The notes under the pieces were generated by a model. The model was not told the origin of the DNA, made no database searches, and worked only from the letters and a program-made list of their open reading frames with translations. The position numbers and the translations under genes were made by a program. Shown here in pieces: positions 1 through 64,000 of a stretch of DNA of 64,000 nucleotides. Source of the DNA: Paenibacillus hexagrammi (GTDB lineage: Bacteria; Bacillota; Bacilli; Paenibacillales; NBRC-103111); contig NZ_CP090978.1 of the NCBI RefSeq assembly GCF_021513275.1, positions 992,001 to 1,056,000 on the forward strand, read 5' to 3'. Each line of letters opens with the position of its first letter. Position 1 is the stretch's first letter.

Positions 1-144
1 ATTGGTCGCTTTCAACGTGACCTGCTGCGCATTTGCGGGAGGAGCTTCATTAGCGGCATCCGCGGATTTATCTGTTTTGCTGCCGCAGGCTGTCATGGCA
101 AGAATCAGGCTGACGCCCATCAGTAAGGCAAGTAGTTTTTTCAT
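1..144 (-). CDS. Lipoprotein, N-terminal part only
   Basis: The gene starts at 144 on the minus strand and runs off the left edge. A good ribosome binding site (GGAGGG) lies just upstream of the ATG. The visible 48 residues begin MKKLLALLMGVSLILA and continue to a lipobox ending TACG near residue 20, so the product should be exported and lipid-anchored. After the cysteine comes a short Lys/Asp/Ala/Pro linker and then the beginning of a beta strand (QQVTLKATN). That pattern is reminiscent of membrane-anchored cupredoxins related to cytochrome oxidase subunit II, but too little is visible to claim it. Confidence 0.75.
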   Translation of the reverse strand, partial: MKKLLALLMGVSLILAMTACGSKTDKSADAANEAPPANAQQVTLKATN

Positions 145-245
145 ATGGACCCTCCGTACAACTATTTTTTGTTACAGATGTATTGTACATGAGGCTCATG
201 CAAAAAGCAGTGACAAACTGGTGAAGGGTTTGTGGCAAAAAACAG

Positions 246-293
246 AAAAAGATCGGCCCGGCGTAAGAACTACGCAAGCAGACCGATCTTTTT
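246..293 (-). terminator. Intrinsic terminator, possibly bidirectional
   Basis: An 11-bp inverted repeat (AAAAAGATCGG with CCGATCTTTTT) lies between the two leftmost minus-strand genes. Its arms end in A5 and T5 runs, so it can terminate in either direction. It most likely ends the transcript of the PF04020 gene. Confidence 0.75.
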
Positions 294-332
294 GTGCGCT
301 TGCCATCGGAAAATGATACGCAAAGTACGCTA

Positions 333-698
333 CTATCGATGTTCACGACCGGAGATGCCTTGCTCGAAAGGCGTTTTCACCGGAATAAACAAGTCGATAA
401 TCCCGATAACCAAAGCAGCTAGAATCGCACCTATCATGCTGGAAGAGACGTTGGAGACGATGAATTGTGCTCCCCATATCACAAGAGCACTTACAAGGAA
501 ACCAACAATACCTCTGCCAAAAGGAGTGATTTGTTTGCCGAAGATCCCTTCAATGATCCATGCGGCAACAGCGATAACCAGCGCAAGGAAAAATGCGCTC
601 CAGAACCCGCCGACTTGAAAACCAGGCACCAGCCAACTAACAAACATTAATACCAGAGCGGATACAATAAACCTGACCAAATGACCAAGAAGATGCAT
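333..698 (-). CDS. PF04020 family small membrane protein (YvlD-like, 'phage holin family')
   Basis: This is a 121-residue, very hydrophobic protein with about four predicted membrane segments and the basic/amphipathic ending FIPVKTPFEQGISG. The layout, with an internal GKQITPFGRGIVGFLVSA motif, matches the PF04020 family, which includes Bacillus YvlD and is often labelled phage holin although no phage genes are nearby. The ATG at 698 is chosen because GGAGGGATCGGT stands directly before it; the longer open frame upstream has no such site. In Bacillus related genes belong to envelope-stress regulons, but no stress promoter was recognised here. The precise function is unknown. Confidence 0.8.
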   Translation of the reverse strand: MHLLGHLVRFIVSALVLMFVSWLVPGFQVGGFWSAFFLALVIAVAAWIIEGIFGKQITPFGRGIVGFLVSALVIWGAQFIVSNVSSSMIGAILAALVIGIIDLFIPVKTPFEQGISGREHR

Positions 699-943
699 AC
701 CGATCCCTCCTTCATGTTGGGTTGAAACGATGCGTTGGGTAACTCCTGTGTTGAAACGAGCATTTTGCTTGACGGCTTGAAGACTTGAAGGTTTGACTCC
801 CTTTGGCTTAGGTGCACAGCTTAGTATGTCCCTTCCTACCGGGAATATGGCAAGCAGGATCTTCCATATAACCATAGTCTCCATAGCTAATCCTTGCAGC
901 TTTGGTTTATAATATAGGTTAGCGAAAAGGGGTTGGAGATAAA

Positions 944-3310
944 TTGAACAGCAAAATTCTAAAAACCATGGAATATGAGAAGATTTTATATAAATTAAGC
1001 CATCACGCTTCCACTTCGCTGGGGAAGGACGCCGTAGAGAAGCTGGAACCAATTGGCGAATTCGAGCATGTGAAGCTAAGACTGCAAGCAACGGATGAAG
1101 CCGTGAATGTAGAACGTTTGAAAGGCAATGCTCCTTTCGGAGGGATCCGTGATATTCGCTCTGCGATCCACCGGGCCCGAATCGGCGGCATGCTCAACAC
1201 AGCAGAGCTCCTTGATATCTCGACTACGATGTTTGGAACAAGGAGGCTCAAGCGGTTTATCCTCGCGGTGAACGAAGAATATTCGGTTCCAATGCTGAAG
1301 GAGCAGGTTGAGCTTCTTTCGGAGAACAAACCGGTTGAAGACAAAATCAACAGCTGCATCGATGAGAATGCTGCGGTGCTGGACAGCGCTAGCCCTGAGC
1401 TGGGCAGAGTTCGAAGTGAGCTGCGGACAGGAGAGGCCAGAGTACGTGAGAAGCTGGAGCAGATGATACGCACTCCCTCCATTCAGAAGATGCTGCAGGA
1501 TGTACTTGTTACTATTCGTAACGACCGGTATGTCATTCCAGTCAAACAAGAGTATCGTTCCAGCTTCGGCGGTATGATTCATGATCAATCCGCATCAGGA
1601 GCTACGCTCTTTATCGAACCAGAATCCGTTGTTCAGCTGAACAATAAAATCAGGGAGCTCAAGCTGAAGGAAGAAGTCGAGATTGAGAAAATTTTGCGCA
1701 TGCTCACCGGACTGGTTGCAGAATGTGTCGAAATGCTTGCTTCAGACGTCGAATTGCTGGCGCAGCTTGATTTTATATTTGCCAAAGCCGGTCTCGCCAG
1801 AGAATTGAAGGCTAGCAGACCAAGATTGAATGACCGGGGCTTCCTGAAAATCAAACGCGGTCGTCATCCCCTTATCGATCCTGAGGTCGTCGTGCCGCTT
1901 GACCTGGAGCTAGGCAATGATTATCAATCCATTATTGTCACGGGGCCAAATACAGGGGGGAAGACGGTTTCCCTAAAAACCGTCGGACTGCTCAGCCTGA
2001 TGGCGATGTCCGGACTGTTTGTTCCTGCTGAAGAGGGTACGCAGCTTTGCGTATTTGATGCCATCTTTGCGGATATCGGCGATGAGCAGAGTATTGAGCA
2101 GAACCTCAGTACCTTCTCCAGTCATATGACGAACATCATCCGAATCTTGCGGGATATGACGCCAAAGAGCCTTGTGCTGCTGGATGAGCTGGGGGCGGGT
2201 ACTGATCCCGCGGAAGGTTCAGCGCTTGCTATTGCTATCTTGGAATATATTCATAAAATGGGCTGCCGCATTATCGCGACTACGCACTATACGGAGCTTA
2301 AGGCCTACGCCTTCCAGCGTGCGGGTACCATTAATGCCAGTATGGAATTTGACATTCAAACGCTTAGCCCGACCTACCGTTTGCTTGTCGGCGTACCAGG
2401 CCGAAGCAACGCTTTCGCCATCGCGGAGCGGCTCGGGCTTTCGAAGCGAATCATTGAACATGCCCAGGGGCAGGTCAATGAAGAGGATCTGCGAGTCGAG
2501 TCGATGATCGCCTCGCTCGAAGAGAACCGCCGCGAAGCAGCGGCTGAGCGCGAAAGCGCTGAGCGGCTGCGGCGGGAGGCGGAAGTGCTGCGCCGGGAGT
2601 TGGAAGCGCGGCAGGAGAAGTTCGACGAGCAGCGCGACAAGCTGCTCGAGAAAGCCGAGCGCGACGCTCGCGAGGCTGTCGCCAAGGCGCGCCGCGAGGC
2701 GGACGAAGTCATCGCCGATTTGCGGCGGATGGCGCAGGAGGAAGCCGGCGGGGTCAAGGACCACCGGCTGGTGAATGCGCGACGCCGCTTGGATCAGGCG
2801 GCGCCGGAGCTGCGCGAGAAGCGCGAAGCTCGCGCGGCGAAGAAGCGGCCTGAGCAAATCGAGGCCGGCGATGAAGTGCGTGTCGTGAGCCTTGGGCAGA
2901 AAGGCCACGTCGTCGAAATTCCGAACAGCACGGAAGCCTTCGTGCAGCTCGGAATCATGAAGATGAAGGTCAATCTCAGTGACCTGGAGAAGATCGGCTC
3001 TGCACCCGCTGCCAAGAAGCCTGCTCAGAAAACTGCGACCACGGTGAAGAGGACGCGTGATGAGAATGTCAGCATGGAGCTCGACATGCGCGGTATGAAC
3101 ATGGAGGAAGCGCTGATTGCGGCTGACCGCTTTCTGGATGAATCGTTCCTGTCCAATCTGGGCCAGGTGTACTTGATTCATGGTAAGGGCACCGGCGTGC
3201 TGAGAACAGGTATGCAGGAATACCTCCGACGTCACAAGCATGTCAAATCATATAGAATGGGTAACTATAATGAAGGCGGCGCGGGTGTTACCGTTGTAGA
3301 ATTGAAATAA
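944..3310 (+). CDS. mutS2: Endonuclease MutS2 / ribosome rescue factor
   Basis: This 788-residue protein has the full MutS2 plan. An N-terminal core without the MutS mismatch-recognition domain is followed by a Walker A motif GPNTGGKT near residue 334 and a Walker B region DELGAGTDP near residue 413. A long charged coiled coil covers roughly residues 510-620, and a C-terminal Smr domain (LDMRGMNMEEA, HGKGTGVL) starts near residue 710. MutS2 proteins suppress recombination and, in Bacillus, act on collided ribosomes. The start is a TTG behind GGTTGGAG; homologues begin at the same place. A TATAAT hexamer at 908-913 may be its -10 box, but no convincing -35 box was found. The stretch 2460-2900 is visibly more GC-rich than the rest of the gene. 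Confidence 0.96.
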   Translation: MNSKILKTMEYEKILYKLSHHASTSLGKDAVEKLEPIGEFEHVKLRLQATDEAVNVERLKGNAPFGGIRDIRSAIHRARIGGMLNTAELLDISTTMFGTRRLKRFILAVNEEYSVPMLKEQVELLSENKPVEDKINSCIDENAAVLDSASPELGRVRSELRTGEARVREKLEQMIRTPSIQKMLQDVLVTIRNDRYVIPVKQEYRSSFGGMIHDQSASGATLFIEPESVVQLNNKIRELKLKEEVEIEKILRMLTGLVAECVEMLASDVELLAQLDFIFAKAGLARELKASRPRLNDRGFLKIKRGRHPLIDPEVVVPLDLELGNDYQSIIVTGPNTGGKTVSLKTVGLLSLMAMSGLFVPAEEGTQLCVFDAIFADIGDEQSIEQNLSTFSSHMTNIIRILRDMTPKSLVLLDELGAGTDPAEGSALAIAILEYIHKMGCRIIATTHYTELKAYAFQRAGTINASMEFDIQTLSPTYRLLVGVPGRSNAFAIAERLGLSKRIIEHAQGQVNEEDLRVESMIASLEENRREAAAERESAERLRREAEVLRRELEARQEKFDEQRDKLLEKAERDAREAVAKARREADEVIADLRRMAQEEAGGVKDHRLVNARRRLDQAAPELREKREARAAKKRPEQIEAGDEVRVVSLGQKGHVVEIPNSTEAFVQLGIMKMKVNLSDLEKIGSAPAAKKPAQKTATTVKRTRDENVSMELDMRGMNMEEALIAADRFLDESFLSNLGQVYLIHGKGTGVLRTGMQEYLRRHKHVKSYRMGNYNEGGAGVTVVELK

Positions 3311-3334
3311 GCCCAAAAAATTGTTCATCTTTTT

Positions 3335-3360
3335 TGAAACTCCGTCTTTGAAGCTGCGTA
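3335..3360 (+). promoter_or_regulatory. ECF sigma (SigW-type) promoter of the pspA operon
   Basis: TGAAAC at 3335-3340 is followed after exactly 16 bases by CGTA at 3357-3360. This matches the SigW/ECF consensus. The site lies about 90 bases upstream of pspA, which belongs to the SigW regulon in Bacillus subtilis. Confidence 0.8.
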
Positions 3361-3447
3361 TGTAATAAGTGTAAGCACCGGTGACGAATACAAGTATTTG
3401 CAACACCCAATCATAGACGATGTTCAAAAATTAGGAGGAATTTACAA

Positions 3448-4125
3448 ATGGGAATTTTTAAAAGACTGCGTGACATGACAATGGCTTCTATCAATGATTT
3501 GCTGGACAAAGCGGAAGATCCGGTGAAGATGCTGAACCAGTTCCTGCGTGACATGGAAGAGGATATCATGGAAGCCGAAACAGCGGTCGCGAAGCAAATC
3601 GCGATTGAAATGAAATTCAAGCAGCAGTTCGAAGAAGCGGAAGATATGGTAACCAAGCGTACGGAGCAAGCAATGAAGGCTCTCGAGCAAGGCAACGAGG
3701 ATCTTGCCCGCCGTGCGCTTCAAGATAAGAAAGAGCATCAAGAGCGTTTCGATGAGCTGAAACGTCAATACGACATCGCAAAAACGAACGCGGATCAGCT
3801 TCGCAACCAGCTTTCCGAGATGAAAGACGAGTTCTCGAAGATGAAAAACAAAAAGGATTTGCTAATCGCCCGCGCAGAATCCGCCAAGGCGCAAAAACAA
3901 ATCAACCAAGCAATGTCCGGTTTCGGTACGGATAATGCCGCTAAAGGCTTTGACCGCATGACAGAAAAAGTCATGCAAATGGAAGCGGAAGCGCAAGCGA
4001 GCGGAGAAATTCGTGCAAAAGGCCGCAGCCTCGACGATGAATTGGATCAGCTGGGCAAATCAGATGGCGTCGATGACGAACTTGCCGCTTTGAAAGCGAA
4101 GCTGGCTGAAAAAAAACAATCCTAA
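3448..4125 (+). CDS. pspA: PspA/IM30 family membrane-stress protein
   Basis: This 225-residue, almost entirely helical, highly charged protein begins MGIFKRLRDMTMASINDLLDKAEDP. The amphipathic N-terminal helix and the DP(V)KMLNQFLRDME motif are typical of PspA/IM30/Vipp1. Such proteins polymerise on damaged inner membranes and keep the proton gradient. The gene sits under an ECF-type promoter and has an ideal ribosome binding site (AGGAGG). It is followed by a DUF350 membrane protein, a 25-residue peptide and a zinc-ribbon protein, an arrangement seen around other PspA genes. Length and motifs are complete. Confidence 0.93.
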   Translation: MGIFKRLRDMTMASINDLLDKAEDPVKMLNQFLRDMEEDIMEAETAVAKQIAIEMKFKQQFEEAEDMVTKRTEQAMKALEQGNEDLARRALQDKKEHQERFDELKRQYDIAKTNADQLRNQLSEMKDEFSKMKNKKDLLIARAESAKAQKQINQAMSGFGTDNAAKGFDRMTEKVMQMEAEAQASGEIRAKGRSLDDELDQLGKSDGVDDELAALKAKLAEKKQS

Positions 4126-4150
4126 TGGTATAATCATAGCAGCACCTGCG

Positions 4151-4176
4151 AGAGACTGAGACTTGACTCAGTCTCT
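4151..4176 (+). terminator. Hairpin between pspA and the DUF350 gene
   Basis: A perfect 10-bp stem (AGAGACTGAG with CTCAGTCTCT) has a 6-base loop and is followed by a weak pyrimidine tail. It could act as a partial terminator or an mRNA-stabilising hairpin that keeps pspA more abundant than the genes behind it. Confidence 0.6.
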
Positions 4177-4205
4177 TCTACCTTTTGTAAGGAGGCAGGA
4201 GTCAT

Positions 4206-4625
4206 ATGAACGAAGAGGTGGATGTATTGCTGAGTAATCCGTATTTAGGTACGCTTGCGTTTTTTGCCGTAGCCATTATTGCTTTGGTGGTGTTCCTGAC
4301 AATCTTTGAGCTGGTTACCAAGTATGACGATTGGTCCGAGATTAAAGCAGGCAACCTTTCTGTAGCGATGGCCACCGGCGGCAAAATTTTTGGAATTTGT
4401 AACCTGTTCCGTTTTGCCATCCTTAACAACGACACGATGATTCATTCTTTGGTCTGGGCAGGTTATGGATTCTTGCTCCTGCTTGTCGCTTATTTTATTT
4501 TTGAGTTTTTAACACCTTATTTTAAAATTGACGAAGAAATCAAAAAAGACAACCGCGCAGTAGGGTTGCTTTCCATGATGATTTCCATTTCCATCTCCTA
4601 TGTGGTTGGAGCATGCGTCACCTAG
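4206..4625 (+). CDS. DUF350 family membrane protein
   Basis: This 139-residue protein has about four membrane segments and matches the DUF350 (YjfL-like) plan. Small residues and acidic/amide residues inside the helices include the stretch SEIKAGNLSVAMATGGKIFG, which carries the family's conserved glycine-rich helix. The start ATG follows AAGGAGG. The gene lies 80 bases after pspA, separated only by a hairpin, and is probably co-transcribed with it. DUF350 genes recur beside PspA in many bacteria, which suggests a membrane-stress role, but no biochemical activity is established. Confidence 0.85.
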   Translation: MNEEVDVLLSNPYLGTLAFFAVAIIALVVFLTIFELVTKYDDWSEIKAGNLSVAMATGGKIFGICNLFRFAILNNDTMIHSLVWAGYGFLLLLVAYFIFEFLTPYFKIDEEIKKDNRAVGLLSMMISISISYVVGACVT

Positions 4626-4638
4626 GAGGTAGAGGAAG

Positions 4639-4716
4639 ATGAAGTATTTGTGGGGCAGCCTGTTCGCCCTTGCACTTGTATTTGTAGTCGCAGGTGTATA
4701 TTATGTTATGAAGTAA
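4639..4716 (+). CDS. 25-residue single-span membrane peptide
   Basis: A short reading frame, MKYLWGSLFALALVFVVAGV then YYVMK, follows a strong site (TAGGAGGTAGAGGAAG) overlapping the end of the DUF350 gene. It ends 23 bases before the zinc-ribbon gene. One hydrophobic helix flanked by lysines makes a typical small transmembrane peptide. Its spacing within the operon and ribosome binding site support translation. Function is unknown; a regulatory partner of DUF350 or PspA is a reasonable guess. Confidence 0.6.
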   Translation: MKYLWGSLFALALVFVVAGVYYVMK

Positions 4717-4739
4717 GCTGGATTCGTGGAGGATTGTAG

Positions 4740-5276
4740 ATGAGTGAAAGCGACGTAACCGTGTGTCCGTGGTGTCAGACCGATATTGTGTGGGACCCGG
4801 AGATTGGTCCTGAGGAAGAGTGTCCGCATTGTTTTAATGAGTTGAACGATTACCGCAGCATTCAATTAACGGTCAAGCAAACCGGTCAGCCGCTTCGATT
4901 CGAAGACGCTTCGGAGGAAGAAGATGTAGAGGAACTGGAAGACGATGATGCATTCATGGCATGGGAGCTGGAGGAAGAGCCCCTGGACCGCTATGGGGAA
5001 GTCGTACAGAGTATGATGGATGAGCAGGAGGTTGCTCCTGAATGCTCCAGCTGTCATGAATTTATGTTGTTGTCGGGACAAGAGACAATCACGCAGCCAA
5101 CATTCGCGCCTCATATATCCAAATCACTTGGCAAGTCATTCATCGAAGGCCCTTTTTCACTGAATGTGTACATATGCCCTTCTTGCTTTAAAGTAGAAAG
5201 AACCTTATCCGAACAGGATCGCATTCGAATGGTTGATACGATCAAAGAGGATACAACAGAGCCTGAATCCGCCTAG
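4740..5276 (+). CDS. Zinc-ribbon protein of unknown function
   Basis: This 178-residue acidic protein has four Cys-x2-Cys pairs: CPWC near residue 9, CPHC near 28, CSSC near 101 and CPSC near 146. They should form two zinc ribbons, with a very acidic linker between them (about residues 60-90). There are no membrane segments. The gene closes the pspA-DUF350-peptide operon and a terminator overlaps its stop codon. A nucleic-acid or protein-binding role is likely from the zinc ribbons, but the family was not recognised. Confidence 0.75.
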   Translation: MSESDVTVCPWCQTDIVWDPEIGPEEECPHCFNELNDYRSIQLTVKQTGQPLRFEDASEEEDVEELEDDDAFMAWELEEEPLDRYGEVVQSMMDEQEVAPECSSCHEFMLLSGQETITQPTFAPHISKSLGKSFIEGPFSLNVYICPSCFKVERTLSEQDRIRMVDTIKEDTTEPESA

Positions 5277-5299
5277 GATTCGGGCTTTTGTCTTTTTTG
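5261..5299 (+). terminator. Intrinsic terminator of the pspA operon
   Basis: A 10-bp stem (GCCTGAATCC with GGATTCGGGC) overlaps the last codons of the zinc-ribbon gene and is followed by a T-rich tail (TTTTGTCTTTTTTG). Confidence 0.88.
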
Positions 5300-5380
5300 T
5301 GGCAGCCCCCGTTATATTTTCACTGGATTGGGGAAGGTTAACTAGAGCTATTTCAATCCAGGGGAAAGGTGAGGAGCAGC

Positions 5381-6700
5381 TTGCAGCACAATCATAATGG
5401 CAGTCGGGTTCATCCTGGCTGGAGCAAAGGTTCGGCGAGCACCAACTACTTCCAAGGACATGGAAGCGTCTCTAATAAAGGCGAAGGACATGGTTCGAAA
5501 CAAGGCGGACATTTGGATTCCCAAGGGATCCTTCTGCTGGCGGTTAATGCCTTGTTCGGAATCGCCAACGTGTTATCGGGCACGTTTGTAGGTGTTTATT
5601 TATGGAAGGCAAAGAATGATTACGCCATTATCGGCTGGTTCACACTCGTTACCTATCTAGCGATGGCACTTACGTTTTGGCTTGCGGGTAAGTGGGTTAA
5701 AGAATATAACAAGATGAACTGTTTGCGTGTAGGTGTTGCTGTGTCGGCCGGATTTTACATGATGGTTTTATGGCTTGGCAGCGGCAGCGTCAATCATATT
5801 GTTCCTCTGGGTATGGTGCAGGGAATTTCATCAGGCCTATTTTGGGTATCCTTCAATGTCGTCTATTTCGAGGTCACCGACCCGGACAGCAGAGACAAAT
5901 TTAACGGGTGGGCCGGTCTTCTGGGAGCTATGTCGGGCATTGTTGCTCCATGGATATCAGGTTTATTAATCGTAACGTTAGGCGATGTTCTAGGCTACCG
6001 GCTTATTTTCTCTATTTCACTCGGCATCTTCTTATTAGGTGTTGTAGTCAGCTTCTTCTTAAAGAAGAGGAAAATTGAAGGAAAGTATGAATGGTTTCTG
6101 ACAGTCCGCTGTCTCAAGCAAAAGGATACACCATGGAAAAGGGTGTTCATGGCTCTTGTGGCCCAAGGGTTCCGTGAGGGTGTGTTTGGCTTCATGATCG
6201 GGCTGTTGGTTTATATTTCTACATCCAGTGAAGGAAGCTTGGGGAATTTTGTGCTGATCAACTCGGCTGTTTCCTTAATCAGCTTTTGGGCGGCTGGAAG
6301 ATTTATTAAGCCTCACTATCGCAAAACAGCTATGCTAGTCGGAGCATCTATGATGGTTCTTGTGATTCTCCCTTTTTTCTGGAAGCTGAACTTCGCTACG
6401 CTGCTTGTATTTGGCGTAGGTGTGTCGCTGTTTTTGCCGATGTATACGATTCCGATGGTGTCCGCTGTGTTTGATTTGATCGGATCGGACGAATGTAGTG
6501 TCAAACAGCGTGAAGAGTACGTAGTTCTCAGGGAGCTGGGGTTGAATGCAGGACGTATATTGGGGGTTCTGCTCTTCATCGTGGTGGTTTCCTTTAGCAC
6601 AAAACCGATGGTGCTCAACGTACTGCTGCTTATCATCGGAAGCTCTCCGCTCGTAAGCTGGTTGTTTATGAGAAAGCAGCTAACACCAAATAAGGCTTGA
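5381..6700 (+). CDS. Major facilitator superfamily transporter
   Basis: The protein has about 439 residues with a long hydrophilic N-terminus rich in Gly, His and Ser (HNHNGSRVHPGW, GHGSKQGGH), followed by roughly twelve membrane segments. A central cytoplasmic loop holds a Lys/Arg-rich stretch (FLKKRKIEGKYEWF), as expected between the two MFS halves. The substrate cannot be told. The start is uncertain: TTG at 5381 has GGTGAGGAG four bases upstream and is preferred, while GTG at 5369 would lack a properly spaced site. The His/Gly-rich head could bind metal. The gene stands alone between terminators and cysK. Confidence 0.82.
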   Translation: MQHNHNGSRVHPGWSKGSASTNYFQGHGSVSNKGEGHGSKQGGHLDSQGILLLAVNALFGIANVLSGTFVGVYLWKAKNDYAIIGWFTLVTYLAMALTFWLAGKWVKEYNKMNCLRVGVAVSAGFYMMVLWLGSGSVNHIVPLGMVQGISSGLFWVSFNVVYFEVTDPDSRDKFNGWAGLLGAMSGIVAPWISGLLIVTLGDVLGYRLIFSISLGIFLLGVVVSFFLKKRKIEGKYEWFLTVRCLKQKDTPWKRVFMALVAQGFREGVFGFMIGLLVYISTSSEGSLGNFVLINSAVSLISFWAAGRFIKPHYRKTAMLVGASMMVLVILPFFWKLNFATLLVFGVGVSLFLPMYTIPMVSAVFDLIGSDECSVKQREEYVVLRELGLNAGRILGVLLFIVVVSFSTKPMVLNVLLLIIGSSPLVSWLFMRKQLTPNKA

Positions 6701-6759
6701 CTTCCCGCCTGAACCCATGAAAAATGATGGGTAGGCATTGGATAAGGGAGGAACGGATT

Positions 6760-7683
6760 GTGGCACATCGGAGAATGGTCGACAGTATCACGGACTTAAT
6801 TGGCGATACGCCTGCAGTACGGATTCGCCGCCTTGTGCAAGAAGGCGACGCGGAGCTTTATGTCAAGCTGGAATATTTGAATCCGAGCGGCAGTGTGAAA
6901 GACAGGGCAGCTTACAATCTAATTAGGCAGGCGGAAATAGACGGGCTTCTGAAGCCCGGATCCACCATCATAGAGCCCACGAGCGGCAATACAGGGATCG
7001 GCCTCGCTATGAATGCCGCGGCTAAAGGGTACAAAGCGATCCTGGTCATGCCTGACAATATGACGAAGGAAAGAATAAATCTCCTGAAGGCTTATGGAGC
7101 AGAGGTTGTGCTAACACCCGCAGCGGAGCGGATGCCAGGCGCCATCCGTATGGCCGAGCAGCTCAGAGACCAGATCCCGGGCAGCTTTATCCCGCAGCAG
7201 TTTGAAAATCCTGCTAATCCGGACATTCACCGTTCGACGACGGCCGAAGAGATCATACAGCAGATGGAAGGCAAGCTGGACGCTTTTGTTGCCACATCGG
7301 GAACAGGCGGAACCATTACAGGCACAGGTGAAGTGCTGAAGGATCGGCTACCGGACATTCAGATTTATGTGGTAGAGCCTAAGGGCTCTCCTGTGCTCTC
7401 AGGAGGGAGTCCCGGTCCGCATAAGCTGGTGGGAACGAGTCCCGGTTTTGTACCGAAGAACTTGAATACGCAGGTATACGATGAGATTGTGCAAGTTGCC
7501 GATGAAGACGCTCTTCAGGTGACGAAGGATTTGGCAAGACGGGAAGGGATTCTGGTAGGTCCTTCTGCAGGAGCATCCGTCTGGACGGGACTGCAGGTCG
7601 CAAGAAAGCTGGGCGCAGGTAAAAGGGTGCTGTGCATAGCGCCGGATACGGGAGAGCGTTATCTGAGCATGGATATATTTTAA
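6760..7683 (+). CDS. cysK: Cysteine synthase (O-acetylserine sulfhydrylase)
   Basis: This 307-residue PLP enzyme makes cysteine from O-acetylserine and sulfide. The PLP lysine lies in NPSGSVKDRAA (about K47). The substrate loop TSGNTG, the phosphate-binding loop SGTGGTITGTG and the ending GERYLS are all present. The GTG at 6760 is chosen because AAGGGAGG lies eight bases upstream and homologues start at the equivalent residue (SITDLIGDTP); an ATG further upstream has no site. The GPHKLVG segment fits CysK better than cystathionine beta-synthase. A terminator follows immediately. Confidence 0.92.
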   Translation: MAHRRMVDSITDLIGDTPAVRIRRLVQEGDAELYVKLEYLNPSGSVKDRAAYNLIRQAEIDGLLKPGSTIIEPTSGNTGIGLAMNAAAKGYKAILVMPDNMTKERINLLKAYGAEVVLTPAAERMPGAIRMAEQLRDQIPGSFIPQQFENPANPDIHRSTTAEEIIQQMEGKLDAFVATSGTGGTITGTGEVLKDRLPDIQIYVVEPKGSPVLSGGSPGPHKLVGTSPGFVPKNLNTQVYDEIVQVADEDALQVTKDLARREGILVGPSAGASVWTGLQVARKLGAGKRVLCIAPDTGERYLSMDIF

Positions 7684-7690
7684 AGCTAAG

Positions 7691-7732
7691 GGTTCCGAGA
7701 ATGGGCTTACAGTTCTTAGGAACCATTTTTTT
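7691..7732 (+). terminator. Intrinsic terminator after cysK
   Basis: A stem-loop formed by GGTTCCGAGAA and TTCTTAGGAACC is followed by a run of seven T and further T-rich sequence. Confidence 0.85.
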
Positions 7733-7740
7733 ATTTTATA

Positions 7741-7769
7741 TTGCATAATTATGCAACCGTTCGTATAAT
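7741..7769 (+). promoter_or_regulatory. SigA-type promoter for the small GNAT-like gene
   Basis: TTGCAT at 7741-7746 and a perfect TATAAT at 7764-7769 are separated by 17 bases, directly after the cysK terminator. Confidence 0.8.
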
Positions 7770-7809
7770 TATATAAGGAGTCTAATGAAATGGAAGGCGG
7801 ATGTTATCC

Positions 7810-8070
7810 ATGAAAATTGCTTACGTTAACGAAATTCCCGGTGACAATCAACTCCAGATGTTTATACAAGCATATACAAATAAATTTGATATTCCAGATT
7901 GTAAAAATGTGATCTCGGTGTACGATGAACAAGACTTAATTGGAATTGGTAGTATGAAGGAAGACATTGAAGTTCATGTACTGCCTGCATACCGACACCG
8001 GGAAATTGAAGGAAATGTGTGCAAGCTGCTTAAGGCGGAGCTTAAGTTCAGCACATTGTTGCATAAATAA
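7810..8070 (+). CDS. Short GNAT-like protein
   Basis: The product has about 86 residues. The stretch DLIGIGSMKEDIEVHVLPAY and then RHREIEGNVCKLL resembles the beta4-alpha3 part of GNAT acetyltransferases (a valine-rich strand, then R-x-x-x-x-G/E at the acetyl-CoA loop), but the domain is much shorter than the usual 140 or more residues. It may be a minimal GNAT or a degenerate one. ATG 7810 has GGCGG nine bases upstream; ATG 7801 is too close to it. A 14-codon frame (7785-7829) with its own AAGGAG overlaps the start in another phase and might be a leader peptide. The gene has its own promoter and terminator. Confidence 0.6.
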   Translation: MKIAYVNEIPGDNQLQMFIQAYTNKFDIPDCKNVISVYDEQDLIGIGSMKEDIEVHVLPAYRHREIEGNVCKLLKAELKFSTLLHK

Positions 8071-8084
8071 TGGATTAGAGGAGC

Positions 8085-8117
8085 CCATGGGACGTGTTCA
8101 GTCTCATGGTTTTTTTA
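8085..8117 (+). terminator. Intrinsic terminator
   Basis: A 9-bp stem with one mismatch (CCATGGGAC with GTCTCATGG) is followed by eight T, just after the GNAT-like gene. Confidence 0.8.
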
Positions 8118-8262
8118 TGTCTGGATGTCGGGAACGGGCCGAAAGGATGATTATAAAAAAATTCTCCTCGTCCTTCTGCGCTTACAGATTGAATCGGACA
8201 GCAGTTCATTGTAAGATGGGAAGATGAACATTTAACCAATGGAATGAAAGGTAGGGTTAACC

Positions 8263-8754
8263 ATGGATGCTTTGAAGCTTAAAATTCTCGAAATACTGAA
8301 AGAAGACGCCCGCCGGAGCGCGGAGCTGATTGCCACGATGTTAGGAACGGCGGAGGCCGAGGTGGCGCGAGCGATCAAAGAGATGGAAGCGGAAAAGGTC
8401 ATCGTTAAGTACGCCACGGTTGTTAATGGCAGCAAGGTGGACGACGAGAAGGTTACGGCCCTTATTGAAGTGCAGATTACACCGGAACGCGGTCGCGGCT
8501 TTGATGCGATTGCTGAACGGATTTATTTATATCCGGAAGTGAAATCCGTCTACTTGATGTCCGGCGCCTATGACCTGCTGGTGGAGATTGAAGGAAAGAC
8601 GCTGAAAGAAGTTGCCTCTTTCGTCTCCAATAAGCTTTCGCCGATTGATCGGGTTCTGTCAACGAAAACGAACTTTATTTTGAAAAAATACAAACAAGAC
8701 GGCATCATATTCGAGGATCAGGAAGATGATCATCGACTGCTCGTCTCACCGTAA
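8263..8754 (+). CDS. alaR: Lrp/AsnC family regulator (AlaR/YugG-like)
   Basis: This 163-residue protein has an N-terminal winged helix-turn-helix (KILEILKEDARRSAELIATM then LGTAEAEVARAIKEME) and a C-terminal RAM ligand-binding domain (VYLMSGAYDLLVEIEG). It lies 14 bases before an alanine-type aminotransferase gene. This matches the alaR-alaT (yugG-yugH) pair of Bacillus subtilis, where the Lrp-type protein controls the transaminase. The symbol rests on this synteny. The short C-terminal tail (KKYKQDGIIFEDQEDDHRLL) also fits that subgroup. A ribosome binding site (AAAGGTAGGG) precedes the ATG. Confidence 0.85.
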   Translation: MDALKLKILEILKEDARRSAELIATMLGTAEAEVARAIKEMEAEKVIVKYATVVNGSKVDDEKVTALIEVQITPERGRGFDAIAERIYLYPEVKSVYLMSGAYDLLVEIEGKTLKEVASFVSNKLSPIDRVLSTKTNFILKKYKQDGIIFEDQEDDHRLLVSP

Positions 8755-8768
8755 GAAAGAGGTGCGCC

Positions 8769-9968
8769 ATGATTAAAGAGGAACCAACCGTACGCCAAGC
8801 TAAATCCATGAAAGAATATCTGGCCCCCGCGGTGAGGTCGATTCCCCCGTCCGGAATACGTAAATTTTTTGATCTGGTCAGCAATAGCAAGGAAGACATT
8901 ATTTCACTCGGTGTTGGGGAACCGGATTTCTCCACACCGTGGCATGTCCGGGAAGCGGCCGTTCGTTCCTTGGAACAGGGCAAGACCAAATATTCACCAA
9001 ACTCAGGGATACCTGAGCTTCGCGAAGCTATTGCTGAGTATCTGCATAATTCGTTCCAAGTCACGTATGAACCGAGTGATGAGGTGCTTGTTACCGTCGG
9101 GGGAAGCGAGGCTATCGATCTTGCCCTTCGTGCGCTCATCACCCCTGGAGACGAAATTCTAATTCCCGAGCCCTGCTACATCTCCTATTCGCCGATCACC
9201 AGCATCAGCGGAGGCAAGGCAGTAGGGATAGAAACGTTTGCCAAGGATCAATTCAAGCTGACGGAGCAGTCTTTGAGGGCGGCTATTACGCCTAAATCGA
9301 AAATCCTGATCTTATGTTATCCAAGTAATCCAACGGGCGGAATCATGACTTACGAGGATTGGCTGCCAATCGCTAGAGTCGTAGAAGAGCATGATTTAAT
9401 TGTTATTTCCGATGAAATCTACGCTGAGCTTACTTACGGATACAAGCATGTCAGCTTCGCATCCATGCCGGGGATGAAGGACCGTACGATTCTGGTCAGC
9501 GGCTTCTCCAAAGCATTCGCGATGACTGGATGGCGTATGGGGTATGCTTGCGGACATTCCGAGTTGATCTCGGCCATGCTCAAAATTCATCAATATACGG
9601 TGATGTGTGCGCCCGTTATGGGTCAAGTAGCTGCGCATGAGGCGCTCAAGCATGGTCTGGAAGAGAAGGACCGTATGATGGAATCGTACAATCAGCGCCG
9701 CCGCTTGGTTGTGAAAGGGTTCCGCGAGGTCGGTTTGGAATGCCATGAACCGCAGGGCGCGTTTTATGCTTTCCCGAGCATTGTTGCAACGGGCATGACC
9801 TCCGAACAATTCGCTGAGCGTTTGCTGTATGAGGCTAAGGTTGCGGCTGTTCCCGGGCATGTCTTTGGATTAGGTGGAGAAGGCTTCCTGCGCTGCTCTT
9901 ATGCGTATAGTGTATCCCAGCTTAACGAAGCGCTTGAGAGAATTGGACAATTTCTCAAAAAATTGTAA
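8769..9968 (+). CDS. alaT: Class I/II aminotransferase (alanine transaminase AlaT/YugH-like)
   Basis: This 399-residue PLP enzyme has the fold-type I aminotransferase signatures: YSPNSGIPELREAIAEY near residue 76, CYPSNPTGG near 182, and the PLP lysine in SGFSKAFAMTGWR (about K248), with the carboxylate-binding FLRCSYAYS near the C-terminus. It is translationally adjacent to the Lrp regulator and is probably controlled by it. The start ATG has GAGGTG four bases upstream; an internal ATG at 8808 begins the conserved region (MKEYLAPAVRSIPPSGIR), so about 13 N-terminal residues are not conserved. The exact amino donor cannot be read from sequence. Confidence 0.88.
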   Translation: MIKEEPTVRQAKSMKEYLAPAVRSIPPSGIRKFFDLVSNSKEDIISLGVGEPDFSTPWHVREAAVRSLEQGKTKYSPNSGIPELREAIAEYLHNSFQVTYEPSDEVLVTVGGSEAIDLALRALITPGDEILIPEPCYISYSPITSISGGKAVGIETFAKDQFKLTEQSLRAAITPKSKILILCYPSNPTGGIMTYEDWLPIARVVEEHDLIVISDEIYAELTYGYKHVSFASMPGMKDRTILVSGFSKAFAMTGWRMGYACGHSELISAMLKIHQYTVMCAPVMGQVAAHEALKHGLEEKDRMMESYNQRRRLVVKGFREVGLECHEPQGAFYAFPSIVATGMTSEQFAERLLYEAKVAAVPGHVFGLGGEGFLRCSYAYSVSQLNEALERIGQFLKKL

Positions 9969-10035
9969 AATATTTTAAAAAAATTATTTTCTTTGTGGAC
10001 AAAAACTGGTATTCTGGAAGTAAGGAGGGATGAGC

Positions 10036-10302
10036 ATGGCTTTTATGGAATATCAACTTACGTCGTATAAAAAACATTTTCAAATTCGCGAGAACGATTC
10101 GGGTCGCAGTTGGTTATTCAAGCATGCGAAGAAACCCGCCTCCCTTACTCCTCTCGAAGAAGAGATTCATACGCTTAGGCTTATGCTGGAGCAGCTAGTT
10201 ATCGAAGGTAAAGAAATGACCTCGGATGTGGTGGTTGAGCTCAGTACCGTGCTCGATCATAAAATAAACGAATATATGAACAAAGGTCGTAAAAGTCGGT
10301 GA
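10036..10302 (+). CDS. Spo0E-like aspartyl-phosphate phosphatase
   Basis: The protein has about 88 residues, and its C-terminal half is a Spo0E-family helical hairpin (EEEIHTLRLMLEQLVIEGKE then a second helix with LSTVLDHKINEYM). The Ser-x-x-x-Asp catalytic motif of the family is present as S-T-V-L-D. Such proteins dephosphorylate Spo0A-P and delay sporulation. The N-terminal 45 residues are basic and not conserved. ATG 10036 has AAGGAGGG at the right distance, while ATG 10030 abuts the site. A terminator overlaps the stop codon. Confidence 0.82.
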   Translation: MAFMEYQLTSYKKHFQIRENDSGRSWLFKHAKKPASLTPLEEEIHTLRLMLEQLVIEGKEMTSDVVVELSTVLDHKINEYMNKGRKSR

Positions 10303-10316
10303 TAAGCCGGCTTTTA
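10291..10316 (+). terminator. Intrinsic terminator
   Basis: A short stem (AAAAGTCGG with CCGGCTTTT) spans the stop codon of the Spo0E-like gene and ends in TTTTATT. Confidence 0.65.
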
Positions 10317-10368
10317 TTGCCGTATGAGGAAGCATCGTGCTTACACTTATGGAGGGTAGAGAAAAGGT

Positions 10369-10899
10369 ATGAAAATCAAGTTGCTGCTGGTAAGCATTGT
10401 AATGATGATGGTTCTGTTAGCCGGATGCGGAGGGCCTAAACCAGATGTTCCGATTTTTGCAATGGGACCTAATGGATTCCCAAGTGATGTCGGCGAAAAG
10501 CTGCAGACTTCTCTAACGGCAAAAATCGGACAGGCACCCACCATTCAAGTCGTTGCGGTTCCGATCTTTTCTATGGAAAAAATGATTGTGGAGCTTGCAG
10601 CAGCAGGTAACGGAATCTTTATACTGGGCGATGAGCAGTTTCAGCTGCTGGCAAAGCAAGCCGGCTTTGTGCAGTTAGATGATATCGTGAGTCCCGAGGA
10701 TTACCCGGGTGGAGTGTTGGGAATAGCCGAAGAAGAAGGAAAGCCTGCAGAGAAGCATCTGTACGGGATTCCGCTTGAAGGCAACAAATGGCTGAAAGAA
10801 CAAGGCATGGATGGCAAAGGCCTGGTCGCATTCATTCCGCAGAATTTCAAAAAAGTGGATGAGGCCAAGCAGGTCATGAAGATTCTTGCCGAAAAATAG
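10369..10899 (+). CDS. Lipoprotein of unknown function
   Basis: This 176-residue protein has a lipoprotein signal (MKIKLLLVSIVMMMVLLAGC) and no domain I recognise. The mature part alternates beta and alpha elements and resembles half of a periplasmic-binding fold. Examples are AVPIFSMEKMIVELAAAGNG, IFILGDEQF and a closing VDEAKQVMKILAEK helix. It sits alone between the Spo0E-like gene and the B12 riboswitch. The ribosome binding site is GGAGGG. A role in envelope or solute sensing is possible but unsupported. Confidence 0.75.
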   Translation: MKIKLLLVSIVMMMVLLAGCGGPKPDVPIFAMGPNGFPSDVGEKLQTSLTAKIGQAPTIQVVAVPIFSMEKMIVELAAAGNGIFILGDEQFQLLAKQAGFVQLDDIVSPEDYPGGVLGIAEEEGKPAEKHLYGIPLEGNKWLKEQGMDGKGLVAFIPQNFKKVDEAKQVMKILAEK

Positions 10900-10911
10900 C
10901 AGAAGACCCGC

Positions 10912-10940
10912 TTGTACATTCGAAAGAACTCATCTATAAT
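10912..10940 (+). promoter_or_regulatory. SigA-type promoter of the B12 operon
   Basis: TTGTAC at 10912-10917 and TATAAT at 10935-10940 are 17 bases apart, placing the transcription start about 30 bases before the riboswitch aptamer. Confidence 0.85.
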
Positions 10941-10974
10941 TTACAAGAGATTTTATGGTCATTCATAATATGCA

Positions 10975-11235
10975 GCTATAGGTGCGGGCAGTATTCTTCA
11001 TGAAAGTACTGCCGCTTAATAGGGAAGCCGGTGTGAATCCGGCACGGTCCCGCCACTGTAAAATCGGGAAAGTTCCCCCTAATGCCACTGTTGTACAACG
11101 GGAAGGCGGGGAACCAGATGCCCGTAAGTCAGGAGACCTGCCTGTAGTGCCGTACACGACTTCCTTCGAGGAAAAGGTTGGCGTTAAATCTGGTAACAGT
11201 GGCAGCCTTATAGGCATCTGACTCGATTTATCGTC
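10975..11235 (+). promoter_or_regulatory. Cobalamin (B12) riboswitch
   Basis: The aptamer is recognisable from the conserved core GCCGGTGTGAATCCGGCACG near 11027, the CCCGCCACTGTAA segment after it, and the B12 box AAGTCAGGAGACCTGCC near 11126. The sequence 11165-11235 forms the linker and expression platform and leads into a strong terminator. Binding of adenosylcobalamin should favour termination and switch off the btu-cob operon. Promoter, aptamer, terminator and first gene follow each other in the expected order. Confidence 0.95.
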
Positions 11236-11266
11236 CCCTTCGTTCATAGGAACGGAGGGTTTTTTT
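11236..11266 (+). terminator. Riboswitch-controlled terminator
   Basis: A 10-bp stem (CCCTTCGTTC with GAACGGAGGG, one G-T pair) has a 4-base loop and is followed by seven T. It stands between the B12 aptamer and btuF and is the likely regulated terminator. Confidence 0.9.
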
Positions 11267-11322
11267 GTGCGGTTTTGCGTGTGGAGAAGGAAGAAAAAGC
11301 AAAGTAAAGGGGGAAACAGAGA

Positions 11323-12378
11323 ATGAAACAACCGTACCTTCAGAAATCGGCGCTCATAGGATTAGCCGCTGTGGCTGCAATTAGTTTGGCCGGCTGCGGT
11401 AATTCGAATGAGACGAAGAAGGAGCCGCTTGCACCATCAACGGAAACGGCTTCGGCCGCAAATGCGTCAGCGAGCCCAGCATCGTCCGCTCCGCCGGTAA
11501 ACACGTCAGCGAGTGCTGCGCCGTCTGCAGCTAAGAAAACGCAGTATCCGCTCACGATTAAGGATGCTACAGGAAAAGAGTTTACCTTCGAAAAAGCGCC
11601 GCAGCGCATTGTGTCCGTGTCGCCTGCTGAAACCGAAGGGTTATTTGCAATTGGGCTAGGCGATCAGATTGCGGGCGTATCGGATTTTGATGACTATCCG
11701 GCTGAAGCGACAACCAAGCCCAAAATGGGAGGCATCACAAAACCGAACGAAGAAGCTTTGATTGCGGCCAATGCGGATATCATTTTTACTGGTGTATCCA
11801 TGAAGACGGATGTGGTGGAGAAGCTGCGGGCTATGAATCTAAAAGTATTCAAGGTGGAGCCGAAAACGTTGGATGATGCAATCGCCGATGTGCTGACCTT
11901 CGGGAAGATTACCGACCATCAGGAGAAAGCGGAAGAGGTTGCGGCAAAAATGAATGCTGACCGTCAAAGGGTCGAGGATGCTGTGAAAGGTGTCAAGCCG
12001 GAATCGAAGAAGAAAGTATACATTGAATTCAGCGCAGGCTGGACGGTCGGCAGCGGCGAGTTTATGGACGAGCTGATTCAAATTGCCGGGGGCGTCAATA
12101 CAGCTGGGGATGTCAAAGGCTGGCATCAGATCAGTGAGGAAAAGGTCATTCAGCAAAATCCCAATGTGATTCTATTCTCTAAAGGGGTTGTTGATGATAA
12201 AAGCGGAAAATCGCTCGATCAAATTATTCGCGGCCGCAGTGGATGGGACCAAATTGACGCTATCAAGAACAATCGCGTAGTCGGAATCGATCAAAATCTG
12301 CTCAGCCGCCCGGGGCCGAGAATGACGGATGGATTGGTTGCCATGGCGAAAGCGATTTATCCTGAATTGGTGAAATAA
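11323..12378 (+). CDS. btuF: Cobalamin ABC transporter substrate-binding lipoprotein
   Basis: This 351-residue lipoprotein has a lipobox ending SLAGC near residue 25. A low-complexity Ala/Ser/Pro linker covers residues 30-70, and a BtuF/FepB-type two-lobe binding domain follows (PQRIVSVSPAETEGLFAIGL near 92, ADIIFTG, and a long connecting helix around 215-235). It captures corrinoid outside the membrane for the permease encoded next. It is the first gene after the riboswitch, which favours cobalamin over siderophore as substrate. The next gene starts at the base after its stop codon. Confidence 0.9.
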   Translation: MKQPYLQKSALIGLAAVAAISLAGCGNSNETKKEPLAPSTETASAANASASPASSAPPVNTSASAAPSAAKKTQYPLTIKDATGKEFTFEKAPQRIVSVSPAETEGLFAIGLGDQIAGVSDFDDYPAEATTKPKMGGITKPNEEALIAANADIIFTGVSMKTDVVEKLRAMNLKVFKVEPKTLDDAIADVLTFGKITDHQEKAEEVAAKMNADRQRVEDAVKGVKPESKKKVYIEFSAGWTVGSGEFMDELIQIAGGVNTAGDVKGWHQISEEKVIQQNPNVILFSKGVVDDKSGKSLDQIIRGRSGWDQIDAIKNNRVVGIDQNLLSRPGPRMTDGLVAMAKAIYPELVK

Positions 12379-13416
12379 ATGAAAAGAAAACTGGCGATTT
12401 GGGGAGGAGTAGGGAGTGTACTCCTTCTTCTTTCTATTCTAGTCAGTCTATCTATCGGAACAGCACAGCTGCCTTTGCTGCAGATAGCGGCAATTATAGG
12501 CAAGCACCTCCCGTGGTCCGGAGATTATATCCAGACCAACTGGCCGGCTTCCTCGGAGCAAATCATTTTGAAGGTAAGGCTGCCCAGGGTTATACTTGGC
12601 ATTCTCGTCGGGGCTTCGCTGTCCATTGCTGGCGCTGCCTTCCAAGGTGTGCTGCGCAATCCGCTCGCAGATCCGTACACGCTGGGCGTTTCGTCAGGTG
12701 CTTCAGTCGGTGCGGCCTTCCTGATTTATTTCGGGCTACAATATGCTTGGTTCGGGCAGTGGTCGATTCCTATCGTCGCTTTTGCTACAGGGCTTGCTTC
12801 CCTACTTGTTGTATTGAAGCTGGCACAAACGGACGGAATGCTGAAGTTGGAGACGCTCATTTTGTCCGGTGTGATTATGCAGGCTTTCTTGGGAGCGATT
12901 GTTTCTTTCATGGTTTCGTTATCGAAGCAGGTCATTAATGAAATCGTGTTTTGGCTGATGGGAAGCTTAGCGATGCGGGGATGGTCCTATACGCTGACGA
13001 TCACTCCCTATTTGATGATCGGTATTTGCATTCTAGCAGGGTACGCAAGGTCTTTGAATGTGCTGTCACTCGGAGAAAGGCAAGCGGCTCATGTAGGTGT
13101 TCACGTCGAGAGGACTAAGCTGATTGTGTTGATTGTCGCTACATTTGTTACGGCTGCTGCGGTATCGGTGGCTGGTGTAATCGGTTTTGTCGGACTGATT
13201 ATTCCTCATTTGGTGAGACTCCTTGTAGGGCCGGATTACCGGTTGATTATACCGCTTTCCATGATCGGTGGAGGCATATATGTGCTTTGGGCCGATACGC
13301 TGGCACGGACGCTGCTAAGTCCCACAGAAATTCCTTTAGGTGTGATCACCGCGTGCTTAGGAGCCCCGTTTTTTGCCTATTTGCTCCACCGCGATAAAAA
13401 GAAGCAAAGAGGGTGA
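12379..13416 (+). CDS. btuC: Cobalamin ABC transporter permease (FecCD/BtuC family)
   Basis: This 345-residue permease has about ten membrane segments. Family signatures include RLPRVILGILVGASLSIAGA near residue 62, NPLADPYTLGVSSGASVGA near 91, and the ATPase-contacting loop with GFVGLIIPHLVRLLVGPDYR near 270. Its ATG follows the btuF stop directly, and the ATPase gene follows with a short overlap or gap. Position in the riboswitch operon supports B12 as substrate. Confidence 0.93.
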   Translation: MKRKLAIWGGVGSVLLLLSILVSLSIGTAQLPLLQIAAIIGKHLPWSGDYIQTNWPASSEQIILKVRLPRVILGILVGASLSIAGAAFQGVLRNPLADPYTLGVSSGASVGAAFLIYFGLQYAWFGQWSIPIVAFATGLASLLVVLKLAQTDGMLKLETLILSGVIMQAFLGAIVSFMVSLSKQVINEIVFWLMGSLAMRGWSYTLTITPYLMIGICILAGYARSLNVLSLGERQAAHVGVHVERTKLIVLIVATFVTAAAVSVAGVIGFVGLIIPHLVRLLVGPDYRLIIPLSMIGGGIYVLWADTLARTLLSPTEIPLGVITACLGAPFFAYLLHRDKKKQRG

Positions 13417-13421
13417 ATCTC

Positions 13422-14198
13422 ATGATACAGGTTGAAGGGTTGACGCAAAGCTTTCAGAAGCGGAATGTTCTGGAAGGAGTAAGCTTCTATATTCACCCAG
13501 GTGAGTTTTTTGGCGTTATCGGACCGAACGGAAGCGGCAAAACGACACTGCTCAGCACGCTATCGGGCGTTATTCCTGTCATGAAGGGCAGCGTTAGACT
13601 AGAGGGAAAGCCGATAGGAAACTACTCGCGCAAAGTGCTTGCCAGGTGTGTAGCGGTGCTGCAGCAAGATGCTCTGCCCCCTGTGGGATTTACTGTTAGA
13701 GAAATCGTCGAGATGGGCCGATACCCGTTTCAAAATTGGCTTGGAGATGATGTCCCTGAGGCCGGGCAGCTAGTAGACTCGATTTTGGAAAAGCTGGATC
13801 TAAAGCGGCTTCAAGGTCGCACCTTGGAACAGCTTAGCGGAGGAGAGAGGCAGCGTGTGGCGTTGGGAAAGGTTATGGCTCAGCAGCCGAGGCTGCTTTT
13901 GCTGGATGAGCCAACGACCTATTTGGATATCGGTTACCAGATCCAGATGATGGACTATATCCAAGAATGGCAGCGGGAAACGGAACTAACCGTGGTAGCG
14001 GTGCTGCATGACTTGAATCTTGCTGCTTTATATTGCGGTCGCCTCATGGCGCTGCATGATGGGAAAATCGCTGGAATTGGAACGTCCGAGGCGATGATTT
14101 CAGGTGAGATGATTAAAAGCATCTATGATACGGAGCCGGTGGTGCTGCGTCATCCGGTGGTGCAGGTTCCGCAAATTTTGCTTCAGCCTGGTAAGTGA
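13422..14198 (+). CDS. btuD: Cobalamin ABC transporter ATP-binding protein
   Basis: The protein has about 258 residues with Walker A GPNGSGKTT, signature LSGGERQRVALGK, Walker B LLLLDEPTTYLDIGYQ and the switch histidine in VLHDLNLAALYC. It powers the BtuC permease. ATG 13422 has AGAGGG eight bases upstream and is preferred; GTG 13413 overlaps the btuC stop codon and would add three residues. It is the third gene of the B12 operon. Confidence 0.92.
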   Translation: MIQVEGLTQSFQKRNVLEGVSFYIHPGEFFGVIGPNGSGKTTLLSTLSGVIPVMKGSVRLEGKPIGNYSRKVLARCVAVLQQDALPPVGFTVREIVEMGRYPFQNWLGDDVPEAGQLVDSILEKLDLKRLQGRTLEQLSGGERQRVALGKVMAQQPRLLLLDEPTTYLDIGYQIQMMDYIQEWQRETELTVVAVLHDLNLAALYCGRLMALHDGKIAGIGTSEAMISGEMIKSIYDTEPVVLRHPVVQVPQILLQPGK

Positions 14199-14222
14199 TG
14201 AACTTGAAAGGGAGAGAAATGC

Positions 14223-15275
14223 ATGATGTCAAACATAGAACAAGTGATTCAAGGGATTGGGCCCCTTCAAGAGGAGGCCATCGCACGTGCAGAGGGACAT
14301 CTGAATCAGCTGACCAAACCGCCAGGAAGCTTGGGTAAACTGGAGGAGATAGCCAGACAGGTGGCGGGTATAACTGGGGAGACGATGCCGGTTTTTGAGA
14401 AAAAGGCTGTCGTCGTCATGGCAGGAGATCACGGCGTATGCGAAGAGGGAGTTAGTGCGTTTCCCGCCGAGGTAACCCCCCAAATGGTTATGAACTTCCT
14501 GGCAGGAGGAGCAGCGGTCAATGTATTGGCGAGACAAGCTGGGGCAGACGTCGTCTGTGTCGATGTCGGTGTGAATGCCGATCTGGAGCATCCCCAGCTA
14601 GTTTCGAAAAAGGTGCGTAAAGGTACGCGCAATATGGTGCGCGAGGCTGCGATGACTCGCGAGGAAGCAGAGCGGGCTATTATGGCCGGAGTCGAGGTGG
14701 TGGAGGACCTCGTTCGTAAAGGCTACACCTTGTTTGCGACGGGAGACATGGGAATCGGGAATACGACGGCAAGCTCATCTTTGCTGTGCGCTTTAACCGG
14801 CCTTGAAGCCGGACTTGCTGTAGGCAGGGGGACTGGGATCAATGACGAGACATGGCTTCATAAGCAAGCTGTTGTCCAAAGAGCGTTGGAGGTCCATGAC
14901 CCGCTTGGTGAGGATGTCCTGGATGTGCTCGCCAAGATTGGCGGTTTGGAGATCGCCGGACTGGTCGGCGTGATTCTAGGTGCGGCTAAGCATGGTTGTC
15001 CGGTCGTGATTGACGGATTTATATCATCCGCCGCAGCTCTTGTCGCGACTCGCTTGGCTCCGCTTAGCGCAGCATATCTGATTGCTTCGCACCTCTCACA
15101 GGAGCAAGGACATCGAAGGCTGCTGGAGGCGATCGGACTGGAAGCGATGCTGCACATGGATATGCGCCTTGGCGAAGGTACAGGCGCTGTGCTTTGCTTC
15201 AACCTGATTGACGCTGCAGGCAAAATTATGCGGGAAATGGCAACCTTCGAGAGCGCCGGTGTATCGCGCTCTTAA
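14223..15275 (+). CDS. cobT: Nicotinate-nucleotide-dimethylbenzimidazole phosphoribosyltransferase
   Basis: This 350-residue CobT activates the lower ligand base by transferring phosphoribose from nicotinate mononucleotide. Diagnostic stretches are LTKPPGSLGKLEEIA near residue 29, MAGDHGVCEEGVSAFP near 66, the GDMGIGNTTASS loop near 174 and the C-terminal LGEGTGAVL containing the catalytic glutamate. The start is ATG 14223 or ATG 14226, both behind GGGAGAG. It belongs to the nucleotide-loop assembly genes of the operon. Confidence 0.95.
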   Translation: MMSNIEQVIQGIGPLQEEAIARAEGHLNQLTKPPGSLGKLEEIARQVAGITGETMPVFEKKAVVVMAGDHGVCEEGVSAFPAEVTPQMVMNFLAGGAAVNVLARQAGADVVCVDVGVNADLEHPQLVSKKVRKGTRNMVREAAMTREEAERAIMAGVEVVEDLVRKGYTLFATGDMGIGNTTASSSLLCALTGLEAGLAVGRGTGINDETWLHKQAVVQRALEVHDPLGEDVLDVLAKIGGLEIAGLVGVILGAAKHGCPVVIDGFISSAAALVATRLAPLSAAYLIASHLSQEQGHRRLLEAIGLEAMLHMDMRLGEGTGAVLCFNLIDAAGKIMREMATFESAGVSRS

Positions 15276-15312
15276 GCCCCCGGAGGCGGATGAAGGAAAC
15301 GGAGGAACATAT

Positions 15313-16200
15313 ATGGCAGTGTTAGTGACTGGCGGCGCTCGCAGCGGTAAGAGTGCCTTTGCTGAGAGGCTAGCGATGCATCGCTGCCAGAGCGGCATTT
15401 ATATCGCGACCTCGCACATCTACGATGAAGAGATGAGGGAGCGGGTCGATTTGCACCGCCGGCAGCGGCTGGAATCCGGGTTTCCTTGGGAAACCCGGGA
15501 AGAGCCGTATGAGCTGGCGCAGCTTTTGCGCGAGCTGCAGGCGGCGAGCGGTTGGGGTCAAGCGATGCAAGGCGCATGTAGCGTGCCGGACGCGGGGGCA
15601 GTGTCTAGTTGGCATACAGCCGGAAGAGTGGGTGAAGGCGAATCGATGCAAGGCGCATGTAGTGTGCCTGACGCGGAGAAGTCGTCTTGTAAGCATGAAC
15701 CTGGACGTATTGATGAAGGTGCATCAATGCAAGTGCCATTTAGCGTGCCTGAAGCGGGGGCGGAGTCCTGTCGGCAGGTTGACGGAGGCGTGAGCGAAGG
15801 CGAAGCGGTCAAGGGCGGGATTGGCGTGCCGTATGGAGGCGTACAGGACCAACAGCCGGTGGCGGTGCTGGTCGATTGCTTGACCTTGTGGCTCTCGAAC
15901 TGGATGCTGCGCTGCGAGAGCCGTGAGGACGGGCTGCGCGAGGTGGATGAGCGCATCGAGGAGCTTGTTCAGGCGGTGTCCTCCTACAGAGAACACCTGG
16001 TGCTCGTCACCAACGAGGTGGGTGACGGCATTGTGCCGGAGTACCCGCTGGGACGACGCTTTCGTGATTGCGCCGGACGCATGAATCAGCGTCTGGCTGC
16101 GGTCTGTGACGAGGTGTTCCTCGTCACAGCGGGCATTCCAGTCGAGCTGAAGCGGCTGGCGTACAGCTTTGACGCTACTGCGAATTCGGGTGATTGCTGA
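15313..16200 (+). CDS. cobU: Adenosylcobinamide kinase / guanylyltransferase with repeat insertion
   Basis: The 295-residue product has the CobU P-loop GGARSGKSAFAERLA at its N-terminus, the HRRQRLESGFPWETREEP motif near residue 53, VLVDCLTLWLSNWM near 187 and TNEVGDGIVPEYPLGRRFRD near 234. It phosphorylates cobinamide and then attaches GMP. CobU proteins usually have about 180-200 residues; the excess here is an insert at about residues 80-180 made of a 27-residue tandem repeat (see the repeat entry). The reading frame stays open, and both flanking halves align with the family, so the enzyme may still fold. The start ATG has GGAGG nine bases upstream. The downstream gene overlaps by one base (TGATG). 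Confidence 0.9.
   Translation: MAVLVTGGARSGKSAFAERLAMHRCQSGIYIATSHIYDEEMRERVDLHRRQRLESGFPWETREEPYELAQLLRELQAASGWGQAMQGACSVPDAGAVSSWHTAGRVGEGESMQGACSVPDAEKSSCKHEPGRIDEGASMQVPFSVPEAGAESCRQVDGGVSEGEAVKGGIGVPYGGVQDQQPVAVLVDCLTLWLSNWMLRCESREDGLREVDERIEELVQAVSSYREHLVLVTNEVGDGIVPEYPLGRRFRDCAGRMNQRLAAVCDEVFLVTAGIPVELKRLAYSFDATANSGDC
15565..15831 (+). repeat. 81-bp in-frame tandem repeat within cobU
   Basis: Three full copies start at 15565, 15646 and 15727, and a degenerate partial fourth copy starts at 15808, all exactly 81 bases apart. Each encodes 27 residues of the form MQGACSVPDA-x3-SS-x5-GR-x2-EG-x-S. Copies 1 and 2 are the closest (the same ten residues MQGACSVPDA); copy 3 reads MQVPFSVPEA and copy 4 only VKGGIGVP. 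The gradient of decay suggests expansion by slippage or unequal recombination. Confidence 0.92.
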
Positions 16201-17162
16201 TGTGGCTGTACTCGTGGCAGGAGCTCGTGTTGATGTCAGCTGCCGCAATCGTCGTCGATTGGATGATCGGCGATCCCAAATGGCTGGCGCATCCGGTCAT
16301 CTATATCGGCAGATGGATCAGCTTTATGGAGCGCAGGCTGCTGCAAGGGGGCGCGCTAAAGGCCAAAGGTGTACTGCTAACGCTATCAACGGTGCTTCTT
16401 AGCTTCACGGTTACGCTGGCTTTTGTAATCGCAGCCAAATCTGTTCATGAATGGCTGGGCTATCTGGTTTCGACCTGGCTGATCTCCACGACCATGGCAG
16501 TGAAGGGTCTAAAAGATGCGGCTTATTTAGTTGCTACACCCTTGCAAAGCGGTAATTTGGAGGACGCACGCACTTATACAGGCTACATTGTAGGGCGGGA
16601 TACGACACGGCTTGGCGAGGAAGAGCTGACCCGGGCCGTCGTAGAGACGGTGGCGGAGAATATCGTGGACGCATTCGTATCTCCTCTGATCTACGCGCTT
16701 ATCGGCGGGGCGCCGCTTGCGATGCTGTACCGGGCATCGAATACGATGGATTCGATGGTCGGCTACAAGAGCGAGAAGTACCGCCGGTTCGGCTGGGCGT
16801 CGGCTAGATGGGACGACGTGATGAACTGGGTCCCGGCCCGTATCGCCGGGATCCTGCTTGTGATCGTCGCCCTGCTGCAGCCGGGCGCCTCAGCCAGAAG
16901 AGCGGCGGCTGCGATTCGCCGCTTCGCGCACTTGCACCCCAGCCCGAACAGCGGAATTCCCGAGTCGGCGGTAGCCGGGGCACTCGGGATTGAGCTGGGC
17001 GGGCTGAATGTCTACAGCGGCGTCGCGAGCGAGCGCGCACGCCTGGGCTGGCCGCTGCGACCGCGGACGCAGCGGGATATTGCAGCCGCCGTACGGATGC
17101 TGTACGGCGTCAGTTTTGTTGCGATGGGAGGGCTGCTATGCGCACTCGCATGGTTGTTGTAG
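16200..17162 (+). CDS. cbiB: Adenosylcobinamide-phosphate synthase
   Basis: This 320-residue membrane protein has several hydrophobic segments. CbiB/CobD signatures are present: VVDWMIGDPKWLAHPVIYIG near residue 18, YIVGRDTTRLGEEELTRAVV near 125, ENIVDAFVSPLIYALIGGAP near 149 and HPSPNSGIPESAVAGALGI near 246. It joins the aminopropanol phosphate arm to adenosylcobyric acid. The ATG overlaps the cobU stop codon. The region 16600-17060 is GC-rich compared with its surroundings. The end overlaps cobS by 25 bases. Confidence 0.94.
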   Translation: MWLYSWQELVLMSAAAIVVDWMIGDPKWLAHPVIYIGRWISFMERRLLQGGALKAKGVLLTLSTVLLSFTVTLAFVIAAKSVHEWLGYLVSTWLISTTMAVKGLKDAAYLVATPLQSGNLEDARTYTGYIVGRDTTRLGEEELTRAVVETVAENIVDAFVSPLIYALIGGAPLAMLYRASNTMDSMVGYKSEKYRRFGWASARWDDVMNWVPARIAGILLVIVALLQPGASARRAAAAIRRFAHLHPSPNSGIPESAVAGALGIELGGLNVYSGVASERARLGWPLRPRTQRDIAAAVRMLYGVSFVAMGGLLCALAWLL

Positions 17163-18018
17163 GCTGGCTGCATGCTTTGGCGGCAGCCTTTCAGTTTTTG
17201 ACTCGGCTGCCCGTTCCGCTGCGTTTTGAATATACGGAGCGAATTTTCCGCCGCAGCGTGATCTTTTACCCTCTGGCCGGTGCTGTTATTGGTCTGTTGC
17301 TATGGGGAGCAGAGGTGGTCTTAAAGCATCTGCTGCCTCCTTTTCCGGCAGCTGTCATCCTCTTGGCCATGTGGGTAGGAATTACCGGAGGCCTGCACTT
17401 AGACGGTTTGATGGATACGGCGGACGGTATTCTCAGCCACCGCTCACGCGAGAAAATGCTCGAAATTATGAAAGACAGCCGTGTCGGAGCGATGGGCGTG
17501 ATCGTTTGCGTCCTGCACTTGCTGCTAAAGCTCTCGCTTCTGTATACGCTGCTGCAAGCGGACAGGGATGCCAGTATCTTTGTCGATAGCAGTGTCGGCA
17601 ACAGTGTCAGCAACGGGATAAGCAATAGTGTCAGCTTTGTACTCGTGATCATTCCTTGCTGGAGCCGGTGGTTTATGGCTGCGTCCATTTATATGTGGCC
17701 CTATGCGAGGAAGGAATCCGGGCTTGGAGGGCTTTTTCAAACGGTTCGTGCGTCCCATGTCGTGTTCTCGGCTCTTGCGGCGCTGGTTACAAATTGGCTG
17801 TTTTTTTGTGCATAGCTAGAGATTTTACACACTACTCGGGTTACATCCATGCTTGGAGTTTTCCGTTGTTAACGGGTATTTGTACGTGGGTGCTCGGAGC
17901 AACCATGGCTCAGTTCATAAGCAGGAAGCTTGGCGGTTTAACAGGGGATACATATGGGGCTTTAAACGAATTGCTGGAGTCCTTGCTGCTGCTGTTAGCT
18001 GTTATTCTATGGATGTGA
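17138..18018 (+). pseudogene. cobS: Adenosylcobinamide-GDP ribazoletransferase, split by a one-base frameshift
   Basis: The N-terminal frame (17138-17815, 225 residues) contains the CobS motifs LPVPLRF, GLHLDGLMDTADGILS and SRVGAMGVI, then meets a stop soon after a run of seven T (17801-17807). The frame that continues to 18018 encodes the missing end, including LGGLTGDTYGALNE, a strongly conserved CobS motif. One extra T in the run restores a single protein of about 293 residues. A sequencing error is the simplest explanation; slippage at T7 is possible. CobS is the last step joining the lower ligand to cobinamide. A low-complexity insert (SVGNSVSNGISNSVS) lies near residue 148. Confidence 0.85.
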
Positions 18019-18037
18019 AAAAATGGAGGGAAATCGT

Positions 18038-19279
18038 GTGTTGGAACGATATGGTCACGGAGGGGATCTGCTGACAGCGTCTGAAGCATTTGGACATCCT
18101 GCAGACAAGTTTCTTGATTTCAGCTCAAATATGAATCCGCTTGGTCCGCCGTCTGCTGTGGAGCAGATCATGCTTACGCATTGGAGAGATATTGTCAAAT
18201 ACCCGGACCCGGATGTTCGGGAGCTGCGCAGCAAGCTGTCGCACAAATACGATATTCCTGCAGAGAGTATTCTAGTCGGGAATGGTGCGGCCGAGCTGAT
18301 TGATCTTGTTGTAAAGCTGTTGAAGCCGAGTGTAACGGGATTGTGCAGGCCTTCTTTTTCGGAGTATGAGGAAGCTGTCCATCAAGCAGGGGGACGCATT
18401 CATTCGATACCGCTTCAAGCTGAGCACTCGTTTATTCTTCGTAGTGAGGATTTAATATCTAGCTACGATTCGTGCGATCTCCTTTTCCTGGGGCACCCGA
18501 ATAATCCGACAGGGCAACTGATTCCGAGACAGGTTATTGAGGAGCTGGTGAGCAGCGGTAAACGGGTCGTACTGGATGAGGCTTTCATGGATTTTATCCC
18601 GGATGAACGAGAACATTCCATGATCAAGCTGGCAGCAGTGAATAAAGATGTATTTGTCATTCGATCCATGACTAAATTTTACTCGGTCCCGGGGATTCGT
18701 CTGGGGTTTATCGTCGCTCATCCGGACTGGATCCGAAAGCTAAAGGCGATGCAGGTCCAGTGGAGCGTCAACTATTTAGCTCAATTGATCGGGTGCGCTG
18801 TATTAGACGATGCTGACTACGAACGGAAAAGCAGGGAATGGCTGGCGGTAGAAGCGCCATGGCTTGCAAATGAACTGACGAAGTTAGGCCTTCGAGTCAC
18901 AAACAGCGATGTCAACTTTCTTCTTTTCTCCTTTCCCGAGGAGCTACGCTTAACGGTGAAGGAAGTACAGCGTGAAATGGGTCTAAAGGGCATTCTAATT
19001 CGTGATGCCTCCTTATTCGAGGGTCTGCATGATCGGTATTGCCGTGTAGCTGTTCGGCTGAGAGCGGATAATGTACAGCTGGTTTCAGAGCTTAGGGGAA
19101 TGCTGTCCGACCATCAAAATAAGCTTCTGTCTGGCCATTATGCGGGGCAAGAGGACGAGCCCCTTGAGCGTGTGTTTCATGATCGACAAGTAGACTCTGA
19201 GCAGCCTGAACGTTTGGAGAATGGGACGGGGCTGAATATTAACGACATGAGCAAAAGGGGGAACCTTCGTGAGTCATAG
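18038..19279 (+). CDS. cobD: L-threonine-O-3-phosphate decarboxylase (class I/II aminotransferase fold)
   Basis: The protein has about 413 residues and opens with MLERYGHGGDLLTASEAFG, the usual start of CobD-type enzymes, which make aminopropanol phosphate for the nucleotide loop. Signatures are FSSNMNPLGPP, GNGAAELIDL, LGHPNNPTGQL and the PLP lysine in SMTKFYSVPGIRLGF. GTG 18038 has GGAGGG seven bases upstream and gives the family's N-terminus; ATG 18023 lacks a good site. The last 55 or so residues (after the LRGMLSDH helix) are hydrophilic and exceed the normal end of the family. The gene overlaps cobQ by 11 bases. Confidence 0.9.
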   Translation: MLERYGHGGDLLTASEAFGHPADKFLDFSSNMNPLGPPSAVEQIMLTHWRDIVKYPDPDVRELRSKLSHKYDIPAESILVGNGAAELIDLVVKLLKPSVTGLCRPSFSEYEEAVHQAGGRIHSIPLQAEHSFILRSEDLISSYDSCDLLFLGHPNNPTGQLIPRQVIEELVSSGKRVVLDEAFMDFIPDEREHSMIKLAAVNKDVFVIRSMTKFYSVPGIRLGFIVAHPDWIRKLKAMQVQWSVNYLAQLIGCAVLDDADYERKSREWLAVEAPWLANELTKLGLRVTNSDVNFLLFSFPEELRLTVKEVQREMGLKGILIRDASLFEGLHDRYCRVAVRLRADNVQLVSELRGMLSDHQNKLLSGHYAGQEDEPLERVFHDRQVDSEQPERLENGTGLNINDMSKRGNLRES

Positions 19280-20900
19280 CGGCGTTCCGGGCGAGCGTTG
19301 TGCTGCCGACGCAGGCCTATGTTCAGAACTCGCCCCTACCATTATGATACAAGGAACAGCCTCGGACGTTGGCAAAAGTATTTTGACAGCGGCCTTATGC
19401 CGCATCTTTGTTCAAGATGGCTTTCGGACGGCTCCTTTCAAATCCCAGAACATGTCGCTAAATTCTTACGTGACTTATGATGGTAAGGAAATCGGCAGAG
19501 CACAAGGTGTACAGGCAGATGCGTGCAGGATTTTGGCAACCACGGATATGAACCCGATTTTGCTGAAGCCTAAGCAGGACATGGTCGCCCAAGTAATCGT
19601 ACACGGCAAGCCTCTTCGGGATTTGGACGCCAGAAGCTACCGGGAGACATATTTGCCTTTGGCGGAACAGATTGTCAAAGATGCTCTTGTGCGGCTGCGC
19701 AGCAGCTATGATCTGGTTGTCATGGAAGGAGCGGGCAGCCCGGCTGAAGTGAACCTGAAGGACCGCGATATCGTCAACATGCGCTTAGCCGGATGGGCGG
19801 ACAGCCCTGTGCTGCTTGTGGCCGACATCGACCGTGGCGGTGTGTTTGCTTCCATTGTCGGTACGCTCGAAATTTTGACTCCTGAAGAGCGTGACAGAGT
19901 AAAGGGGTTTATCATTAATAAATTTCGCGGTGATGTAACGCTGCTGAAGCCAGGGCTGGATTGGCTAGAAGAGAGAACGGGAAAACCTGTGCTGGGGGTC
20001 ATTCCTTATTTGCACCAATTGGGCATTGAAGATGAAGATTCGGCTTCCCTGGATTCCAAAAGAGTGAAGCGCCATATGGCTTCCAATAATCATACCTCGG
20101 CGCCCCACCTGTTGGATATCGCAGTGATTCGTTTGCCACGTCTGTCGAACTTTACGGATTTTGATCCTTTGCAGGAGGAGCAGGATGTTCATTTTCGCTA
20201 TATCGAGCATTTGTCCGAATGGGGCACACCGGATGCGGTACTGCTGCCTGGAAGCAAAAACACAATGGCTGATTTGCTCTTCTTACAAGAATCTGGGCTT
20301 GCCGAGCGAATTGTACGCTTTGCAAGAGATCAGAAGGGCTGGGTAATAGGAATTTGCGCAGGTTACCAGATGCTGGGCGAGAAGCTGTTTGACCCTGATC
20401 TCCTGGAATCGGATATAGCGGAGCTGGCCGGGCTTGGACTCCTTCCGACGGAAACAGTATTCATCTCGGACAAACGTACGCTTCAAGTACAGGGCTATAG
20501 CGAGTTGTTTGTACCCAAGGGCAGTCAAAGGATTGATATTGACGGTTATGAGATTCATATGGGTCGCACCCGATATGTAAAGCCTCTAGACCCGCCATTT
20601 CAGATTAGGGCTAAGGAAGTTTATCATGCTCCAGAGTCCAAAGTTGAATTTCATGGAGACGGAGCCTCTGCCTTAGATGGGCATGTCTGGGGGACCTACC
20701 TGCATGGCATTTTGCACAATGATTCCCTTCGGCTGTCGTGGCTGAATGAGATTCGCAAATGGAAAGGATTGCAGCCTGTGGAAGCAGGTCTCCGTTTTAA
20801 AGAAAAGCGGGACATGGCATTTGACAAGTTGGCTGATCACGTGCGAAGTTATTTGGATATCACTCGTATTTATGAGATGATGAAAGTATCGAAACGTTAG
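19269..20900 (+). CDS. cobQ: Cobyric acid synthase
   Basis: This 543-residue glutamine amidotransferase amidates adenosylcobyrinic acid a,c-diamide. It has the N-terminal dethiobiotin-synthetase-like ATPase (IQGTASDVGKS near residue 28, FKSQNMSLNS, MEGAGSPAEVNLKDRDIVNM) and the C-terminal amidotransferase domain with the nucleophile in GICAGYQMLG near residue 360 and the histidine in WGTYLHGIL. The GTG start has AAGGGGGAA upstream and overlaps the previous gene. Also called cbiP. It is an intact family member. Confidence 0.96.
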   Translation: MSHSGVPGERCAADAGLCSELAPTIMIQGTASDVGKSILTAALCRIFVQDGFRTAPFKSQNMSLNSYVTYDGKEIGRAQGVQADACRILATTDMNPILLKPKQDMVAQVIVHGKPLRDLDARSYRETYLPLAEQIVKDALVRLRSSYDLVVMEGAGSPAEVNLKDRDIVNMRLAGWADSPVLLVADIDRGGVFASIVGTLEILTPEERDRVKGFIINKFRGDVTLLKPGLDWLEERTGKPVLGVIPYLHQLGIEDEDSASLDSKRVKRHMASNNHTSAPHLLDIAVIRLPRLSNFTDFDPLQEEQDVHFRYIEHLSEWGTPDAVLLPGSKNTMADLLFLQESGLAERIVRFARDQKGWVIGICAGYQMLGEKLFDPDLLESDIAELAGLGLLPTETVFISDKRTLQVQGYSELFVPKGSQRIDIDGYEIHMGRTRYVKPLDPPFQIRAKEVYHAPESKVEFHGDGASALDGHVWGTYLHGILHNDSLRLSWLNEIRKWKGLQPVEAGLRFKEKRDMAFDKLADHVRSYLDITRIYEMMKVSKR

Positions 20901-20918
20901 AGAAGGGGGCTGGGTTTT

Positions 20919-21488
20919 ATGAAAATTTATACACGTACCGGGGACGCCGGGCAAACGGGCGTAATCGGCGGCAGAGTGGATAAAGATGATGAGCGTGTAG
21001 AGGCGTACGGGACTGTTGATGAGCTAAATTGTTTTTTGGGTCAGGCTATGAGCTTCATGGACCCAGAGCGGTTTCAAGATTTGTTAGAGGATATGCTGAA
21101 GGTTCAGCATGAGCTGTTTGATTGCGGTTCGGATCTGGCTGTCCTGAAGAAAGAGGCTAGACCTTATAAAGTGACGGCAGAAATGGTGGACGCTCTGGAA
21201 GTCTGGATCGATAAATATGATGCGGAGACGCCGGATATTACCCGATTTATTTTGCCGGGCGGCAGCCAAGTATCCTCTGCACTTCATATTTGCCGGACTG
21301 TGTGCCGACGTGCTGAACGAAGAGTCGTTACATTGGCACGGACACAAGAGATTAACCCTGAAGTGCGCAAATATTTGAACCGGCTCTCGGACCTTTTCTT
21401 TACCATTGCGAGAACGGCTAATTTCCGTGAAGGTGTTGCTGATGTGGAATATGAACGCAGCGCGCATGTATTTAGAAGAAAATCATGA
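20919..21488 (+). CDS. ATP:cob(I)alamin adenosyltransferase (PduO type)
   Basis: This 189-residue protein begins MKIYTRTGDAGQTGVIGG, the ATP-binding motif of PduO-type adenosyltransferases. It also contains RVEAYGTVDELN, FILPGGS and the C-terminal helix CRRAERRVVTLA with LNRLSDLFFTIAR. It transfers the adenosyl group to the corrinoid cobalt and so completes the riboswitch operon. The start has GAAGGGGGC upstream. Its stop overlaps the next gene by four bases (ATGA), so the pseudouridine synthase gene is probably on the same transcript. Confidence 0.94.
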   Translation: MKIYTRTGDAGQTGVIGGRVDKDDERVEAYGTVDELNCFLGQAMSFMDPERFQDLLEDMLKVQHELFDCGSDLAVLKKEARPYKVTAEMVDALEVWIDKYDAETPDITRFILPGGSQVSSALHICRTVCRRAERRVVTLARTQEINPEVRKYLNRLSDLFFTIARTANFREGVADVEYERSAHVFRRKS

Positions 21489-22429
21489 GCTATTACGAAC
21501 CGCTTGTTTATATCGTTCCGCCGGAAGATGAAGGTATGCTGCTTAAGACGATTTTACAAAACCGGCTTATGGTATCGCGTAAGCTTTTATCCCGTTTGAA
21601 GCTGACAGAAGAAGGTATTACGGTGAACGGAGAAAGGAAATACATCAACGTAAAAGTTGCAGCCGGGGATCGTGTGGAGGTTCGGATGGAGAAAGAAGAA
21701 TCGGACGATATTCTTCCTCAGGACCTGCCACTGAACATTCTGCATGAGGATGAGCATCTGCTTATCGTAGCCAAGGATGCGGGAATCATCGTCCATCCGA
21801 CTCACGGGCATTACACGAATACAATTGCGAATGCCGTGGTACATCACTGGCGTGAGAGCGGCATAAGCTGCCGGTTCAGGCCCGTGCACCGGCTCGATCA
21901 GGAGACATCCGGCGTGCTTGCTATCGCCAAGACCCCTTACGTGCATCAACAAATTTCGGAGCAAATGATTCGCCACGAGGTGAAGAAGGAGTATATGGCT
22001 TTCGTTTGGGGGACGGTAGAGGGACCGCAAGGCACCATTAACGAGCCCATTGACCGCGATCCAGAGCAGCCTCATGTTCGCATGGTAAGGCCTGACGGAT
22101 ATCCGGCCGTTACTCATTTTGAGCTTGATCGGCAGTATGCGGAAGCCGCTCTGGTCAGGCTGCGGTTGGAAACCGGCCGAACACACCAAATTCGTGTGCA
22201 TATGAAGCATCTGGGACACCCACTGCTCGGAGATAAGATGTACACGCTTCCTTGCTATGAAGAAAGCCCTGCTGTGCGTGAAATTGCCGGACTGCTCGAG
22301 AGACAGGCTTTGCATGCGTACAAACTCGGTTTTATCCATCCCGGCACCAGGGAATGGGTGGAGTACCAAGCGCCATTGCCAGCCGATTTGGCAGCCTTGC
22401 AGGCTAGGCTGCAGGAGAATTCCAAGTAA
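21485..22429 (+). CDS. RluA family pseudouridine synthase
   Basis: This 314-residue enzyme isomerises uridines in RNA. It has an S4-like N-terminal segment (LLSRLKLTEEGITVNGERK) and the catalytic motif HRLDQETSGVLAIAKT, with the catalytic aspartate near residue 140. The family motifs ETGRTHQIRVHMKHLGHPLLGD and ALHAYKLGF are also present. The RNA target cannot be predicted. The start ATG overlaps the adenosyltransferase stop, which is unusual company for a B12 operon and may be incidental. A palindromic element and a terminator follow. Confidence 0.92.
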   Translation: MSYYEPLVYIVPPEDEGMLLKTILQNRLMVSRKLLSRLKLTEEGITVNGERKYINVKVAAGDRVEVRMEKEESDDILPQDLPLNILHEDEHLLIVAKDAGIIVHPTHGHYTNTIANAVVHHWRESGISCRFRPVHRLDQETSGVLAIAKTPYVHQQISEQMIRHEVKKEYMAFVWGTVEGPQGTINEPIDRDPEQPHVRMVRPDGYPAVTHFELDRQYAEAALVRLRLETGRTHQIRVHMKHLGHPLLGDKMYTLPCYEESPAVREIAGLLERQALHAYKLGFIHPGTREWVEYQAPLPADLAALQARLQENSK

Positions 22430-22444
22430 GCTTGAGAGCTGTGA

Positions 22445-22676
22445 AAACCACCTGAATTCTCAAATGGTCAGACTTTTGATAAAGGGAAATGGAGGGATCA
22501 GTAGTTTTCGGAGAAGCGTAGCGTGCGCCTTTGACAGTTTTGTTATCACCTTATAAGGTTCTTATTTCAATCGAATAACAAAATGTCAACAGCGCTCGGA
22601 GAAAATCTACTGAAGCTCGTAATGAACCCTACTTTATCAACAAATTAACCATCTGAATTCTCGGATGGTTTTTTGT
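22445..22676. repeat. Palindromic dispersed element, copy 1 (with nested hairpin)
   Basis: A core of about 178 bases (22469-22646) is bracketed by two near-identical hairpins (22447-22468 and 22649-22670, both containing CTGAATTCTC). The core has the outer arms GATAAAG and CTTTATC and the inner arms CAGTAGTTTTCGGAGA and CGGAGAAAATCTACTG. It matches the reverse complement of the core at 34811-34914. Copy 1 carries an extra central insert with its own hairpin (22531-22546 with 22575-22589). No protein is encoded. Confidence 0.8.
22647..22676 (+). terminator. Terminator at the right edge of element copy 1
   Basis: A 7-bp stem (AACCATC with GATGGTT) has a loop containing GAATTC, followed by a T-rich tail. 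It is probably the original terminator of the pseudouridine synthase transcript; a damaged copy without the T-run lies on the other side of the element. Confidence 0.75.
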
Positions 22677-22774
22677 TATGTAGGAGCTGTTTTCATAGCT
22701 TGACATTCAAGACGGTATAGCCCAAAATTTGAAGAAAACCAATTAAAAAACAGAGAAAAAAGGAGAATTTGCAC

Positions 22775-23139
22775 GTGGAAGTGAAAGTGTTTGGTTACGA
22801 TAAATGCGGAACCTGCCGCAACGCCATCAAATGGTTGAAAAACCATGAGGTTGATATCAAAGAGAATGTCCCATTATTTGATACCCCCCTTCGGCGGAGG
22901 AGCTTGCTGAGCTATGGAATCATAGCGGGCTGCCGATCAAAAAGTTTTTTAATACATCCGGTGAGGTGTATAAAGAGATGGGACTTAAGGATAAGCTTGC
23001 CAATATGAGCGAATCAGACATGCTGAAGCTGCTCTCTTCCAACGGTAGGCTGATCAAACGACCTATTGTGACGGACGGGTCTAAGGTAACGGTTGGTTAT
23101 AAGGAAGAGGAATACGAGGCTGTATGGGGAAAGGGGTGA
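22775..23139 (+). pseudogene. ArsC/Spx family protein, split by a one-base frameshift
   Basis: The frame from GTG 22775 encodes FGYDKCGTCRNAIKWL, the Cys-x2-Cys thioredoxin-like start of the arsenate reductase/Spx/MgsR family. It then leaves the family after DTP at a run of six C (22884-22889). Adding one C gives a continuous product of about 121 residues ending with the family motifs FFNTSGEVYKEMGLKDKL and NGRLIKRPIVTDGSKVTVGY. The ending fits YffB/Spx-like oxidoreductases. Sequencing error is the likely cause. The S2P protease gene follows five bases after the restored stop. Confidence 0.8.
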
Positions 23140-23143
23140 CTGC

Positions 23144-24265
23144 ATGACGCAGCATAAGAAGCCGAATCGAAAAAATCCGCTATGGATTTTCGGTGCGGTC
23201 GGCATGTTTCTTTTGTCCCAAGGGAAATTGCTGCTTTCCGCTTTAAAATTCGGTAAATTCGGCGGAGTTCTCATCAGCATGTTCATTAGTGTGGGCGCTT
23301 ATGCACTGATCGCACCTTGGCAGTTTGCTATCGGTCTTGTCGTGATGATCCTCATTCATGAATTAGGGCATGTTCTTGCAGCAAGGATTAAAGGTCTCCC
23401 CGTTTCGGCTCCGGTATTTATTCCTTTTCTAGGGGCGTTAATCACAATGAAGAAACATCCTAGGGATGCTGCAACAGAAGCATTTATTGGAATCGGCGGA
23501 CCTGTCTTAGGCACCGTTGGTGCGTTGGCGGCTTATTTGATCGGTTTATGGCTGCAATCACCTGTACTGGTTTCCGTGTCATACATGGGATTTTTTCTTA
23601 ATCTCATCAATCTTCTTCCCATACATCCTCTGGATGGGGGAAGGATCTCGACCGCTATAACCCGCTGGCTATGGATAGTCGGGCTCATTGGCGGAATTGT
23701 CGTCATTTATTACATCAAAAGCATACTATTCTTTATCATTTGGATTCTTTTTGCTTACGATATGTATAAGAAATATATAAAGAACAAGAAGACGGGAGGC
23801 GTTCTTTCGGCCATAACCCGATTCGAATGGAACGCAGAGCATCTCCATAAGCAGGGCATGTTCATTCCTGGTGAAGGGCATACACGCGATCTGGAGTTTA
23901 CGACATATTCCAAGCTAGCGCAGCAAGAAGAAGACGGGCAAAAAATTGTCATGTGGTGGCATGCGATTGGTTTTGAGGGAATTTTGAATTTTCCTAGGCA
24001 GTCGCTGATTAAGAAGATTTCTGTAGTGAAAGTGGAGCATCTGTATAAGGAAATTCAAATTCAAAATACGGAATTGAGCAGAGAAGGATCAGGCCAAGAG
24101 CTTTATCTTGGGATTCATGTGAAAATTGACTATATTCCGTTAGATGAGCTTGACGAGTATTTTGACGTTCCGGTTCGAACTCGTTGGACGATGGGGACAG
24201 CGTATCTAGCTCTCGCTGCATTTCTTTTTTACATGATTCGTGAAGTACATCAATTGGGTATTTAA
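23144..24265 (+). CDS. Site-2 protease family (M50) membrane metalloprotease
   Basis: This 373-residue protein has several membrane helices. The zinc-binding motif HELGH lies near residue 75, and the third-ligand motif NLINLLPIHPLDGGR near residue 160, where the aspartate completes the site. This is the M50 fold that cuts proteins within the membrane, for example anti-sigma factors. The C-terminal 160 residues form a soluble domain and end with one more hydrophobic segment. The substrate is unknown. ATG 23144 has AAGGGGTG upstream. Confidence 0.88.
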   Translation: MTQHKKPNRKNPLWIFGAVGMFLLSQGKLLLSALKFGKFGGVLISMFISVGAYALIAPWQFAIGLVVMILIHELGHVLAARIKGLPVSAPVFIPFLGALITMKKHPRDAATEAFIGIGGPVLGTVGALAAYLIGLWLQSPVLVSVSYMGFFLNLINLLPIHPLDGGRISTAITRWLWIVGLIGGIVVIYYIKSILFFIIWILFAYDMYKKYIKNKKTGGVLSAITRFEWNAEHLHKQGMFIPGEGHTRDLEFTTYSKLAQQEEDGQKIVMWWHAIGFEGILNFPRQSLIKKISVVKVEHLYKEIQIQNTELSREGSGQELYLGIHVKIDYIPLDELDEYFDVPVRTRWTMGTAYLALAAFLFYMIREVHQLGI

Positions 24266-24299
24266 TGACGTTAATTAATTAAAAAGAAGGACTGCACAT

Positions 24300-25475
24300 A
24301 TGAAACTAACAGGCTCCAAGCGTCTTACACAGCTAGGCTCGGCTATATTTTCCGAGGTAGCGGATTGGAAGAGAGAGGTTATGAACCAAGGGGTAGATGT
24401 CATAGATTTAGGAATAGGAAGTCCTGACCTGCCTCCATCGGAACGAATTATCGATGCCATCACAGAGGCGGTACGAAATCCGGGACTTTACGGCTATCCT
24501 TCTTCAGAAGGAAGCCTTGAGTTTCGCACTGCAGTAGCCAAGTGGTACCGGCACCGATTCGGCGTTGAGCTAGATCCCGCAACCGAAATATTAACGTTAA
24601 TGGGCTCTCAGGACGGATTGGCACATCTAGCACTTTCGTTATGTGATCCTGGTGATGCAGCGATTGTTCCCGATCCGGGGTATCCGATTTATTCGGCGAG
24701 CCTTGTTTTAGCAGGGGTTGAGCCCTATTTGCTTCCATTGCGCGTTTCAAATGATTATTTGCCGGACCTATCGGAGATTCCAAACGATGTCGCTGCAAAG
24801 GCGAAATTTATTTTGCTTAATTATCCTAGCAATCCGCTTTCGGCCGTGGCAGACAGATCTTTTTTTGAACGATTGGTAGCATATGCCCGAAAGCATGAGC
24901 TCTTGATTGTGCACGATCTAGCGTATTCCGAAATGGCGTTCGACGGATATCGTCCTATGAGCATTTTAGAAATTGAAGGAGCTAAGGAGGTTGCTGTCGA
25001 ATTCCATTCTTTGTCAAAAAGCTTTAATATGGCGGGCTGTCGGATTGCTTTTTTAACTGGCAATGAAAGTGCTGTAAAAGCGCTTAAGACGTTAAAATCG
25101 AATATAGATTACGGCGTATTTCAAGCGGTTCAAGCAGCAGGGATAGCAGCCTTGGAAGAGGATATGGAAAACGATCACTCGGTAGCGGAGGTGTATCAGA
25201 GCAGAAGGGACGTATTTCTTGCAGAACTTGCAAAAGCAGGTTGGCACATTCGACCTCCTAAAGCGACAATGTTCATATGGGCGCCGGTTCCGAAAGGCTG
25301 GACATCTCGACAAATTTCCCGGGAAATGCTTTATCATGCCGGAGTTGTCGTAATCCCTGGTGATGCATTTGGAGCTGAAGGGGAAGGATTTGTGCGCATT
25401 GCACTCGTACAGAGTGAGGAACGATTACTGGAAGCTGCTCGTCGAATTGGAGATTGGTTTCGTTCGATAGAATGA
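24300..25475 (+). CDS. Class I/II PLP aminotransferase (DapL/PatA-like)
   Basis: This 391-residue enzyme has the standard aminotransferase landmarks: DLGIGSPDLPPSERI near residue 38, YGYPSSEGSLEFRTAVAKWY near 62, NYPSNPLSA near 173, and the PLP lysine in HSLSKSFNMAGCRIAF near 240. A closing EGFVRIALV carries the arginine that binds the substrate carboxylate. The early part resembles LL-diaminopimelate aminotransferases and related enzymes, but PSNP is followed by LSAV rather than TGAV, so the substrate is open. It has its own ribosome binding site (AAAAGAAGGA) and may be monocistronic. Confidence 0.85.
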   Translation: MKLTGSKRLTQLGSAIFSEVADWKREVMNQGVDVIDLGIGSPDLPPSERIIDAITEAVRNPGLYGYPSSEGSLEFRTAVAKWYRHRFGVELDPATEILTLMGSQDGLAHLALSLCDPGDAAIVPDPGYPIYSASLVLAGVEPYLLPLRVSNDYLPDLSEIPNDVAAKAKFILLNYPSNPLSAVADRSFFERLVAYARKHELLIVHDLAYSEMAFDGYRPMSILEIEGAKEVAVEFHSLSKSFNMAGCRIAFLTGNESAVKALKTLKSNIDYGVFQAVQAAGIAALEEDMENDHSVAEVYQSRRDVFLAELAKAGWHIRPPKATMFIWAPVPKGWTSRQISREMLYHAGVVVIPGDAFGAEGEGFVRIALVQSEERLLEAARRIGDWFRSIE

Positions 25476-25545
25476 AATAAAGAAGTTTTGGCAAAAATAG
25501 GAGAATGAGAGACGTATCGAGTTATTATTTGAAAGGGGTACGCAT

Positions 25546-26682
25546 ATGGATGCAATTTCATCATTATCCGAGCTCTTAGCTGAGCAGAAACATTCATCGT
25601 TTGTGGAAATACCGGGAGTACTGGGCCAGACCTTCGGTCAGGCGACGATTGCTGCCACTTTGCCCATGAGCAAGCTGTTCTCGATTTATGAAGTAGATTT
25701 GGAAGTTCAAAGGGCGATCATACCGCGTAATCTTTCCAAGCTGATCGACTATATCAACTTGTATTTAGAAGATCGTCAGCCGATCTATTTCCCTGGCATC
25801 ATATTTTCTGCCCGTGGAGCGGGACATTACGATGAGGAAAATAACGTGTTCCGTCTGCAGCCCATTGAGAAGCTATATGTCGTAGATGGACAGCACCGGT
25901 TGGCTGCGTTCCAGCGTATTATGGAAACACTTCAGAGTCAAATGGCAAGAGCGAAAGATAGACGGGAATATGACAAAATGGAAGAAATTACGGAGAAGCT
26001 TCGCAGATTATATGCGTTCCCGATTTCGACAATGACATACATTGATATTAATGCTCGTCAAGAACGCCAATTATTTTCAGATATCAATAAGCTTCCGCGA
26101 AAAATTGGAGGGAATCTGGCTGTTCTTCGGGACCAGCGCAGATTCTATCATGTGGCTGCGACAGAGCTGGCGACGAAGGCTCCGGCTATGCAGACATTAA
26201 CGGTCGATATGTTCTCCGAACGCGGCAAGGCGCCGGAATACCTCTTCTCGTACCATCTGCTTATCGAGATTCTAGTAGCTCTCTTTGAAGGCCGAATGAA
26301 GTCTGCGGCACGAAATAACGGTTATCAATATGAAGAGAAAGAGCTTCAAGATCAGGTATCACTTGCAGCATCGTACTTTAATGGATTGCTTCATTACCTG
26401 CCTACACCTGCAAAGGGTGAGCTGGTCTGGTCAGAAAATATTCAAATCGCATTAGCGCTATTCTTCCATGAAGAAGCAACCAAAACAGGTAAGTTTAATC
26501 GATATGCACTGGAGCATGCTTTGAAAATTCTGCCGCATTTGAATTGGAACGCGATTTATGTAGGTGATGAAAAGGACCGGCTGCCTAGACGCTCTCGAAT
26601 TATGAAAGCTTATCAATATATCAAGAACTTCTATCAAGAACAAAATGTATTTCTCATTAGTGATAAGGAGGATGCCGGCTAA
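25546..26682 (+). CDS. DndB-like DGQHR domain protein, first copy
   Basis: This 378-residue protein contains the hallmark YVVDGQHRLAAFQRIMET near residue 110 and the downstream pattern FSDINKLPRKIGGNL. Both belong to the DndB/DGQHR family related to ParB-like folds. In true dnd systems DndB negatively controls phosphorothioation of DNA. No dndA, C, D or E gene is present in this window, so a DNA-sulfur role is doubtful. The gene starts at an ATG behind AAAGGGG and ends one base into a second family member. The pair look like a heteromeric unit with unknown function. Confidence 0.82.
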   Translation: MDAISSLSELLAEQKHSSFVEIPGVLGQTFGQATIAATLPMSKLFSIYEVDLEVQRAIIPRNLSKLIDYINLYLEDRQPIYFPGIIFSARGAGHYDEENNVFRLQPIEKLYVVDGQHRLAAFQRIMETLQSQMARAKDRREYDKMEEITEKLRRLYAFPISTMTYIDINARQERQLFSDINKLPRKIGGNLAVLRDQRRFYHVAATELATKAPAMQTLTVDMFSERGKAPEYLFSYHLLIEILVALFEGRMKSAARNNGYQYEEKELQDQVSLAASYFNGLLHYLPTPAKGELVWSENIQIALALFFHEEATKTGKFNRYALEHALKILPHLNWNAIYVGDEKDRLPRRSRIMKAYQYIKNFYQEQNVFLISDKEDAG

Positions 26683-27863
26683 TGGAAGGACTACGTTTAC
26701 AAATGACGATTCATCCGTTCTGCGATAAATTCGGACTCTCTACCGTTGCGCTGAGAGTACAGGATTTGTTGAACTACACGATGATTGATCCGATGGTTCA
26801 GCGTAAGCTTAGCAATATGCAAAGACGAAAAATTTCGACCTACTTGCAAGAGCGGGAGTTAGACCACGTCTTCTTTGGGCCTGTAACGCTTTCCTTACGA
26901 GAAGTGAATCAGTTGTCTAAAGGCGAGAACGAATTCATGTTAAAGCACGGCAGCAAATTGAGTATTCTCGACGGACAGCATCGTATTCTTGCTCTTGGTT
27001 ATGTAAATGAACAGCTTCAGAAAGAAGTAAAGCGGCATGAGAAAAAATTAGCGCTATTAAAAATTAAACAGCGTAAATTTCCGGATGATACGGAGCTGAA
27101 GCAGGAAGTAGACCAGCTTGAAGGCGTGATTAATCAACTGGAAAGCAGACGTCTGGATTTGATGGATACGCAGCTGGCTGTTCAAATCTACATCGGGTTA
27201 ACGGAAGAGGAAGAGCAGCAATTATTTGGCGACATTAACTCTAAGGTTCAACTCGTCAGTAAAGAACTGGGTCACTCCTTCGACTCGATCGATCCGCTTA
27301 ATCTAGTTATTCAACAGGTTGTGGATCATAACATCTATTTAAAAGCAGCAGGCGTCGAGCGCCGAAGCAACTTGACCTCGTTCAATCGCAATTTCACTTG
27401 TTTCAGCTGGCTCTATTCGATTGCCACCATGCTTTTTTCAGGCAGAATGCAGCCTTCCTATGAGCTTCAGCGGAGAATCCGTCATGATCCTTCGACCTAT
27501 GTGGAGATCTTACATCAGTTCTTCAATACGCTTCTGCCTATGATGCCGGAACAGCCCGGGATTGCCACATATACCTCAGCCAACCGCGTCGTACAGGAAA
27601 GCATTGCATTGTACGCAAATCGCTTCCTCTTCCCGAATGGGGAGTATAACGAAGAATGGACGCAATGCCTGCAGATCTTAGATGGATTTGATTGGTCCCA
27701 TGATAACGAAGAGCTGATATACGTATTTGGTTCTCTGGATAACGGCAAGATTAATCTTATTCATGAGAAATCTCTGAAGAAACATGTAAAAATGGTGCAG
27801 TTCTTCCTCGAAGGAAACGACTCGGATTCTTCCAATGAAGATGATGTGGCATCCCCAGCATAA
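26682..27863 (+). CDS. DndB-like DGQHR domain protein, second copy
   Basis: This 393-residue paralogue of the preceding protein has LSILDGQHRILALGYVNEQL near residue 94, then a long coiled-coil insertion (about residues 108-160) and FGDINSKVQLVSKELGHSFD. The ATG overlaps the previous stop codon (TAATG) and GGAGG lies ten bases upstream, so the two are translationally coupled. The extra coiled coil distinguishes it from the first copy and may serve dimerisation. A terminator follows. The DNA modification role is not supported by neighbours. Confidence 0.82.
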   Translation: MEGLRLQMTIHPFCDKFGLSTVALRVQDLLNYTMIDPMVQRKLSNMQRRKISTYLQERELDHVFFGPVTLSLREVNQLSKGENEFMLKHGSKLSILDGQHRILALGYVNEQLQKEVKRHEKKLALLKIKQRKFPDDTELKQEVDQLEGVINQLESRRLDLMDTQLAVQIYIGLTEEEEQQLFGDINSKVQLVSKELGHSFDSIDPLNLVIQQVVDHNIYLKAAGVERRSNLTSFNRNFTCFSWLYSIATMLFSGRMQPSYELQRRIRHDPSTYVEILHQFFNTLLPMMPEQPGIATYTSANRVVQESIALYANRFLFPNGEYNEEWTQCLQILDGFDWSHDNEELIYVFGSLDNGKINLIHEKSLKKHVKMVQFFLEGNDSDSSNEDDVASPA

Positions 27864-27873
27864 ACAATGAGAA

Positions 27874-27917
27874 TAACCCTCTTTCTATCAACCGGCAGGT
27901 TGAATAAGAAAGGGGTT
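27874..27917 (+). terminator. Intrinsic terminator after the DGQHR pair
   Basis: A long imperfect stem (AACCCTCTTTCT and TCAACC with AGGTTGA and AGAAAGGGGTT) is followed by a T-rich tail. Confidence 0.8.
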
Positions 27918-28014
27918 TCTTGCATTTTGTACGAATTCATCAATAGAATCGTCCAAGCTAATGATAGGATCGCTGCATTATATAGAGTATCAAGTTTGAA
28001 AGGAGGAATTGTCC

Positions 28015-28206
28015 ATGAGCTGCTCTATATTAGCTACTTTGTCCCAAATCAGCATCGGTACAGTAATCACTGTTCACAGTGGAACTACTCCTAACCACAC
28101 AGGAAGATACGTTGGTATTCAAAACGGTAATGTCGTTATCGTAAGTAATGGAGGCACTGTGTACTACTACCCAATCGGTCATATCTCCGTCATCCACATT
28201 CCTTAA
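28015..28206 (+). CDS. 63-residue beta-rich small protein
   Basis: The protein begins MSCSILATLSQISIGTVITV and consists mostly of short strands with Gly/Asn turns (GRYVGIQNGNVVIV, GTVYYYPIGHISVIHIP). The pattern resembles a small Sm/SH3-like barrel, as in some spore-coat DUF2642 proteins, where a strand ending in YIPI-x-I-x-x-I is typical. The ATG has AGGAGG nine bases upstream, and a strong terminator follows. It probably has its own transcript. The spore assignment is a guess from shape and genus. Confidence 0.65.
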   Translation: MSCSILATLSQISIGTVITVHSGTTPNHTGRYVGIQNGNVVIVSNGGTVYYYPIGHISVIHIP

Positions 28207-28223
28207 TTTGTTCATTACGAAAG

Positions 28224-28265
28224 AGCGCTCCAAGGCTGGATATAGCAGCTTTGGGGTGCTTTTTT
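28224..28265 (+). terminator. Intrinsic terminator
   Basis: A 15-bp imperfect stem (AGCGCTCCAAGGCTG with CAGCTTTGGGGTGCT) is followed by a run of T. Confidence 0.85.
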
Positions 28266-28397
28266 GTTTCGATGGCAACATGTAGGACAAGGTCTTGAGT
28301 GGTACAAAGTATCTAAGGTTATAAATAAGCTGTCCCGATAAATACACTTATCACATGCGTCTTTGATGAAAAACAGCCTCAGATTGGAGGAAGAATC

Positions 28398-29660
28398 TTG
28401 TTTGTTCATACTGTTCAAGCTGGCGAATCTTTATTTGAGATCAGCAAAAGATATCGAATTCCGGTAAATCAAATCCAAACTGTAAATGGTCTCACGGAAA
28501 CGAATATCGTCCCGGGGCAAGCTTTACTTATAGACTCATATACCTATGTCGTGCAGCCTGGTGACACGTATAGCCTTATCGCGCACAAGGCCTTTGTACC
28601 GATTGGACAATTGGAAGCAGCCAATTCTATGATCAAGCCGGAGACCCTTCAGCCTGGAATGATAATCAAGATTCCTGATACATCCAATTATATCGCAGAT
28701 ACGCTGAGCTATTACGGAGTGCGAAGTCCGGAGTTAGATCAGGCACTGATTCGGGAGTATGCTCCCTATTCTTCCTCTATTTCGATCTTTGAATATCATT
28801 TTGCAAGTAATGGGGATATTGTAAATCAGTTAGAGGATTACGCAGCCATTGAAACAACCTGGAAGAATCGGGTTACCCCTTTAGTTACGATTACCAATCT
28901 CACGGAAGCAGGGTTTGATTCGGAGCTTGTTCACCTAGTATTGAATAACCCTGCTGCAAGAAGCAATCTGGTAGATCATATAGCTGAGTTAGTTTTACGC
29001 AAGGGGTACGGCGGTGTAAACATTGATTTTGAGCTGGTCAGAGCTGTGGACAGGGATCTATTTAGCGGTTTTCTTCGCCAATTGAGAGATCGCTTGAAAC
29101 CAGGCGGCTTTGCCTTAACCATTGCAGTTCCTCCCAAAACCAGCGAGGATATTCCTTGGATGCTCGGCTATGATTATGGCGCTATCGGGTCTGTAGTTGA
29201 TTCTATGTTTATCATGGCGTATGACTGGCATCACTCTGTAAGTGAGGCAGGTCCTGTCGCCCCTCTCGATCAGGTCAAGAATACGATTCAATTTGCACTT
29301 AAATATGTCCCGCGTCAGAAAATTATTCTGGGGGTTCCACTATATGGATACAGCTGGAGTATACCCTATCAGCCCGGAATGGTGGCACCGGGAATATCTA
29401 ATCAGAATGCGATTCAAACGGCAATGAGATATCAGGCTCCTATCCAATATTCCCGGGAAGCACAGACTCCTTATTACCAGTACCGAAACGAACAAGGGAT
29501 GCTTCATGAGGTGTGGTTCGAAGATGTGAGAAGCATGAGCGGTAAAATGCTGTTGGTCCGGGAATACGGCTTGCAAGCTTTGGGAGCGTGGCAGTTAACA
29601 CTAGGCTTCGCGCCGGGAACTTGGCTGTTGAGAAAATTTTTTACGATTCGAAAGCTATAA
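28398..29660 (+). CDS. LysM-GH18 spore cortex N-acetylglucosaminidase (SleL/YaaH-like)
   Basis: This 420-residue protein begins with two LysM peptidoglycan-binding repeats (about residues 2-46 and 49-94; HTVQAGESLFEISKRY and YVVQPGDTYSLIAHKA). A GH18 barrel follows, with the catalytic motif GGVNIDFELV near residue 208, in which the glutamate is the acid. SleL/YaaH proteins degrade cortex fragments during spore germination. No signal peptide is present, as usual for SleL, which is incorporated into the forming spore. The start is TTG behind TTGGAGG. The gene is single. Confidence 0.88.
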   Translation: MFVHTVQAGESLFEISKRYRIPVNQIQTVNGLTETNIVPGQALLIDSYTYVVQPGDTYSLIAHKAFVPIGQLEAANSMIKPETLQPGMIIKIPDTSNYIADTLSYYGVRSPELDQALIREYAPYSSSISIFEYHFASNGDIVNQLEDYAAIETTWKNRVTPLVTITNLTEAGFDSELVHLVLNNPAARSNLVDHIAELVLRKGYGGVNIDFELVRAVDRDLFSGFLRQLRDRLKPGGFALTIAVPPKTSEDIPWMLGYDYGAIGSVVDSMFIMAYDWHHSVSEAGPVAPLDQVKNTIQFALKYVPRQKIILGVPLYGYSWSIPYQPGMVAPGISNQNAIQTAMRYQAPIQYSREAQTPYYQYRNEQGMLHEVWFEDVRSMSGKMLLVREYGLQALGAWQLTLGFAPGTWLLRKFFTIRKL

Positions 29661-29767
29661 GAGGGGAGGAAGCTAGGATTCTGTCTGATAGTGTTTGGGG
29701 AGAATCTGGAGGCATGTAAAGCGTCTGTTGCAGCAGGTTAGGGACTCTACTTAATCGGCAACAATAA

Positions 29768-29805
29768 AGCCCCGAACTGTGCGCATTTGCGCTATAGTTC
29801 GGGGC
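29768..29805. terminator. Bidirectional terminator between convergent genes
   Basis: A stem of AGCCCCGAACT and AGTTCGGGGCT with an inner GCGC pair separates the spore hydrolase (plus) from the GH15 gene (minus). Sequence on both sides is A- or T-rich enough for use in both directions. Confidence 0.75.
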
Positions 29806-29821
29806 TTGCCGTCTTATTGCT

Positions 29822-31795
29822 TTATTGCTGCAGCTGACGGACTCTCAGCTGATCAACTTCACTCAGCATGGAGACGGCCAAAATGAACATCGCGTGAGAC
29901 CAGGTCAAAGGCACAACCCAAGCGGTTTCTCCAGTGACTTTGTCGATCTGCTCCGGAAGCAGTCCCATATCGGTACGGTGATCGACAGCCCATTGAAGCA
30001 GGGCTCTGGCTTCCTCGTATTGGCCAACGGCGATTTTGTAATGGCTGAGCCATAGCGTTGTCAGAATCCAAGGATTTCCTCCGATATAAGGATCGTCCTC
30101 GTATCGTTTGATTCCGCCTACGACAGGTACGGTCAGCTCACGCTCGATCGCTTCAGCGGTGCGGGCCATACGAGGGTCGTGGACGTCCACAGCGCCGAAT
30201 GGCACGGAGATGCCCAGGAGGCTGATGTCGATAACCGGATCATGCTGAAGCAGATACGTCGGATAGCCCTTCGCGCTCACCTTCACCGAAGTGGCGGCGC
30301 CTTGCTCCTCCGCCGAGCGGAATTCCGGCTCGGTGACGGCCAGCTTCAGACCGCGGTAGAACGATCCGCGGTCTTCATTCCAGCAGCTATCGCCGATACG
30401 CTGCTGGATGCCTTCCGCTGCAAGCGCCCATGCGGACGCTTGCTCTTCAAGACCGCGCAGCCGTGCAAAGGCGGCTGCGGCCGTCAAACCGCCGTACACG
30501 GCAGCGGCCGAGTACGTGTGCTCCGCCAAGCGCTCCTCCCAGAGGTCGCGGCTTGGCGCAGGCAGGCCGGTTTCCTCGTCGATGTAGCTGACGAGGAAAT
30601 CGGCGCCCTTCGCCACGGCGGGCCATACCCGCTCGGCGAAGGCGGCATCTTGGATGTGGCTGTAATGCTGCCACATCCCCCAGAGGATCGACGCGCCCTC
30701 GTCGATCTGAAGGCCCCATGACGGCGCCAGACGCCCGTCATGGTAGTGGCGCTGCTGCCAGGACCCGTCGGCGTCCTGGGCAGTCAGGGTCCACTCGTAG
30801 AAGCGAGTGGACAGATCCGACAGCCCGACACGGTCGAGGGCTGTCGTGATGAAGGCTGCGTCGCGACCCCAGCAGTAGGCATAGCCGCCGCAGCGTGTGA
30901 AGCCTTCGTCGAACTCCGGCGCAGCGACGACGCTGCCGCTCTGCTCGTCGGACATCAGCTTCATCGTGAGCAGGGAGCGCTCATACAGCTCACGGATGTC
31001 TTCAGCCGCTTCGGGAGCGGGCACCGCGTCTGCCAGGTATTGCTGCCAGTAGGCTGCCGTTTGATCGTACCAGTATGCGGCAGGTTGGCTTTTAGCAAGG
31101 GCAAGAGCCTCAGCAGCTTCTTGACGGGTAGAGCCTGCTGCAATATATACCGGTACTTCAACCGTTTGCCCCGGTTGAACGCTAGTAAAGCTCCAGCTTA
31201 AGGCTCCGTCAGGCTGCATATCAATGTCAGTACCGTTAAGCTGACCGGTATTAGCCCCAGCCCATGCTTGACCTGCTTGGAATCCTGTGCAAACGTTTGA
31301 ACTCGAGACCGAAAAAATATACTCGTGGCGCATGTGAGTGATAGCGTCCAAGGCTTCGTCAAACTGCGTCGTGTGATAATAATTCGTTTCCATGGAACGG
31401 AACGAGGAATAATACATGAAACGGAAAGATACCGGTGAGTCGGAGCGATTCGTAAAGCTGTAATGACGAACGAACACATTTTGACCTGGTACCGCATAGT
31501 CAAGGGATTGCACAGAAACGGGGATAGTCGCATGTTCTGCCAGGACACGGAATATATTCGTGCGGCTTACATAGCCGGCTTCATGGCCCCAGCCTTCTTC
31601 AGCGCTGTCGAACCAGGAAGTGCGTTCCGTCAAACCGTCTACAAACAGACCGGTACGGATTTCATCAACGTGCTGCGGATAATCGATATGCGGCCACCAA
31701 AGGCGAAACATTCTGCCTGTACGGCCAAGAGAAGCCAAAAAGCGGGAATTTCCTGCGATGGCGTCGATCAAGTAAGGCTTTTTGTCTTGTGACAT
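29822..31795 (-). CDS. Glycoside hydrolase family 15 (glucoamylase-type)
   Basis: This 657-residue protein has the GH15 plan. An N-terminal beta-sandwich (about residues 1-260) is followed by an (alpha/alpha)6 barrel that contains YCWGRDAAFITTALD near 309, LQIDEGASILWGMWQHY near 371 with the general acid, and LPEQIDKVTGETAWVVPLTW near 617 with the second catalytic glutamate. No signal peptide is present, so it should act in the cytoplasm on imported maltodextrins or similar alpha-glucans. AAGGAG lies ten bases before the ATG. It lies downstream of the LacI regulator on the same strand (14-base gap), probably co-transcribed. The stretch 30250-31020 is markedly GC-rich. Confidence 0.9.
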   Translation of the reverse strand: MSQDKKPYLIDAIAGNSRFLASLGRTGRMFRLWWPHIDYPQHVDEIRTGLFVDGLTERTSWFDSAEEGWGHEAGYVSRTNIFRVLAEHATIPVSVQSLDYAVPGQNVFVRHYSFTNRSDSPVSFRFMYYSSFRSMETNYYHTTQFDEALDAITHMRHEYIFSVSSSNVCTGFQAGQAWAGANTGQLNGTDIDMQPDGALSWSFTSVQPGQTVEVPVYIAAGSTRQEAAEALALAKSQPAAYWYDQTAAYWQQYLADAVPAPEAAEDIRELYERSLLTMKLMSDEQSGSVVAAPEFDEGFTRCGGYAYCWGRDAAFITTALDRVGLSDLSTRFYEWTLTAQDADGSWQQRHYHDGRLAPSWGLQIDEGASILWGMWQHYSHIQDAAFAERVWPAVAKGADFLVSYIDEETGLPAPSRDLWEERLAEHTYSAAAVYGGLTAAAAFARLRGLEEQASAWALAAEGIQQRIGDSCWNEDRGSFYRGLKLAVTEPEFRSAEEQGAATSVKVSAKGYPTYLLQHDPVIDISLLGISVPFGAVDVHDPRMARTAEAIERELTVPVVGGIKRYEDDPYIGGNPWILTTLWLSHYKIAVGQYEEARALLQWAVDHRTDMGLLPEQIDKVTGETAWVVPLTWSHAMFILAVSMLSEVDQLRVRQLQQ

Positions 31796-31809
31796 AAGAG
31801 AACAACTCC

Positions 31810-32835
31810 TTATTCTTGGTTGGTATGAAGAGAGGATTCACGAGCGACCAGACGGTGCGGAATAATAATATGGCGCTGATGAATGGACTCGCCTTTTACA
31901 GCTCGAATCAAAGTTTGCGAGGCGGTGTAGCCCAGCTGATAGATCCCGATATCGATGGAACTGATCGGAGGTGAGGCAAGCTCTGAAATTGAGATATTGT
32001 TAAATCCGACCAGGCTCAGATCCTGCGGTACCTTGTATCCCAGCTCGGTCAAGCCGCGAAGCACACCGAAGGCAACGATATCGTCAATGGCTACAAGTGC
32101 GGTTGGACGATGCGGCAGATTCATAAAGAAAGACATGGCTCTATAGCCGCTTTCCTGCAGAAACTCTCCCTCAACAATCCATTCGGATTGAATGTCCAGA
32201 CTCGCTTCTTGCATCGCCTTCTTGTACCCGATCATCCTGTCTCTGGAGACAATCAGATTCGGAGGTCCACTGACAAAGCCGATCCGCTTATGTCCTTGGG
32301 CGATCAGATGGCGGGTTGCATCATAGGCTGCCTGCACGTTGTTGTTGTCCACTGCCAAAATATCGGGGTAGTCTTCACTGCGTCCGACAAGCACAAAAGG
32401 AAAATCCTGTTCTTTCAAAAAGGCAATGACAGGGTCCGATTTACGGGAGTAGAGCAGAATCACACCGTCTACGCGGCGGCCTTTAACAAGCCGGGTGACG
32501 GCCTCCACTTCCTCGCTTTCCGACGTGCCGGTCGTCATCATGAGGTCGTATCCGCTTCGTGTGGATTGGGTGACAACACCTCGGATGATTTCCGAGAAGA
32601 AGAGATTAAGAAACAGCTCTTCTGCAGAACGAGGCAGCAAAATGCCGATTGTCTGTGTTGTTTTGGATACAAGGCTCTTCGCCATGACATTCGGATGATA
32701 TCCCATTTCCTGCATAATCTCTTTGACTTTACGGGTCGTGGCAGGGCTAATCCGAGGATGTCCGGAGATAACGCGAGATACGGTTGAAGGGGATACCCCA
32801 GCTCTTTTGGCAACGTCGATAATCGTGACTGACAT
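31810..32835 (-). CDS. LacI family transcriptional regulator, probable maltodextrin repressor
   Basis: This 341-residue protein has an N-terminal helix-turn-helix and hinge (IIDVAKRAGVSPSTVSRVIS, then SPATTRKVKEIMQEMGYHPN) and a periplasmic-binding-like sensor domain. It is divergent from malE and lies in front of GH15, so control of maltodextrin genes is the obvious role. A CAAACGATTG site just before its own gene and CAAACGTTTG in the malE promoter are likely operators. The start ATG has AGGAGG eight bases upstream. The sugar effector is not determined. Confidence 0.88.
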   Translation of the reverse strand: MSVTIIDVAKRAGVSPSTVSRVISGHPRISPATTRKVKEIMQEMGYHPNVMAKSLVSKTTQTIGILLPRSAEELFLNLFFSEIIRGVVTQSTRSGYDLMMTTGTSESEEVEAVTRLVKGRRVDGVILLYSRKSDPVIAFLKEQDFPFVLVGRSEDYPDILAVDNNNVQAAYDATRHLIAQGHKRIGFVSGPPNLIVSRDRMIGYKKAMQEASLDIQSEWIVEGEFLQESGYRAMSFFMNLPHRPTALVAIDDIVAFGVLRGLTELGYKVPQDLSLVGFNNISISELASPPISSIDIGIYQLGYTASQTLIRAVKGESIHQRHIIIPHRLVARESSLHTNQE

Positions 32836-32855
32836 GTGAAAGATCCTCCTGTGTG

Positions 32856-32865
32856 CAAACGATTG
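32856..32865. promoter_or_regulatory. Probable LacI-family operator before the regulator gene
   Basis: CAAACGATTG, within GTGTGCAAACGATTGAATC, differs at one base from the palindrome CAAACGTTTG in the malE promoter. It lies in the leader of the LacI gene, which suggests autoregulation. Confidence 0.6.
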
Positions 32866-33242
32866 AATCTAGCATAAATACATTATCTTTTCATGTTATC
32901 TTATTTGATATAGAAAAGTAAATATTTGATTTTAACGGTGTTAATGATTTAGGTGTGAGAAGCGGTTAAAAAGGTGTTGTAGTGAATAAAAAGAAGCTCA
33001 AAGTTGCAGATGGAAAGCTGTAAAGCAACAGAGCTATAAAACCACAATAAACTCAGAGTACACAGAGGGAAGCAGTCCACTCGAAGTTACAGAGGAGAAG
33101 AAGTTAGGCATGTGATAAATGGCATCCATCTCAGGAACTTCCCTCTTTGCCAAATAATTTCCAAAATTTCTTGTGAAACTGAGAAAAAAAGAGCGATTCG
33201 GAGAAAGCTATGGAATTATCGCCAATAATCGGTTAATTTGAA
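32866..33242. other. Divergent intergenic region without a recognised gene
   Basis: This AT-rich stretch of about 380 bases lies between the LacI regulator and the malE promoter. I see no convincing open frame with a ribosome binding site, no RNA fold I recognise and no strong repeat. It presumably carries the minus-strand promoter of the regulator and upstream control sites for malE. Confidence 0.5.
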
Positions 33243-33284
33243 TTGTGCAAACGTTTGTACTTTGTTTCTTCTCAAATGTATGAT
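33243..33284 (+). promoter_or_regulatory. malE promoter with overlapping operator
   Basis: The palindrome CAAACGTTTG (33248-33257) sits over the -35 box TTGTAC (33255-33260). An 18-base spacer leads to TATGAT (33279-33284). A LacI-type repressor bound here would block RNA polymerase. The leader to malE is about 140 bases. Confidence 0.65.
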
Positions 33285-33329
33285 AAAGGAAGAAATGAAG
33301 CGTTTACAAGTGAGCTATACCCATTTAGA

Positions 33330-33342
33330 AAACCGGTTTCCC
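33330..33342. promoter_or_regulatory. Shared palindromic motif in the malE leader
   Basis: AAACCGGTTTCCC occurs here and again, base for base, at the promoter of the GH13 neopullulanase gene (59822-59834). The palindrome AAACCGGTTT has the form of a LacI-family operator. Confidence 0.5.
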
Positions 33343-33432
33343 GAACGGTGTCGAATTAACCATGGGTGGGCTTAGAGAACAGTGCAGGTGATTTAGAGAT
33401 AGTGCAAACAATTTTTGAAGGGTGGTTTTCGA

Positions 33433-34758
33433 ATGACAATGAAAAAAATGTTGGTGGTTGTAACGGCTGTTACTACTAGCTTGGCTTTGGCAGCATGTGG
33501 AGCGGCTTCACCAGGCTCGACCGATAAGGAGAATCCTCCGGTATCCGCAGAGACGGCAGCTCCTAATACGGAAGGTGCTCAAGCTGGGGCGGATGATGCA
33601 GGGATCACACCTGAACCAGGAGCAAAGCTGCTAATTTGGGATGGTGCAAAAGAGCGGCCTTTTGAAGAAGAAATTGCCAAACAATTTTCTGCCAAATATA
33701 ACGTGGAAGTTCAAATCGAAGAAGTAGGACCGCCTGATACAGTGAATCGCATGAGCAATGACGGACCTGCCGGAATCGGTGCCGATGTATTCGTCATTCC
33801 TCACAATCACCTTGGCAGAGCGGTAAACGCAGGACTCGTACTGCCGAATGATATTTTTGGCGATGTGACGAAGAAAAGCAATACGGAAAGTGCGGTCATA
33901 GGGGCGACCAGCGGGGACAAAATTTATGCGTATCCTCGTTCCGCTGAAACGATCGCCATGTACTACAATAAAAAGCTGGTGCCAACGCCGCCGAAATCGT
34001 TCGATGACGTTGTGGCTTTCAGCAAAACGTTCACGGACAAATCAAAGAACAAATACGGATTAATCTGGGAAAGCGGGAATTTCTATTTTAACTATCCGTT
34101 CTTCGCAGCAGGCGGCGGATACGTATTTGGCAAAAACGGTACTGATCCTCATGATATCGGGCTAAATACCGATGGCGCTGTAGCAGGCTTAAAGCTGTAC
34201 GCCAGCTTGAAGAACGATGTTCTGCCTATTAATGCAGGAGACATTAACCCGGATATTAAAAGATCGCTGTTCACGAAAGGCGACGCTGCTATGGACATTA
34301 CCGGACCATGGGAAATGGCGGCATACAAGGAAGCACTGGGCGATGACCTGGGCATAGCGCCAATCCCGCAAATTAATGGCAAACCGGCAATTACTTTCGC
34401 AGGTATTCAAGAAGTGGTAGTCAACGCGTATTCGAAGTATCCGAATGCGGCGAAGCTGTATGCTAAATTCTCTACAAGCAAAGAAGCGCAGCTGCAGCTT
34501 TATAAAATTATCGGCTCCGTACCTACCAATACGGAAGCGCAAGGTGACGCTCAAATCAAAAATGATCCCTACGTGTCCGCTTTCGTAGAGCAATCCAAGA
34601 ACTCGATTCCAATGCCTTCCATTCCGGAAATGGAAAGTGTATGGTCCCCAATCGGAGCAGCGCTAAGCGACATTTGGAACTCCGGCAAAGATCCGAAGGA
34701 AGCGCTGGATAACGCCGTGAAGCAAATTAAAGACGCGAACAGCAGCTCAGCCAAATAA
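33433..34758 (+). CDS. malE: Maltodextrin ABC transporter binding lipoprotein
   Basis: This 441-residue lipoprotein has a lipobox LALAACG near residue 22 and a Ser/Pro/Ala-rich linker. A MalE/MdxE-type binding domain follows: GAKLLIWDGAKERPFEEEIA, DVFVIPHNHLGRAVNAGLV, TSGDKIYAYPRSAETIAMYY and MDITGPWEMAAYKEALG. It captures malto-oligosaccharides for the MalF-MalG permease encoded downstream. ATG 33433 has AAGGGTGG eight bases upstream. It is probably repressed by the divergent LacI protein. Confidence 0.92.
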   Translation: MTMKKMLVVVTAVTTSLALAACGAASPGSTDKENPPVSAETAAPNTEGAQAGADDAGITPEPGAKLLIWDGAKERPFEEEIAKQFSAKYNVEVQIEEVGPPDTVNRMSNDGPAGIGADVFVIPHNHLGRAVNAGLVLPNDIFGDVTKKSNTESAVIGATSGDKIYAYPRSAETIAMYYNKKLVPTPPKSFDDVVAFSKTFTDKSKNKYGLIWESGNFYFNYPFFAAGGGYVFGKNGTDPHDIGLNTDGAVAGLKLYASLKNDVLPINAGDINPDIKRSLFTKGDAAMDITGPWEMAAYKEALGDDLGIAPIPQINGKPAITFAGIQEVVVNAYSKYPNAAKLYAKFSTSKEAQLQLYKIIGSVPTNTEAQGDAQIKNDPYVSAFVEQSKNSIPMPSIPEMESVWSPIGAALSDIWNSGKDPKEALDNAVKQIKDANSSSAK

Positions 34759-34766
34759 GAGGTGCG

Positions 34767-34954
34767 CGTATGAATTCACCCGCTGGGTAGCAGGCGGGTG
34801 AATTCATACGATTTGCCGATAAAGCTGATGACCGTTACGAGCTTCAGTAGATTTTCTCCGATCGCACTAATCTCCGAAAACTACTGAGCCCTACACTTCA
34901 CTTTATCGACAGTCTGTATGAATTCACCCGCTGGATGATAGGCGGGTGAATTCA
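34767..34954. repeat. Palindromic dispersed element, copy 2 (malE-malF intergenic)
   Basis: A 104-bp core (34811-34914) is flanked by two copies of one hairpin. The left copy (34767-34810) has a perfect 17-bp stem, and the right copy (34919-34954) a 13-bp stem; both contain TGAATTCACCCGC. The core is the reverse complement of the element at 22469-22646, sharing a 26-base identical stretch (CGGAGAAAATCTACTGAAGC plus six more) and CAGTAGTTTTCGGAGA. It lies between malE and malF, where it can stop or process the transcript. Confidence 0.85.
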
Positions 34955-34983
34955 ATAATTTTCAACGTGAGAGGAGCAAGGAG

Positions 34984-36341
34984 ATGAGTCAGATGCGCAT
35001 GGTAACGATGCAGGAAAAGGAAGCTAGACTGTCTCGTTCACGCTTCTTTGCAGCTATTCTGTCTGTGTTATGGTCCGGGCTGGGCCAATGGTATAACCGG
35101 CAGTACATAAAGGGCCTGCTGCTAGCCGCCTTACAAGCGGCGGGTGTTACCTATTTTCATGACAAATTATTCAATGCGGTTGTAGGGCTCATGACCTTAG
35201 GTAGTACGCCGACCAGACAGGTCGAGGTTAAGGGTGTTTTCAAGAACGTTCCGGGTGATCATTCCATCTTTTTGATGCTAGAGGGCATTTCAATCGTGCT
35301 CGCTTTTCTGCTTCTCGCCACTATTTACATTATGAATGTAAGGGATGCATATGAAGTTGGGAAGCAACGCGAAGCAGGGAAGAAGCCAAACAACTTCATG
35401 CAATCCCTTCACTATATGCTGGACAAGAAATTTGCAGAGATGCTGCTGATCCTTCCGGGAGTCGGCATTCTTTTCTTTACTGTACTGCCGATCATCTTCA
35501 TGGTGATGATTGCTTTTACCAATTATTCCGCGCCCGACCACGTCCCGCCTGCCAAGCTTGTCGATTGGGTAGGTTTACAAACATTTAAGGACCTGCTGTT
35601 GCTTAAATCCTGGAGCGCTACGTTTTTTGGTGTGTTAAGATGGACCATCATTTGGGCAGTATCTGCGACCATTACGACTTTTTTGGAGGCTTTATGGTCG
35701 CACTGCTGGTCCAACAAAAAGGGATCCGCTTTAAAGGCTTCTGGAGAACGATTCTAATTGTTCCTTATGCGATTCCGAGCTTGATCTCGCTGCTGATGAT
35801 GCGCAATTTGTTCAATGCCCAGTTCGGTCCAATCAATCAATATCTGGGCTATTTAGGCATTTACCAGCCTCAATGGTTGACAGACCCGGTTTGGGCCAAA
35901 TTCACAGTAATTCTTGTCAATATGTGGGTAGGGATTCCGGTTTCTATGATTCTTATTATGGGTGTTCTCACAACCATTCCAAAAGACTTATATGAAGCAG
36001 CCGATATCGACGGGGCAACGGGCTTTCAGAAGTTCAAGGTCATTACGATGCCTTTAGTCTTATTCACTACAGGGCCTGTTCTAATTACACAATTTGCGGG
36101 TAACATCAACAATTTCAACGCCATCTTCCTGCTGACACAGGGAGGTCCTACAGTTGGGCAATATCAGTTCGCGGGGGCCACTGACCTACTTGTGACCTGG
36201 CTGTTCAACCTGACGCTGAATCAGTTGAAATATAATATTGCCTCAGCTATTGGGATCATTATTTTCCTTATTGTAGCAACCTTCTCCATCTGGAATTTCC
36301 GCAGATCCCGTTCATTCAGAGAGGAGGACATGATTCAATGA
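34984..36341 (+). pseudogene. malF: Maltodextrin ABC transporter permease MalF, split by a one-base frameshift
   Basis: The first frame (from ATG 34984) encodes the MalF N-terminus (GLGQWYNRQYIKGL and membrane helices with LPIIFMVMIAFTNYS) and leaves the family after SATITTF at a run of six T (35679-35684). The other frame continues without loss as GGFMVALLVQQ, PYAIPSLISLLMMRNLFN and the ATPase-contact motif EAADIDGATGFQKFKVITMP, ending at 36341. One more T gives a single protein of about 452 residues. Sequencing error is likely. The end overlaps malG by four bases. Confidence 0.88.
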
Positions 36342-37186
36342 TCGGTCAACGACTCGCAAACCTCACACGGCTAAGTCTCAGTTATATTGTGCTCATTATT
36401 CTGGCTATCTGTAGCTTGTATCCAGCGTTATGGATCGTTCTTGGCTCGTTTCGGTCTGGTCGGTCCCTTTATAGCAAGACATTAATTCCCGAAAGCTTTA
36501 CGCTCGATAACTATCGAATCCTTTTTACTTCCAAGAGCTTTTTGTTCGGTCAATGGTATCTGAATACGCTGAAAATCGCCACCATTTCCATGGTGCTTGG
36601 CACCTTCCTGGTCTTGCTGTGCGGTTATGCGGTTTCACGCTTCCGTTTTAAAGGGCGCAGCCTTACATTGTCCATGATTCTAGTTCTTAATATGTTTCCG
36701 GGGTTCCTCAGCTTGATTGCGCTATTTATTCTGCTTAAGGAAATGGGCTTATTAAATACTCACCTGGCTATTATTATCGTGTATGCGGCAGGAGCACCAC
36801 TGTTCACCACTATTCTGGCGAAAGGCTTCTTCGACGCCATTCCACGCAGCCTGGATGAGGCGGCTAAGATTGACGGAGCCAACAACATGACGATTTTTTC
36901 CCGGATCATGCTGCCTCTATCGAAGCCTTTGATCACCTATGTTGCTTTGACCTCCTTCGTCGGACCATGGGTTGATTTTATCTTTGCACGTCTGGTGCTC
37001 CGTTCCAGAGACAAATGGACGTTGGCCGTAGGCCTCTTTGATCAGGTAGTGGGCAATAATCAAAGCTCGAACTTCACATTGTTCGCCGCATCGTCCGTGC
37101 TGATTGCGATTCCGATCACAATTTTATTCATCTTCCTGCAGCGCAATTTGGTTGATGGCTTGACTGCTGGAGCCAATAAAGGATGA
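36338..37186 (+). CDS. malG: Maltodextrin ABC transporter permease MalG
   Basis: This 282-residue inner-membrane protein has about six helices. The binding-protein-dependent transport loop DEAAKIDGANNMTIFSRIMLP near residue 172 contacts the ATPase. The ending GLTAGANKG is typical of MalG/MdxG. ATG overlaps the malF stop, and the stop overlaps the following amylase gene. No malK ATPase is encoded in this operon, so a shared ATPase (MsmX-like) elsewhere is expected. Confidence 0.93.
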   Translation: MIGQRLANLTRLSLSYIVLIILAICSLYPALWIVLGSFRSGRSLYSKTLIPESFTLDNYRILFTSKSFLFGQWYLNTLKIATISMVLGTFLVLLCGYAVSRFRFKGRSLTLSMILVLNMFPGFLSLIALFILLKEMGLLNTHLAIIIVYAAGAPLFTTILAKGFFDAIPRSLDEAAKIDGANNMTIFSRIMLPLSKPLITYVALTSFVGPWVDFIFARLVLRSRDKWTLAVGLFDQVVGNNQSSNFTLFAASSVLIAIPITILFIFLQRNLVDGLTAGANKG

Positions 37187-38832
37187 AGCGGATAAGGTCT
37201 CGAAAAAAAGGGGCTGTGCTCGGTTCCCTCGTCCTCGCTGCTTGGCTCGTTTCAAGCTGTGGGACGATGGGACCGACAGAGGCTCCCGATCTGATTGCAG
37301 GACAGTCTCCTGGTAAGACTCCAGATGAGGTTGGATTCGATTCAATTCTGGATGTGCAGCCCTCCATTGTCTATTACCAGATCTTTGTAAGATCCTTCTA
37401 TGATTCCAACGGGGACGGGATCGGTGATCTCAAGGGAATTGAGGAGAAGCTGGATTATTTATCCGATCTTGGTGTACAAGGGATCTGGTTGACACCGATT
37501 CAGCCCTCTCCGAGCTACCACGGTTATGATATTACGGATTATTACAGCATCAATCCACAATTCGGCACCATGGACGATTGCCAACATCTTATTCAGGAGG
37601 CGCATAAACGCCGCATCAAGGTAATCATGGATTTAGTCGTCAATCATACGAGCTCGAAGCACCCTTGGTTTCTCGATTCGGCCGCAGACAAGATCAGCCC
37701 GCACCGAAATTGGTATACCTGGCAGGAGGGTTTGGACGCATACAATTCAGGCGAACAAAGCGCTACAGGCGGTTCAGCCTGGCATAAGAAAGGCAGCGAT
37801 TCCTACTTGGGCGTATTTTCCGAGGGGATGCCTGATTTGAATTTCGATAATCCGGACGTTCGCCATGAGCTCGTTCAGGTGGGACAGTTTTGGCTGAAGC
37901 TGGGCTTTGACGGCTTCCGTTTGGATGCGGCTAAGCACGTGTACGACGACTTGAAATCATCCTCGGGCAGCCAAGAAATTGCCGCCAAGAACCAAGCATG
38001 GTGGCAGGAATTCCGTAAAGGCCTTAATGAGGTCAATCCTGATGCTTACCTGGTAGGGGAAGTATGGGATAGCGCTTCCGTCGCTGCCCCCTATGTTAAC
38101 CACGCCTTCAATTCAACCTTCGACTTCGACCTCAATAAGACACTTCGTACAATTGTAAGTTCCGAACAAACCGAGGATTTGGCAGAACTAGTAAAGCGCA
38201 GCTATCAGCCATTCTATCAGGAATCCGGCGGCAGCTTCGTGGATGCCACTTTCCTAGGAAACCACGATATGGATCGTGTGATGAGCAGCTTTAACGGCAA
38301 TCTGGAACATGCCAAGATGGCGGCGGCCCTATTATTGACACTGCCTGGCAATCCATTTGTTTATTATGGCGATGAAATCGGTATGCAGGGCAGAGGGGCG
38401 GACGAGAACAAACGCGAACCGATGCTATGGAGTGAGTCGGAAAAAGGGCAGGGCCAAACGACGTGGGAGCCCATTCTGTCCAACAGAGGCAGATCCAGAC
38501 CATCCGTTGAAGTGCAGAGAAAGGACCCGGACTCGCTATGGAACTTTTACAAAAATTTGATTGACTTACGCAAGAAGGAGCCTGCTCTGCGGGACGGTGA
38601 CATCGGCAGCTATGAGGTGAACACGCCAGGTGTTGTTTCCTATTTGCGTATGACCGACCACGAAACAGTACTTGTCTTACACAATATTTCGGGAAAGAAG
38701 CTAACGGTTACTTTGAATCATCGTTCTACAGATGCTTTTAACCAGCTTTCCTTTTCTACGAACACAGAAGCCGCCCTTGCGGATAACAATGTAACGCTTC
38801 CTCCCTATAGTACGGTTGTACTCAAACCGTAA
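37183..38832 (+). CDS. GH13 alpha-amylase family lipoprotein
   Basis: This 549-residue protein has a lysine/arginine-rich start, a hydrophobic segment and a lipobox ending LVSSC, so it should be anchored outside the membrane. The GH13 barrel shows QIFVRSFYDSNGDGIGDLKG, the nucleophile in DGFRLDAAKH, the acid in LVGEVWDSA and FLGNHDMDRV, followed by a C-terminal beta domain. It probably trims extracellular starch or maltodextrins for the MalEFG importer. The calcium-site motif DSNGDGIGD is complete. It is the last gene of the operon. Confidence 0.92.
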   Translation: MKRIRSRKKGAVLGSLVLAAWLVSSCGTMGPTEAPDLIAGQSPGKTPDEVGFDSILDVQPSIVYYQIFVRSFYDSNGDGIGDLKGIEEKLDYLSDLGVQGIWLTPIQPSPSYHGYDITDYYSINPQFGTMDDCQHLIQEAHKRRIKVIMDLVVNHTSSKHPWFLDSAADKISPHRNWYTWQEGLDAYNSGEQSATGGSAWHKKGSDSYLGVFSEGMPDLNFDNPDVRHELVQVGQFWLKLGFDGFRLDAAKHVYDDLKSSSGSQEIAAKNQAWWQEFRKGLNEVNPDAYLVGEVWDSASVAAPYVNHAFNSTFDFDLNKTLRTIVSSEQTEDLAELVKRSYQPFYQESGGSFVDATFLGNHDMDRVMSSFNGNLEHAKMAAALLLTLPGNPFVYYGDEIGMQGRGADENKREPMLWSESEKGQGQTTWEPILSNRGRSRPSVEVQRKDPDSLWNFYKNLIDLRKKEPALRDGDIGSYEVNTPGVVSYLRMTDHETVLVLHNISGKKLTVTLNHRSTDAFNQLSFSTNTEAALADNNVTLPPYSTVVLKP

Positions 38833-38862
38833 CCTAACTACATACTCCTACAACTTAGAGGT

Positions 38863-38899
38863 GCAGTCTCATTGCTAGTTTTGGGGCTGCTTTTTTTTT
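38863..38899 (+). terminator. Terminator of the maltodextrin operon
   Basis: An 8-bp stem with two G-T pairs (GCAGTCTC with GGGGCTGC) is followed by nine T. Confidence 0.8.
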
Positions 38900-38964
38900 G
38901 TTTATACAAAATCTTGAACTGCTTCCTACATGTCAGATTACGAGGGTAACCAAAAGGAGGACAT

Positions 38965-39615
38965 ATGATTAAGATCGTGTTGGCCGATGATCACAAAATT
39001 ATGAGCGAAGGTATTAAGCTGATTTTGGAAAGGGAAAGGGAAATTAAGGTTGTGGGGTACGCCCGTACCGCTCTGGAAACGATGAACCTCTGCACGCAAC
39101 TGCAGCCCGACATGATTGTGATGGATATTTCTTTGCCAAGCCTGGATGGTGTAGAAGGGATCAAACGAATTAAGGACAAGTTCCCCTCTCTAAAAATCAT
39201 GATTTTTACCGGCTGCAGCGATGCCGAGCTGATGGTTCAAGCCATCCATCATGGCGTGAATGGGTATATTCTGAAGGATATCAGCCCCGATGAGCTAATC
39301 ATGGCCGTGAAAAGTGCAGTTACAGGGCTAAGCATCATGCATAAGGATGCACTAAAGGGGATCGTCGAGCATGTGAATCTTTATAAGCAGACTAGCTTTC
39401 TGAGTGAGGATAAAGTTGCGCTTCCTCTTACGGAGCGTGAAATCAACATCATCCGGCATATTGTGGAGGGGAAGGAAAACAGGGAGATCGCCAAGAGCTT
39501 ATTTGTCTCGGAAGGCACGATCAAGAATACGATTTCCGGCATTCTCAAAAAGCTGGAGGTGAGGGACAGGATCCAATTGGTCGTATATGCCATTCGTAAC
39601 AGACTGGTTAGTTAG
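38965..39615 (+). CDS. NarL/LuxR family response regulator (orphan)
   Basis: This 216-residue protein has a receiver domain with the acidic pair DDH near residue 8, the phospho-acceptor in PDMIVMDISLP (about D55) and the lysine in LKDIS. A LuxR-type helix-turn-helix follows (LTEREINIIRHIVEGKENRE, IAKSLFVSEGTIKNTISGIL). No histidine kinase gene is next to it. It lies directly upstream of the carrier-protein operon, separated by a terminator, and could be its activator, but this is positional inference. Ribosome binding site AAGGAGG. Confidence 0.9.
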   Translation: MIKIVLADDHKIMSEGIKLILEREREIKVVGYARTALETMNLCTQLQPDMIVMDISLPSLDGVEGIKRIKDKFPSLKIMIFTGCSDAELMVQAIHHGVNGYILKDISPDELIMAVKSAVTGLSIMHKDALKGIVEHVNLYKQTSFLSEDKVALPLTEREINIIRHIVEGKENREIAKSLFVSEGTIKNTISGILKKLEVRDRIQLVVYAIRNRLVS

Positions 39616-39628
39616 ACGGAGTATACGT

Positions 39629-39668
39629 AGGAAACAAGGACTAAGGATAAGCTGCGTTTCCTTTTTTT
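39629..39668 (+). terminator. Intrinsic terminator
   Basis: AGGAAAC and GTTTCCT pair around a 20-base loop and are followed by T7. The hairpin marks the left border of the biosynthetic operon. Confidence 0.75.
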
Positions 39669-39830
39669 AGGCGTATGAATTGGCCACAAGGACAATGAAT
39701 CGTTACGCAGGGCATCTAGTTCTCTTTCGGTAAGCAAGTATAATTTGTACTACAGGTAAGGTGATCGCTTCTCAGGTTACTGAGGGGTCACAAATACCTG
39801 GCATACTCGATAGAAAGGAAGTAGGGGGTA

Positions 39831-40115
39831 ATGACAGAAACGGAAGCTATAAAGGGCATCATTACATCCGTATTAAAATTGGAGGCTCAAGAGGTCTCAA
39901 GTATGGGTCCAGATGAACCTTTAAACACCGTAGGGATGGATTCGATCAATTGCATGGACATTGTCATTCAGATCGAGGAGCATTTTGGCGTCGTGTTTCA
40001 TGATGACGAGCTTCTGCTGGACCAGTTGAACACCATTTCTAAATTGAGTGAGATTGTGATGCGAAAGCTGGACAAGCCATCTGCGGGGATCAAGGAGGAA
40101 GAAGCATGCCGATGA
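39831..40115 (+). CDS. Acyl carrier protein 1
   Basis: This 94-residue free-standing carrier protein has the phosphopantetheine serine in VGMDSINCMDIVIQIEE near residue 38. A helix-turn after it (FGVVFHDDELLLDQL) fits ACP rather than a large PCP domain. It opens the operon with a GGGGG-type ribosome binding site and overlaps the next gene by ten bases. By analogy with BtrI of butirosin biosynthesis it may carry an amino acid during modification. A TATAAT at 39739-39744 may be the operon's -10 box; no convincing -35 was found. Confidence 0.88.
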   Translation: MTETEAIKGIITSVLKLEAQEVSSMGPDEPLNTVGMDSINCMDIVIQIEEHFGVVFHDDELLLDQLNTISKLSEIVMRKLDKPSAGIKEEEACR

Positions 40116-41878
40116 TCGAGGTGGTCGATCTGGTCAAAGAATACCAATTAAATGTAAGGAAGAAGGGATTATTAGGCTCAATTCAAAGTATTTTGATTCC
40201 GGAATATCAGACCAAGCGAGCTGTTGACGGCGTCTCCTTTTCGATTGAGAAAGGTGAAACTGTCGGATTCATAGGTCCTAACGGAGCTGGTAAATCCTCT
40301 ACCGTGAAGATGTTGACCGGTATTTTGGTCCCAACTTCCGGAACGATTAAGGTGGGCGGGTTATCCCCATATAAGGACCGCAAGAAGAATGCTTCCCGCA
40401 TCGGGGTCGTGTTTGGACAGCGAACACAGCTCTGGTGGGACTTGCCTGTGGCGGATACGTATGATTTGCTCAAGCATATTTATAAAATTCCTGATCAGGT
40501 CTATCGGAGCAATCTTCAATTGTTCAGCGAGCTTCTCGGCCTGCATGAATTTATGAAGCATCCCGTACGTCAGCTGAGCTTAGGGCAAAAGATGCGTGCC
40601 GATATCGCTGCTGCGCTGCTGCATGATCCCGATATTATTTTCTTCGATGAGCCTACGATTGGACTTGACGTCGTCGCTAAGGAGAATATTCGAGAATTCA
40701 TTCGAACTGTCAATAAGGAAAAAGGCACAACCATGCTGTTTACGACCCACGATATGGTGGATATCGAGAAGACCTGCCAACGCATGATCATTATTGACCA
40801 TGGCAAGAAGATTTACGACGGAAGCGTGGCGGAAATCAAAGATCTGTACGGCGGCAGCCGCATCTTGGCTGTAGAATTTGCTGAACGTTATCCTCAGGTC
40901 ATAGTGCCGGGCGCGGAACTGATCGAAGAGAAGGATAACAAGAAATGGTTTCGCTTCGAAAAGAATGAGGTTCAGGTTTCACAGCTTATCAATCAGATTT
41001 CCCAAAGATACAGCATTCTCGATCTGACGGTGCAGGAGCCTGAAATCGATAGCGTCATTCGGGATATTTACCAGGGGGAATTCACCTTGATAAGAGTTTA
41101 TCTGGAGTTTGCTAAGAAATCCTTTCAGAACAACCTGGTCTACCGGATGGATTATTTCGCCGGGGTCATCAACGCGCTCGTCATGATATTCGTCAACATT
41201 TCCATCTGGAAGGCGATTTATGAGGAAGAGGAGACGCTGGATGGAGTTCAATTCAAAATTCTGGCGACGTACATCGTGCTCTCCTTTCTCATGCAAGTGG
41301 TGTACATGATGGATGAATATCTGATTGAATCCAAGGTTAGGAGCGGTCTTATTTCCTCGGATTTACTAAGGCCGATCAGTTTCAGAATGTACGTTCTCTC
41401 TCATAGCATCGGAACAACTCTGTTCCGTCTCATTATGCAGCTTGCACCCGCACTGATTATCTCCATTTTTCTATTCAAACTGCTGCCTCCTTTCTCTCTC
41501 GCCATGTTGCTCTACTTCATACTCAGCGCCATTCTAGGTTATTTGGTCCTGTATCAGCTGAACTTTCTGGTCTGGATTAGCTCCTTCTGGTTTTACTGGA
41601 CCTTCAGTCTCGTTACGATCAAGGATGCTGCGGTGATGATCTTCTCAGGCGCATTAATCCCACTGTGGTTTATGCCCTCTTGGCTCACTGATTTTATTCA
41701 GCTCACTCCCTTCGATTCCATGTTCTATACACCGATCCGTATCTACTTGGGCATGATTCCCCAGGAAGAAATCATAGGGGCCATGACAAGGCAAATCATT
41801 TGGGTGTTGATTCTTTTTGGACTGGGGCAGCTACTGTGGAAAGCGGCTGCTAAAAAATTAGTCGTACAAGGGGGGTGA
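40106..41878 (+). CDS. ABC transporter, ATPase fused to ABC-2 permease domain
   Basis: Residues 1-325 form an ABC ATPase of the DrrA/NatA type (Walker A GPNGAGKSS, signature LSLGQKMRADIAAALL, Walker B IIFFDEPTIGLD). Residues 330-590 are an ABC-2 permease with about six helices, of the PF06182 kind. In relatives the ATPase and this permease are usually separate genes. The join falls at DIYQGEFTLIRV, where a G5 run (41074-41078) precedes an in-frame TTG at 41087 with ideal spacing. One extra G would end the ATPase soon after and leave the permease starting at that TTG. The fusion may therefore be a sequencing artefact. It likely exports the cluster's product together with the next gene. Confidence 0.85.
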   Translation: MPMIEVVDLVKEYQLNVRKKGLLGSIQSILIPEYQTKRAVDGVSFSIEKGETVGFIGPNGAGKSSTVKMLTGILVPTSGTIKVGGLSPYKDRKKNASRIGVVFGQRTQLWWDLPVADTYDLLKHIYKIPDQVYRSNLQLFSELLGLHEFMKHPVRQLSLGQKMRADIAAALLHDPDIIFFDEPTIGLDVVAKENIREFIRTVNKEKGTTMLFTTHDMVDIEKTCQRMIIIDHGKKIYDGSVAEIKDLYGGSRILAVEFAERYPQVIVPGAELIEEKDNKKWFRFEKNEVQVSQLINQISQRYSILDLTVQEPEIDSVIRDIYQGEFTLIRVYLEFAKKSFQNNLVYRMDYFAGVINALVMIFVNISIWKAIYEEEETLDGVQFKILATYIVLSFLMQVVYMMDEYLIESKVRSGLISSDLLRPISFRMYVLSHSIGTTLFRLIMQLAPALIISIFLFKLLPPFSLAMLLYFILSAILGYLVLYQLNFLVWISSFWFYWTFSLVTIKDAAVMIFSGALIPLWFMPSWLTDFIQLTPFDSMFYTPIRIYLGMIPQEEIIGAMTRQIIWVLILFGLGQLLWKAAAKKLVVQGG

Positions 41879-41884
41879 TCTCGA

Positions 41885-42709
41885 ATGAAGTCGTTACTAG
41901 ACCTGCTGGTCGTGTTCTATAAGTATTCCATACTGAGCTTGAAGACAACGCTGGAGTACAAATTCGACCGGACGTTAATCACGGTTGCGATCTGCTTCAG
42001 GGAAATGATCAGTGTCATCGTCATGTTCCTCATTCTTACTCGATTTCTTCACATTAAGGGTTGGGAAATGAACGAATTGTTCTTTTTATACAGCTTTTTA
42101 TTCTTATCCTACAGTTTGTTTGTGTTCTTATTCTCGGGAATCAGAGACTTCGATCAGATGGTCTACTCCGGAGAATTTGACCGGCTGCTCATCCGGCCTC
42201 TGGGCTTGATGTTCCAGATTATTGCTTCTAGGGTTGATTATCCGGCTACACTGGGACACGGCATCGTAGGTGTGCTGCTCTTTATGAATACAGCTTTCTC
42301 CGTCGGCATCGAGTGGACTTGGCAGAACAGTCTGTACTACATAGCGGCCTTGATTGGCGGTGCGATCATACAGGCAGCCATCTTCCTGCTGTCGGCTTGC
42401 TTCAGCTTTTGGGTGATACGTACGGAGAATTTGCGCAATCTCATTTTCTTTAATTCTAGAAGGATTGCCGGGTATCCGATCAGCTTTTATCCTGGACTGA
42501 TACAGAAATTGCTCATTTTTGTTGTGCCATTCTCGTTCGTCAATTATTTCCCTGCGCAATATTTTTTAAGAAAAAGTGAGATGGGCTCATTCTGGGAAGG
42601 CTGTATGTATTTGTCGCCGCTCGTCGGCGTTGTCATGTTCATCCTCGTATACTGGTTTTGGAAAACGGGGGCTAAGCGATATTCGAGCTCAGGGAACGCT
42701 TTGTTCTAG
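41885..42709 (+). CDS. ABC-2 type permease (PF06182-like)
   Basis: This 274-residue membrane protein has about six hydrophobic segments. Its central loop DQMVYSGEFDRLLIRPLGLM is the conserved cytoplasmic motif of DUF990/ABC2_membrane_6 permeases. It starts seven bases after the ATPase/permease gene and completes a two-component exporter. This type is common in antibiotic export and resistance modules. It is likely part of the same transcript. Confidence 0.85.
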   Translation: MKSLLDLLVVFYKYSILSLKTTLEYKFDRTLITVAICFREMISVIVMFLILTRFLHIKGWEMNELFFLYSFLFLSYSLFVFLFSGIRDFDQMVYSGEFDRLLIRPLGLMFQIIASRVDYPATLGHGIVGVLLFMNTAFSVGIEWTWQNSLYYIAALIGGAIIQAAIFLLSACFSFWVIRTENLRNLIFFNSRRIAGYPISFYPGLIQKLLIFVVPFSFVNYFPAQYFLRKSEMGSFWEGCMYLSPLVGVVMFILVYWFWKTGAKRYSSSGNALF

Positions 42710-42767
42710 GAAGAGGATTATACAGAGGGGTTTATTTGATGGAAGCTTAGTGGGAGGATCATGAATT

Positions 42768-44341
42768 TTGAAAAAATATACGAATATCATCGTGATTGCT
42801 GTGATTTTAATTGGAGTTTCCGTGTACTACACCGTAAAAAAAGTAAACGTTCAAGACGTGCTACTAGCACTGGGCTACTACGATGAAAAAATCAGCATTA
42901 TCAACACAGGAGATGTTCACGGGCATTTGATGTATGACGAAGCAAACGGCGGATATTATACGCTGGATGAAGTCAGTACGGAGATGGGCATGCCGCTGCT
43001 GAAAGGAATTGCGGACGAGCTTCGCGCCAAGAATCCGAACTCCTTGTTTCTGGACAGCGGAGACATGTTCCACGGTACGAATGAAGCGAACATCAATGAG
43101 GGTGAGGGTGTTGTTGAAGCAGCTAACCTGATGGGGTACGACGCGATGGTTCTCGGCAATCACGACTTGGATTTCGGTTTCGACCGGGCCATGGAAATCA
43201 AGGATCAACTGAAATTTCCTATGCTGACAGCGAATGTCTACAAGAACGGTAAGCCGGCCTTCGAGTCCTACAAGATCGTTACAGTAGGCGGCAAAAAAAT
43301 CGGTCTGTTTGGGTTGACGGTCCCTGAAGCATTGTCGAACATGAACGTGTTGGATCCCAGTGGCGTTACGTTCGAGGATCAAGAGACGGCGGCACGCAGG
43401 GTCATCGCTGAGCTGCAGGAACAGCATGTCGATGCCATCATCTTGATGTCGCACCTGGGGGATGATCTGGATAAAGAGCTGATCAAGAAGGTTTCCGGTA
43501 TCGATTTTATCCTAAGCGGTCATCATCACTGGCTGTATGAAAAGGCAGACAAGGTGAACCAAACCTATCTGGCGGAACCAGGCTCTTACAGTACGCATGT
43601 GGGCTTAGCTGATATGTACTTCAAGGATGGTAAGGTCGCCAAGGTCGCGTGGAGCACCTATCAAACGAAAGACCGGTCCAAAGAGGACCAAGCAGTAGCT
43701 GAAGTTGCCAATAAATATCATGCGATTGCGCTTGAGCAAGGGAAAGAGGTCGTGGGCTCCAGCGATGTGCAGCTTAACGGTATTCGCTCCCAAGTCCGAT
43801 CGAAGGAAACGAATTTGGCGGACCTCATCACGGATGCTATGAAGGAGATAGGACAAGCTGATCTAGCCCTGCTCAATGGGGGGGAATCAGGGAGAGTATC
43901 CCGAAAGGCGAATTGTCCTTGTACACGATCGGCAAGCCGCTGCCGTTTGTTAATTCACTTGTAACCGTCGAGGTGAAAGGCGAAAAGGTGTACGAAGCGC
44001 TCGAAAGAGGACTCAGAGAGTGGCCGATCGGTTCCAGTAACGGCGGTTTCCTGCAGGTCTCCGGAATCAGCTATTCCTTTGACGGCTCCAAGCAAGCAGG
44101 TAAGCGTTTGATCAGCGTGACCATGAATGGACAGCCGCTTGATAAAGATAAGCTGTACAAAGTGGCCGTTAACGATTATCTGGTCAATGGAGGCGATAAC
44201 TACAAGGAATTCGAGGGCGCCAAAATGATCAGCCGTGGAGGACTGCTGCGGGATGTACTGGCAGAATATGTGAAAAGCAAGGGGACAGTGTCGCCGCAAA
44301 CGGAGGGAAGAATCACGATTACCAATGAGAGATACAAATAG
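42768..44341 (+). pseudogene. Membrane-anchored 5'-nucleotidase/metallophosphatase, split by a one-base frameshift
   Basis: The protein starts with an N-terminal membrane anchor (about residues 5-22). The UshA-type metallophosphatase domain then shows GDVHGHL near residue 48, SGDMFHGT near 98, LGNHDLDFGF near 127, MSHLGDD near 227 and SGHHHWL near 246. The frame breaks at seven G (43878-43884), right after ALLNGG. With one more G it continues as GIRESIPKGEL into the C-terminal nucleotidase domain ending at 44341, about 524 residues. An outer-surface phosphatase beside an exporter could activate a phosphorylated product, by analogy with antibiotic clusters. The start is TTG behind GGAGG. Confidence 0.85.
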
Positions 44342-44349
44342 GAGGGAAT

Positions 44350-45477
44350 ATGGGGAAAAAGTCTGTTCAAGACGTGCCGCGCTATTTTGAGCCGTATGTG
44401 AGCGATTGCTTTAACAATGCATATGGTTCCTTGCTAACCCGGATGGGCTACGACCCTCGGTTGGTTTTGGCGGATTACTTATCGTTTATGTACGAGCAAG
44501 AAACCGGATTTATCGGAACAAATTTCTTATTCCATTTTGCCAATTCGGTTGAGTTCTCCGAGGAACAGCTGAACACTTCCTTCGAATTTATTTATTTGCC
44601 TGCAACTCAGTATTACCGGGAAGGAAGGGAATTACCGCCGGTTCATGACCGCATTCAGATCAGCATGAACATTCACGACGACGGTGAGGCTGCAGACAAG
44701 CGGCTTAGAGAGCTGCTGGATGAGAACAAGCCAGTCATTGTCTTTGTAGATTTGTACGATATGCCTTATCATCCTGCTTGCGGCAAGGAGCATGGACTTC
44801 ATGCGATCGTCATAACGGGCTATGATGATGAGCAGGGCGTGTACGAGGTGTTCGACAGATATGAGCTTTCGAGCGGAACGAACTTCTTGGGGACGATCCC
44901 GAAGGAGGACATACGCAGATCTAGACAAGCGTTGACCCCGTGCTCCAATCCGATTGCCGGGAGCTATAACAGGCCGGTTCGAAATCTTTGGATTGAGATG
45001 GATGAATTTCGTCCTGTTCAACTGACGAGAGAAAGGCTGTTGGATGTAGTAAACCGCAGCTGCCGACGGATGGAGGGTGGAGAGGTCATTTTGGGACAGA
45101 TTTGCGGGCTAGAGAGAATCGATGCTTTTCGGCAGGGGCTGTTGAGACGAAAGGAAGGCGCTGTGGATGAACGTTTTGTCTACTTCTTCCGTTCGTACTT
45201 GAATCAAAACCTCAAAGTAATCGCCAGAAGCCGAAGACGCTTTAAGGTGTATCTGGAGACGATCCGCGAGCTGCTCCCGGAAGCGGCGACGAATGCAGCC
45301 TGCGAGGCATTGGAAGAATCAGCAAAGCGTTGGGACATTTGTGCAAACGTTTGTCTGAAGCTGGGAATCACGAAATCGTTGAAGCTGATTGATGACTTGG
45401 ATAAACATTTGCAAGCGATTATGGATTTGGAAAAGCGTGCTATTCAGAGTATAGGTGCTGGATCATTAGCAATCTAA
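44350..45477 (+). CDS. BtrH-like acyltransferase (BtrH_N domain)
   Basis: This 375-residue protein resembles the BtrH N-terminal domain, a papain/C39-like fold that in butirosin biosynthesis transfers the acyl chain from the carrier protein BtrI to ribostamycin. A candidate catalytic cysteine is in VSDCFNNAYGSLL near residue 19. The histidine is in EHGLHAIVITGYDDE near 157, and an acidic residue is in YEVFDRYE. The C-terminal half is helical. It starts eight bases after the nucleotidase gene. An operator-like palindrome lies within the gene at 45344-45353. Confidence 0.78.
   Translation: MGKKSVQDVPRYFEPYVSDCFNNAYGSLLTRMGYDPRLVLADYLSFMYEQETGFIGTNFLFHFANSVEFSEEQLNTSFEFIYLPATQYYREGRELPPVHDRIQISMNIHDDGEAADKRLRELLDENKPVIVFVDLYDMPYHPACGKEHGLHAIVITGYDDEQGVYEVFDRYELSSGTNFLGTIPKEDIRRSRQALTPCSNPIAGSYNRPVRNLWIEMDEFRPVQLTRERLLDVVNRSCRRMEGGEVILGQICGLERIDAFRQGLLRRKEGAVDERFVYFFRSYLNQNLKVIARSRRRFKVYLETIRELLPEAATNAACEALEESAKRWDICANVCLKLGITKSLKLIDDLDKHLQAIMDLEKRAIQSIGAGSLAI
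45339..45354. promoter_or_regulatory. Intragenic copy of the malE operator sequence
   Basis: TTGTGCAAACGTTTGT here is identical over 16 bases to the operator-containing sequence in the malE promoter (33243-33258). It lies inside the coding sequence of the BtrH-like gene (ICANVCLK). Whether it is bound is unknown. Confidence 0.4.
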
Positions 45478-45489
45478 GGAGGATATACG

Positions 45490-45750
45490 ATGACGAATAT
45501 GGAGATTAAAAATCAAATTAAAGAGGCGCTGCAAGGACTAGCAGCAGGTGTAGAGCAGGTAGAGCTGAACGACGAAGTGCTTTTGTCCGATTTAGGTGTG
45601 GATTCCATTAAATACGTGGAGCTGCTCGTACTCATTGAAGAGGGCTGCAGCATTACGTTTGATGAGTCGGATTTGGGCATGGAGGGTCTTCGAAGCATTG
45701 GCGATTTGACGGCGCTCGTTGGGAAAACACTAGCGGGGCAAGTGAGCTGA
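45490..45750 (+). CDS. Acyl carrier protein 2
   Basis: This 86-residue carrier protein has the modified serine in LGVDSIKYVELLVLIEE near residue 40. It differs clearly from ACP 1 (strand after the serine reads ITFDESDLG), so the two probably have different partners. It lies between the BtrH-like gene and the AMP-forming ligase, starts twelve bases after the former and ends one base before the latter, which suggests it is charged by that ligase. Ribosome binding site AAGGAGG. Confidence 0.88.
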   Translation: MTNMEIKNQIKEALQGLAAGVEQVELNDEVLLSDLGVDSIKYVELLVLIEEGCSITFDESDLGMEGLRSIGDLTALVGKTLAGQVS

Positions 45751-45751
45751 C

Positions 45752-47374
45752 ATGAGCCATCGGCTGAGTCTCTGGGGGCTGATGGAAGCAGCATTTCATA
45801 AGCATGCGGCACGTCCTGCATTGTCTTACTCTGACGGAACGACGCTTCGTTATGGGGAGATGGGCGCCTATGTGCGGAGCTTGGCCGATCAATTGAGGGA
45901 GCAGCTTCCCTTCGGCGCCAGGGTGGCGATTCTTGAGAATCGGCCTGTGGATGAAGCCTGTTTGGTGCTGGCCTGCTTGTCATTGAACATGGTCATCGTG
46001 CCGCTCGCCGCCAAGTATGGCGAAGCAAGGTGCGTCCAGATCATACAGCAGACGAGACCGCATGTGCTTGTGACATTGTCGGAACACGGTCTCGGAGCGG
46101 GACTCCAAGCCGCTTGTGCTGAAGCTGGAACGAAAGTGGTGGTACCGGCACTGGCAAGACAAGAGGAGTATGACGCGAACCGTGCGGAAGTCTCGATGCA
46201 CAGAGAGTCATTGAGTTCTGGGGAGACCTTGAGTCGCACGACCCCGGCGGAAGCCCATACCGAGGATGCTGAAGCTCAACTTAGCGATATGCCGCAAGTA
46301 CCGCCTTCTTTCATCATGTACACGTCAGGAAGCACGGGACAGCCAAAGGGAGCCGTACTGACCTATGACAACATCCAATCCAACATGGAGGATATTCAGC
46401 AGTACTTCGAGCTGAACGCGGACGATCACATCCTGATTAACCGCTCACTCAGCCATGCTTCTGTCTTAACGGGAGAGTTCTTGCTGGGTTGTGCTTGCGG
46501 CGCGCAAATGACTTTCTATGATGAACCGTTTGTTCCTAGGCGGCTTGCCAGTTTTATGGAGCAGCGGCATATTACCGTGTTCTGCTCAACCCCGACTATT
46601 TTTTATCAAATGGCCATGGATAAGGTTGAACGCAGGCTGCCTGAGCTTCGTAAAGTGGCCCTCATGGGGGAATATTTGCATAAACAGGTTGCTTTAACCA
46701 TTAGTGAAAAGTATCGGCATGTTCAGTTCTATATGCTGTACGGCCAAACGGAGGCGTCACCGAGGGTGACCTACCTCCCGCCGGAGCATTTCGGTTGGAA
46801 GGAAAGCTGTATCGGCTCACCTATGGTGAGTATGCAGGCCGATGTTGTGGATGATCTAGGACGCAGCTGCCGAACCGGTGAGGATGGGGAGCTGATTTTG
46901 AAAGGACCCAATATATTCTGGGGCTATTGGAACAATCCGGAGCTGACTGAAAGGAAGCTGCGAGACGGATGGCTCTATACCGGTGATATGGTGAGGCGTG
47001 GCGAAGACGGTTATTTGTATATCATTGGCCGAAAAGACGACATGATCATTCGGGCCGGAATGAACATCTACCCGAAGGAAATCGAAGATGTGCTGCTCGA
47101 GGACCGGAGAATCAAACAGGCTGTCGCTTATGGCGTCCCAGATCCTCGATACGGACAAAAGATTCATATATCGGTTGTCAGTCATTCGGAGCTGGAAGAA
47201 CCCCTCTCGGTTATGGAGATTATGGAGATTTGCAAGGGGCGTTTGGCCTCTTATCAATTACCGGACATCATCCGAATTGTAGATGAAATCCCACGTAATG
47301 CCGCTGGAAAGATTGTCCGCAGACAGATCATAGAAGACAGAACCACTAACCTAAATTTAAAGGAGTGTTATTGA
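45752..47374 (+). CDS. AMP-forming acyl/aminoacyl ligase
   Basis: This 540-residue enzyme belongs to the ANL superfamily. The P-loop YTSGSTGQPKGAVLTYDN lies near residue 190, YGQTEASPR near 330, YTGDMVRRGEDGYLYIIGRKDDMI near 409 and the catalytic lysine in RNAAGKIVRRQI near 522. It should activate a carboxylic acid as its adenylate and load the adjacent carrier protein. No condensation or thioester domain is attached, so it is a stand-alone loader. The substrate is unknown. A low-complexity insert is present around residues 150-180. It overlaps the next gene by one base (TGATG). Confidence 0.88.
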   Translation: MSHRLSLWGLMEAAFHKHAARPALSYSDGTTLRYGEMGAYVRSLADQLREQLPFGARVAILENRPVDEACLVLACLSLNMVIVPLAAKYGEARCVQIIQQTRPHVLVTLSEHGLGAGLQAACAEAGTKVVVPALARQEEYDANRAEVSMHRESLSSGETLSRTTPAEAHTEDAEAQLSDMPQVPPSFIMYTSGSTGQPKGAVLTYDNIQSNMEDIQQYFELNADDHILINRSLSHASVLTGEFLLGCACGAQMTFYDEPFVPRRLASFMEQRHITVFCSTPTIFYQMAMDKVERRLPELRKVALMGEYLHKQVALTISEKYRHVQFYMLYGQTEASPRVTYLPPEHFGWKESCIGSPMVSMQADVVDDLGRSCRTGEDGELILKGPNIFWGYWNNPELTERKLRDGWLYTGDMVRRGEDGYLYIIGRKDDMIIRAGMNIYPKEIEDVLLEDRRIKQAVAYGVPDPRYGQKIHISVVSHSELEEPLSVMEIMEICKGRLASYQLPDIIRIVDEIPRNAAGKIVRRQIIEDRTTNLNLKECY

Positions 47375-48501
47375 TGAGTGTATCACTGGAACAAGAATTG
47401 GTATTGGAGCTGGCCGCATTTCGAACGCCGAATAAAGAAAGAATTCTGCAGTTAGTCGGTCAAAGACTGGATTGGGCGGAGGTGCTGGGACACCTCGTAT
47501 ACAACCGCACAGCGGGTATTGCGTATCATGTGCTTCGGCAAATCAGCGCCCCTTTCTTCAACCGTGAGTTTGAGTTCGGCTTATACCTGCTTCATCAGAT
47601 TCAGGCAGAGCGCACCAAATCCCATAAGACATCGATTCTGCAGCTTGCTGATGCACTTAGAGAAGGCGGGATCCCGCATGCTTTCTTGAAAGGCTCCATC
47701 CTGGCCAATTCCATTTATCCGATTGGCTGCAGAATTTCCAGTGATATCGATATTCTTCTCCGTGCGGAGGATCTGACGCGGTGCGGGAATATCTTGAAGG
47801 GGCTTGGCTTTATCCAAGGCTTCCATGATGAGAACGAGAATGTGGTCGTACCTGCGACGAGACGTGAAATTCTCAACTATCGGATGAATTACGGGGAAGT
47901 AGTTCCCTATCGCAAAGTTGCGAACGAGCCTGGAATCAATTTGATTGAAGTGGACATTAACTTCTCACTTGATTGGATGGCTCAAGGTACCGAACAGGCT
48001 GTAGACCAATTCATCGAGAACGCGGAAGACTATCTGTTTGACGGCGTTCATCCCGTCAGCGCGCTGCCGAAGGAATATTTTATCGCTCATCTTTGTGTGC
48101 ATTTGTTCAAGGAGGCGGCAGTCCTCAACTGGGTCGAATGGCAGCGCGATCTCGGCTTTTATAAATTCGTCGACATTTACGCGTTTCTTACCGATCCGCA
48201 GCTGGAGCTCGACTTTGAGAAGCTGATTGACATTATGAGAACCAATAACATTGTCAAAGAGTGCTACTACTCCTTGGCTCATACGCTGACTTTCTTTCCG
48301 GTGCTCCGTGAAAATGCGGGCTTCATGAGCATGCTTGCAGAGATTATGCCGGAATCAACCGATTACCTGGAACAAGTCGTGGACCCTGCGGACGCTTCGG
48401 TTGTGTATGAATGGGACAAAGATCTCCTGACACGCTTTTTCGATATGAAACGGTTCCATCTTCTCAAAAGAATCGGCGATCAAGAGCCGGTTATGAACTA
48501 A
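47374..48501 (+). CDS. PF14907-like nucleotidyltransferase family protein
   Basis: This 375-residue protein carries a nucleotidyltransferase-type pattern near residue 105-130 (HAFLKGSILANSIYP then RISSDIDILLRAEDL, a G-S followed by D-x-D). The rest is helical. This matches the family PF14907, which appears often in natural-product clusters such as lasso peptide loci but has no agreed reaction. ATG 47374 has AAGGAG eight bases upstream. It may tailor the product by nucleotidylation or use the fold otherwise. Confidence 0.78.
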   Translation: MSVSLEQELVLELAAFRTPNKERILQLVGQRLDWAEVLGHLVYNRTAGIAYHVLRQISAPFFNREFEFGLYLLHQIQAERTKSHKTSILQLADALREGGIPHAFLKGSILANSIYPIGCRISSDIDILLRAEDLTRCGNILKGLGFIQGFHDENENVVVPATRREILNYRMNYGEVVPYRKVANEPGINLIEVDINFSLDWMAQGTEQAVDQFIENAEDYLFDGVHPVSALPKEYFIAHLCVHLFKEAAVLNWVEWQRDLGFYKFVDIYAFLTDPQLELDFEKLIDIMRTNNIVKECYYSLAHTLTFFPVLRENAGFMSMLAEIMPESTDYLEQVVDPADASVVYEWDKDLLTRFFDMKRFHLLKRIGDQEPVMN

Positions 48502-48521
48502 GACAAACCAAGGGGGAGCGA

Positions 48522-49412
48522 ATGGACCAAGAAGCGTTTGTAGTAGGCCGTAAGAAGGGGCTGCTGCTGGTGTATGAAGGGATCAGCGGGTCAGGAAAGA
48601 GCATGGGCATCCGCAGGCTTCAGCATTATTTGTCTACGGCCGGCTTAGAAACGGTTACGGTTGAATGGAACGCCAACCCTCTGATCCGAAGCATGGTTCA
48701 AAAGCTGCGGCGCTATCGCCTGCTAACCCCTTGGACCTACAGCTTGCTGCAATGGATAGGCTTCATCATTGATTACTGGACAGTTATCTCTCCTGCCCTT
48801 AGGAAAGGCCGCATCGTGATAGCGGACAGATACGTGTACACCGCAATATCCCGCGATGCGGCGAATGAGGCGGGAGGGATGCTGGCTCGCTTGCTCGGAA
48901 GATGGTTCAGACAGGCGGACATTCTGCTGTTTTTCGATACCCATCCGGAGATCTGCCTGGAACGGATCGTAGCCAGAGGCAAGGTGCTGTTCCATACGAA
49001 CAAACAGCTGCAGAATCAAGATTTGGCCTACTTACAGCGGATGAGGGACGAATACATGAAGCTGTTTCGAATGCTGAGAAGGAAGCGGCGAACCAATATT
49101 ATTGTTGTGGATTCCAGACAAGCGCCCGAGCTGGTTCATCATCAAATTGCAGCGTATATGCAGGAGAAAGCGGGAATAGGCAGGAGTGCGGACGAGAGAA
49201 CAACGAGTAAGGGAACAACGAATAAGAGAACGAGCAAGCACGAGAACGAGCACGAGTATGAGTACGGCGTGAGTAAGAGCACAAGAACGGGCACAAGTAC
49301 GGGCATGAACAAGATCAGCAAAAGAACGAACGCGAGCACTAGCATCAGCTCCGGCAAAACTATGGAAAACATGAGGGAAGTTTCAGCTGCATGGGAGGGG
49401 AAAGATGGATAA
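48522..49412 (+). CDS. Thymidylate-kinase-like P-loop kinase with low-complexity tail
   Basis: The 296-residue protein shows a P-loop VYEGISGSGKSMGIRRL near residue 20, an ADRYVYTAI motif near 104 and a lid region with Arg/Lys (ERIVARGK), as in dTMP kinases. Residues 1-210 cover the whole fold. The last 80 residues are a low-complexity tail rich in Thr, Ser, Lys, Glu and Tyr (EHEYEYGVSKST). A true dTMP kinase would not be expected inside this operon; phosphorylation of a pathway intermediate is more likely. The start ATG follows AGGGGGAG. Confidence 0.78.
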   Translation: MDQEAFVVGRKKGLLLVYEGISGSGKSMGIRRLQHYLSTAGLETVTVEWNANPLIRSMVQKLRRYRLLTPWTYSLLQWIGFIIDYWTVISPALRKGRIVIADRYVYTAISRDAANEAGGMLARLLGRWFRQADILLFFDTHPEICLERIVARGKVLFHTNKQLQNQDLAYLQRMRDEYMKLFRMLRRKRRTNIIVVDSRQAPELVHHQIAAYMQEKAGIGRSADERTTSKGTTNKRTSKHENEHEYEYGVSKSTRTGTSTGMNKISKRTNASTSISSGKTMENMREVSAAWEGKDG

Positions 49413-50670
49413 ACAATTGTTGGCACATATGGCTAATCGTTATGGAACGCCTCTATACGCTTATGATGGCAGCATGATGGAAGCTCAATATAACAAGCTT
49501 AAGAATCATTTGCCGGAAGGCTTTGAGGTGTTTTATTCAGTGAAATCCAACCCGCTGCTAGGAATTTGTCAATATCTCAGACAGCTGGGAAGCCGTATCG
49601 AGGTTGCTTCATTGGGAGAGCTGCACATTGCTTTTCAAGCGGGCTTTGATGCGGATGATATCATCTTTACAAGTCCGGGAAAAACCCGTGAAGAGCTGGA
49701 ATATGCTGTTCGCCAGCGCATTTACTGCATCAATGTTGAGTCTGTGGAAGAGGCTGATCGTATTGACGAAATAGCCCGTTCACTTGGACAAATCGTTCGA
49801 ATTGCGATTCGGATTAATCCGAGCTTCAATATCTCAGGTGCAGGTATGAAAATGACCGGAGTACCGACACAATTTGGTATTGATCAGGAGCATGTGGGGG
49901 AAGCGATTCAAGCGATCCAATCTCTGTCTCATGTGGACCTTGCAGGCATTCATATTTTTACGGGCACGCAAATACTGGATGCCGGGAACATGGTTGCCAA
50001 TATGGAAGCGATCATTGGGCTGTTTCTTGAGTTAACGGAGAATTATAGCATTCGACCTGATTTTCTCGATCTGGGAGGAGGTTTCGGTGTACCCTATTTT
50101 GCCGGCGAAGTGCCTTTGGATATGAACAAGCTGAGGGAGGGGCTAGCGGAGGTCTGGACCACCTATAAGGACCAGCTTAACGGGGTCAGGATCGGTGTGG
50201 AGAGCGGTCGGTTTTTGCTCGCGGAGTCAGGTGTATTTCTAACCAAAGTGCTGTACACCAAGGAGTGCAAGGGCAGTAAATACCTGGTTTGCGACGGAGG
50301 CTCTAATCAGCATGCATCAAGCGCCTTTCTTGGCAGATATGTGAGAAATAACTTTCCTATGTACCTGCTGGGCAAAGAGGGTGATGCTCGGGAAGAGGTC
50401 AATGTCGTAGGGTCCTTATGTACGCCTACCGATGTAATGGGCCAGAAAGTATCACTGCCTCCGGCGGAGCCTGGTGATATTCTCGTCATTGACAAGTCCG
50501 GCGCATACGGGTTAACACACAGTCCGGTGCTGTTTCTAGGGCATGCTCTGCCAGCCGAAGTGTTACACGTTGACGGAGCATTTCACGTCTTAAGGGAGCG
50601 GGGCAAGCCCGAAGATCTTCTGAGAGGGCAGCATCCGCTTCAGCTTGAAAGCCATTTGCAAGGAGTGTGA
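49405..50670 (+). CDS. PLP-dependent decarboxylase (DAP/ornithine decarboxylase family, BtrK-like)
   Basis: This 421-residue alanine-racemase-fold enzyme has the PLP lysine in FYSVKSNPLLGI near residue 48. A glycine-rich phosphate-binding segment LDLGGGFGVPY lies near 220, and the second active-site segment VGSLCTPTDVMG near 334 supplies the cysteine and aspartate. In butirosin biosynthesis BtrK of this family decarboxylates glutamyl-ACP to a GABA thioester. Presence of the ATP-grasp, flavin monooxygenase and carrier proteins beside it supports a similar carrier-bound role rather than lysine biosynthesis. Overlaps the kinase gene by eight bases. Confidence 0.85.
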   Translation: MDKQLLAHMANRYGTPLYAYDGSMMEAQYNKLKNHLPEGFEVFYSVKSNPLLGICQYLRQLGSRIEVASLGELHIAFQAGFDADDIIFTSPGKTREELEYAVRQRIYCINVESVEEADRIDEIARSLGQIVRIAIRINPSFNISGAGMKMTGVPTQFGIDQEHVGEAIQAIQSLSHVDLAGIHIFTGTQILDAGNMVANMEAIIGLFLELTENYSIRPDFLDLGGGFGVPYFAGEVPLDMNKLREGLAEVWTTYKDQLNGVRIGVESGRFLLAESGVFLTKVLYTKECKGSKYLVCDGGSNQHASSAFLGRYVRNNFPMYLLGKEGDAREEVNVVGSLCTPTDVMGQKVSLPPAEPGDILVIDKSGAYGLTHSPVLFLGHALPAEVLHVDGAFHVLRERGKPEDLLRGQHPLQLESHLQGV

Positions 50671-50675
50671 GAGGA

Positions 50676-51719
50676 ATGCCGCCTGGAATCACCATCTATT
50701 CGGAAATACCCGCCAACGAGCAGTTTCAACAGCAGCAGATCAGTAGCCAAACCTATTTACAAACGGTTATTGATATCGCGCAGCAGACGGAGCAGCACGG
50801 ATTGCAAGGCTCCCTGCTTTATTACAATCACCTCATCCTAGATCCTTGGACCTTGGCTGCCACGATTGTGCAGCACACGGAGAAGCTGATTCCGTTAATA
50901 GCCCTGCAGCCTTATACCATGCCCCCCTTAACCGCCGCCAAAATGATCCAGACCATCGGCTACATGTTCGATCGGCCCGTGCATTTGAATCTGATTTCTG
51001 GCGCTATGCAGCAGGAGCTGCAGCAGCTGGGCGATCAGACAAGCCATGACAGAAGATATGAAAGGATTGTGGAATACACGGAAGTGCTGAACATGCTTCT
51101 GTCTGCAACCAGACCTGTGTACTATGAGGGGCTGTTCTATCAGCTGTCGGGCGTTCAGCTCGAGCCTAGGCTGCCTGAACATCTGAGGCCGCGCATTCTC
51201 ATGTCAGGCTCATCGGATGCTTCCATCCAAGCGGCCAGAGAGGCAGCCGACGTGGCGATTACGCATCCGGGTCCCATCGGGCATTTTGAACAATTTGTCC
51301 AAGAGAAGTTCAGTCAGGATAAGCTGCTTGATCTTGGCATGCGAATCGGCATGATTGCCCGCAAGACCAGAGAAGAAGCTTGGAGCCATGCGGAAAGTAC
51401 GTATCAGGTGACGAAGAAAAGCGAACGCCTGACTCAGCTGAAGACCAAATCCGAGTCGGTCTGGAACCGAAATCTGGCCGTTCTGGCGATGGAAAACGAG
51501 TTGTATGACGGTGTGTATTGGCTGGGCGGTTTCAAAAGCGGCGTAGAATTCAATCCGATCCTGGTCGGAAGTTATGAAGAGGTCGCTAGCTATTTACAGC
51601 GGTATATCGGGCTAGGCGTGAATACGTTCATTATCAATAATTTAATCCATAGTCAAGACTTTGAACATGTGGGGCGTGTATTTGAACAGGTGCACGGAGG
51701 TGAAAGGAGAACGCTATGA
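50676..51719 (+). CDS. LLM-class flavin-dependent monooxygenase (BtrO-like)
   Basis: This 347-residue protein is of the bacterial luciferase-like fold. Landmarks are LQGSLLYYNHLILDPW near residue 47, VHLNLISGAMQQE near 103, RYERIVEYTEVL near 128, RILMSGSSDASIQAARE near 172 and a closing VNTFIINNLIHSQDFEHVG. BtrO of this family hydroxylates the carrier-bound GABA chain in butirosin. The flavin reductase partner (BtrV in butirosin) was not found here. ATG 50676 has AAGGAG upstream. It overlaps the next gene by four bases. Confidence 0.82.
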   Translation: MPPGITIYSEIPANEQFQQQQISSQTYLQTVIDIAQQTEQHGLQGSLLYYNHLILDPWTLAATIVQHTEKLIPLIALQPYTMPPLTAAKMIQTIGYMFDRPVHLNLISGAMQQELQQLGDQTSHDRRYERIVEYTEVLNMLLSATRPVYYEGLFYQLSGVQLEPRLPEHLRPRILMSGSSDASIQAAREAADVAITHPGPIGHFEQFVQEKFSQDKLLDLGMRIGMIARKTREEAWSHAESTYQVTKKSERLTQLKTKSESVWNRNLAVLAMENELYDGVYWLGGFKSGVEFNPILVGSYEEVASYLQRYIGLGVNTFIINNLIHSQDFEHVGRVFEQVHGGERRTL

Positions 51720-53116
51720 CGTTTCATTTGATCCATTATGTAACCACACAACGAGGAGAAGGAACCCTCATCTGGATGCTGAACATCGGTGCCGAGAAGT
51801 ATTGGAATCGTGTGCAGGCAGGCATTAACGATCCGAATGAAAACAGGCTTGTGAACCGGGTGGAGGAAATGAACATCCTGCTCTGCCGCGAACAGGACAT
51901 TCTGATTCTTAGAGAGCAGCCGGATGCTGCTTTTATCAGCCGGATGCGGGAATACGGCTTCTCCATTCCCCGCATCCTTACTCCTAGTCAGGCGGATCCC
52001 TTAACGCCCATAGCCGAGCTAGTCCTGCAGGATTCCGCGCTGATGGAGCAGCTCAAGATTTTGGCTGACAGCAGAGAGGATGTTTGTTTCGTTCCGTATG
52101 CGGTCACCGCTTTAGAGGAACAGATTGCGGAGGCTTGCGGGCTGCGGATGATGGGAGCTTCATCAGTGCTTCATGCTTCAGTCAATGATAAGATCATGAA
52201 CCGGCGCATGGCCGAAGAGCTGGGATTTCCTATTACCGAAGGGAAAGTCTGCACATCGATTGAGGAAATTCGCGAAGCCTATGAACGTCTGACAGCGGAA
52301 GCTCCCTTTTTCACCAAGGTCATCATCAAAGAACCTCACGGCGCGTCGGGCAAGGGCTTATATATCGTGGACCATGAGAGCAAACTGGCTCCGCTGCTAA
52401 GCAGGTTCTCCCGCGTACTGCGAAGCAGTCCCGACAGTCAGTGGATTGTGGAAGGTTGGCATGAGAAATCTGCAGATGTCAATTACCAGATCTATGTGGC
52501 TCCGGATGGGACGGTAGATGTGTTTTCTATCAAACAGCAAATCCTGAGAGAGACCGTCTATATCGGCTCTAAGATGCCTCCGACATTAAGTGAAGGAATC
52601 CTGCAGGCGTATCATGAATATGGCCAAAAGATAGGCGCCTACTTATACGCGCTGGGGTATACGGGCATCGCCGGCATTGATTCGATCATTACGAGCGAAG
52701 GGACCATCGTGCCAATCATTGAAATTAACGGAAGGTTCACCTTGTCGACCTATATCTCTTTCCTACAGGGAGTTCTGGGAGAGAGTAAAGTGTTTTCACG
52801 ATACTTTAGAGTACACTCAGACCGGCAGATAAATTATCAGGAACTGTGTGCGCTCCTAGATCATACAGGGATTTTGTACGATAGCAGTCGGGGTGAAGGA
52901 GTCATTCTGTACACGGCGGGTTCGCTTCCTATCCATCGGGACGAGAGCAGCAGCACCTACACGGGAAGAATGTTTGCGCTCATCGTATCGCAAGATTGGC
53001 AGACTAATGAACGAATTCACACTCAATTGGAAAAGATCGTAGACGATCTAGCTCATACAAATCGTAACGTAATGAATGTGCACCTAGCAGGTGAAAAGGA
53101 GGCGGCTCAAGCATGA
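51716..53116 (+). CDS. ATP-grasp ligase (BtrJ-like)
   Basis: This 466-residue protein has a pre-ATP-grasp domain and an ATP-grasp core (KVIIKEPHGASGKGLYIVDH near residue 201, WIVEGWHEKSADVN near 244, and the metal-binding IVPIIEINGRFTLSTYISF near 325). BtrJ, of this type, ligates glutamate to the carrier protein BtrI. A role in loading an amino acid onto one of the two ACPs fits best. Its start overlaps the monooxygenase stop and its end overlaps the next gene by four bases. Confidence 0.82.
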   Translation: MTFHLIHYVTTQRGEGTLIWMLNIGAEKYWNRVQAGINDPNENRLVNRVEEMNILLCREQDILILREQPDAAFISRMREYGFSIPRILTPSQADPLTPIAELVLQDSALMEQLKILADSREDVCFVPYAVTALEEQIAEACGLRMMGASSVLHASVNDKIMNRRMAEELGFPITEGKVCTSIEEIREAYERLTAEAPFFTKVIIKEPHGASGKGLYIVDHESKLAPLLSRFSRVLRSSPDSQWIVEGWHEKSADVNYQIYVAPDGTVDVFSIKQQILRETVYIGSKMPPTLSEGILQAYHEYGQKIGAYLYALGYTGIAGIDSIITSEGTIVPIIEINGRFTLSTYISFLQGVLGESKVFSRYFRVHSDRQINYQELCALLDHTGILYDSSRGEGVILYTAGSLPIHRDESSSTYTGRMFALIVSQDWQTNERIHTQLEKIVDDLAHTNRNVMNVHLAGEKEAAQA

Positions 53117-54153
53117 ATATTCAACTCCCCGTACAAATTCCTCCGATGAAGTGCTGGCAATTTTCCGCGTTTCCGCTCGCCATACTCTTGAATCATGAAC
53201 AGAGTTTGGAATGGATGTTCAGCAGCTTCATTCAAGTTAGCGGGCATACGAATTTTTTAACCCATCCCGTTCCTTTCGGGTTCTACGAGGTGGATTACGC
53301 TTATAACCCATGGCTGAAAGTACATAGGCTGGATCGAAGCCTGATGCCCGTTTTTCGTACTTCGATCAAAGAACTGGTTATTGACTGCTTGAAACGCGGC
53401 TATTACCTCTACTTGAATCTCGATGAGTTTTACGTGCCGAACCGCGTTCCCTATCAAAAATTTAACCGTTCCCATGATGTGCTAGTATACGGCTTCGATG
53501 AAGAAGAGGAGCTCTTCCATCTTCTGGGGTACAATGAACGGTTGATTTTTGACAAAACCACCATCAGCTTCGCTGAATTCGAGCAGGCTTATCATAGTCT
53601 GGAAGAGGTTCCCAACTATTGTCATCAAATATATTTATACCAATTTAACGAAAAGGGAGCCTTTACCTTCGATATCGAGCTGGTTATTCAGAGCTTGAAG
53701 GAATACCTGTACAGCCGAAATACAGCGGCCAAATACAAGCTGTTAGCTGAGCCGGAACCGACTTTTCTCTTCGGCATGCAGACCTATGAGATCTTACAGG
53801 GGTACATGGAGCATCTTATCGGCAGCCCCGACGGATATGTAGATTTGCGCTATATGCATATGCTGTGGGAGCATAAGCACTGGATGACCCGCAGAGTTCA
53901 GTTTCTCATCGAGAAAGGGTACCTTCAACCAGGTGCCGACCTTCTCGAAAAAGCGAGTCATATTGAGAAAAGCAGCGAGTCTGCCAGAAATATGCTGATC
54001 AAATTTTACCGTTCAAGGAATACAGCTAACGTACATGCGGTTAAGCAGATTTTGGAACAGATCCGGCAGAGTGAGTCGTTATTTGTTGAGCAGCTCATAG
54101 AGGCGCTCTCCCTTCCAGAAGTTTATTATGAACGCAAGGCTGAGGGGATGTAG
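53113..54153 (+). CDS. Second BtrH-like/C39-like protein
   Basis: This 346-residue protein has no close motif family but is organised like the BtrH-like gene upstream. A cysteine sits near residue 14 (PMKCWQFSAFPLAILL), and a histidine lies in NRSHDVLVYGFDEEEELFHL near 120 followed by an Asp/Asn-rich strand. The C-terminal half is helical (ending YYERKAEGM). The arrangement suggests a cysteine-acyltransferase fold. It ends the operon before a bidirectional terminator. It may act on the second carrier protein or be a non-catalytic partner. Confidence 0.68.
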   Translation: MNIQLPVQIPPMKCWQFSAFPLAILLNHEQSLEWMFSSFIQVSGHTNFLTHPVPFGFYEVDYAYNPWLKVHRLDRSLMPVFRTSIKELVIDCLKRGYYLYLNLDEFYVPNRVPYQKFNRSHDVLVYGFDEEEELFHLLGYNERLIFDKTTISFAEFEQAYHSLEEVPNYCHQIYLYQFNEKGAFTFDIELVIQSLKEYLYSRNTAAKYKLLAEPEPTFLFGMQTYEILQGYMEHLIGSPDGYVDLRYMHMLWEHKHWMTRRVQFLIEKGYLQPGADLLEKASHIEKSSESARNMLIKFYRSRNTANVHAVKQILEQIRQSESLFVEQLIEALSLPEVYYERKAEGM

Positions 54154-54167
54154 ACGCATTGTAAAAA

Positions 54168-54218
54168 AAACAGCGGTGTTCACGACCCATAGCAGGGTTG
54201 AGACAGCCGCTGTTTCTT
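54168..54218. terminator. Bidirectional terminator at the right border of the cluster
   Basis: A long stem (AAACAGCGG...CGACCC with GGGTTG...CCGCTGTTT) is flanked by A-rich and T-rich runs. It separates the biosynthetic operon from the convergent methyltransferase gene. Confidence 0.85.
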
Positions 54219-54223
54219 TTTTC

Positions 54224-54949
54224 TTACATACTTCGTTGCCCGATCACAACCGTAGCATCCAGTTCCTCCGAATGAATGGTTGTTGGTAATAGTCCGTGCA
54301 GTTTGAAGATTTCTTCAGCAAATGGAGCTTGACGGGCACTGGTTTCTACAAGTAGATAGCCGTTATTTGCAAGCCATGTGGGGGCGGCAGCTGCAACTCT
54401 TCTGAGTACATCTAGTCCATCCCCGCCCCCATCCAACGCTACATGCGGCTCATGGATCCTAGCCTCTTGAGGCAGGAGTTGAATGGATGCAGTAGGCACG
54501 TAAGGAGCATTAGCAATGAGAACATGGACTTGAGCTTGTAGACGAGCAGGAAGAGGCTCAAACAGATCACCTTCATAGACAAAACCTTTGGCTAAAACGA
54601 TGTTACGCTGAGCGCATTTCACAGCTGCTGGATCAATATCGACAGCATGCAGTTCTATGTGCTCTACCTCGGCTAGCAGAACAGCACCTAAAGCACCTGA
54701 ACCGCAGCACATATCTACTACGATCCCCCCATTTTGAGCAAGAATGCTGGCTTGTTTGGCCAAAAGCCCGGTACGCTGCCGAGGCACAAAAACTCCGGGA
54801 TCGATCTGGATTCGCTGGCCACAGAAATCTACCCAACCAATCAGGTGTTCCAATGGATATCCAGCCATTCGTTGCTCAACCCGCATCTCGAGTTCTTCGA
54901 GAGTCTTTGCAGCTGATAGGAGCAGTTGTGCCTCCTCTTCGGCATACAC
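54224..54949 (-). CDS. Protein N5-glutamine methyltransferase-like (PrmC-related)
   Basis: From GTG 54949 the product has 241 residues. The PrmC-related plan is present: QRMAGYPLEHLIGWVDFCG near residue 27, the SAM motif VVDMCCGSGALGAVLL near 77, and IANAPYVPTASI near 144 in place of the classic NPPY. That change suggests a relaxed target. Homologues usually begin earlier with a helix like IIVSKLRSAGCVYAEEEA, which is present in frame upstream of the GTG but without ATG, GTG or TTG. A non-standard ATT at 55018 lies behind AGGGTGA and could be the true start. Confidence 0.78.
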   Translation of the reverse strand: MYAEEEAQLLLSAAKTLEELEMRVEQRMAGYPLEHLIGWVDFCGQRIQIDPGVFVPRQRTGLLAKQASILAQNGGIVVDMCCGSGALGAVLLAEVEHIELHAVDIDPAAVKCAQRNIVLAKGFVYEGDLFEPLPARLQAQVHVLIANAPYVPTASIQLLPQEARIHEPHVALDGGGDGLDVLRRVAAAAPTWLANNGYLLVETSARQAPFAEEIFKLHGLLPTTIHSEELDATVVIGQRSM

Positions 54950-55208
54950 GCATCCGGCACTTCGGAGTTTACTTACGATAATCGAGTAAGCATTACTTTC
55001 AGGAAGGTTAGAGGAAATTATGGATCACCCTGCTTTTCATGGTATTTTATTATTACTATACTATTCGGTACTTGCTATATGTTTGTAGAAAAGGGTTATA
55101 GTGAATTTTTATTGTAGGTGTGCTTGCCCAGTTCCAGCCGTAATCTCAGGGAATGCAGACGGTGTTGTGTTAGTACGCATTGTGTATTCCAGTAATATGT
55201 GAAAAAGC

Positions 55209-55237
55209 CTACCAAATGGTAGACTCTATGATATAAT
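55209..55237 (+). promoter_or_regulatory. Promoter of the holin-like toxin gene
   Basis: TATAAT at 55232-55237 follows an inverted repeat CTACCAAATGGTAG (55209-55222) that covers the -35 position. No good -35 hexamer is present, so an activator or a repressor site is possible. Confidence 0.5.
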
Positions 55238-55325
55238 CGTACTGACAATAGAATGGCTTAAGGGCGGTCGGCTAATCTCCCTGCTTACGAAGCTAGTTTT
55301 CTATCGAAAACTTTAAGGTGACGCC

Positions 55326-55409
55326 ATGGAGGTAAAGGATGCCTTGACGTTAATGTTCATGTTCGGCATGTTCATTCTCGCGTTGCTCACCTATCTCAAA
55401 AAGAAATAG
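55326..55409 (+). CDS. Holin-like type I toxin peptide
   Basis: The 27-residue peptide has the sequence MEVKDALTLMFMFGMFILAL followed by LTYLKKK: an acidic/amphipathic start, one membrane helix and a lysine tail. This is the pattern of the putative holin-like toxins (TxpA/BsrG class, PF16935) of Firmicutes, which form pores or disturb the envelope when their antisense RNA is lost. AAGGTGA lies four bases before the ATG. The stop codon is embedded in a hairpin. Confidence 0.82.
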   Translation: MEVKDALTLMFMFGMFILALLTYLKKK

Positions 55410-55442
55410 ACCGCCCTCTCGCAAAGGTTAGCGGTCTATTCT
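55407..55442 (+). terminator. Hairpin at the toxin stop codon
   Basis: TAGACCGC pairs with GCGGTCTA around a 16-base loop, and a short T-rich tail follows. It competes with the 5' region for the same bases. Confidence 0.6.
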
Positions 55443-55495
55443 TGCTGTAACACCTATTGATTCAAGCCACCGCCCTTAAAAGCGGCTATTGTGCA

Positions 55496-55530
55496 GGAGT
55501 CGGTTACCGCCGGCTCCTTATTTATTTTTA
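55496..55530 (+). terminator. Intrinsic terminator downstream of the toxin gene
   Basis: An 8-bp stem with one G-T pair (GGAGTCGG with CCGGCTCC) is followed by a T-rich tail and is the likely 3' end of the toxin mRNA. An antisense antitoxin RNA would have to start to the right of this point on the minus strand; I could not identify its promoter with confidence. Confidence 0.7.
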
Positions 55531-55672
55531 CTGTAACATATAGAATATATACTGTAAATTTATTTCATTGAAAATTCACTTGTTTGGCAGATATCCTGAT
55601 TTGATCTCAGCTTTAATTTGGACCAGGACCCTTTCAATATGTAGAGAACTGTAAGCAAAAGGAGTGGTAAGC

Positions 55673-56872
55673 ATGGCACGTGTGTTATTTATCAATGGGG
55701 GTTCGGAAGGACACATCAATCCAACGATTGGTGTTGTGCAAGAGTTGATTTCGCGCGGAGAAGAGGTTGTGTACTTTTGCATAGAGGCTTTTCGGGAGCG
55801 TATTGAGCAGACGGGAGCTGTAGTGCGAACTTTTGACGATCACAAATTTATACAAGCTTTTATTTCAGGTGGCAGGAATTATTTGCTTGAAAGAGTCAAC
55901 GGTCTTTTGCTTACGGCTGATGTGGTTATACCTAGCGTTCTGGAGCAAATTAGAGGTGAGCACTTTGATTACATCATCCATGATTCCATGTTTGGCTGCG
56001 GGCGTATACTCGCGCAAATTCTTAAGCTTCCTGCCATCAGCTCTTGTACTTCTTTTGCACAGACTCAAGCATCGTTTGATCAAATGCTGGAATCATTTTA
56101 CGCAGGGAACCCTTCGGAAGTAGTTACTCCTATCGTTGATAGATTTCAAAGCTTGGTGGAAAAAGTAAAGGAAAAATATGATGTCGAGATTTTTTCTCCA
56201 TACGAAGTATTTTGTAACCCTGCATCGCTCACCCTCGTGTATACGACTAGGGAGTTCCAACCGAATGGACAAGTATTTGATTCATCCTACAAATTTGTAG
56301 GTCCGTCGATATCTGGGCGGTTCACTTCAGACAACTTTGACTTCTCTGCGATAGAAGGGCGAAATCCGATTTACATTTCACTGGGTACGGTCTTCAACCG
56401 ATCCATTGATTTTTATAAGCTTTGTTTCGAGGCGTTTGGAAATACGGAGCATACGATTGTCATGTCGATTGGACGTAATACCTTAGTCTCTGACTTAGGG
56501 CATATTCCTACTAATTTCATTGTTAAAAATTATGTTCCACAAACAGAAATCCTGCTTAGCACAAAGCTATTTATTACTCACGGCGGAATGAACAGCACCC
56601 ATGAAGGTCTTTATTACGGTGTCCCGCTGCTCGTTCTCCCGCAAAGTGCGGACCAACCACTCGTTGCTGCGCAAGTGGCCCGTGTCGGAGCAGGCTTACA
56701 ATTGCAAATGCAAGGCTTAACTGCGTCGCAGCTGCGCGAGGCAGCAAATGAAGTAATGAACCATCCATCCTTCAAGGAAGCAGCTGAAGATATGGGAAGA
56801 TCCTCGAACAATCAGGTGGATACCATCAAGCTGTTGATGAGATTTTTGAGTTTACACGTTAAAGGTTCATGA
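55673..56872 (+). CDS. MGT family (macrolide-type) UDP-glycosyltransferase
   Basis: This 399-residue GT-B enzyme resembles YjiC/YdhE and macrolide glycosyltransferases. The N-terminus FINGGSEGHINPTIGVVQEL is the acceptor domain. The donor-binding motif HGGMNSTHEGLYYGVPLLVL then QSADQPLVAAQVARVGAG lies near residue 305. It attaches sugar from a UDP-sugar to small hydrophobic acceptors and can inactivate antibiotics. ATG 55673 has AAAAGGAG eight bases upstream; an upstream GTG has none. It stands alone and is not clearly linked to the biosynthetic cluster. Confidence 0.9.
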   Translation: MARVLFINGGSEGHINPTIGVVQELISRGEEVVYFCIEAFRERIEQTGAVVRTFDDHKFIQAFISGGRNYLLERVNGLLLTADVVIPSVLEQIRGEHFDYIIHDSMFGCGRILAQILKLPAISSCTSFAQTQASFDQMLESFYAGNPSEVVTPIVDRFQSLVEKVKEKYDVEIFSPYEVFCNPASLTLVYTTREFQPNGQVFDSSYKFVGPSISGRFTSDNFDFSAIEGRNPIYISLGTVFNRSIDFYKLCFEAFGNTEHTIVMSIGRNTLVSDLGHIPTNFIVKNYVPQTEILLSTKLFITHGGMNSTHEGLYYGVPLLVLPQSADQPLVAAQVARVGAGLQLQMQGLTASQLREAANEVMNHPSFKEAAEDMGRSSNNQVDTIKLLMRFLSLHVKGS

Positions 56873-57026
56873 AGGATAGTCTGGATGCGTCGCCGTTAAG
56901 CGTGCAGGAGAACCGAATCATTTCAAGAATAATTCAATAAGGTTAATTCGTTAATTGTGTAAAAAGAGCAAATGAAACACCATGAGAATTGCTTCTTTGC
57001 AAGGAAGGATGAAAGGGTGAGGATTC

Positions 57027-57668
57027 ATGGAAGTAAATATGTTAGAACATTTACCAAATCCAATAATCTTAAAAAAGCTAATGAAAATCCAAGCATCACT
57101 AAACATTATTCTTTGTCAAGATGAATGGCTTCGTTACCATCGGTTTGTTCAAGATTGGGCTGAAGGTGTTTGTATGGCGAAAATAGATAATGGGGCAGGT
57201 GACCATCTATTTATTTTGTTTTCCCCTAAAGGCTGTTTAATAAAAGGCTTCGATCATGAATCTGGATTAAGCCCATATGCTCAAGATGAACATAAAGTAT
57301 GGCAAGGGATTTATGATGACGTTCCTAAGGAATTATTATCTTTACTTGAAGGCGATGCGATTGCAAAAGACGATGTGACTTTTTGTATTTGGCATGAAAA
57401 CAGTGACACCAACTGGCACAAGGGGAAAGTTGAAATTCCAAAAGGTGAAAGCGATGGTTCTGATTTTTTGATGGGCTGTATATTCCATACACCTGAGGAT
57501 TTTGTAGAATTTGCAGAAGGTTATTTTGAATTAACACCTTCATTAGAAGTTGTTGCAAAAATTTACGAGGATTGCTCCATTACGGCAGAGATGATCACTA
57601 TCTTAAATCCAGACTGTGATGTAGAAGAAGTTCTTCAAGAATTACGGGCGTCGAGATTAAATGATTAA
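57027..57668 (+). CDS. Hypothetical protein, soluble and acidic
   Basis: This 213-residue protein has no motif I recognise. It is rich in aromatic and acidic residues (FVQDWAEGVCMAKIDNGAGD, LFILFSPKGCLIKGFDHESG, IYDDVPKELLSLLEG) with an alpha/beta pattern and no membrane segments or signal peptide. Sequence and codon use are clearly more AT-rich than in its neighbours, which suggests recent transfer. The start ATG follows AAAGGGTGAGG; ATG 57039 is an alternative. A terminator follows some 120 bases downstream. Confidence 0.7.
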   Translation: MEVNMLEHLPNPIILKKLMKIQASLNIILCQDEWLRYHRFVQDWAEGVCMAKIDNGAGDHLFILFSPKGCLIKGFDHESGLSPYAQDEHKVWQGIYDDVPKELLSLLEGDAIAKDDVTFCIWHENSDTNWHKGKVEIPKGESDGSDFLMGCIFHTPEDFVEFAEGYFELTPSLEVVAKIYEDCSITAEMITILNPDCDVEEVLQELRASRLND

Positions 57669-57783
57669 GCTAAACGTGGAGATCTGATAAAAACTGCTGA
57701 CCTCCTACTACGATGGGGAACTTTAGTTCAGTGAACTAAGACCCGTTTACCCGCTAGGCAGCAGCCGCATCTAAGCATGGAAC

Positions 57784-57832
57784 AAAAAAACTCAACATGA
57801 GGCTCGTTAGAGAGCGGCATGTTGAGTTTTTT
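57784..57832. terminator. Bidirectional terminator
   Basis: A perfect 9-bp stem (CTCAACATG with CATGTTGAG) flanked by A and T runs lies between the hypothetical gene and the convergent GH13 gene. Confidence 0.85.
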
Positions 57833-57927
57833 GCTGTATGAGCTGCACGCCAATGTGAGACGCACAGCTCCGCTAATTATTTCGTCATAAGCCCTGCCTG
57901 TGTCAGGCAAGGCGCACCCCCGCGCGC

Positions 57928-59682
57928 CTAGTCGGCGCGCAGCACGGCGTAGCCGTAAGGCGGAAGCTTCACCTGAAGCTTCCCGCCGTCCGGCGCTGCC
58001 GCCGTGCCTTCGAAGGCGTCGCGCCAGACGCGCGCGCCGCCGCCGGCCTCGACGCTCAGCGAAGCCGAGCGTCGCCCCGCGTTCACGAGAATGAGAACAT
58101 GCTCATTCTCGTGAACGCGTTCCAGCACAAGGCGTGCATCGCCCGCCTTGGCGTGAAGGAAGCGCACGCTGCCGGTGCGCAGCGCTTCGCTGCTCTTCCG
58201 CAGGGCGATCAGCCCGCGGAAGAACTCGAACAGGTCGCGGTCCTGACGGGACGCGTCCCATTCCATGCAGCGGCGGCATTCCGGGTCACCGCCGCCGCTC
58301 ATGCCGATCTCGTCGCCGTAATAGATGCACGGCGTGCCGGGAAAGGCGAATAGAAGCAGGGAAGCCAGCTTCACTTTACGTGCGTCATTGCCGCACTGCG
58401 TAAGCAGGCGCGGCGTATCATGGCTGCCGAGCAGGTTGAACGTCGTCTCGCTCACCTGGCGCTGGTAGCTTGCCAGCTGCGCTCCGACCTTATTCGCGAA
58501 GCCGGCGCCGTCTAGCTTGTCATTCGCAATATAATCGAACACCGCGCTTGTGAACGGGTAGTTCATAATGGCATCGAACTGATCGCCCTGCAGCCACATG
58601 AGCGAATCATGCCAGATCTCGCCAAAGAGGTAAGCATCCGGATTGATACGCTTCACCCGATCACGGAAAAGTCTCCAAAACTGATGGTCGACTTCATTCG
58701 CCACATCGAGTCTCCAGCCGTCGATGCCTACTTCACGGATCCAATACTCAGCTACGTTGAGAAGATATTCCTTGACCTCATCGTTCTCGGTGTTCAGCTT
58801 GGGCATGATCGGCTCAAAGGCAAACGTCTCATAGGTAGGGATCCCGTCTTCAACCCGTAGAGGCCAATCCTTGACATGGAACCAATCCGCATAACGCGAT
58901 TGAGCGCCCTTTTCCAATACATCGACAAAGGGAGCAAACTTATGGCCGCAATGATTAAAGACTGCATCCAGCAATACGCGAATCCCCCGCTTATGGCATT
59001 CTTCCACGAGCCTCTTTAAGGTTTCATTCGTTCCGAATTGAGGGTCAACCGACAAATAATCGGAGGTATCGTATTTATGATTGGTTGTAGATGTAAATAG
59101 AGGAGTGAAGTAGATGGCGGTAATGCCAAGCTCGATGAGATGATCCAAATGATCGATAACGCCTTGCAGATCACCTCCAAAATAATTCGTAGGCGTAGGC
59201 TCCCCACCCCAGGGCTCGGCATGTGCAGGTGTCAGACTTGGATCGCCGCTGGCGAAACGCTCTGGGAAAATTTGATAGAACACAGCTTCCTTCACCCACG
59301 CAGGCGGCGTGAATACGTCCGCTGGATTCAAGAACGGGTATTCAAACATCCAGAGCGAATCCTGAGGCTCTTTTTCAAAATATCCTTCTTCCGTTAGCCA
59401 GAGCAATTGCTTCCCTGACTGAATCAAGAAGGCGTAACGCAATCTGCGGTAAGGAGGGTTCACGGCAACTTCCCAGTAATCGAAGAGATCGTCGCTTGCG
59501 AAGACCTGCATATCGACATAGGCTGACGTTTCCTCCCACGCGTACTTATCACCGGTTAAGGCGGACACTTTCTGCACATTGCCTCTTTTTGTTCGGATGC
59601 GAAGGTGAACGGTATGCAAGTCGTAAGCGTAAGCCCAATTCAGCTTCGGGCGATGATAAATGGCTTCCAGCATAATGGACAT
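57928..59682 (-). CDS. GH13 neopullulanase/cyclomaltodextrinase-type glycosidase
   Basis: This 584-residue cytoplasmic enzyme has the N-terminal beta domain typical of the GH13_20 group (about residues 1-120) and then the barrel: AVFYQIFPERFASGDPSLTP near 133, VLLDAVFNHCG near 237, the nucleophile in GWRLDVANEVD near 323, the acid in LFGEIWHDS near 352 and LLGSHDTPRLL near 418. It hydrolyses cyclodextrins, pullulan or imported maltodextrins. The end of the gene (57930-58500) is very GC-rich. It shares a 13-bp motif with the malE leader. The start ATG has AAGGGG eleven bases upstream; ATG 59673 is an alternative. Confidence 0.9.
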   Translation of the reverse strand: MSIMLEAIYHRPKLNWAYAYDLHTVHLRIRTKRGNVQKVSALTGDKYAWEETSAYVDMQVFASDDLFDYWEVAVNPPYRRLRYAFLIQSGKQLLWLTEEGYFEKEPQDSLWMFEYPFLNPADVFTPPAWVKEAVFYQIFPERFASGDPSLTPAHAEPWGGEPTPTNYFGGDLQGVIDHLDHLIELGITAIYFTPLFTSTTNHKYDTSDYLSVDPQFGTNETLKRLVEECHKRGIRVLLDAVFNHCGHKFAPFVDVLEKGAQSRYADWFHVKDWPLRVEDGIPTYETFAFEPIMPKLNTENDEVKEYLLNVAEYWIREVGIDGWRLDVANEVDHQFWRLFRDRVKRINPDAYLFGEIWHDSLMWLQGDQFDAIMNYPFTSAVFDYIANDKLDGAGFANKVGAQLASYQRQVSETTFNLLGSHDTPRLLTQCGNDARKVKLASLLLFAFPGTPCIYYGDEIGMSGGGDPECRRCMEWDASRQDRDLFEFFRGLIALRKSSEALRTGSVRFLHAKAGDARLVLERVHENEHVLILVNAGRRSASLSVEAGGGARVWRDAFEGTAAAPDGGKLQVKLPPYGYAVLRAD

Positions 59683-59724
59683 ATGAAATAAGGCCCCTTT
59701 CTTGTTCAGGCCTGCTCTCCATGC

Positions 59725-59767
59725 AAAAAAGGTACATCCGGCGGAATGAGTTCCGAGGTTGTACCTT
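59725..59767 (-). terminator. Terminator-like hairpin in the leader of the GH13 gene
   Basis: On the minus strand a long stem (AGGTACA...TCGGAA with TTCCG...TGTACCT) is followed by six T and lies between the promoter and the start codon of the glycosidase. That is the position of an attenuator, so expression may be controlled by readthrough. I recognise no riboswitch or T-box next to it. Confidence 0.6.
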
Positions 59768-59795
59768 TGGGTAGCATTGCCTTTGAATTACACTC

Positions 59796-59834
59796 ATTAT
59801 ACATAGGAATTGGTAGTTAGTAAACCGGTTTCCC
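59796..59834 (-). promoter_or_regulatory. Promoter of the GH13 gene with overlapping operator motif
   Basis: On the minus strand TTTACT (59824-59819) and TATAAT (59801-59796) are 17 bases apart. AAACCGGTTTCCC (59822-59834 on the plus strand) overlaps the -35 box and is identical to the motif in the malE leader. Confidence 0.65.
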
Positions 59835-59950
59835 AAAATAAATAATCTGTGTTGTTTCACGCTATTTCATAAGGAGGGATTTGGTAAATTTCGTCGAATC
59901 GTTACCAGTAGTAATGATTCGTCCGCATCGGCGTCTAAAGGGGAGATAGC

Positions 59951-61003
59951 ATGTTCGATTCATCCAACAAAGCCAATTCGAAATCAAGCGTGAAAGCCGG
60001 TCATGATTCGATATACGCAAACGGAGAGAAAGACAGCGAAGCGTCTATACCATCGCCTTTTTATGCGAACCGACTTCAACAAACCATCGGCAATAAAGCC
60101 GTTGGGCAGCTGCTGCAGCGAGCGATCAAGAAGCCGGGCAAAAAGTCTGAGACGTACGCTCCCGGCAAGCGGATCGCCGAACATATTATCACGGCAAATA
60201 TCACAGGTTCCATCAGCCAAGTCGTCATGGAAGAAATCCAAAGAATCCATCTGGAAGAAGAGGATATGACGTTTAAAGCGGCGCACAAACTGGCGATCAA
60301 AAACGTAAAGTCAAGCAATAAACGAGTCACGGGGCGCGGAGGCACCCGGATCACCGATTCAAACGATTTGATCAACCAATTGACCGGAATGGGAGTCAAT
60401 ATGACGAAGGCTGACCCTTATATTACGAAGCATTCCGCACTGTTTGATACTAGCTTGACGGAGATGGAAATCCTTCTCACGGATCTTCCTGTTACGACAG
60501 CTCAATCAGCAGATCAGGTCAAAACGGCGGTTACAGATACATTTATGGAGATGCCCTCACAGCTCATCCGGACGGTTTCGAGTTTTAATTCGTTTGCTGA
60601 CGCGGAGGTTGCTGCGGAGAAAAGTGTTAGCTCAGCCTGGAAAGGCAATCAATTCGAACAATGGGTGGACGTGAATCTGTTTCCCGCCTACAAACAACGC
60701 CAATCATTCGCGCAACAGGGCACGATGAAAAAAAGCCGCGACTGCGACGGATTTGACAGCTCGACAGATGAAATGTGGGATTACAAGCATGTCAGCGGTT
60801 TGGTTGATGTCGATCAGGTGGACGATTATGAATATATTTTGAAAAATAAGGTGAAATCCACAACTGGCGTCGTGCCGACAGCCGTCAATTATTTGTTCCA
60901 GGATCTAGTAACGGCACAGCTGAATGCAGGGCTCAAAACCAGAAAAAACTTCCGAGTTTGGTATGTACAATCCGGTCTTCCGCCTCAACCTGTCCAAATC
61001 TAG
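59951..61003 (+). CDS. Candidate secreted toxin with PD-(D/E)XK nuclease-like domain
   Basis: This 350-residue protein starts with a hydrophilic head carrying NRLQQTIGNKAVGQLLQ near residue 38, a motif like the LQRTIGN-x-AV-G segment found in many contractile-injection-system cargo and polymorphic toxins. A helical middle follows. The C-terminal region FEQWVDVNLFPAYKQRQSFA, then CDGFDSSTDEMWDYKHVSG and VDQVDDYEYILKN has the spacing of a PD-(D/E)XK nuclease (E, then D, then D-x-K). A nuclease effector is inferred from these motifs. No recognised immunity gene follows. The start ATG has AAAGGGGAG upstream. Confidence 0.65.
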   Translation: MFDSSNKANSKSSVKAGHDSIYANGEKDSEASIPSPFYANRLQQTIGNKAVGQLLQRAIKKPGKKSETYAPGKRIAEHIITANITGSISQVVMEEIQRIHLEEEDMTFKAAHKLAIKNVKSSNKRVTGRGGTRITDSNDLINQLTGMGVNMTKADPYITKHSALFDTSLTEMEILLTDLPVTTAQSADQVKTAVTDTFMEMPSQLIRTVSSFNSFADAEVAAEKSVSSAWKGNQFEQWVDVNLFPAYKQRQSFAQQGTMKKSRDCDGFDSSTDEMWDYKHVSGLVDVDQVDDYEYILKNKVKSTTGVVPTAVNYLFQDLVTAQLNAGLKTRKNFRVWYVQSGLPPQPVQI

Positions 61004-61087
61004 TCCCAATAAACAGGTTAAAACACGCTCTACCTTGTCTATACTGCATAGTGTTGGCACAATCAGAGACAGGGGGACGACGGGATC

Positions 61088-61315
61088 ATGCTGGCCGTTC
61101 ATCAACGTATGGCAGAATTATGGACACTGCGCAGGGCAAGGAATCTAACCAAGGCGGAGCAGGATGAACTCATGCTTTGTCTGGAAGCTAATGCTACTTA
61201 TGTATGGAATCGATTAAAATTAGATAATTTATCGCTATGCGCATCACTTACGCATGACTACGAATGGCTGCACGAGATTTGTGCGCGTATCGAAAAGCTC
61301 GAACCCAGGCACTGA
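61088..61315 (+). CDS. Small helical protein of a Paenibacillus-type family
   Basis: This 75-residue, mostly helical protein reads MLAVHQRMAELWTLRRARNL then TKAEQDELMLCLEANATYVW and ends near a terminator. Proteins with this outline (HQRMAELWTL, ...CLEAN, ...DYEWLHEIC) are common as single small genes in Paenibacillus and have no known role. It directly follows the candidate toxin, so an immunity role can be asked, though its general occurrence argues against that. Ribosome binding site AGGGGG. Confidence 0.7.
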   Translation: MLAVHQRMAELWTLRRARNLTKAEQDELMLCLEANATYVWNRLKLDNLSLCASLTHDYEWLHEICARIEKLEPRH

Positions 61316-61344
61316 CAATCCGCTGTCGGTGCCTCTTCTTTTTC
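61308..61344 (+). terminator. Intrinsic terminator
   Basis: A 10-bp stem with one mismatch (GGCACTGACA with TGTCGGTGCC) spans the stop codon and is followed by a T-rich tail. Confidence 0.85.
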
Positions 61345-61415
61345 CAAGCTTTTCTGCTGGCGGAGTCGCAGGTATAATGGAAATAGTTTGTTGCTATGGA
61401 AAAGGGGATTTCAGT

Positions 61416-64000
61416 ATGCTGAGCTTCTTCCAGCCTAATCGGAGCGTATCAGTTCGGCGATATGGGCTGCTCGGATTTATTCTATTGGCCGCTTTCATCA
61501 TGCGGCTTATTCTTGCGCCGATGTGGATCGGTTACGACACAGATGTCGGGACGTTTCTTGCTTGGTCGGACCGCGCATATACCGTGGGTTTGCCAGCCTT
61601 ATACACGGACGCCCAGCATTACTTTTTGGATTATCCTCCCGGCTATATGTACGTGCTTTATGCCATTGGCTTTCTCCATCATGCGTTTGGAATTCCGTGG
61701 GAGAGCCCGATATCGCTCCTTATTTTGAAAATGCCCGCGATGCTGGCTGATGTAGGACTTGCTTATGCGGTGTACCGGCTAACCTGGCAAGTACGCGGAG
61801 GACAGCATGCAGAACCGCTTGCGCTTGCGGGCTTAATGGCTCTCAACCCGGCTATGTGGGTGAATTCAGCCATGTGGGGGCAGGTCGATTCCTTCTTCAT
61901 GCTGTTCATCCTGATGACACTCTTTCAGCAGCAGCGGGGCAAGCTTCCGCAGGCTTCGGTCTGGCTGGCTCTGGCCATTCTTCTGAAACCTCAGGCGCTG
62001 CTGTTCGGACCGTTCCTGCTCATTGATGTGCTGCGCAGGCGGGATTGGATGCTCTTTTGCTGAGCTTTCTGAGCGGTGCGGCAACCATTGTTGTTCTGGC
62101 ATTCCCGTTTGCGATTGGCAGAGGGTACGGCTGGCTGCCTGAGCTCTATTTGAATACGCTATCTTCCTATCCGTATGCTTCTCTGAATGCGTTCAACCTA
62201 ATGGCACTGCTTGGCGGTAATTTTGTAGAAATGTCGCAAACGGTTCTGCATATGACCTATCAAGCCATCGGAACAACGCTTATGGCTGCCTCGCTGCTGT
62301 ATTGTTGCTACTTGTATATCAGAAGCAAGGGGCGTGAAGGAGCGCTGTTCTATGTTACCTTCTTATTTATCACTGCGATGTTCGTTTGTACGGCCAAGAT
62401 GCACGAAAGATACTTGCATTACGGCTTGCTCCTTGTTTTGGTTGCTTATATTTATTTGAAAGACAAGCGAATGCTGATGTTGTTTATCGGCTTCAGCTTG
62501 ACTCATTTTATCAATGTGGGAGACGTTCTTCTGCGCAGCTTTCATCAAGACTATCATATTCCTAAGGACGACCCGCTGCTGCTCGTGGTCTCGGCCCTCA
62601 ATGTACTATTATTCATTTATGCATGTATGCTAGGATGGAGGCATTTTGTGAAACCGCATCAATTGTCACCGCAGCAGGGGCAGTCACCACTGCAACGAGA
62701 TCTGGACGGGTTGGTTGAATCGACTGGGACAACGAAGTCAACAGAATCAATAGGGTCTGCTGAGTCAACGAATTCAACAGAATCAACCAACTCAGCAGAG
62801 TCAAGAGTTCAAGCCCCGAACATCCGCTTCAAAAGCTGGACATCCATTTTCGAACCGTCTATTGAGGAAAAGGCTTTCGCAGATAAACGAAGATTGTTCA
62901 CCGGTAAAGATGTCCTCTATCTTGGCGCACTAATTGTTGTTTATACCTTCATTGCACTTTATCATCTTGGTGGTCATCAGGACCCGGCAACCTTTTGGAA
63001 GCCGGCCAGGAGCGGCGAAGCCATTATTGCCGACCTGGGTGCGGAACATCAGATTACGAGAATTAACAGCTTTGCCGGAGTAGGTGAAGGGGCATACTCG
63101 TATTGGTTCTCCAAGGATGGTCAGGCTTGGGAGCATCAAATCGCCGTCAAGTCGGATCATACGCAAGTGTTCACTTGGCATACGGAAGAGCCAAAGGTCC
63201 AAGCGAGATACGTGAAAATCGCCATAGATGCTCAGGAAAGCGCAGCGCTTCATCTTCATGAGGTGGGTATTTTTGGAGAGGAAAGCAGCACCATCCTCCC
63301 GGTTCAGGAAGTCATTGAAGAGCAGATCAATACGGAGGATGAAGGCAATGGAGCATCGCTTTTTGATGAGCCTCAGGTAGTACCCTACAAGCCTACGTAT
63401 ATGGAGGGCTCCTATTTTGATGAAATCTATCATGCCAGAACGGCTTATGAGCACCTGCACAAGATCGAACCGTACGAAAGCACACATCCGCCGCTAGGGA
63501 AAATTCTCATATCCATAGGAATTTGGCTGTTCGGTCTCAATCCGTTTGGATGGAGAATTATTGGTACATTATTCGGTGTCGGGATGATTCCGATTATGTA
63601 TGTGTTTGCCAAGCGGATGTTCGGCAAATCCGAATATGCATTCATCGCGGCATTTCTACTGACCTTTGATTTCATGCATTTCGCCCAGACGCGGATTGCA
63701 ACCATTGACGTATACGGTGTCTTTTTCATCATGCTTATGTTCTATTTTATGTACAGGTATACCACCCGCAGCTTTTACCGGGACGGACTTTGGAAAACGT
63801 TGATACCGCTAGGTTTGTCGGGATTGTTTTTCGGCATTGGAGCAGCCTCCAAATGGATTGTCATCTATGGAGGAGCAGGGCTTGCGCTGCTGCTGTTCCT
63901 TACTTTACTGGAGCGGTATCGGGAATACCGCTTAGCTAAGCGAGTGCTCAATGAGGCTTACGAGCCGGATACGTCCTTGCACGAGCATACTGCTTCGCTA
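61416..64000 (+). pseudogene. Composite membrane glycosyltransferase (PMT family), frameshifted and cut off at the window end
   Basis: The N-terminal half (from ATG 61416) is a multi-helix GT-C enzyme with the acidic loop IGYDTDVGTFLAW near residue 41 and YPPGYMYVLY. The frame breaks at four T (62055-62058) after RRDWMLF; with one more T it continues without a stop to base 64000. Further on come SAMWGQVDSF-type helices, a Ser/Thr/Glu-rich repeat linker (62700-62810), a beta-sandwich resembling F5/8 type C domains (ITRINSFAGVGEGAYSYWFS), and a second GT-C part with the PMT motif EPYESTHPPLGKIL then GWRIIGTLFG. Such enzymes use polyprenyl-phosphate sugars to glycosylate proteins or envelope polymers. 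The C-terminus is outside the window. Confidence 0.8.

Follow-up and report, generated by a model that had tools for sequence, protein, structure and literature searches.

Architecture of the operon

What is made by an operon that carries butirosin-type side-chain enzymes and no aminoglycoside genes? The question is raised by a locus of Paenibacillus hexagrammi within an analysed stretch of 64,000 nucleotides (the window; coordinates are counted from its first letter). Between 39831 and 54153 the genes form a single run on the + strand, in which no gap exceeds 58 bases. Their order is kept in relatives belonging to several genera, where the individual genes are 42-83% identical, which is beyond chance. 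The features are as follows.

38965..39615, +, LuxR-type response regulator (Pfam Response_reg and GerE)
39831..40115, +, ACP1, stand-alone BtrI-like carrier (PP-binding 44.7 bits, cut-off 20.8)
40106..41878, +, ABC ATPase and first ABC2_membrane_6 permease in one open reading frame (Pfam profiles)
41885..42709, +, second ABC2_membrane_6 permease (144.7 bits, cut-off 22)
42768..44341, +, 5'-nucleotidase (Metallophos and 5_nucleotid_C; hydrophobic N-terminus)
44350..45477, +, BtrH1, putative papain-like acyltransferase (BtrH_N 60.9 bits, cut-off 29.7)
45490..45750, +, ACP2, second carrier (PP-binding 36.2 bits, cut-off 20.8)
45752..47374, +, AMP-forming ligase (AMP-binding 213 bits)
47365..48501, +, NTP_transf_5 nucleotidyltransferase (107 bits, cut-off 31.2)
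48522..49412, +, thymidylate-kinase-like P-loop kinase (Thymidylate_kin 64.4 bits, cut-off 27)
49405..50670, +, BtrK-type PLP decarboxylase (best solved-structure match BtrK)
50667..51719, +, BtrO-type flavin monooxygenase (homology to BtrO)
51716..53116, +, BtrJ-type ATP-grasp ligase (PreAtp-grasp and PGM1_C)
53113..54153, +, BtrH2 (profile relation to BtrH1)
54168..54222, +, terminator at the operon end (hairpin folding)

An earlier note on this DNA had the operon closed by terminators on both sides. On the right this holds, with a strong hairpin (-27.9 kcal/mol, z -5.5); the left hairpin has the shape of a terminator, but its folding is not better than that of shuffled sequences (z -0.6), which leaves that half of the claim weaker. 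The response regulator lies 215 bases upstream of ACP1; a homologue was counted in 9 of the 21 loci described below and is found 193-257 bases from ACP1 in six (the window, OWN2, L041, L042, L067 and L185), and it is possibly the pathway regulator. The earlier note had left out this gene as well as the exporter, nucleotidase, nucleotidyltransferase and kinase.

The ABC exporter genes together span 40106-42709; in relatives the ATPase and first permease are two overlapping reading frames (1195-2205 and 2180-2968 in L022). The 5'-nucleotidase is probably membrane-anchored and would face outward. It is read in two frames, with a break at about 43880-43913 near a run of seven G, which counts against the pathway proposed below; the L022 homologue is a single open frame (3814-5406). 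In the nucleotidyltransferase, Gly110, Asp127, Asp129 and Asp197 are invariant in 13 of 13 sequences; its five AlphaFold models span pLDDT 54-83, the best reaching 83, and a profile search of the Protein Data Bank returned nothing significant (best E 0.5). The kinase scores 65.1 bits on the dTMP_kinase model, below the cut-off of 83.25, and its start at 48522 is preferred because of a ribosome site, the reading frame opening at 48411.

Butirosin-type enzymes

Homology places four proteins with enzymes of butirosin biosynthesis: ACP1 is 34% identical to BtrI (52 bits), the decarboxylase 41% to BtrK (341-348 bits), the monooxygenase 41% to BtrO over 336 amino acids (293 bits; the runner-up in its own genome reaches 90 bits and 30%), and the ATP-grasp ligase 29% to BtrJ (hhalign probability 99.9%, E 5e-34). 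Sequence and profile comparison thus bear out their earlier assignment as homologues from a butirosin-type cluster, and the PP-binding and AMP-binding matches likewise uphold two free carriers and an AMP ligase in the same operon. A housekeeping origin of the decarboxylase, named in the earlier note as a ground for giving up its reading, was rejected: the presumed LysA of this genome lies elsewhere (C1:3318256) and is 28% identical to the operon enzyme (146 bits), and the best DAP decarboxylase among solved structures reaches 170 bits. The motif ESGR is present in 40 of 40 collected BtrK-type enzymes and EPGR, which the presumed LysA carries, in none of the 40.

The claim of two BtrH-like proteins stands for BtrH1. 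Its Cys20, His148/His151 and Asp169 are invariant in 12 of 12 sequences, its AlphaFold model has a pLDDT of 87, and hhalign relates it to BtrH at 95.3%; the lack of a BLAST match to BtrH at 1e-3 counts against our explanation. BtrH1 gave no significant hit in a profile search of the Protein Data Bank (best E 0.5) or with phmmer (best E 0.074, UPF0045; AziU3/Azi29 at 0.12-0.13), and when BtrH1 was the only query, a scan of named genomes yielded 16 candidate stretches, none of them related. BtrH2, by contrast, scores 18.6 bits on BtrH_N, under the cut-off of 29.7. Its profile is homologous to that of BtrH1 (hhalign 97.4%; 70.7% to BtrH), and a six-row alignment holds no invariant Cys or His; a role as acyltransferase is doubtful.

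The ATP-grasp ligase probably loads a carrier protein, as judged from its homology. ACP2 immediately precedes the AMP ligase gene, the two lying at most 14 bases apart in 6 of 21 loci, and the AMP ligase probably loads ACP2; which ligase serves which carrier is read from gene position. At two loci (L068, L071), where no AMP ligase was counted, a small carrier-like gene has an aminoacyl-tRNA-synthetase-like (aaRS-like) ligase as its neighbour, an arrangement that suggests loading of an amino acid.

Distribution of the gene set

Relatives of the cluster occur in Bacilli and Clostridia, and it is not unique to the source genome. Genome searches covered 384-392 genomes drawn evenly from a larger group, with few candidates scored per genome. 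The nucleotidase was found in 14 of 384 genomes of the order, at 15 loci, all 15 of which carry exporter permeases and a nucleotidyltransferase. Gene content was counted, at bit thresholds of our own choice, in 21 loci, namely these 15 and six from genomes selected for an ATP-grasp match (a weak match of 30%, G395:C331, was left out). The second permease and the nucleotidase share a strand in 21 of 21 loci; the decarboxylase is present in 14 of 21 and a BtrO-like gene in only two, which counts against the proposed pathway. The L043 ATPase and L183 ATP-grasp ligase entered the count as absent, the fetched stretches ending at those points (the latter is visible in L120, from the same record), and L181, counted as aaRS-like without AMP ligase, contains a weak ligase-like reading frame (22%, 58 bits). 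Constant in this larger family are the exporter, nucleotidase, nucleotidyltransferase and usually the kinase; the acid-loading and side-chain parts vary, and the butirosin-like module belongs to the variable ones.

Three further observations count against our explanation. At 1e-30 the nucleotidyltransferase family is found in 27 of 384 genomes, and in 13 of these no nucleotidase match reaches 1e-120; at the R. hungatei locus L182 the 20 kb fetched contain exporter and nucleotidase but neither nucleotidyltransferase nor kinase; and mean conservation is poor for the kinase (47%) and high for the exporter and nucleotidyltransferase (71-80%). An ATP-grasp alignment scan of named genomes gave 15 related stretches among 53 candidates, and 72,556 plasmid records held only distant ATP-grasp relatives (five, all below 60% identity).

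Known systems and proposed pathway

The window shares with the butirosin side-chain pathway (BtrG/H/I/J/K/O) a carrier, a BtrJ-type ATP-grasp ligase, BtrK- and BtrO-type enzymes and a BtrH_N protein. Unlike that pathway, it has a further carrier that is accompanied by an AMP ligase, an exporter, nucleotidase, nucleotidyltransferase and kinase, and a decarboxylase that falls outside the BtrK clade (tree with midpoint root). The absence of 2-deoxystreptamine genes and of BtrG held up, DOI synthase (2-deoxy-scyllo-inosose synthase), BtrS, BtrD and BtrG all being unmatched in the window at E 1e-3; so did that of a flavin reductase, none being seen in the operon, which counts against our explanation. 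NRPS and PKS domains were likewise said to be missing, and none was found among 19 window proteins scanned with profiles; the statement applies to those proteins rather than to the whole window.

Closthioamide biosynthesis (CtaD, CtaI, CtaE, CtaH, CtaG, CtaJ), in the part of its description available, uses two stand-alone carriers and no NRPS; two kinds of ligase, ATP-grasp and acetyl-CoA-synthetase-type, charge the carriers, and stand-alone transferases do the joining (PMC6772006). By that description the operon is alike in its two stand-alone carriers, ATP-grasp and AMP-type ligases and lack of NRPS, and unlike in that no thioamide synthetase or chorismate lyase was recognised in it. The lasso-peptide pair PsmK/PsmN, as far as the available text goes, is a kinase followed by a nucleotidyltransferase-annotated protein acting on one product (PMC9266682); the kinase and nucleotidyltransferase here resemble it by description, whereas no lasso precursor or cyclase was seen in the window and the kinase is thymidylate-kinase-like.

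We give an even chance to the reading that the operon encodes an NRPS-independent carrier-protein pathway in which loading is closthioamide-like and the acyl chemistry butirosin-type, the product being masked by phosphate or nucleotide, exported and unmasked outside. It is supported by the BtrI/J/K/O homology, the closeness of the decarboxylase to BtrK and its distance from LysA, the invariant Cys, His and Asp of BtrH1, the position of the AMP ligase near ACP2, the co-occurrence of nucleotidase, exporter and nucleotidyltransferase, and the division of the gene set between two loci in each of two genomes (G114, G106). The assembly logic is well supported. Gene content and order, homology, conserved active-site residues and co-occurrence are observed; the substrates, the sequence of the steps, the mask, the product and the placement of the nucleotidase outside the cell are inferred. 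The BtrJ-like ligase would load an amino acid, by analogy glutamate, onto a carrier that is probably ACP1, the BtrK-like enzyme would decarboxylate it there and, in this version, the BtrO-like enzyme would hydroxylate it to a 4-amino-2-hydroxybutyryl-like group. The AMP ligase would place another acid or amino acid on ACP2, and BtrH1, as a Cys-His-Asp acyltransferase, would join the carrier-bound group to this second unit or to a free acceptor. Kinase and nucleotidyltransferase would then add a phosphate or nucleotide inside the cell, rendering the product inert, the ABC exporter would carry it outside, and the anchored nucleotidase would remove the mask there, giving a small secreted amide derived from amino acids. 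Loading, decarboxylation, hydroxylation and transfer, as proposed earlier, remain the best reading of the butirosin-like part; what that proposal missed is the constant exporter, nucleotidase and nucleotidyltransferase part. No acceptor pathway of a known metabolite was recognised among annotated neighbours in relatives.

Alternative explanations

NTP_transf_5 and the kinase could also build the product instead of masking it, which counts against a mask. Such a scheme, with a nucleotide-containing product (a peptidyl nucleotide, loosely microcin C-like) and the nucleotidase serving self-protection or last trimming, would use the identical core genes; we consider it unlikely. A profile scan of the operon proteins revealed no MccB-type (ThiF) or nucleoside-forming domain, and the decarboxylase, whose best solved match is BtrK, is encoded together with a BtrJ homologue and carriers. 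In favour of the scheme, a published tree has in its BtrK clade MccE, an enzyme that acts as decarboxylase on a group bound to the microcin C phosphate (available part of PMC7857480).

A role in modifying a polymer, secreted or at the surface, as for the exosortase-A-associated ligase/decarboxylase set, is improbable; the operon enzymes resemble that set at family level (decarboxylase 393 bits on TIGR03099, ligase 242 bits on TIGR03098). Both scores lie below the curated cut-offs (478 and 592, respectively), BtrK itself scores 382 on TIGR03099, a model that therefore does not discriminate, and the genome has no exosortase match; the association was dismissed.

The joint presence of BtrI/J/K/O homologues would also suit a pathway in which the operon supplies a butirosin-type arm and the acceptor, for example an aminoglycoside, is encoded at another site of the genome. 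This is quite improbable: the one DOI-synthase-like match of the genome is 39% identical over a partial query and presumably a housekeeping AroB, the presence of a dedicated exporter and nucleotidase suggests that the pathway is complete, and the decarboxylases of the DOI-synthase loci G059, G077 and G206 fall in another clade than that of the window (midpoint root). The Btr gene names in G059, BtrK excepted, are presumed from gene order.

Decay of the operon to a non-functional state in the source genome, suggested by the nucleotidase frame break, a second genomic copy broken in several genes and an ATPase-permease fusion that could be an indel, is very improbable, since a sugar permease just upstream likewise takes two frames to read and the nucleotidase frame breaks close to a run of G, making sequencing indels likely, and the remaining operon genes are open.

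Implications

Returning to the masked and exported product, we tentatively suggest as possible a Bacillota natural-product family that combines stand-alone-carrier assembly, an intracellular mask set by nucleotidyltransferase and kinase, export, unmasking outside by a dedicated 5'-nucleotidase, and acyl arms that can be exchanged, the butirosin-like one among them. No description of such a family or of this cluster was found in the literature searched, mostly non-subscription and including the available parts of PMC2922099, PMC10318531, PMC6772006, PMC9266682, PMC11405602 and PMC7857480; one may still be published. If the reading is true, butirosin carrier chemistry extends to non-aminoglycoside products in Bacilli and Clostridia, here from an operon with no NRPS or PKS domain seen in the scanned proteins. 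The constant pairing of exporter, nucleotidase and nucleotidyltransferase offers a testable idea of how the producer might hold its product inert until export, and the set is a marker for finding further such clusters.

Operon content

The operon under study lies at 39831–54153 on the + strand, with no intergenic gap longer than 58 bases and with some genes overlapping at several places. The carriers, AMP ligase, decarboxylase, LLM monooxygenase and ATP-grasp enzyme that an earlier reading of the sequence alone had placed in one operon were all found by their domains.

Genes within 39831–54153 (+ strand), identified by Pfam/NCBIfam
two PP-binding carriers (ACP1, ACP2)
ABC exporter, including two ABC2_membrane_6 permeases
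5'-nucleotidase
BtrH_N protein (BtrH1)
AMP-binding ligase
NTP_transf_5 nucleotidyltransferase
thymidylate-kinase-like protein
ornithine/DAP-type decarboxylase
luciferase-like monooxygenase
ATP-grasp enzyme, PreAtp-grasp and PGM1_C domains

Two BtrH-like proteins had been proposed; BtrH1 carries BtrH_N, but BtrH2, the last gene, reached 18.6 bits, under the cut-off of 29.7. Of the terminators proposed on both sides, the right one is strong, but the left hairpin, terminator-like in shape, is ordinary in energy. The nucleotidase is read in two frames, with the break near a seven-G run, and the upstream sugar ABC permease (34984–36341) in two overlapping frames; most simply, these breaks and those in the second operon copy (below) may be sequencing indels in the assembly. 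The C-terminal tail of the kinase frame (49160–49380) is repetitive and Lys/Ser/Thr/Glu-rich.

Relation to the butirosin genes

The solved BtrK sequence was used to reach a reference genome (G059) for the Btr gene set. Its BtrK-like protein, 95% identical to solved BtrK, lies beside BtrG/H/I/J/O-like genes and a DHQ_synthase-type gene, which we take to be the DOI synthase; Btr names other than BtrK are putative and follow gene order. All nine genes tested matched in two more genomes, G077 (L099) and G206 (L100). In the full window, matches were obtained to BtrI (34% identity), BtrJ (29%), BtrK (41%) and BtrO (43% by tblastn; 41% over 336 residues by BLASTP), and none at E 1e-3 to DOI synthase, BtrD, BtrS, BtrG or BtrH of G059, in line with the earlier note's absence of a 2-deoxystreptamine synthase and BtrG. 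The profile comparison proposed there linked the ATP-grasp enzyme to BtrJ (99.9%), BtrH1 to BtrH (95.3%) and BtrH2 to BtrH (70.7%). The proposed arm chemistry of the operon is that of butirosin, in which glutamyl-BtrI is decarboxylated by BtrK (PMC7857480).

Cys20, His148, His151 and Asp169 of BtrH1 were invariant (12/12), and the predicted structure (pLDDT 87; five models 80–87) places Cys20 at the start of helix 20–31, His151 in strand 150–159 and Asp169 at the end of strand 164–169, an order of Cys helix, His strand and Asp strand that we take to be papain-like. BtrH1 is a well-supported candidate transferase. The BtrH family has been named as papain-fold transacylases (PMC2922099), and BtrH_N has been placed close to the C39 and C70 families of peptidases (PMC10318531). 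BtrH2 is homologous to BtrH1 by profile (97.4%), its six-row alignment contained no invariant Cys or His, and it may be a non-catalytic partner. Four more BtrH2-like places occur in the own genome (C1: 3993234, 4214256, 4230627 and 2425536; L027–L030), one of them near a response-regulator paralogue and another near partial ABC, LLM and ligase genes.

The best solved matches of the decarboxylase were BtrK (348 bits) and, among DAP decarboxylases, one at 170 bits. A second homologue in the same genome (C1:3318256; 28% and 146 bits to the window enzyme) is presumably its own LysA. In a midpoint-rooted tree of 40 rows, the window enzyme fell into a group of 17 rows (99/98) made up of enzymes from the operon family plus a small number of further ones, e.g. 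that of L123, and the BtrK proteins into a different clade; it is therefore related to BtrK but on its own separate branch. The NCBIfam exosortase decarboxylase model (window 393, BtrK 382) does not discriminate.

Constant core and variable parts

Relatives in the mapped set keep, with losses and insertions, the order carrier, ATPase, permease, permease, nucleotidase, BtrH1, carrier, AMP ligase, nucleotidyltransferase, kinase, decarboxylase, ATP-grasp. All 15 nucleotidase-matched loci had the exporter permeases together with a nucleotidyltransferase. When six loci from genomes chosen by ATP-grasp match were added, the 21 loci held a nucleotidyltransferase in 20 cases, a kinase in 18, ATP-grasp and AMP ligase in 16 each, BtrH1 in 15, the decarboxylase in 14, a response regulator in nine, an aaRS-like ligase in three and a BtrO-like protein in two. 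Nucleotidase and second permease shared a strand at 21/21 loci, separated by at most 140 bases at 18; the larger gaps were 432 (OWN2, in the own genome) and 680 (L024), both taken from fragments of frame-broken genes, and 306 (L186). Genomes G114 and G106 carry kinase, decarboxylase and ATP-grasp at a second locus. Gly110, Asp127, Asp129 and Asp197 of the nucleotidyltransferase were kept (13/13), as is typical of catalytically active members of this fold; the structure prediction for this protein is of moderate quality (best pLDDT 83, range 54–83 across five models).

A ~380-residue protein w/o significant Pfam match (L043 11341–12492 and relatives) accompanies a divergent nucleotidyltransferase at 5/21 loci. 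A second R. hungatei locus (L182 7527–13678) has exporter, nucleotidase, carrier and ligase, with no nucleotidyltransferase or kinase in the fetched stretch.

The loading genes vary. At L068 and L071, where no AMP ligase was counted, an aaRS-like ligase (PF00587) adjoins a small gene matching an L043 carrier (36–39%) and lacking a Pfam match at 0.01; L047 and L048 have ATP-grasp and an acyl-CoA dehydrogenase, and neither the AMP nor the aaRS-like ligase. A thioesterase occurs at L184 and a carbamoyltransferase at L181. A ~900-residue protein with a weak esterase match mid-protein (L022 10185–12881 and relatives) was seen at 8/21 loci.

Mean identity to the window over five full-set relatives (L022, L023, L041, L042, L069) was 75–80% for the exporter, 71% for the nucleotidyltransferase, 63% for the decarboxylase, 60% for ACP2, 58% for ATP-grasp, 53% for the ligase, 52% for ACP1 and 46% for BtrH1. 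Exporter and nucleotidyltransferase may recognise a common region of the molecule, with divergence in the acyl genes, but the weakly conserved kinase (47%) does not fit this pattern.

Distribution

A named-genome search gave 15 ATP-grasp loci, from Paenibacillus marchantiophytorum, P. athensensis and two Paenibacillus sp., Cohnella cholangitidis, C. panacarvi, Chengkuizengella axinellae, Ruminiclostridium cellobioparum, R. hungatei, Acetivibrio mesophilus and five MAGs; of these loci, L123 has a different gene context, and the stretch of L121 is too short to judge. ATP-grasp was found at E 1e-60 in 11/104 genomes of the taxonomic family, also outside the operon context (e.g. L044–L046), and BtrH1 at 1e-20 in 11/392 genomes of the order. 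The nucleotidase (1e-120) matched in 14/384 genomes and the nucleotidyltransferase (1e-30) in 27/384, 13 of these w/o this nucleotidase; the 11 genomes with a nucleotidyltransferase of at least 63% identity all fall within the 14, and the remaining three have a divergent one. A second operon copy in the own genome (C1 about 3505400–3519700; L021, L049) contains several frame-broken genes, lacks BtrH1 and BtrH2, and has a ~900-codon gene where the window has the monooxygenase.

Proposed mechanism

The main parts of the earlier observation hold, and its interpretation was half right. Rather than a butirosin pathway, the operon is best described as NRPS-independent carrier-protein biosynthesis in a new family-level variant that has a butirosin-like arm. 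Phosphorylated precursors have precedents in streptomycin and neomycin, for which our literature search returned no match. The nucleotidase, which has a hydrophobic N-terminus and adjoins the exporter, suggests a step outside the cell, in which it would strip phosphate or a nucleotide from the exported product. The proposed logic of two ligases, two carriers and no NRPS is that of closthioamide, for which PMC6772006 describes two carriers loaded by two ligases, stand-alone transferases and absence of an NRPS. For the kinase and nucleotidyltransferase, pseudomycoidin offers a precedent, a kinase and then a nucleotidyltransferase-like protein acting on one product (PMC9266682).

Surroundings

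Around the cluster lie amylase-type genes and a sugar transporter (34984–38832 and 57928–59682), and homologues of some of these also border L047 and L048, so the location may be old. Elsewhere in the window, a gene run at 11323–21488 resembles, by reading, cobalamin uptake and synthesis, and two adjacent ~380-residue proteins (25546–27863) each contain a putative DGQHR motif.
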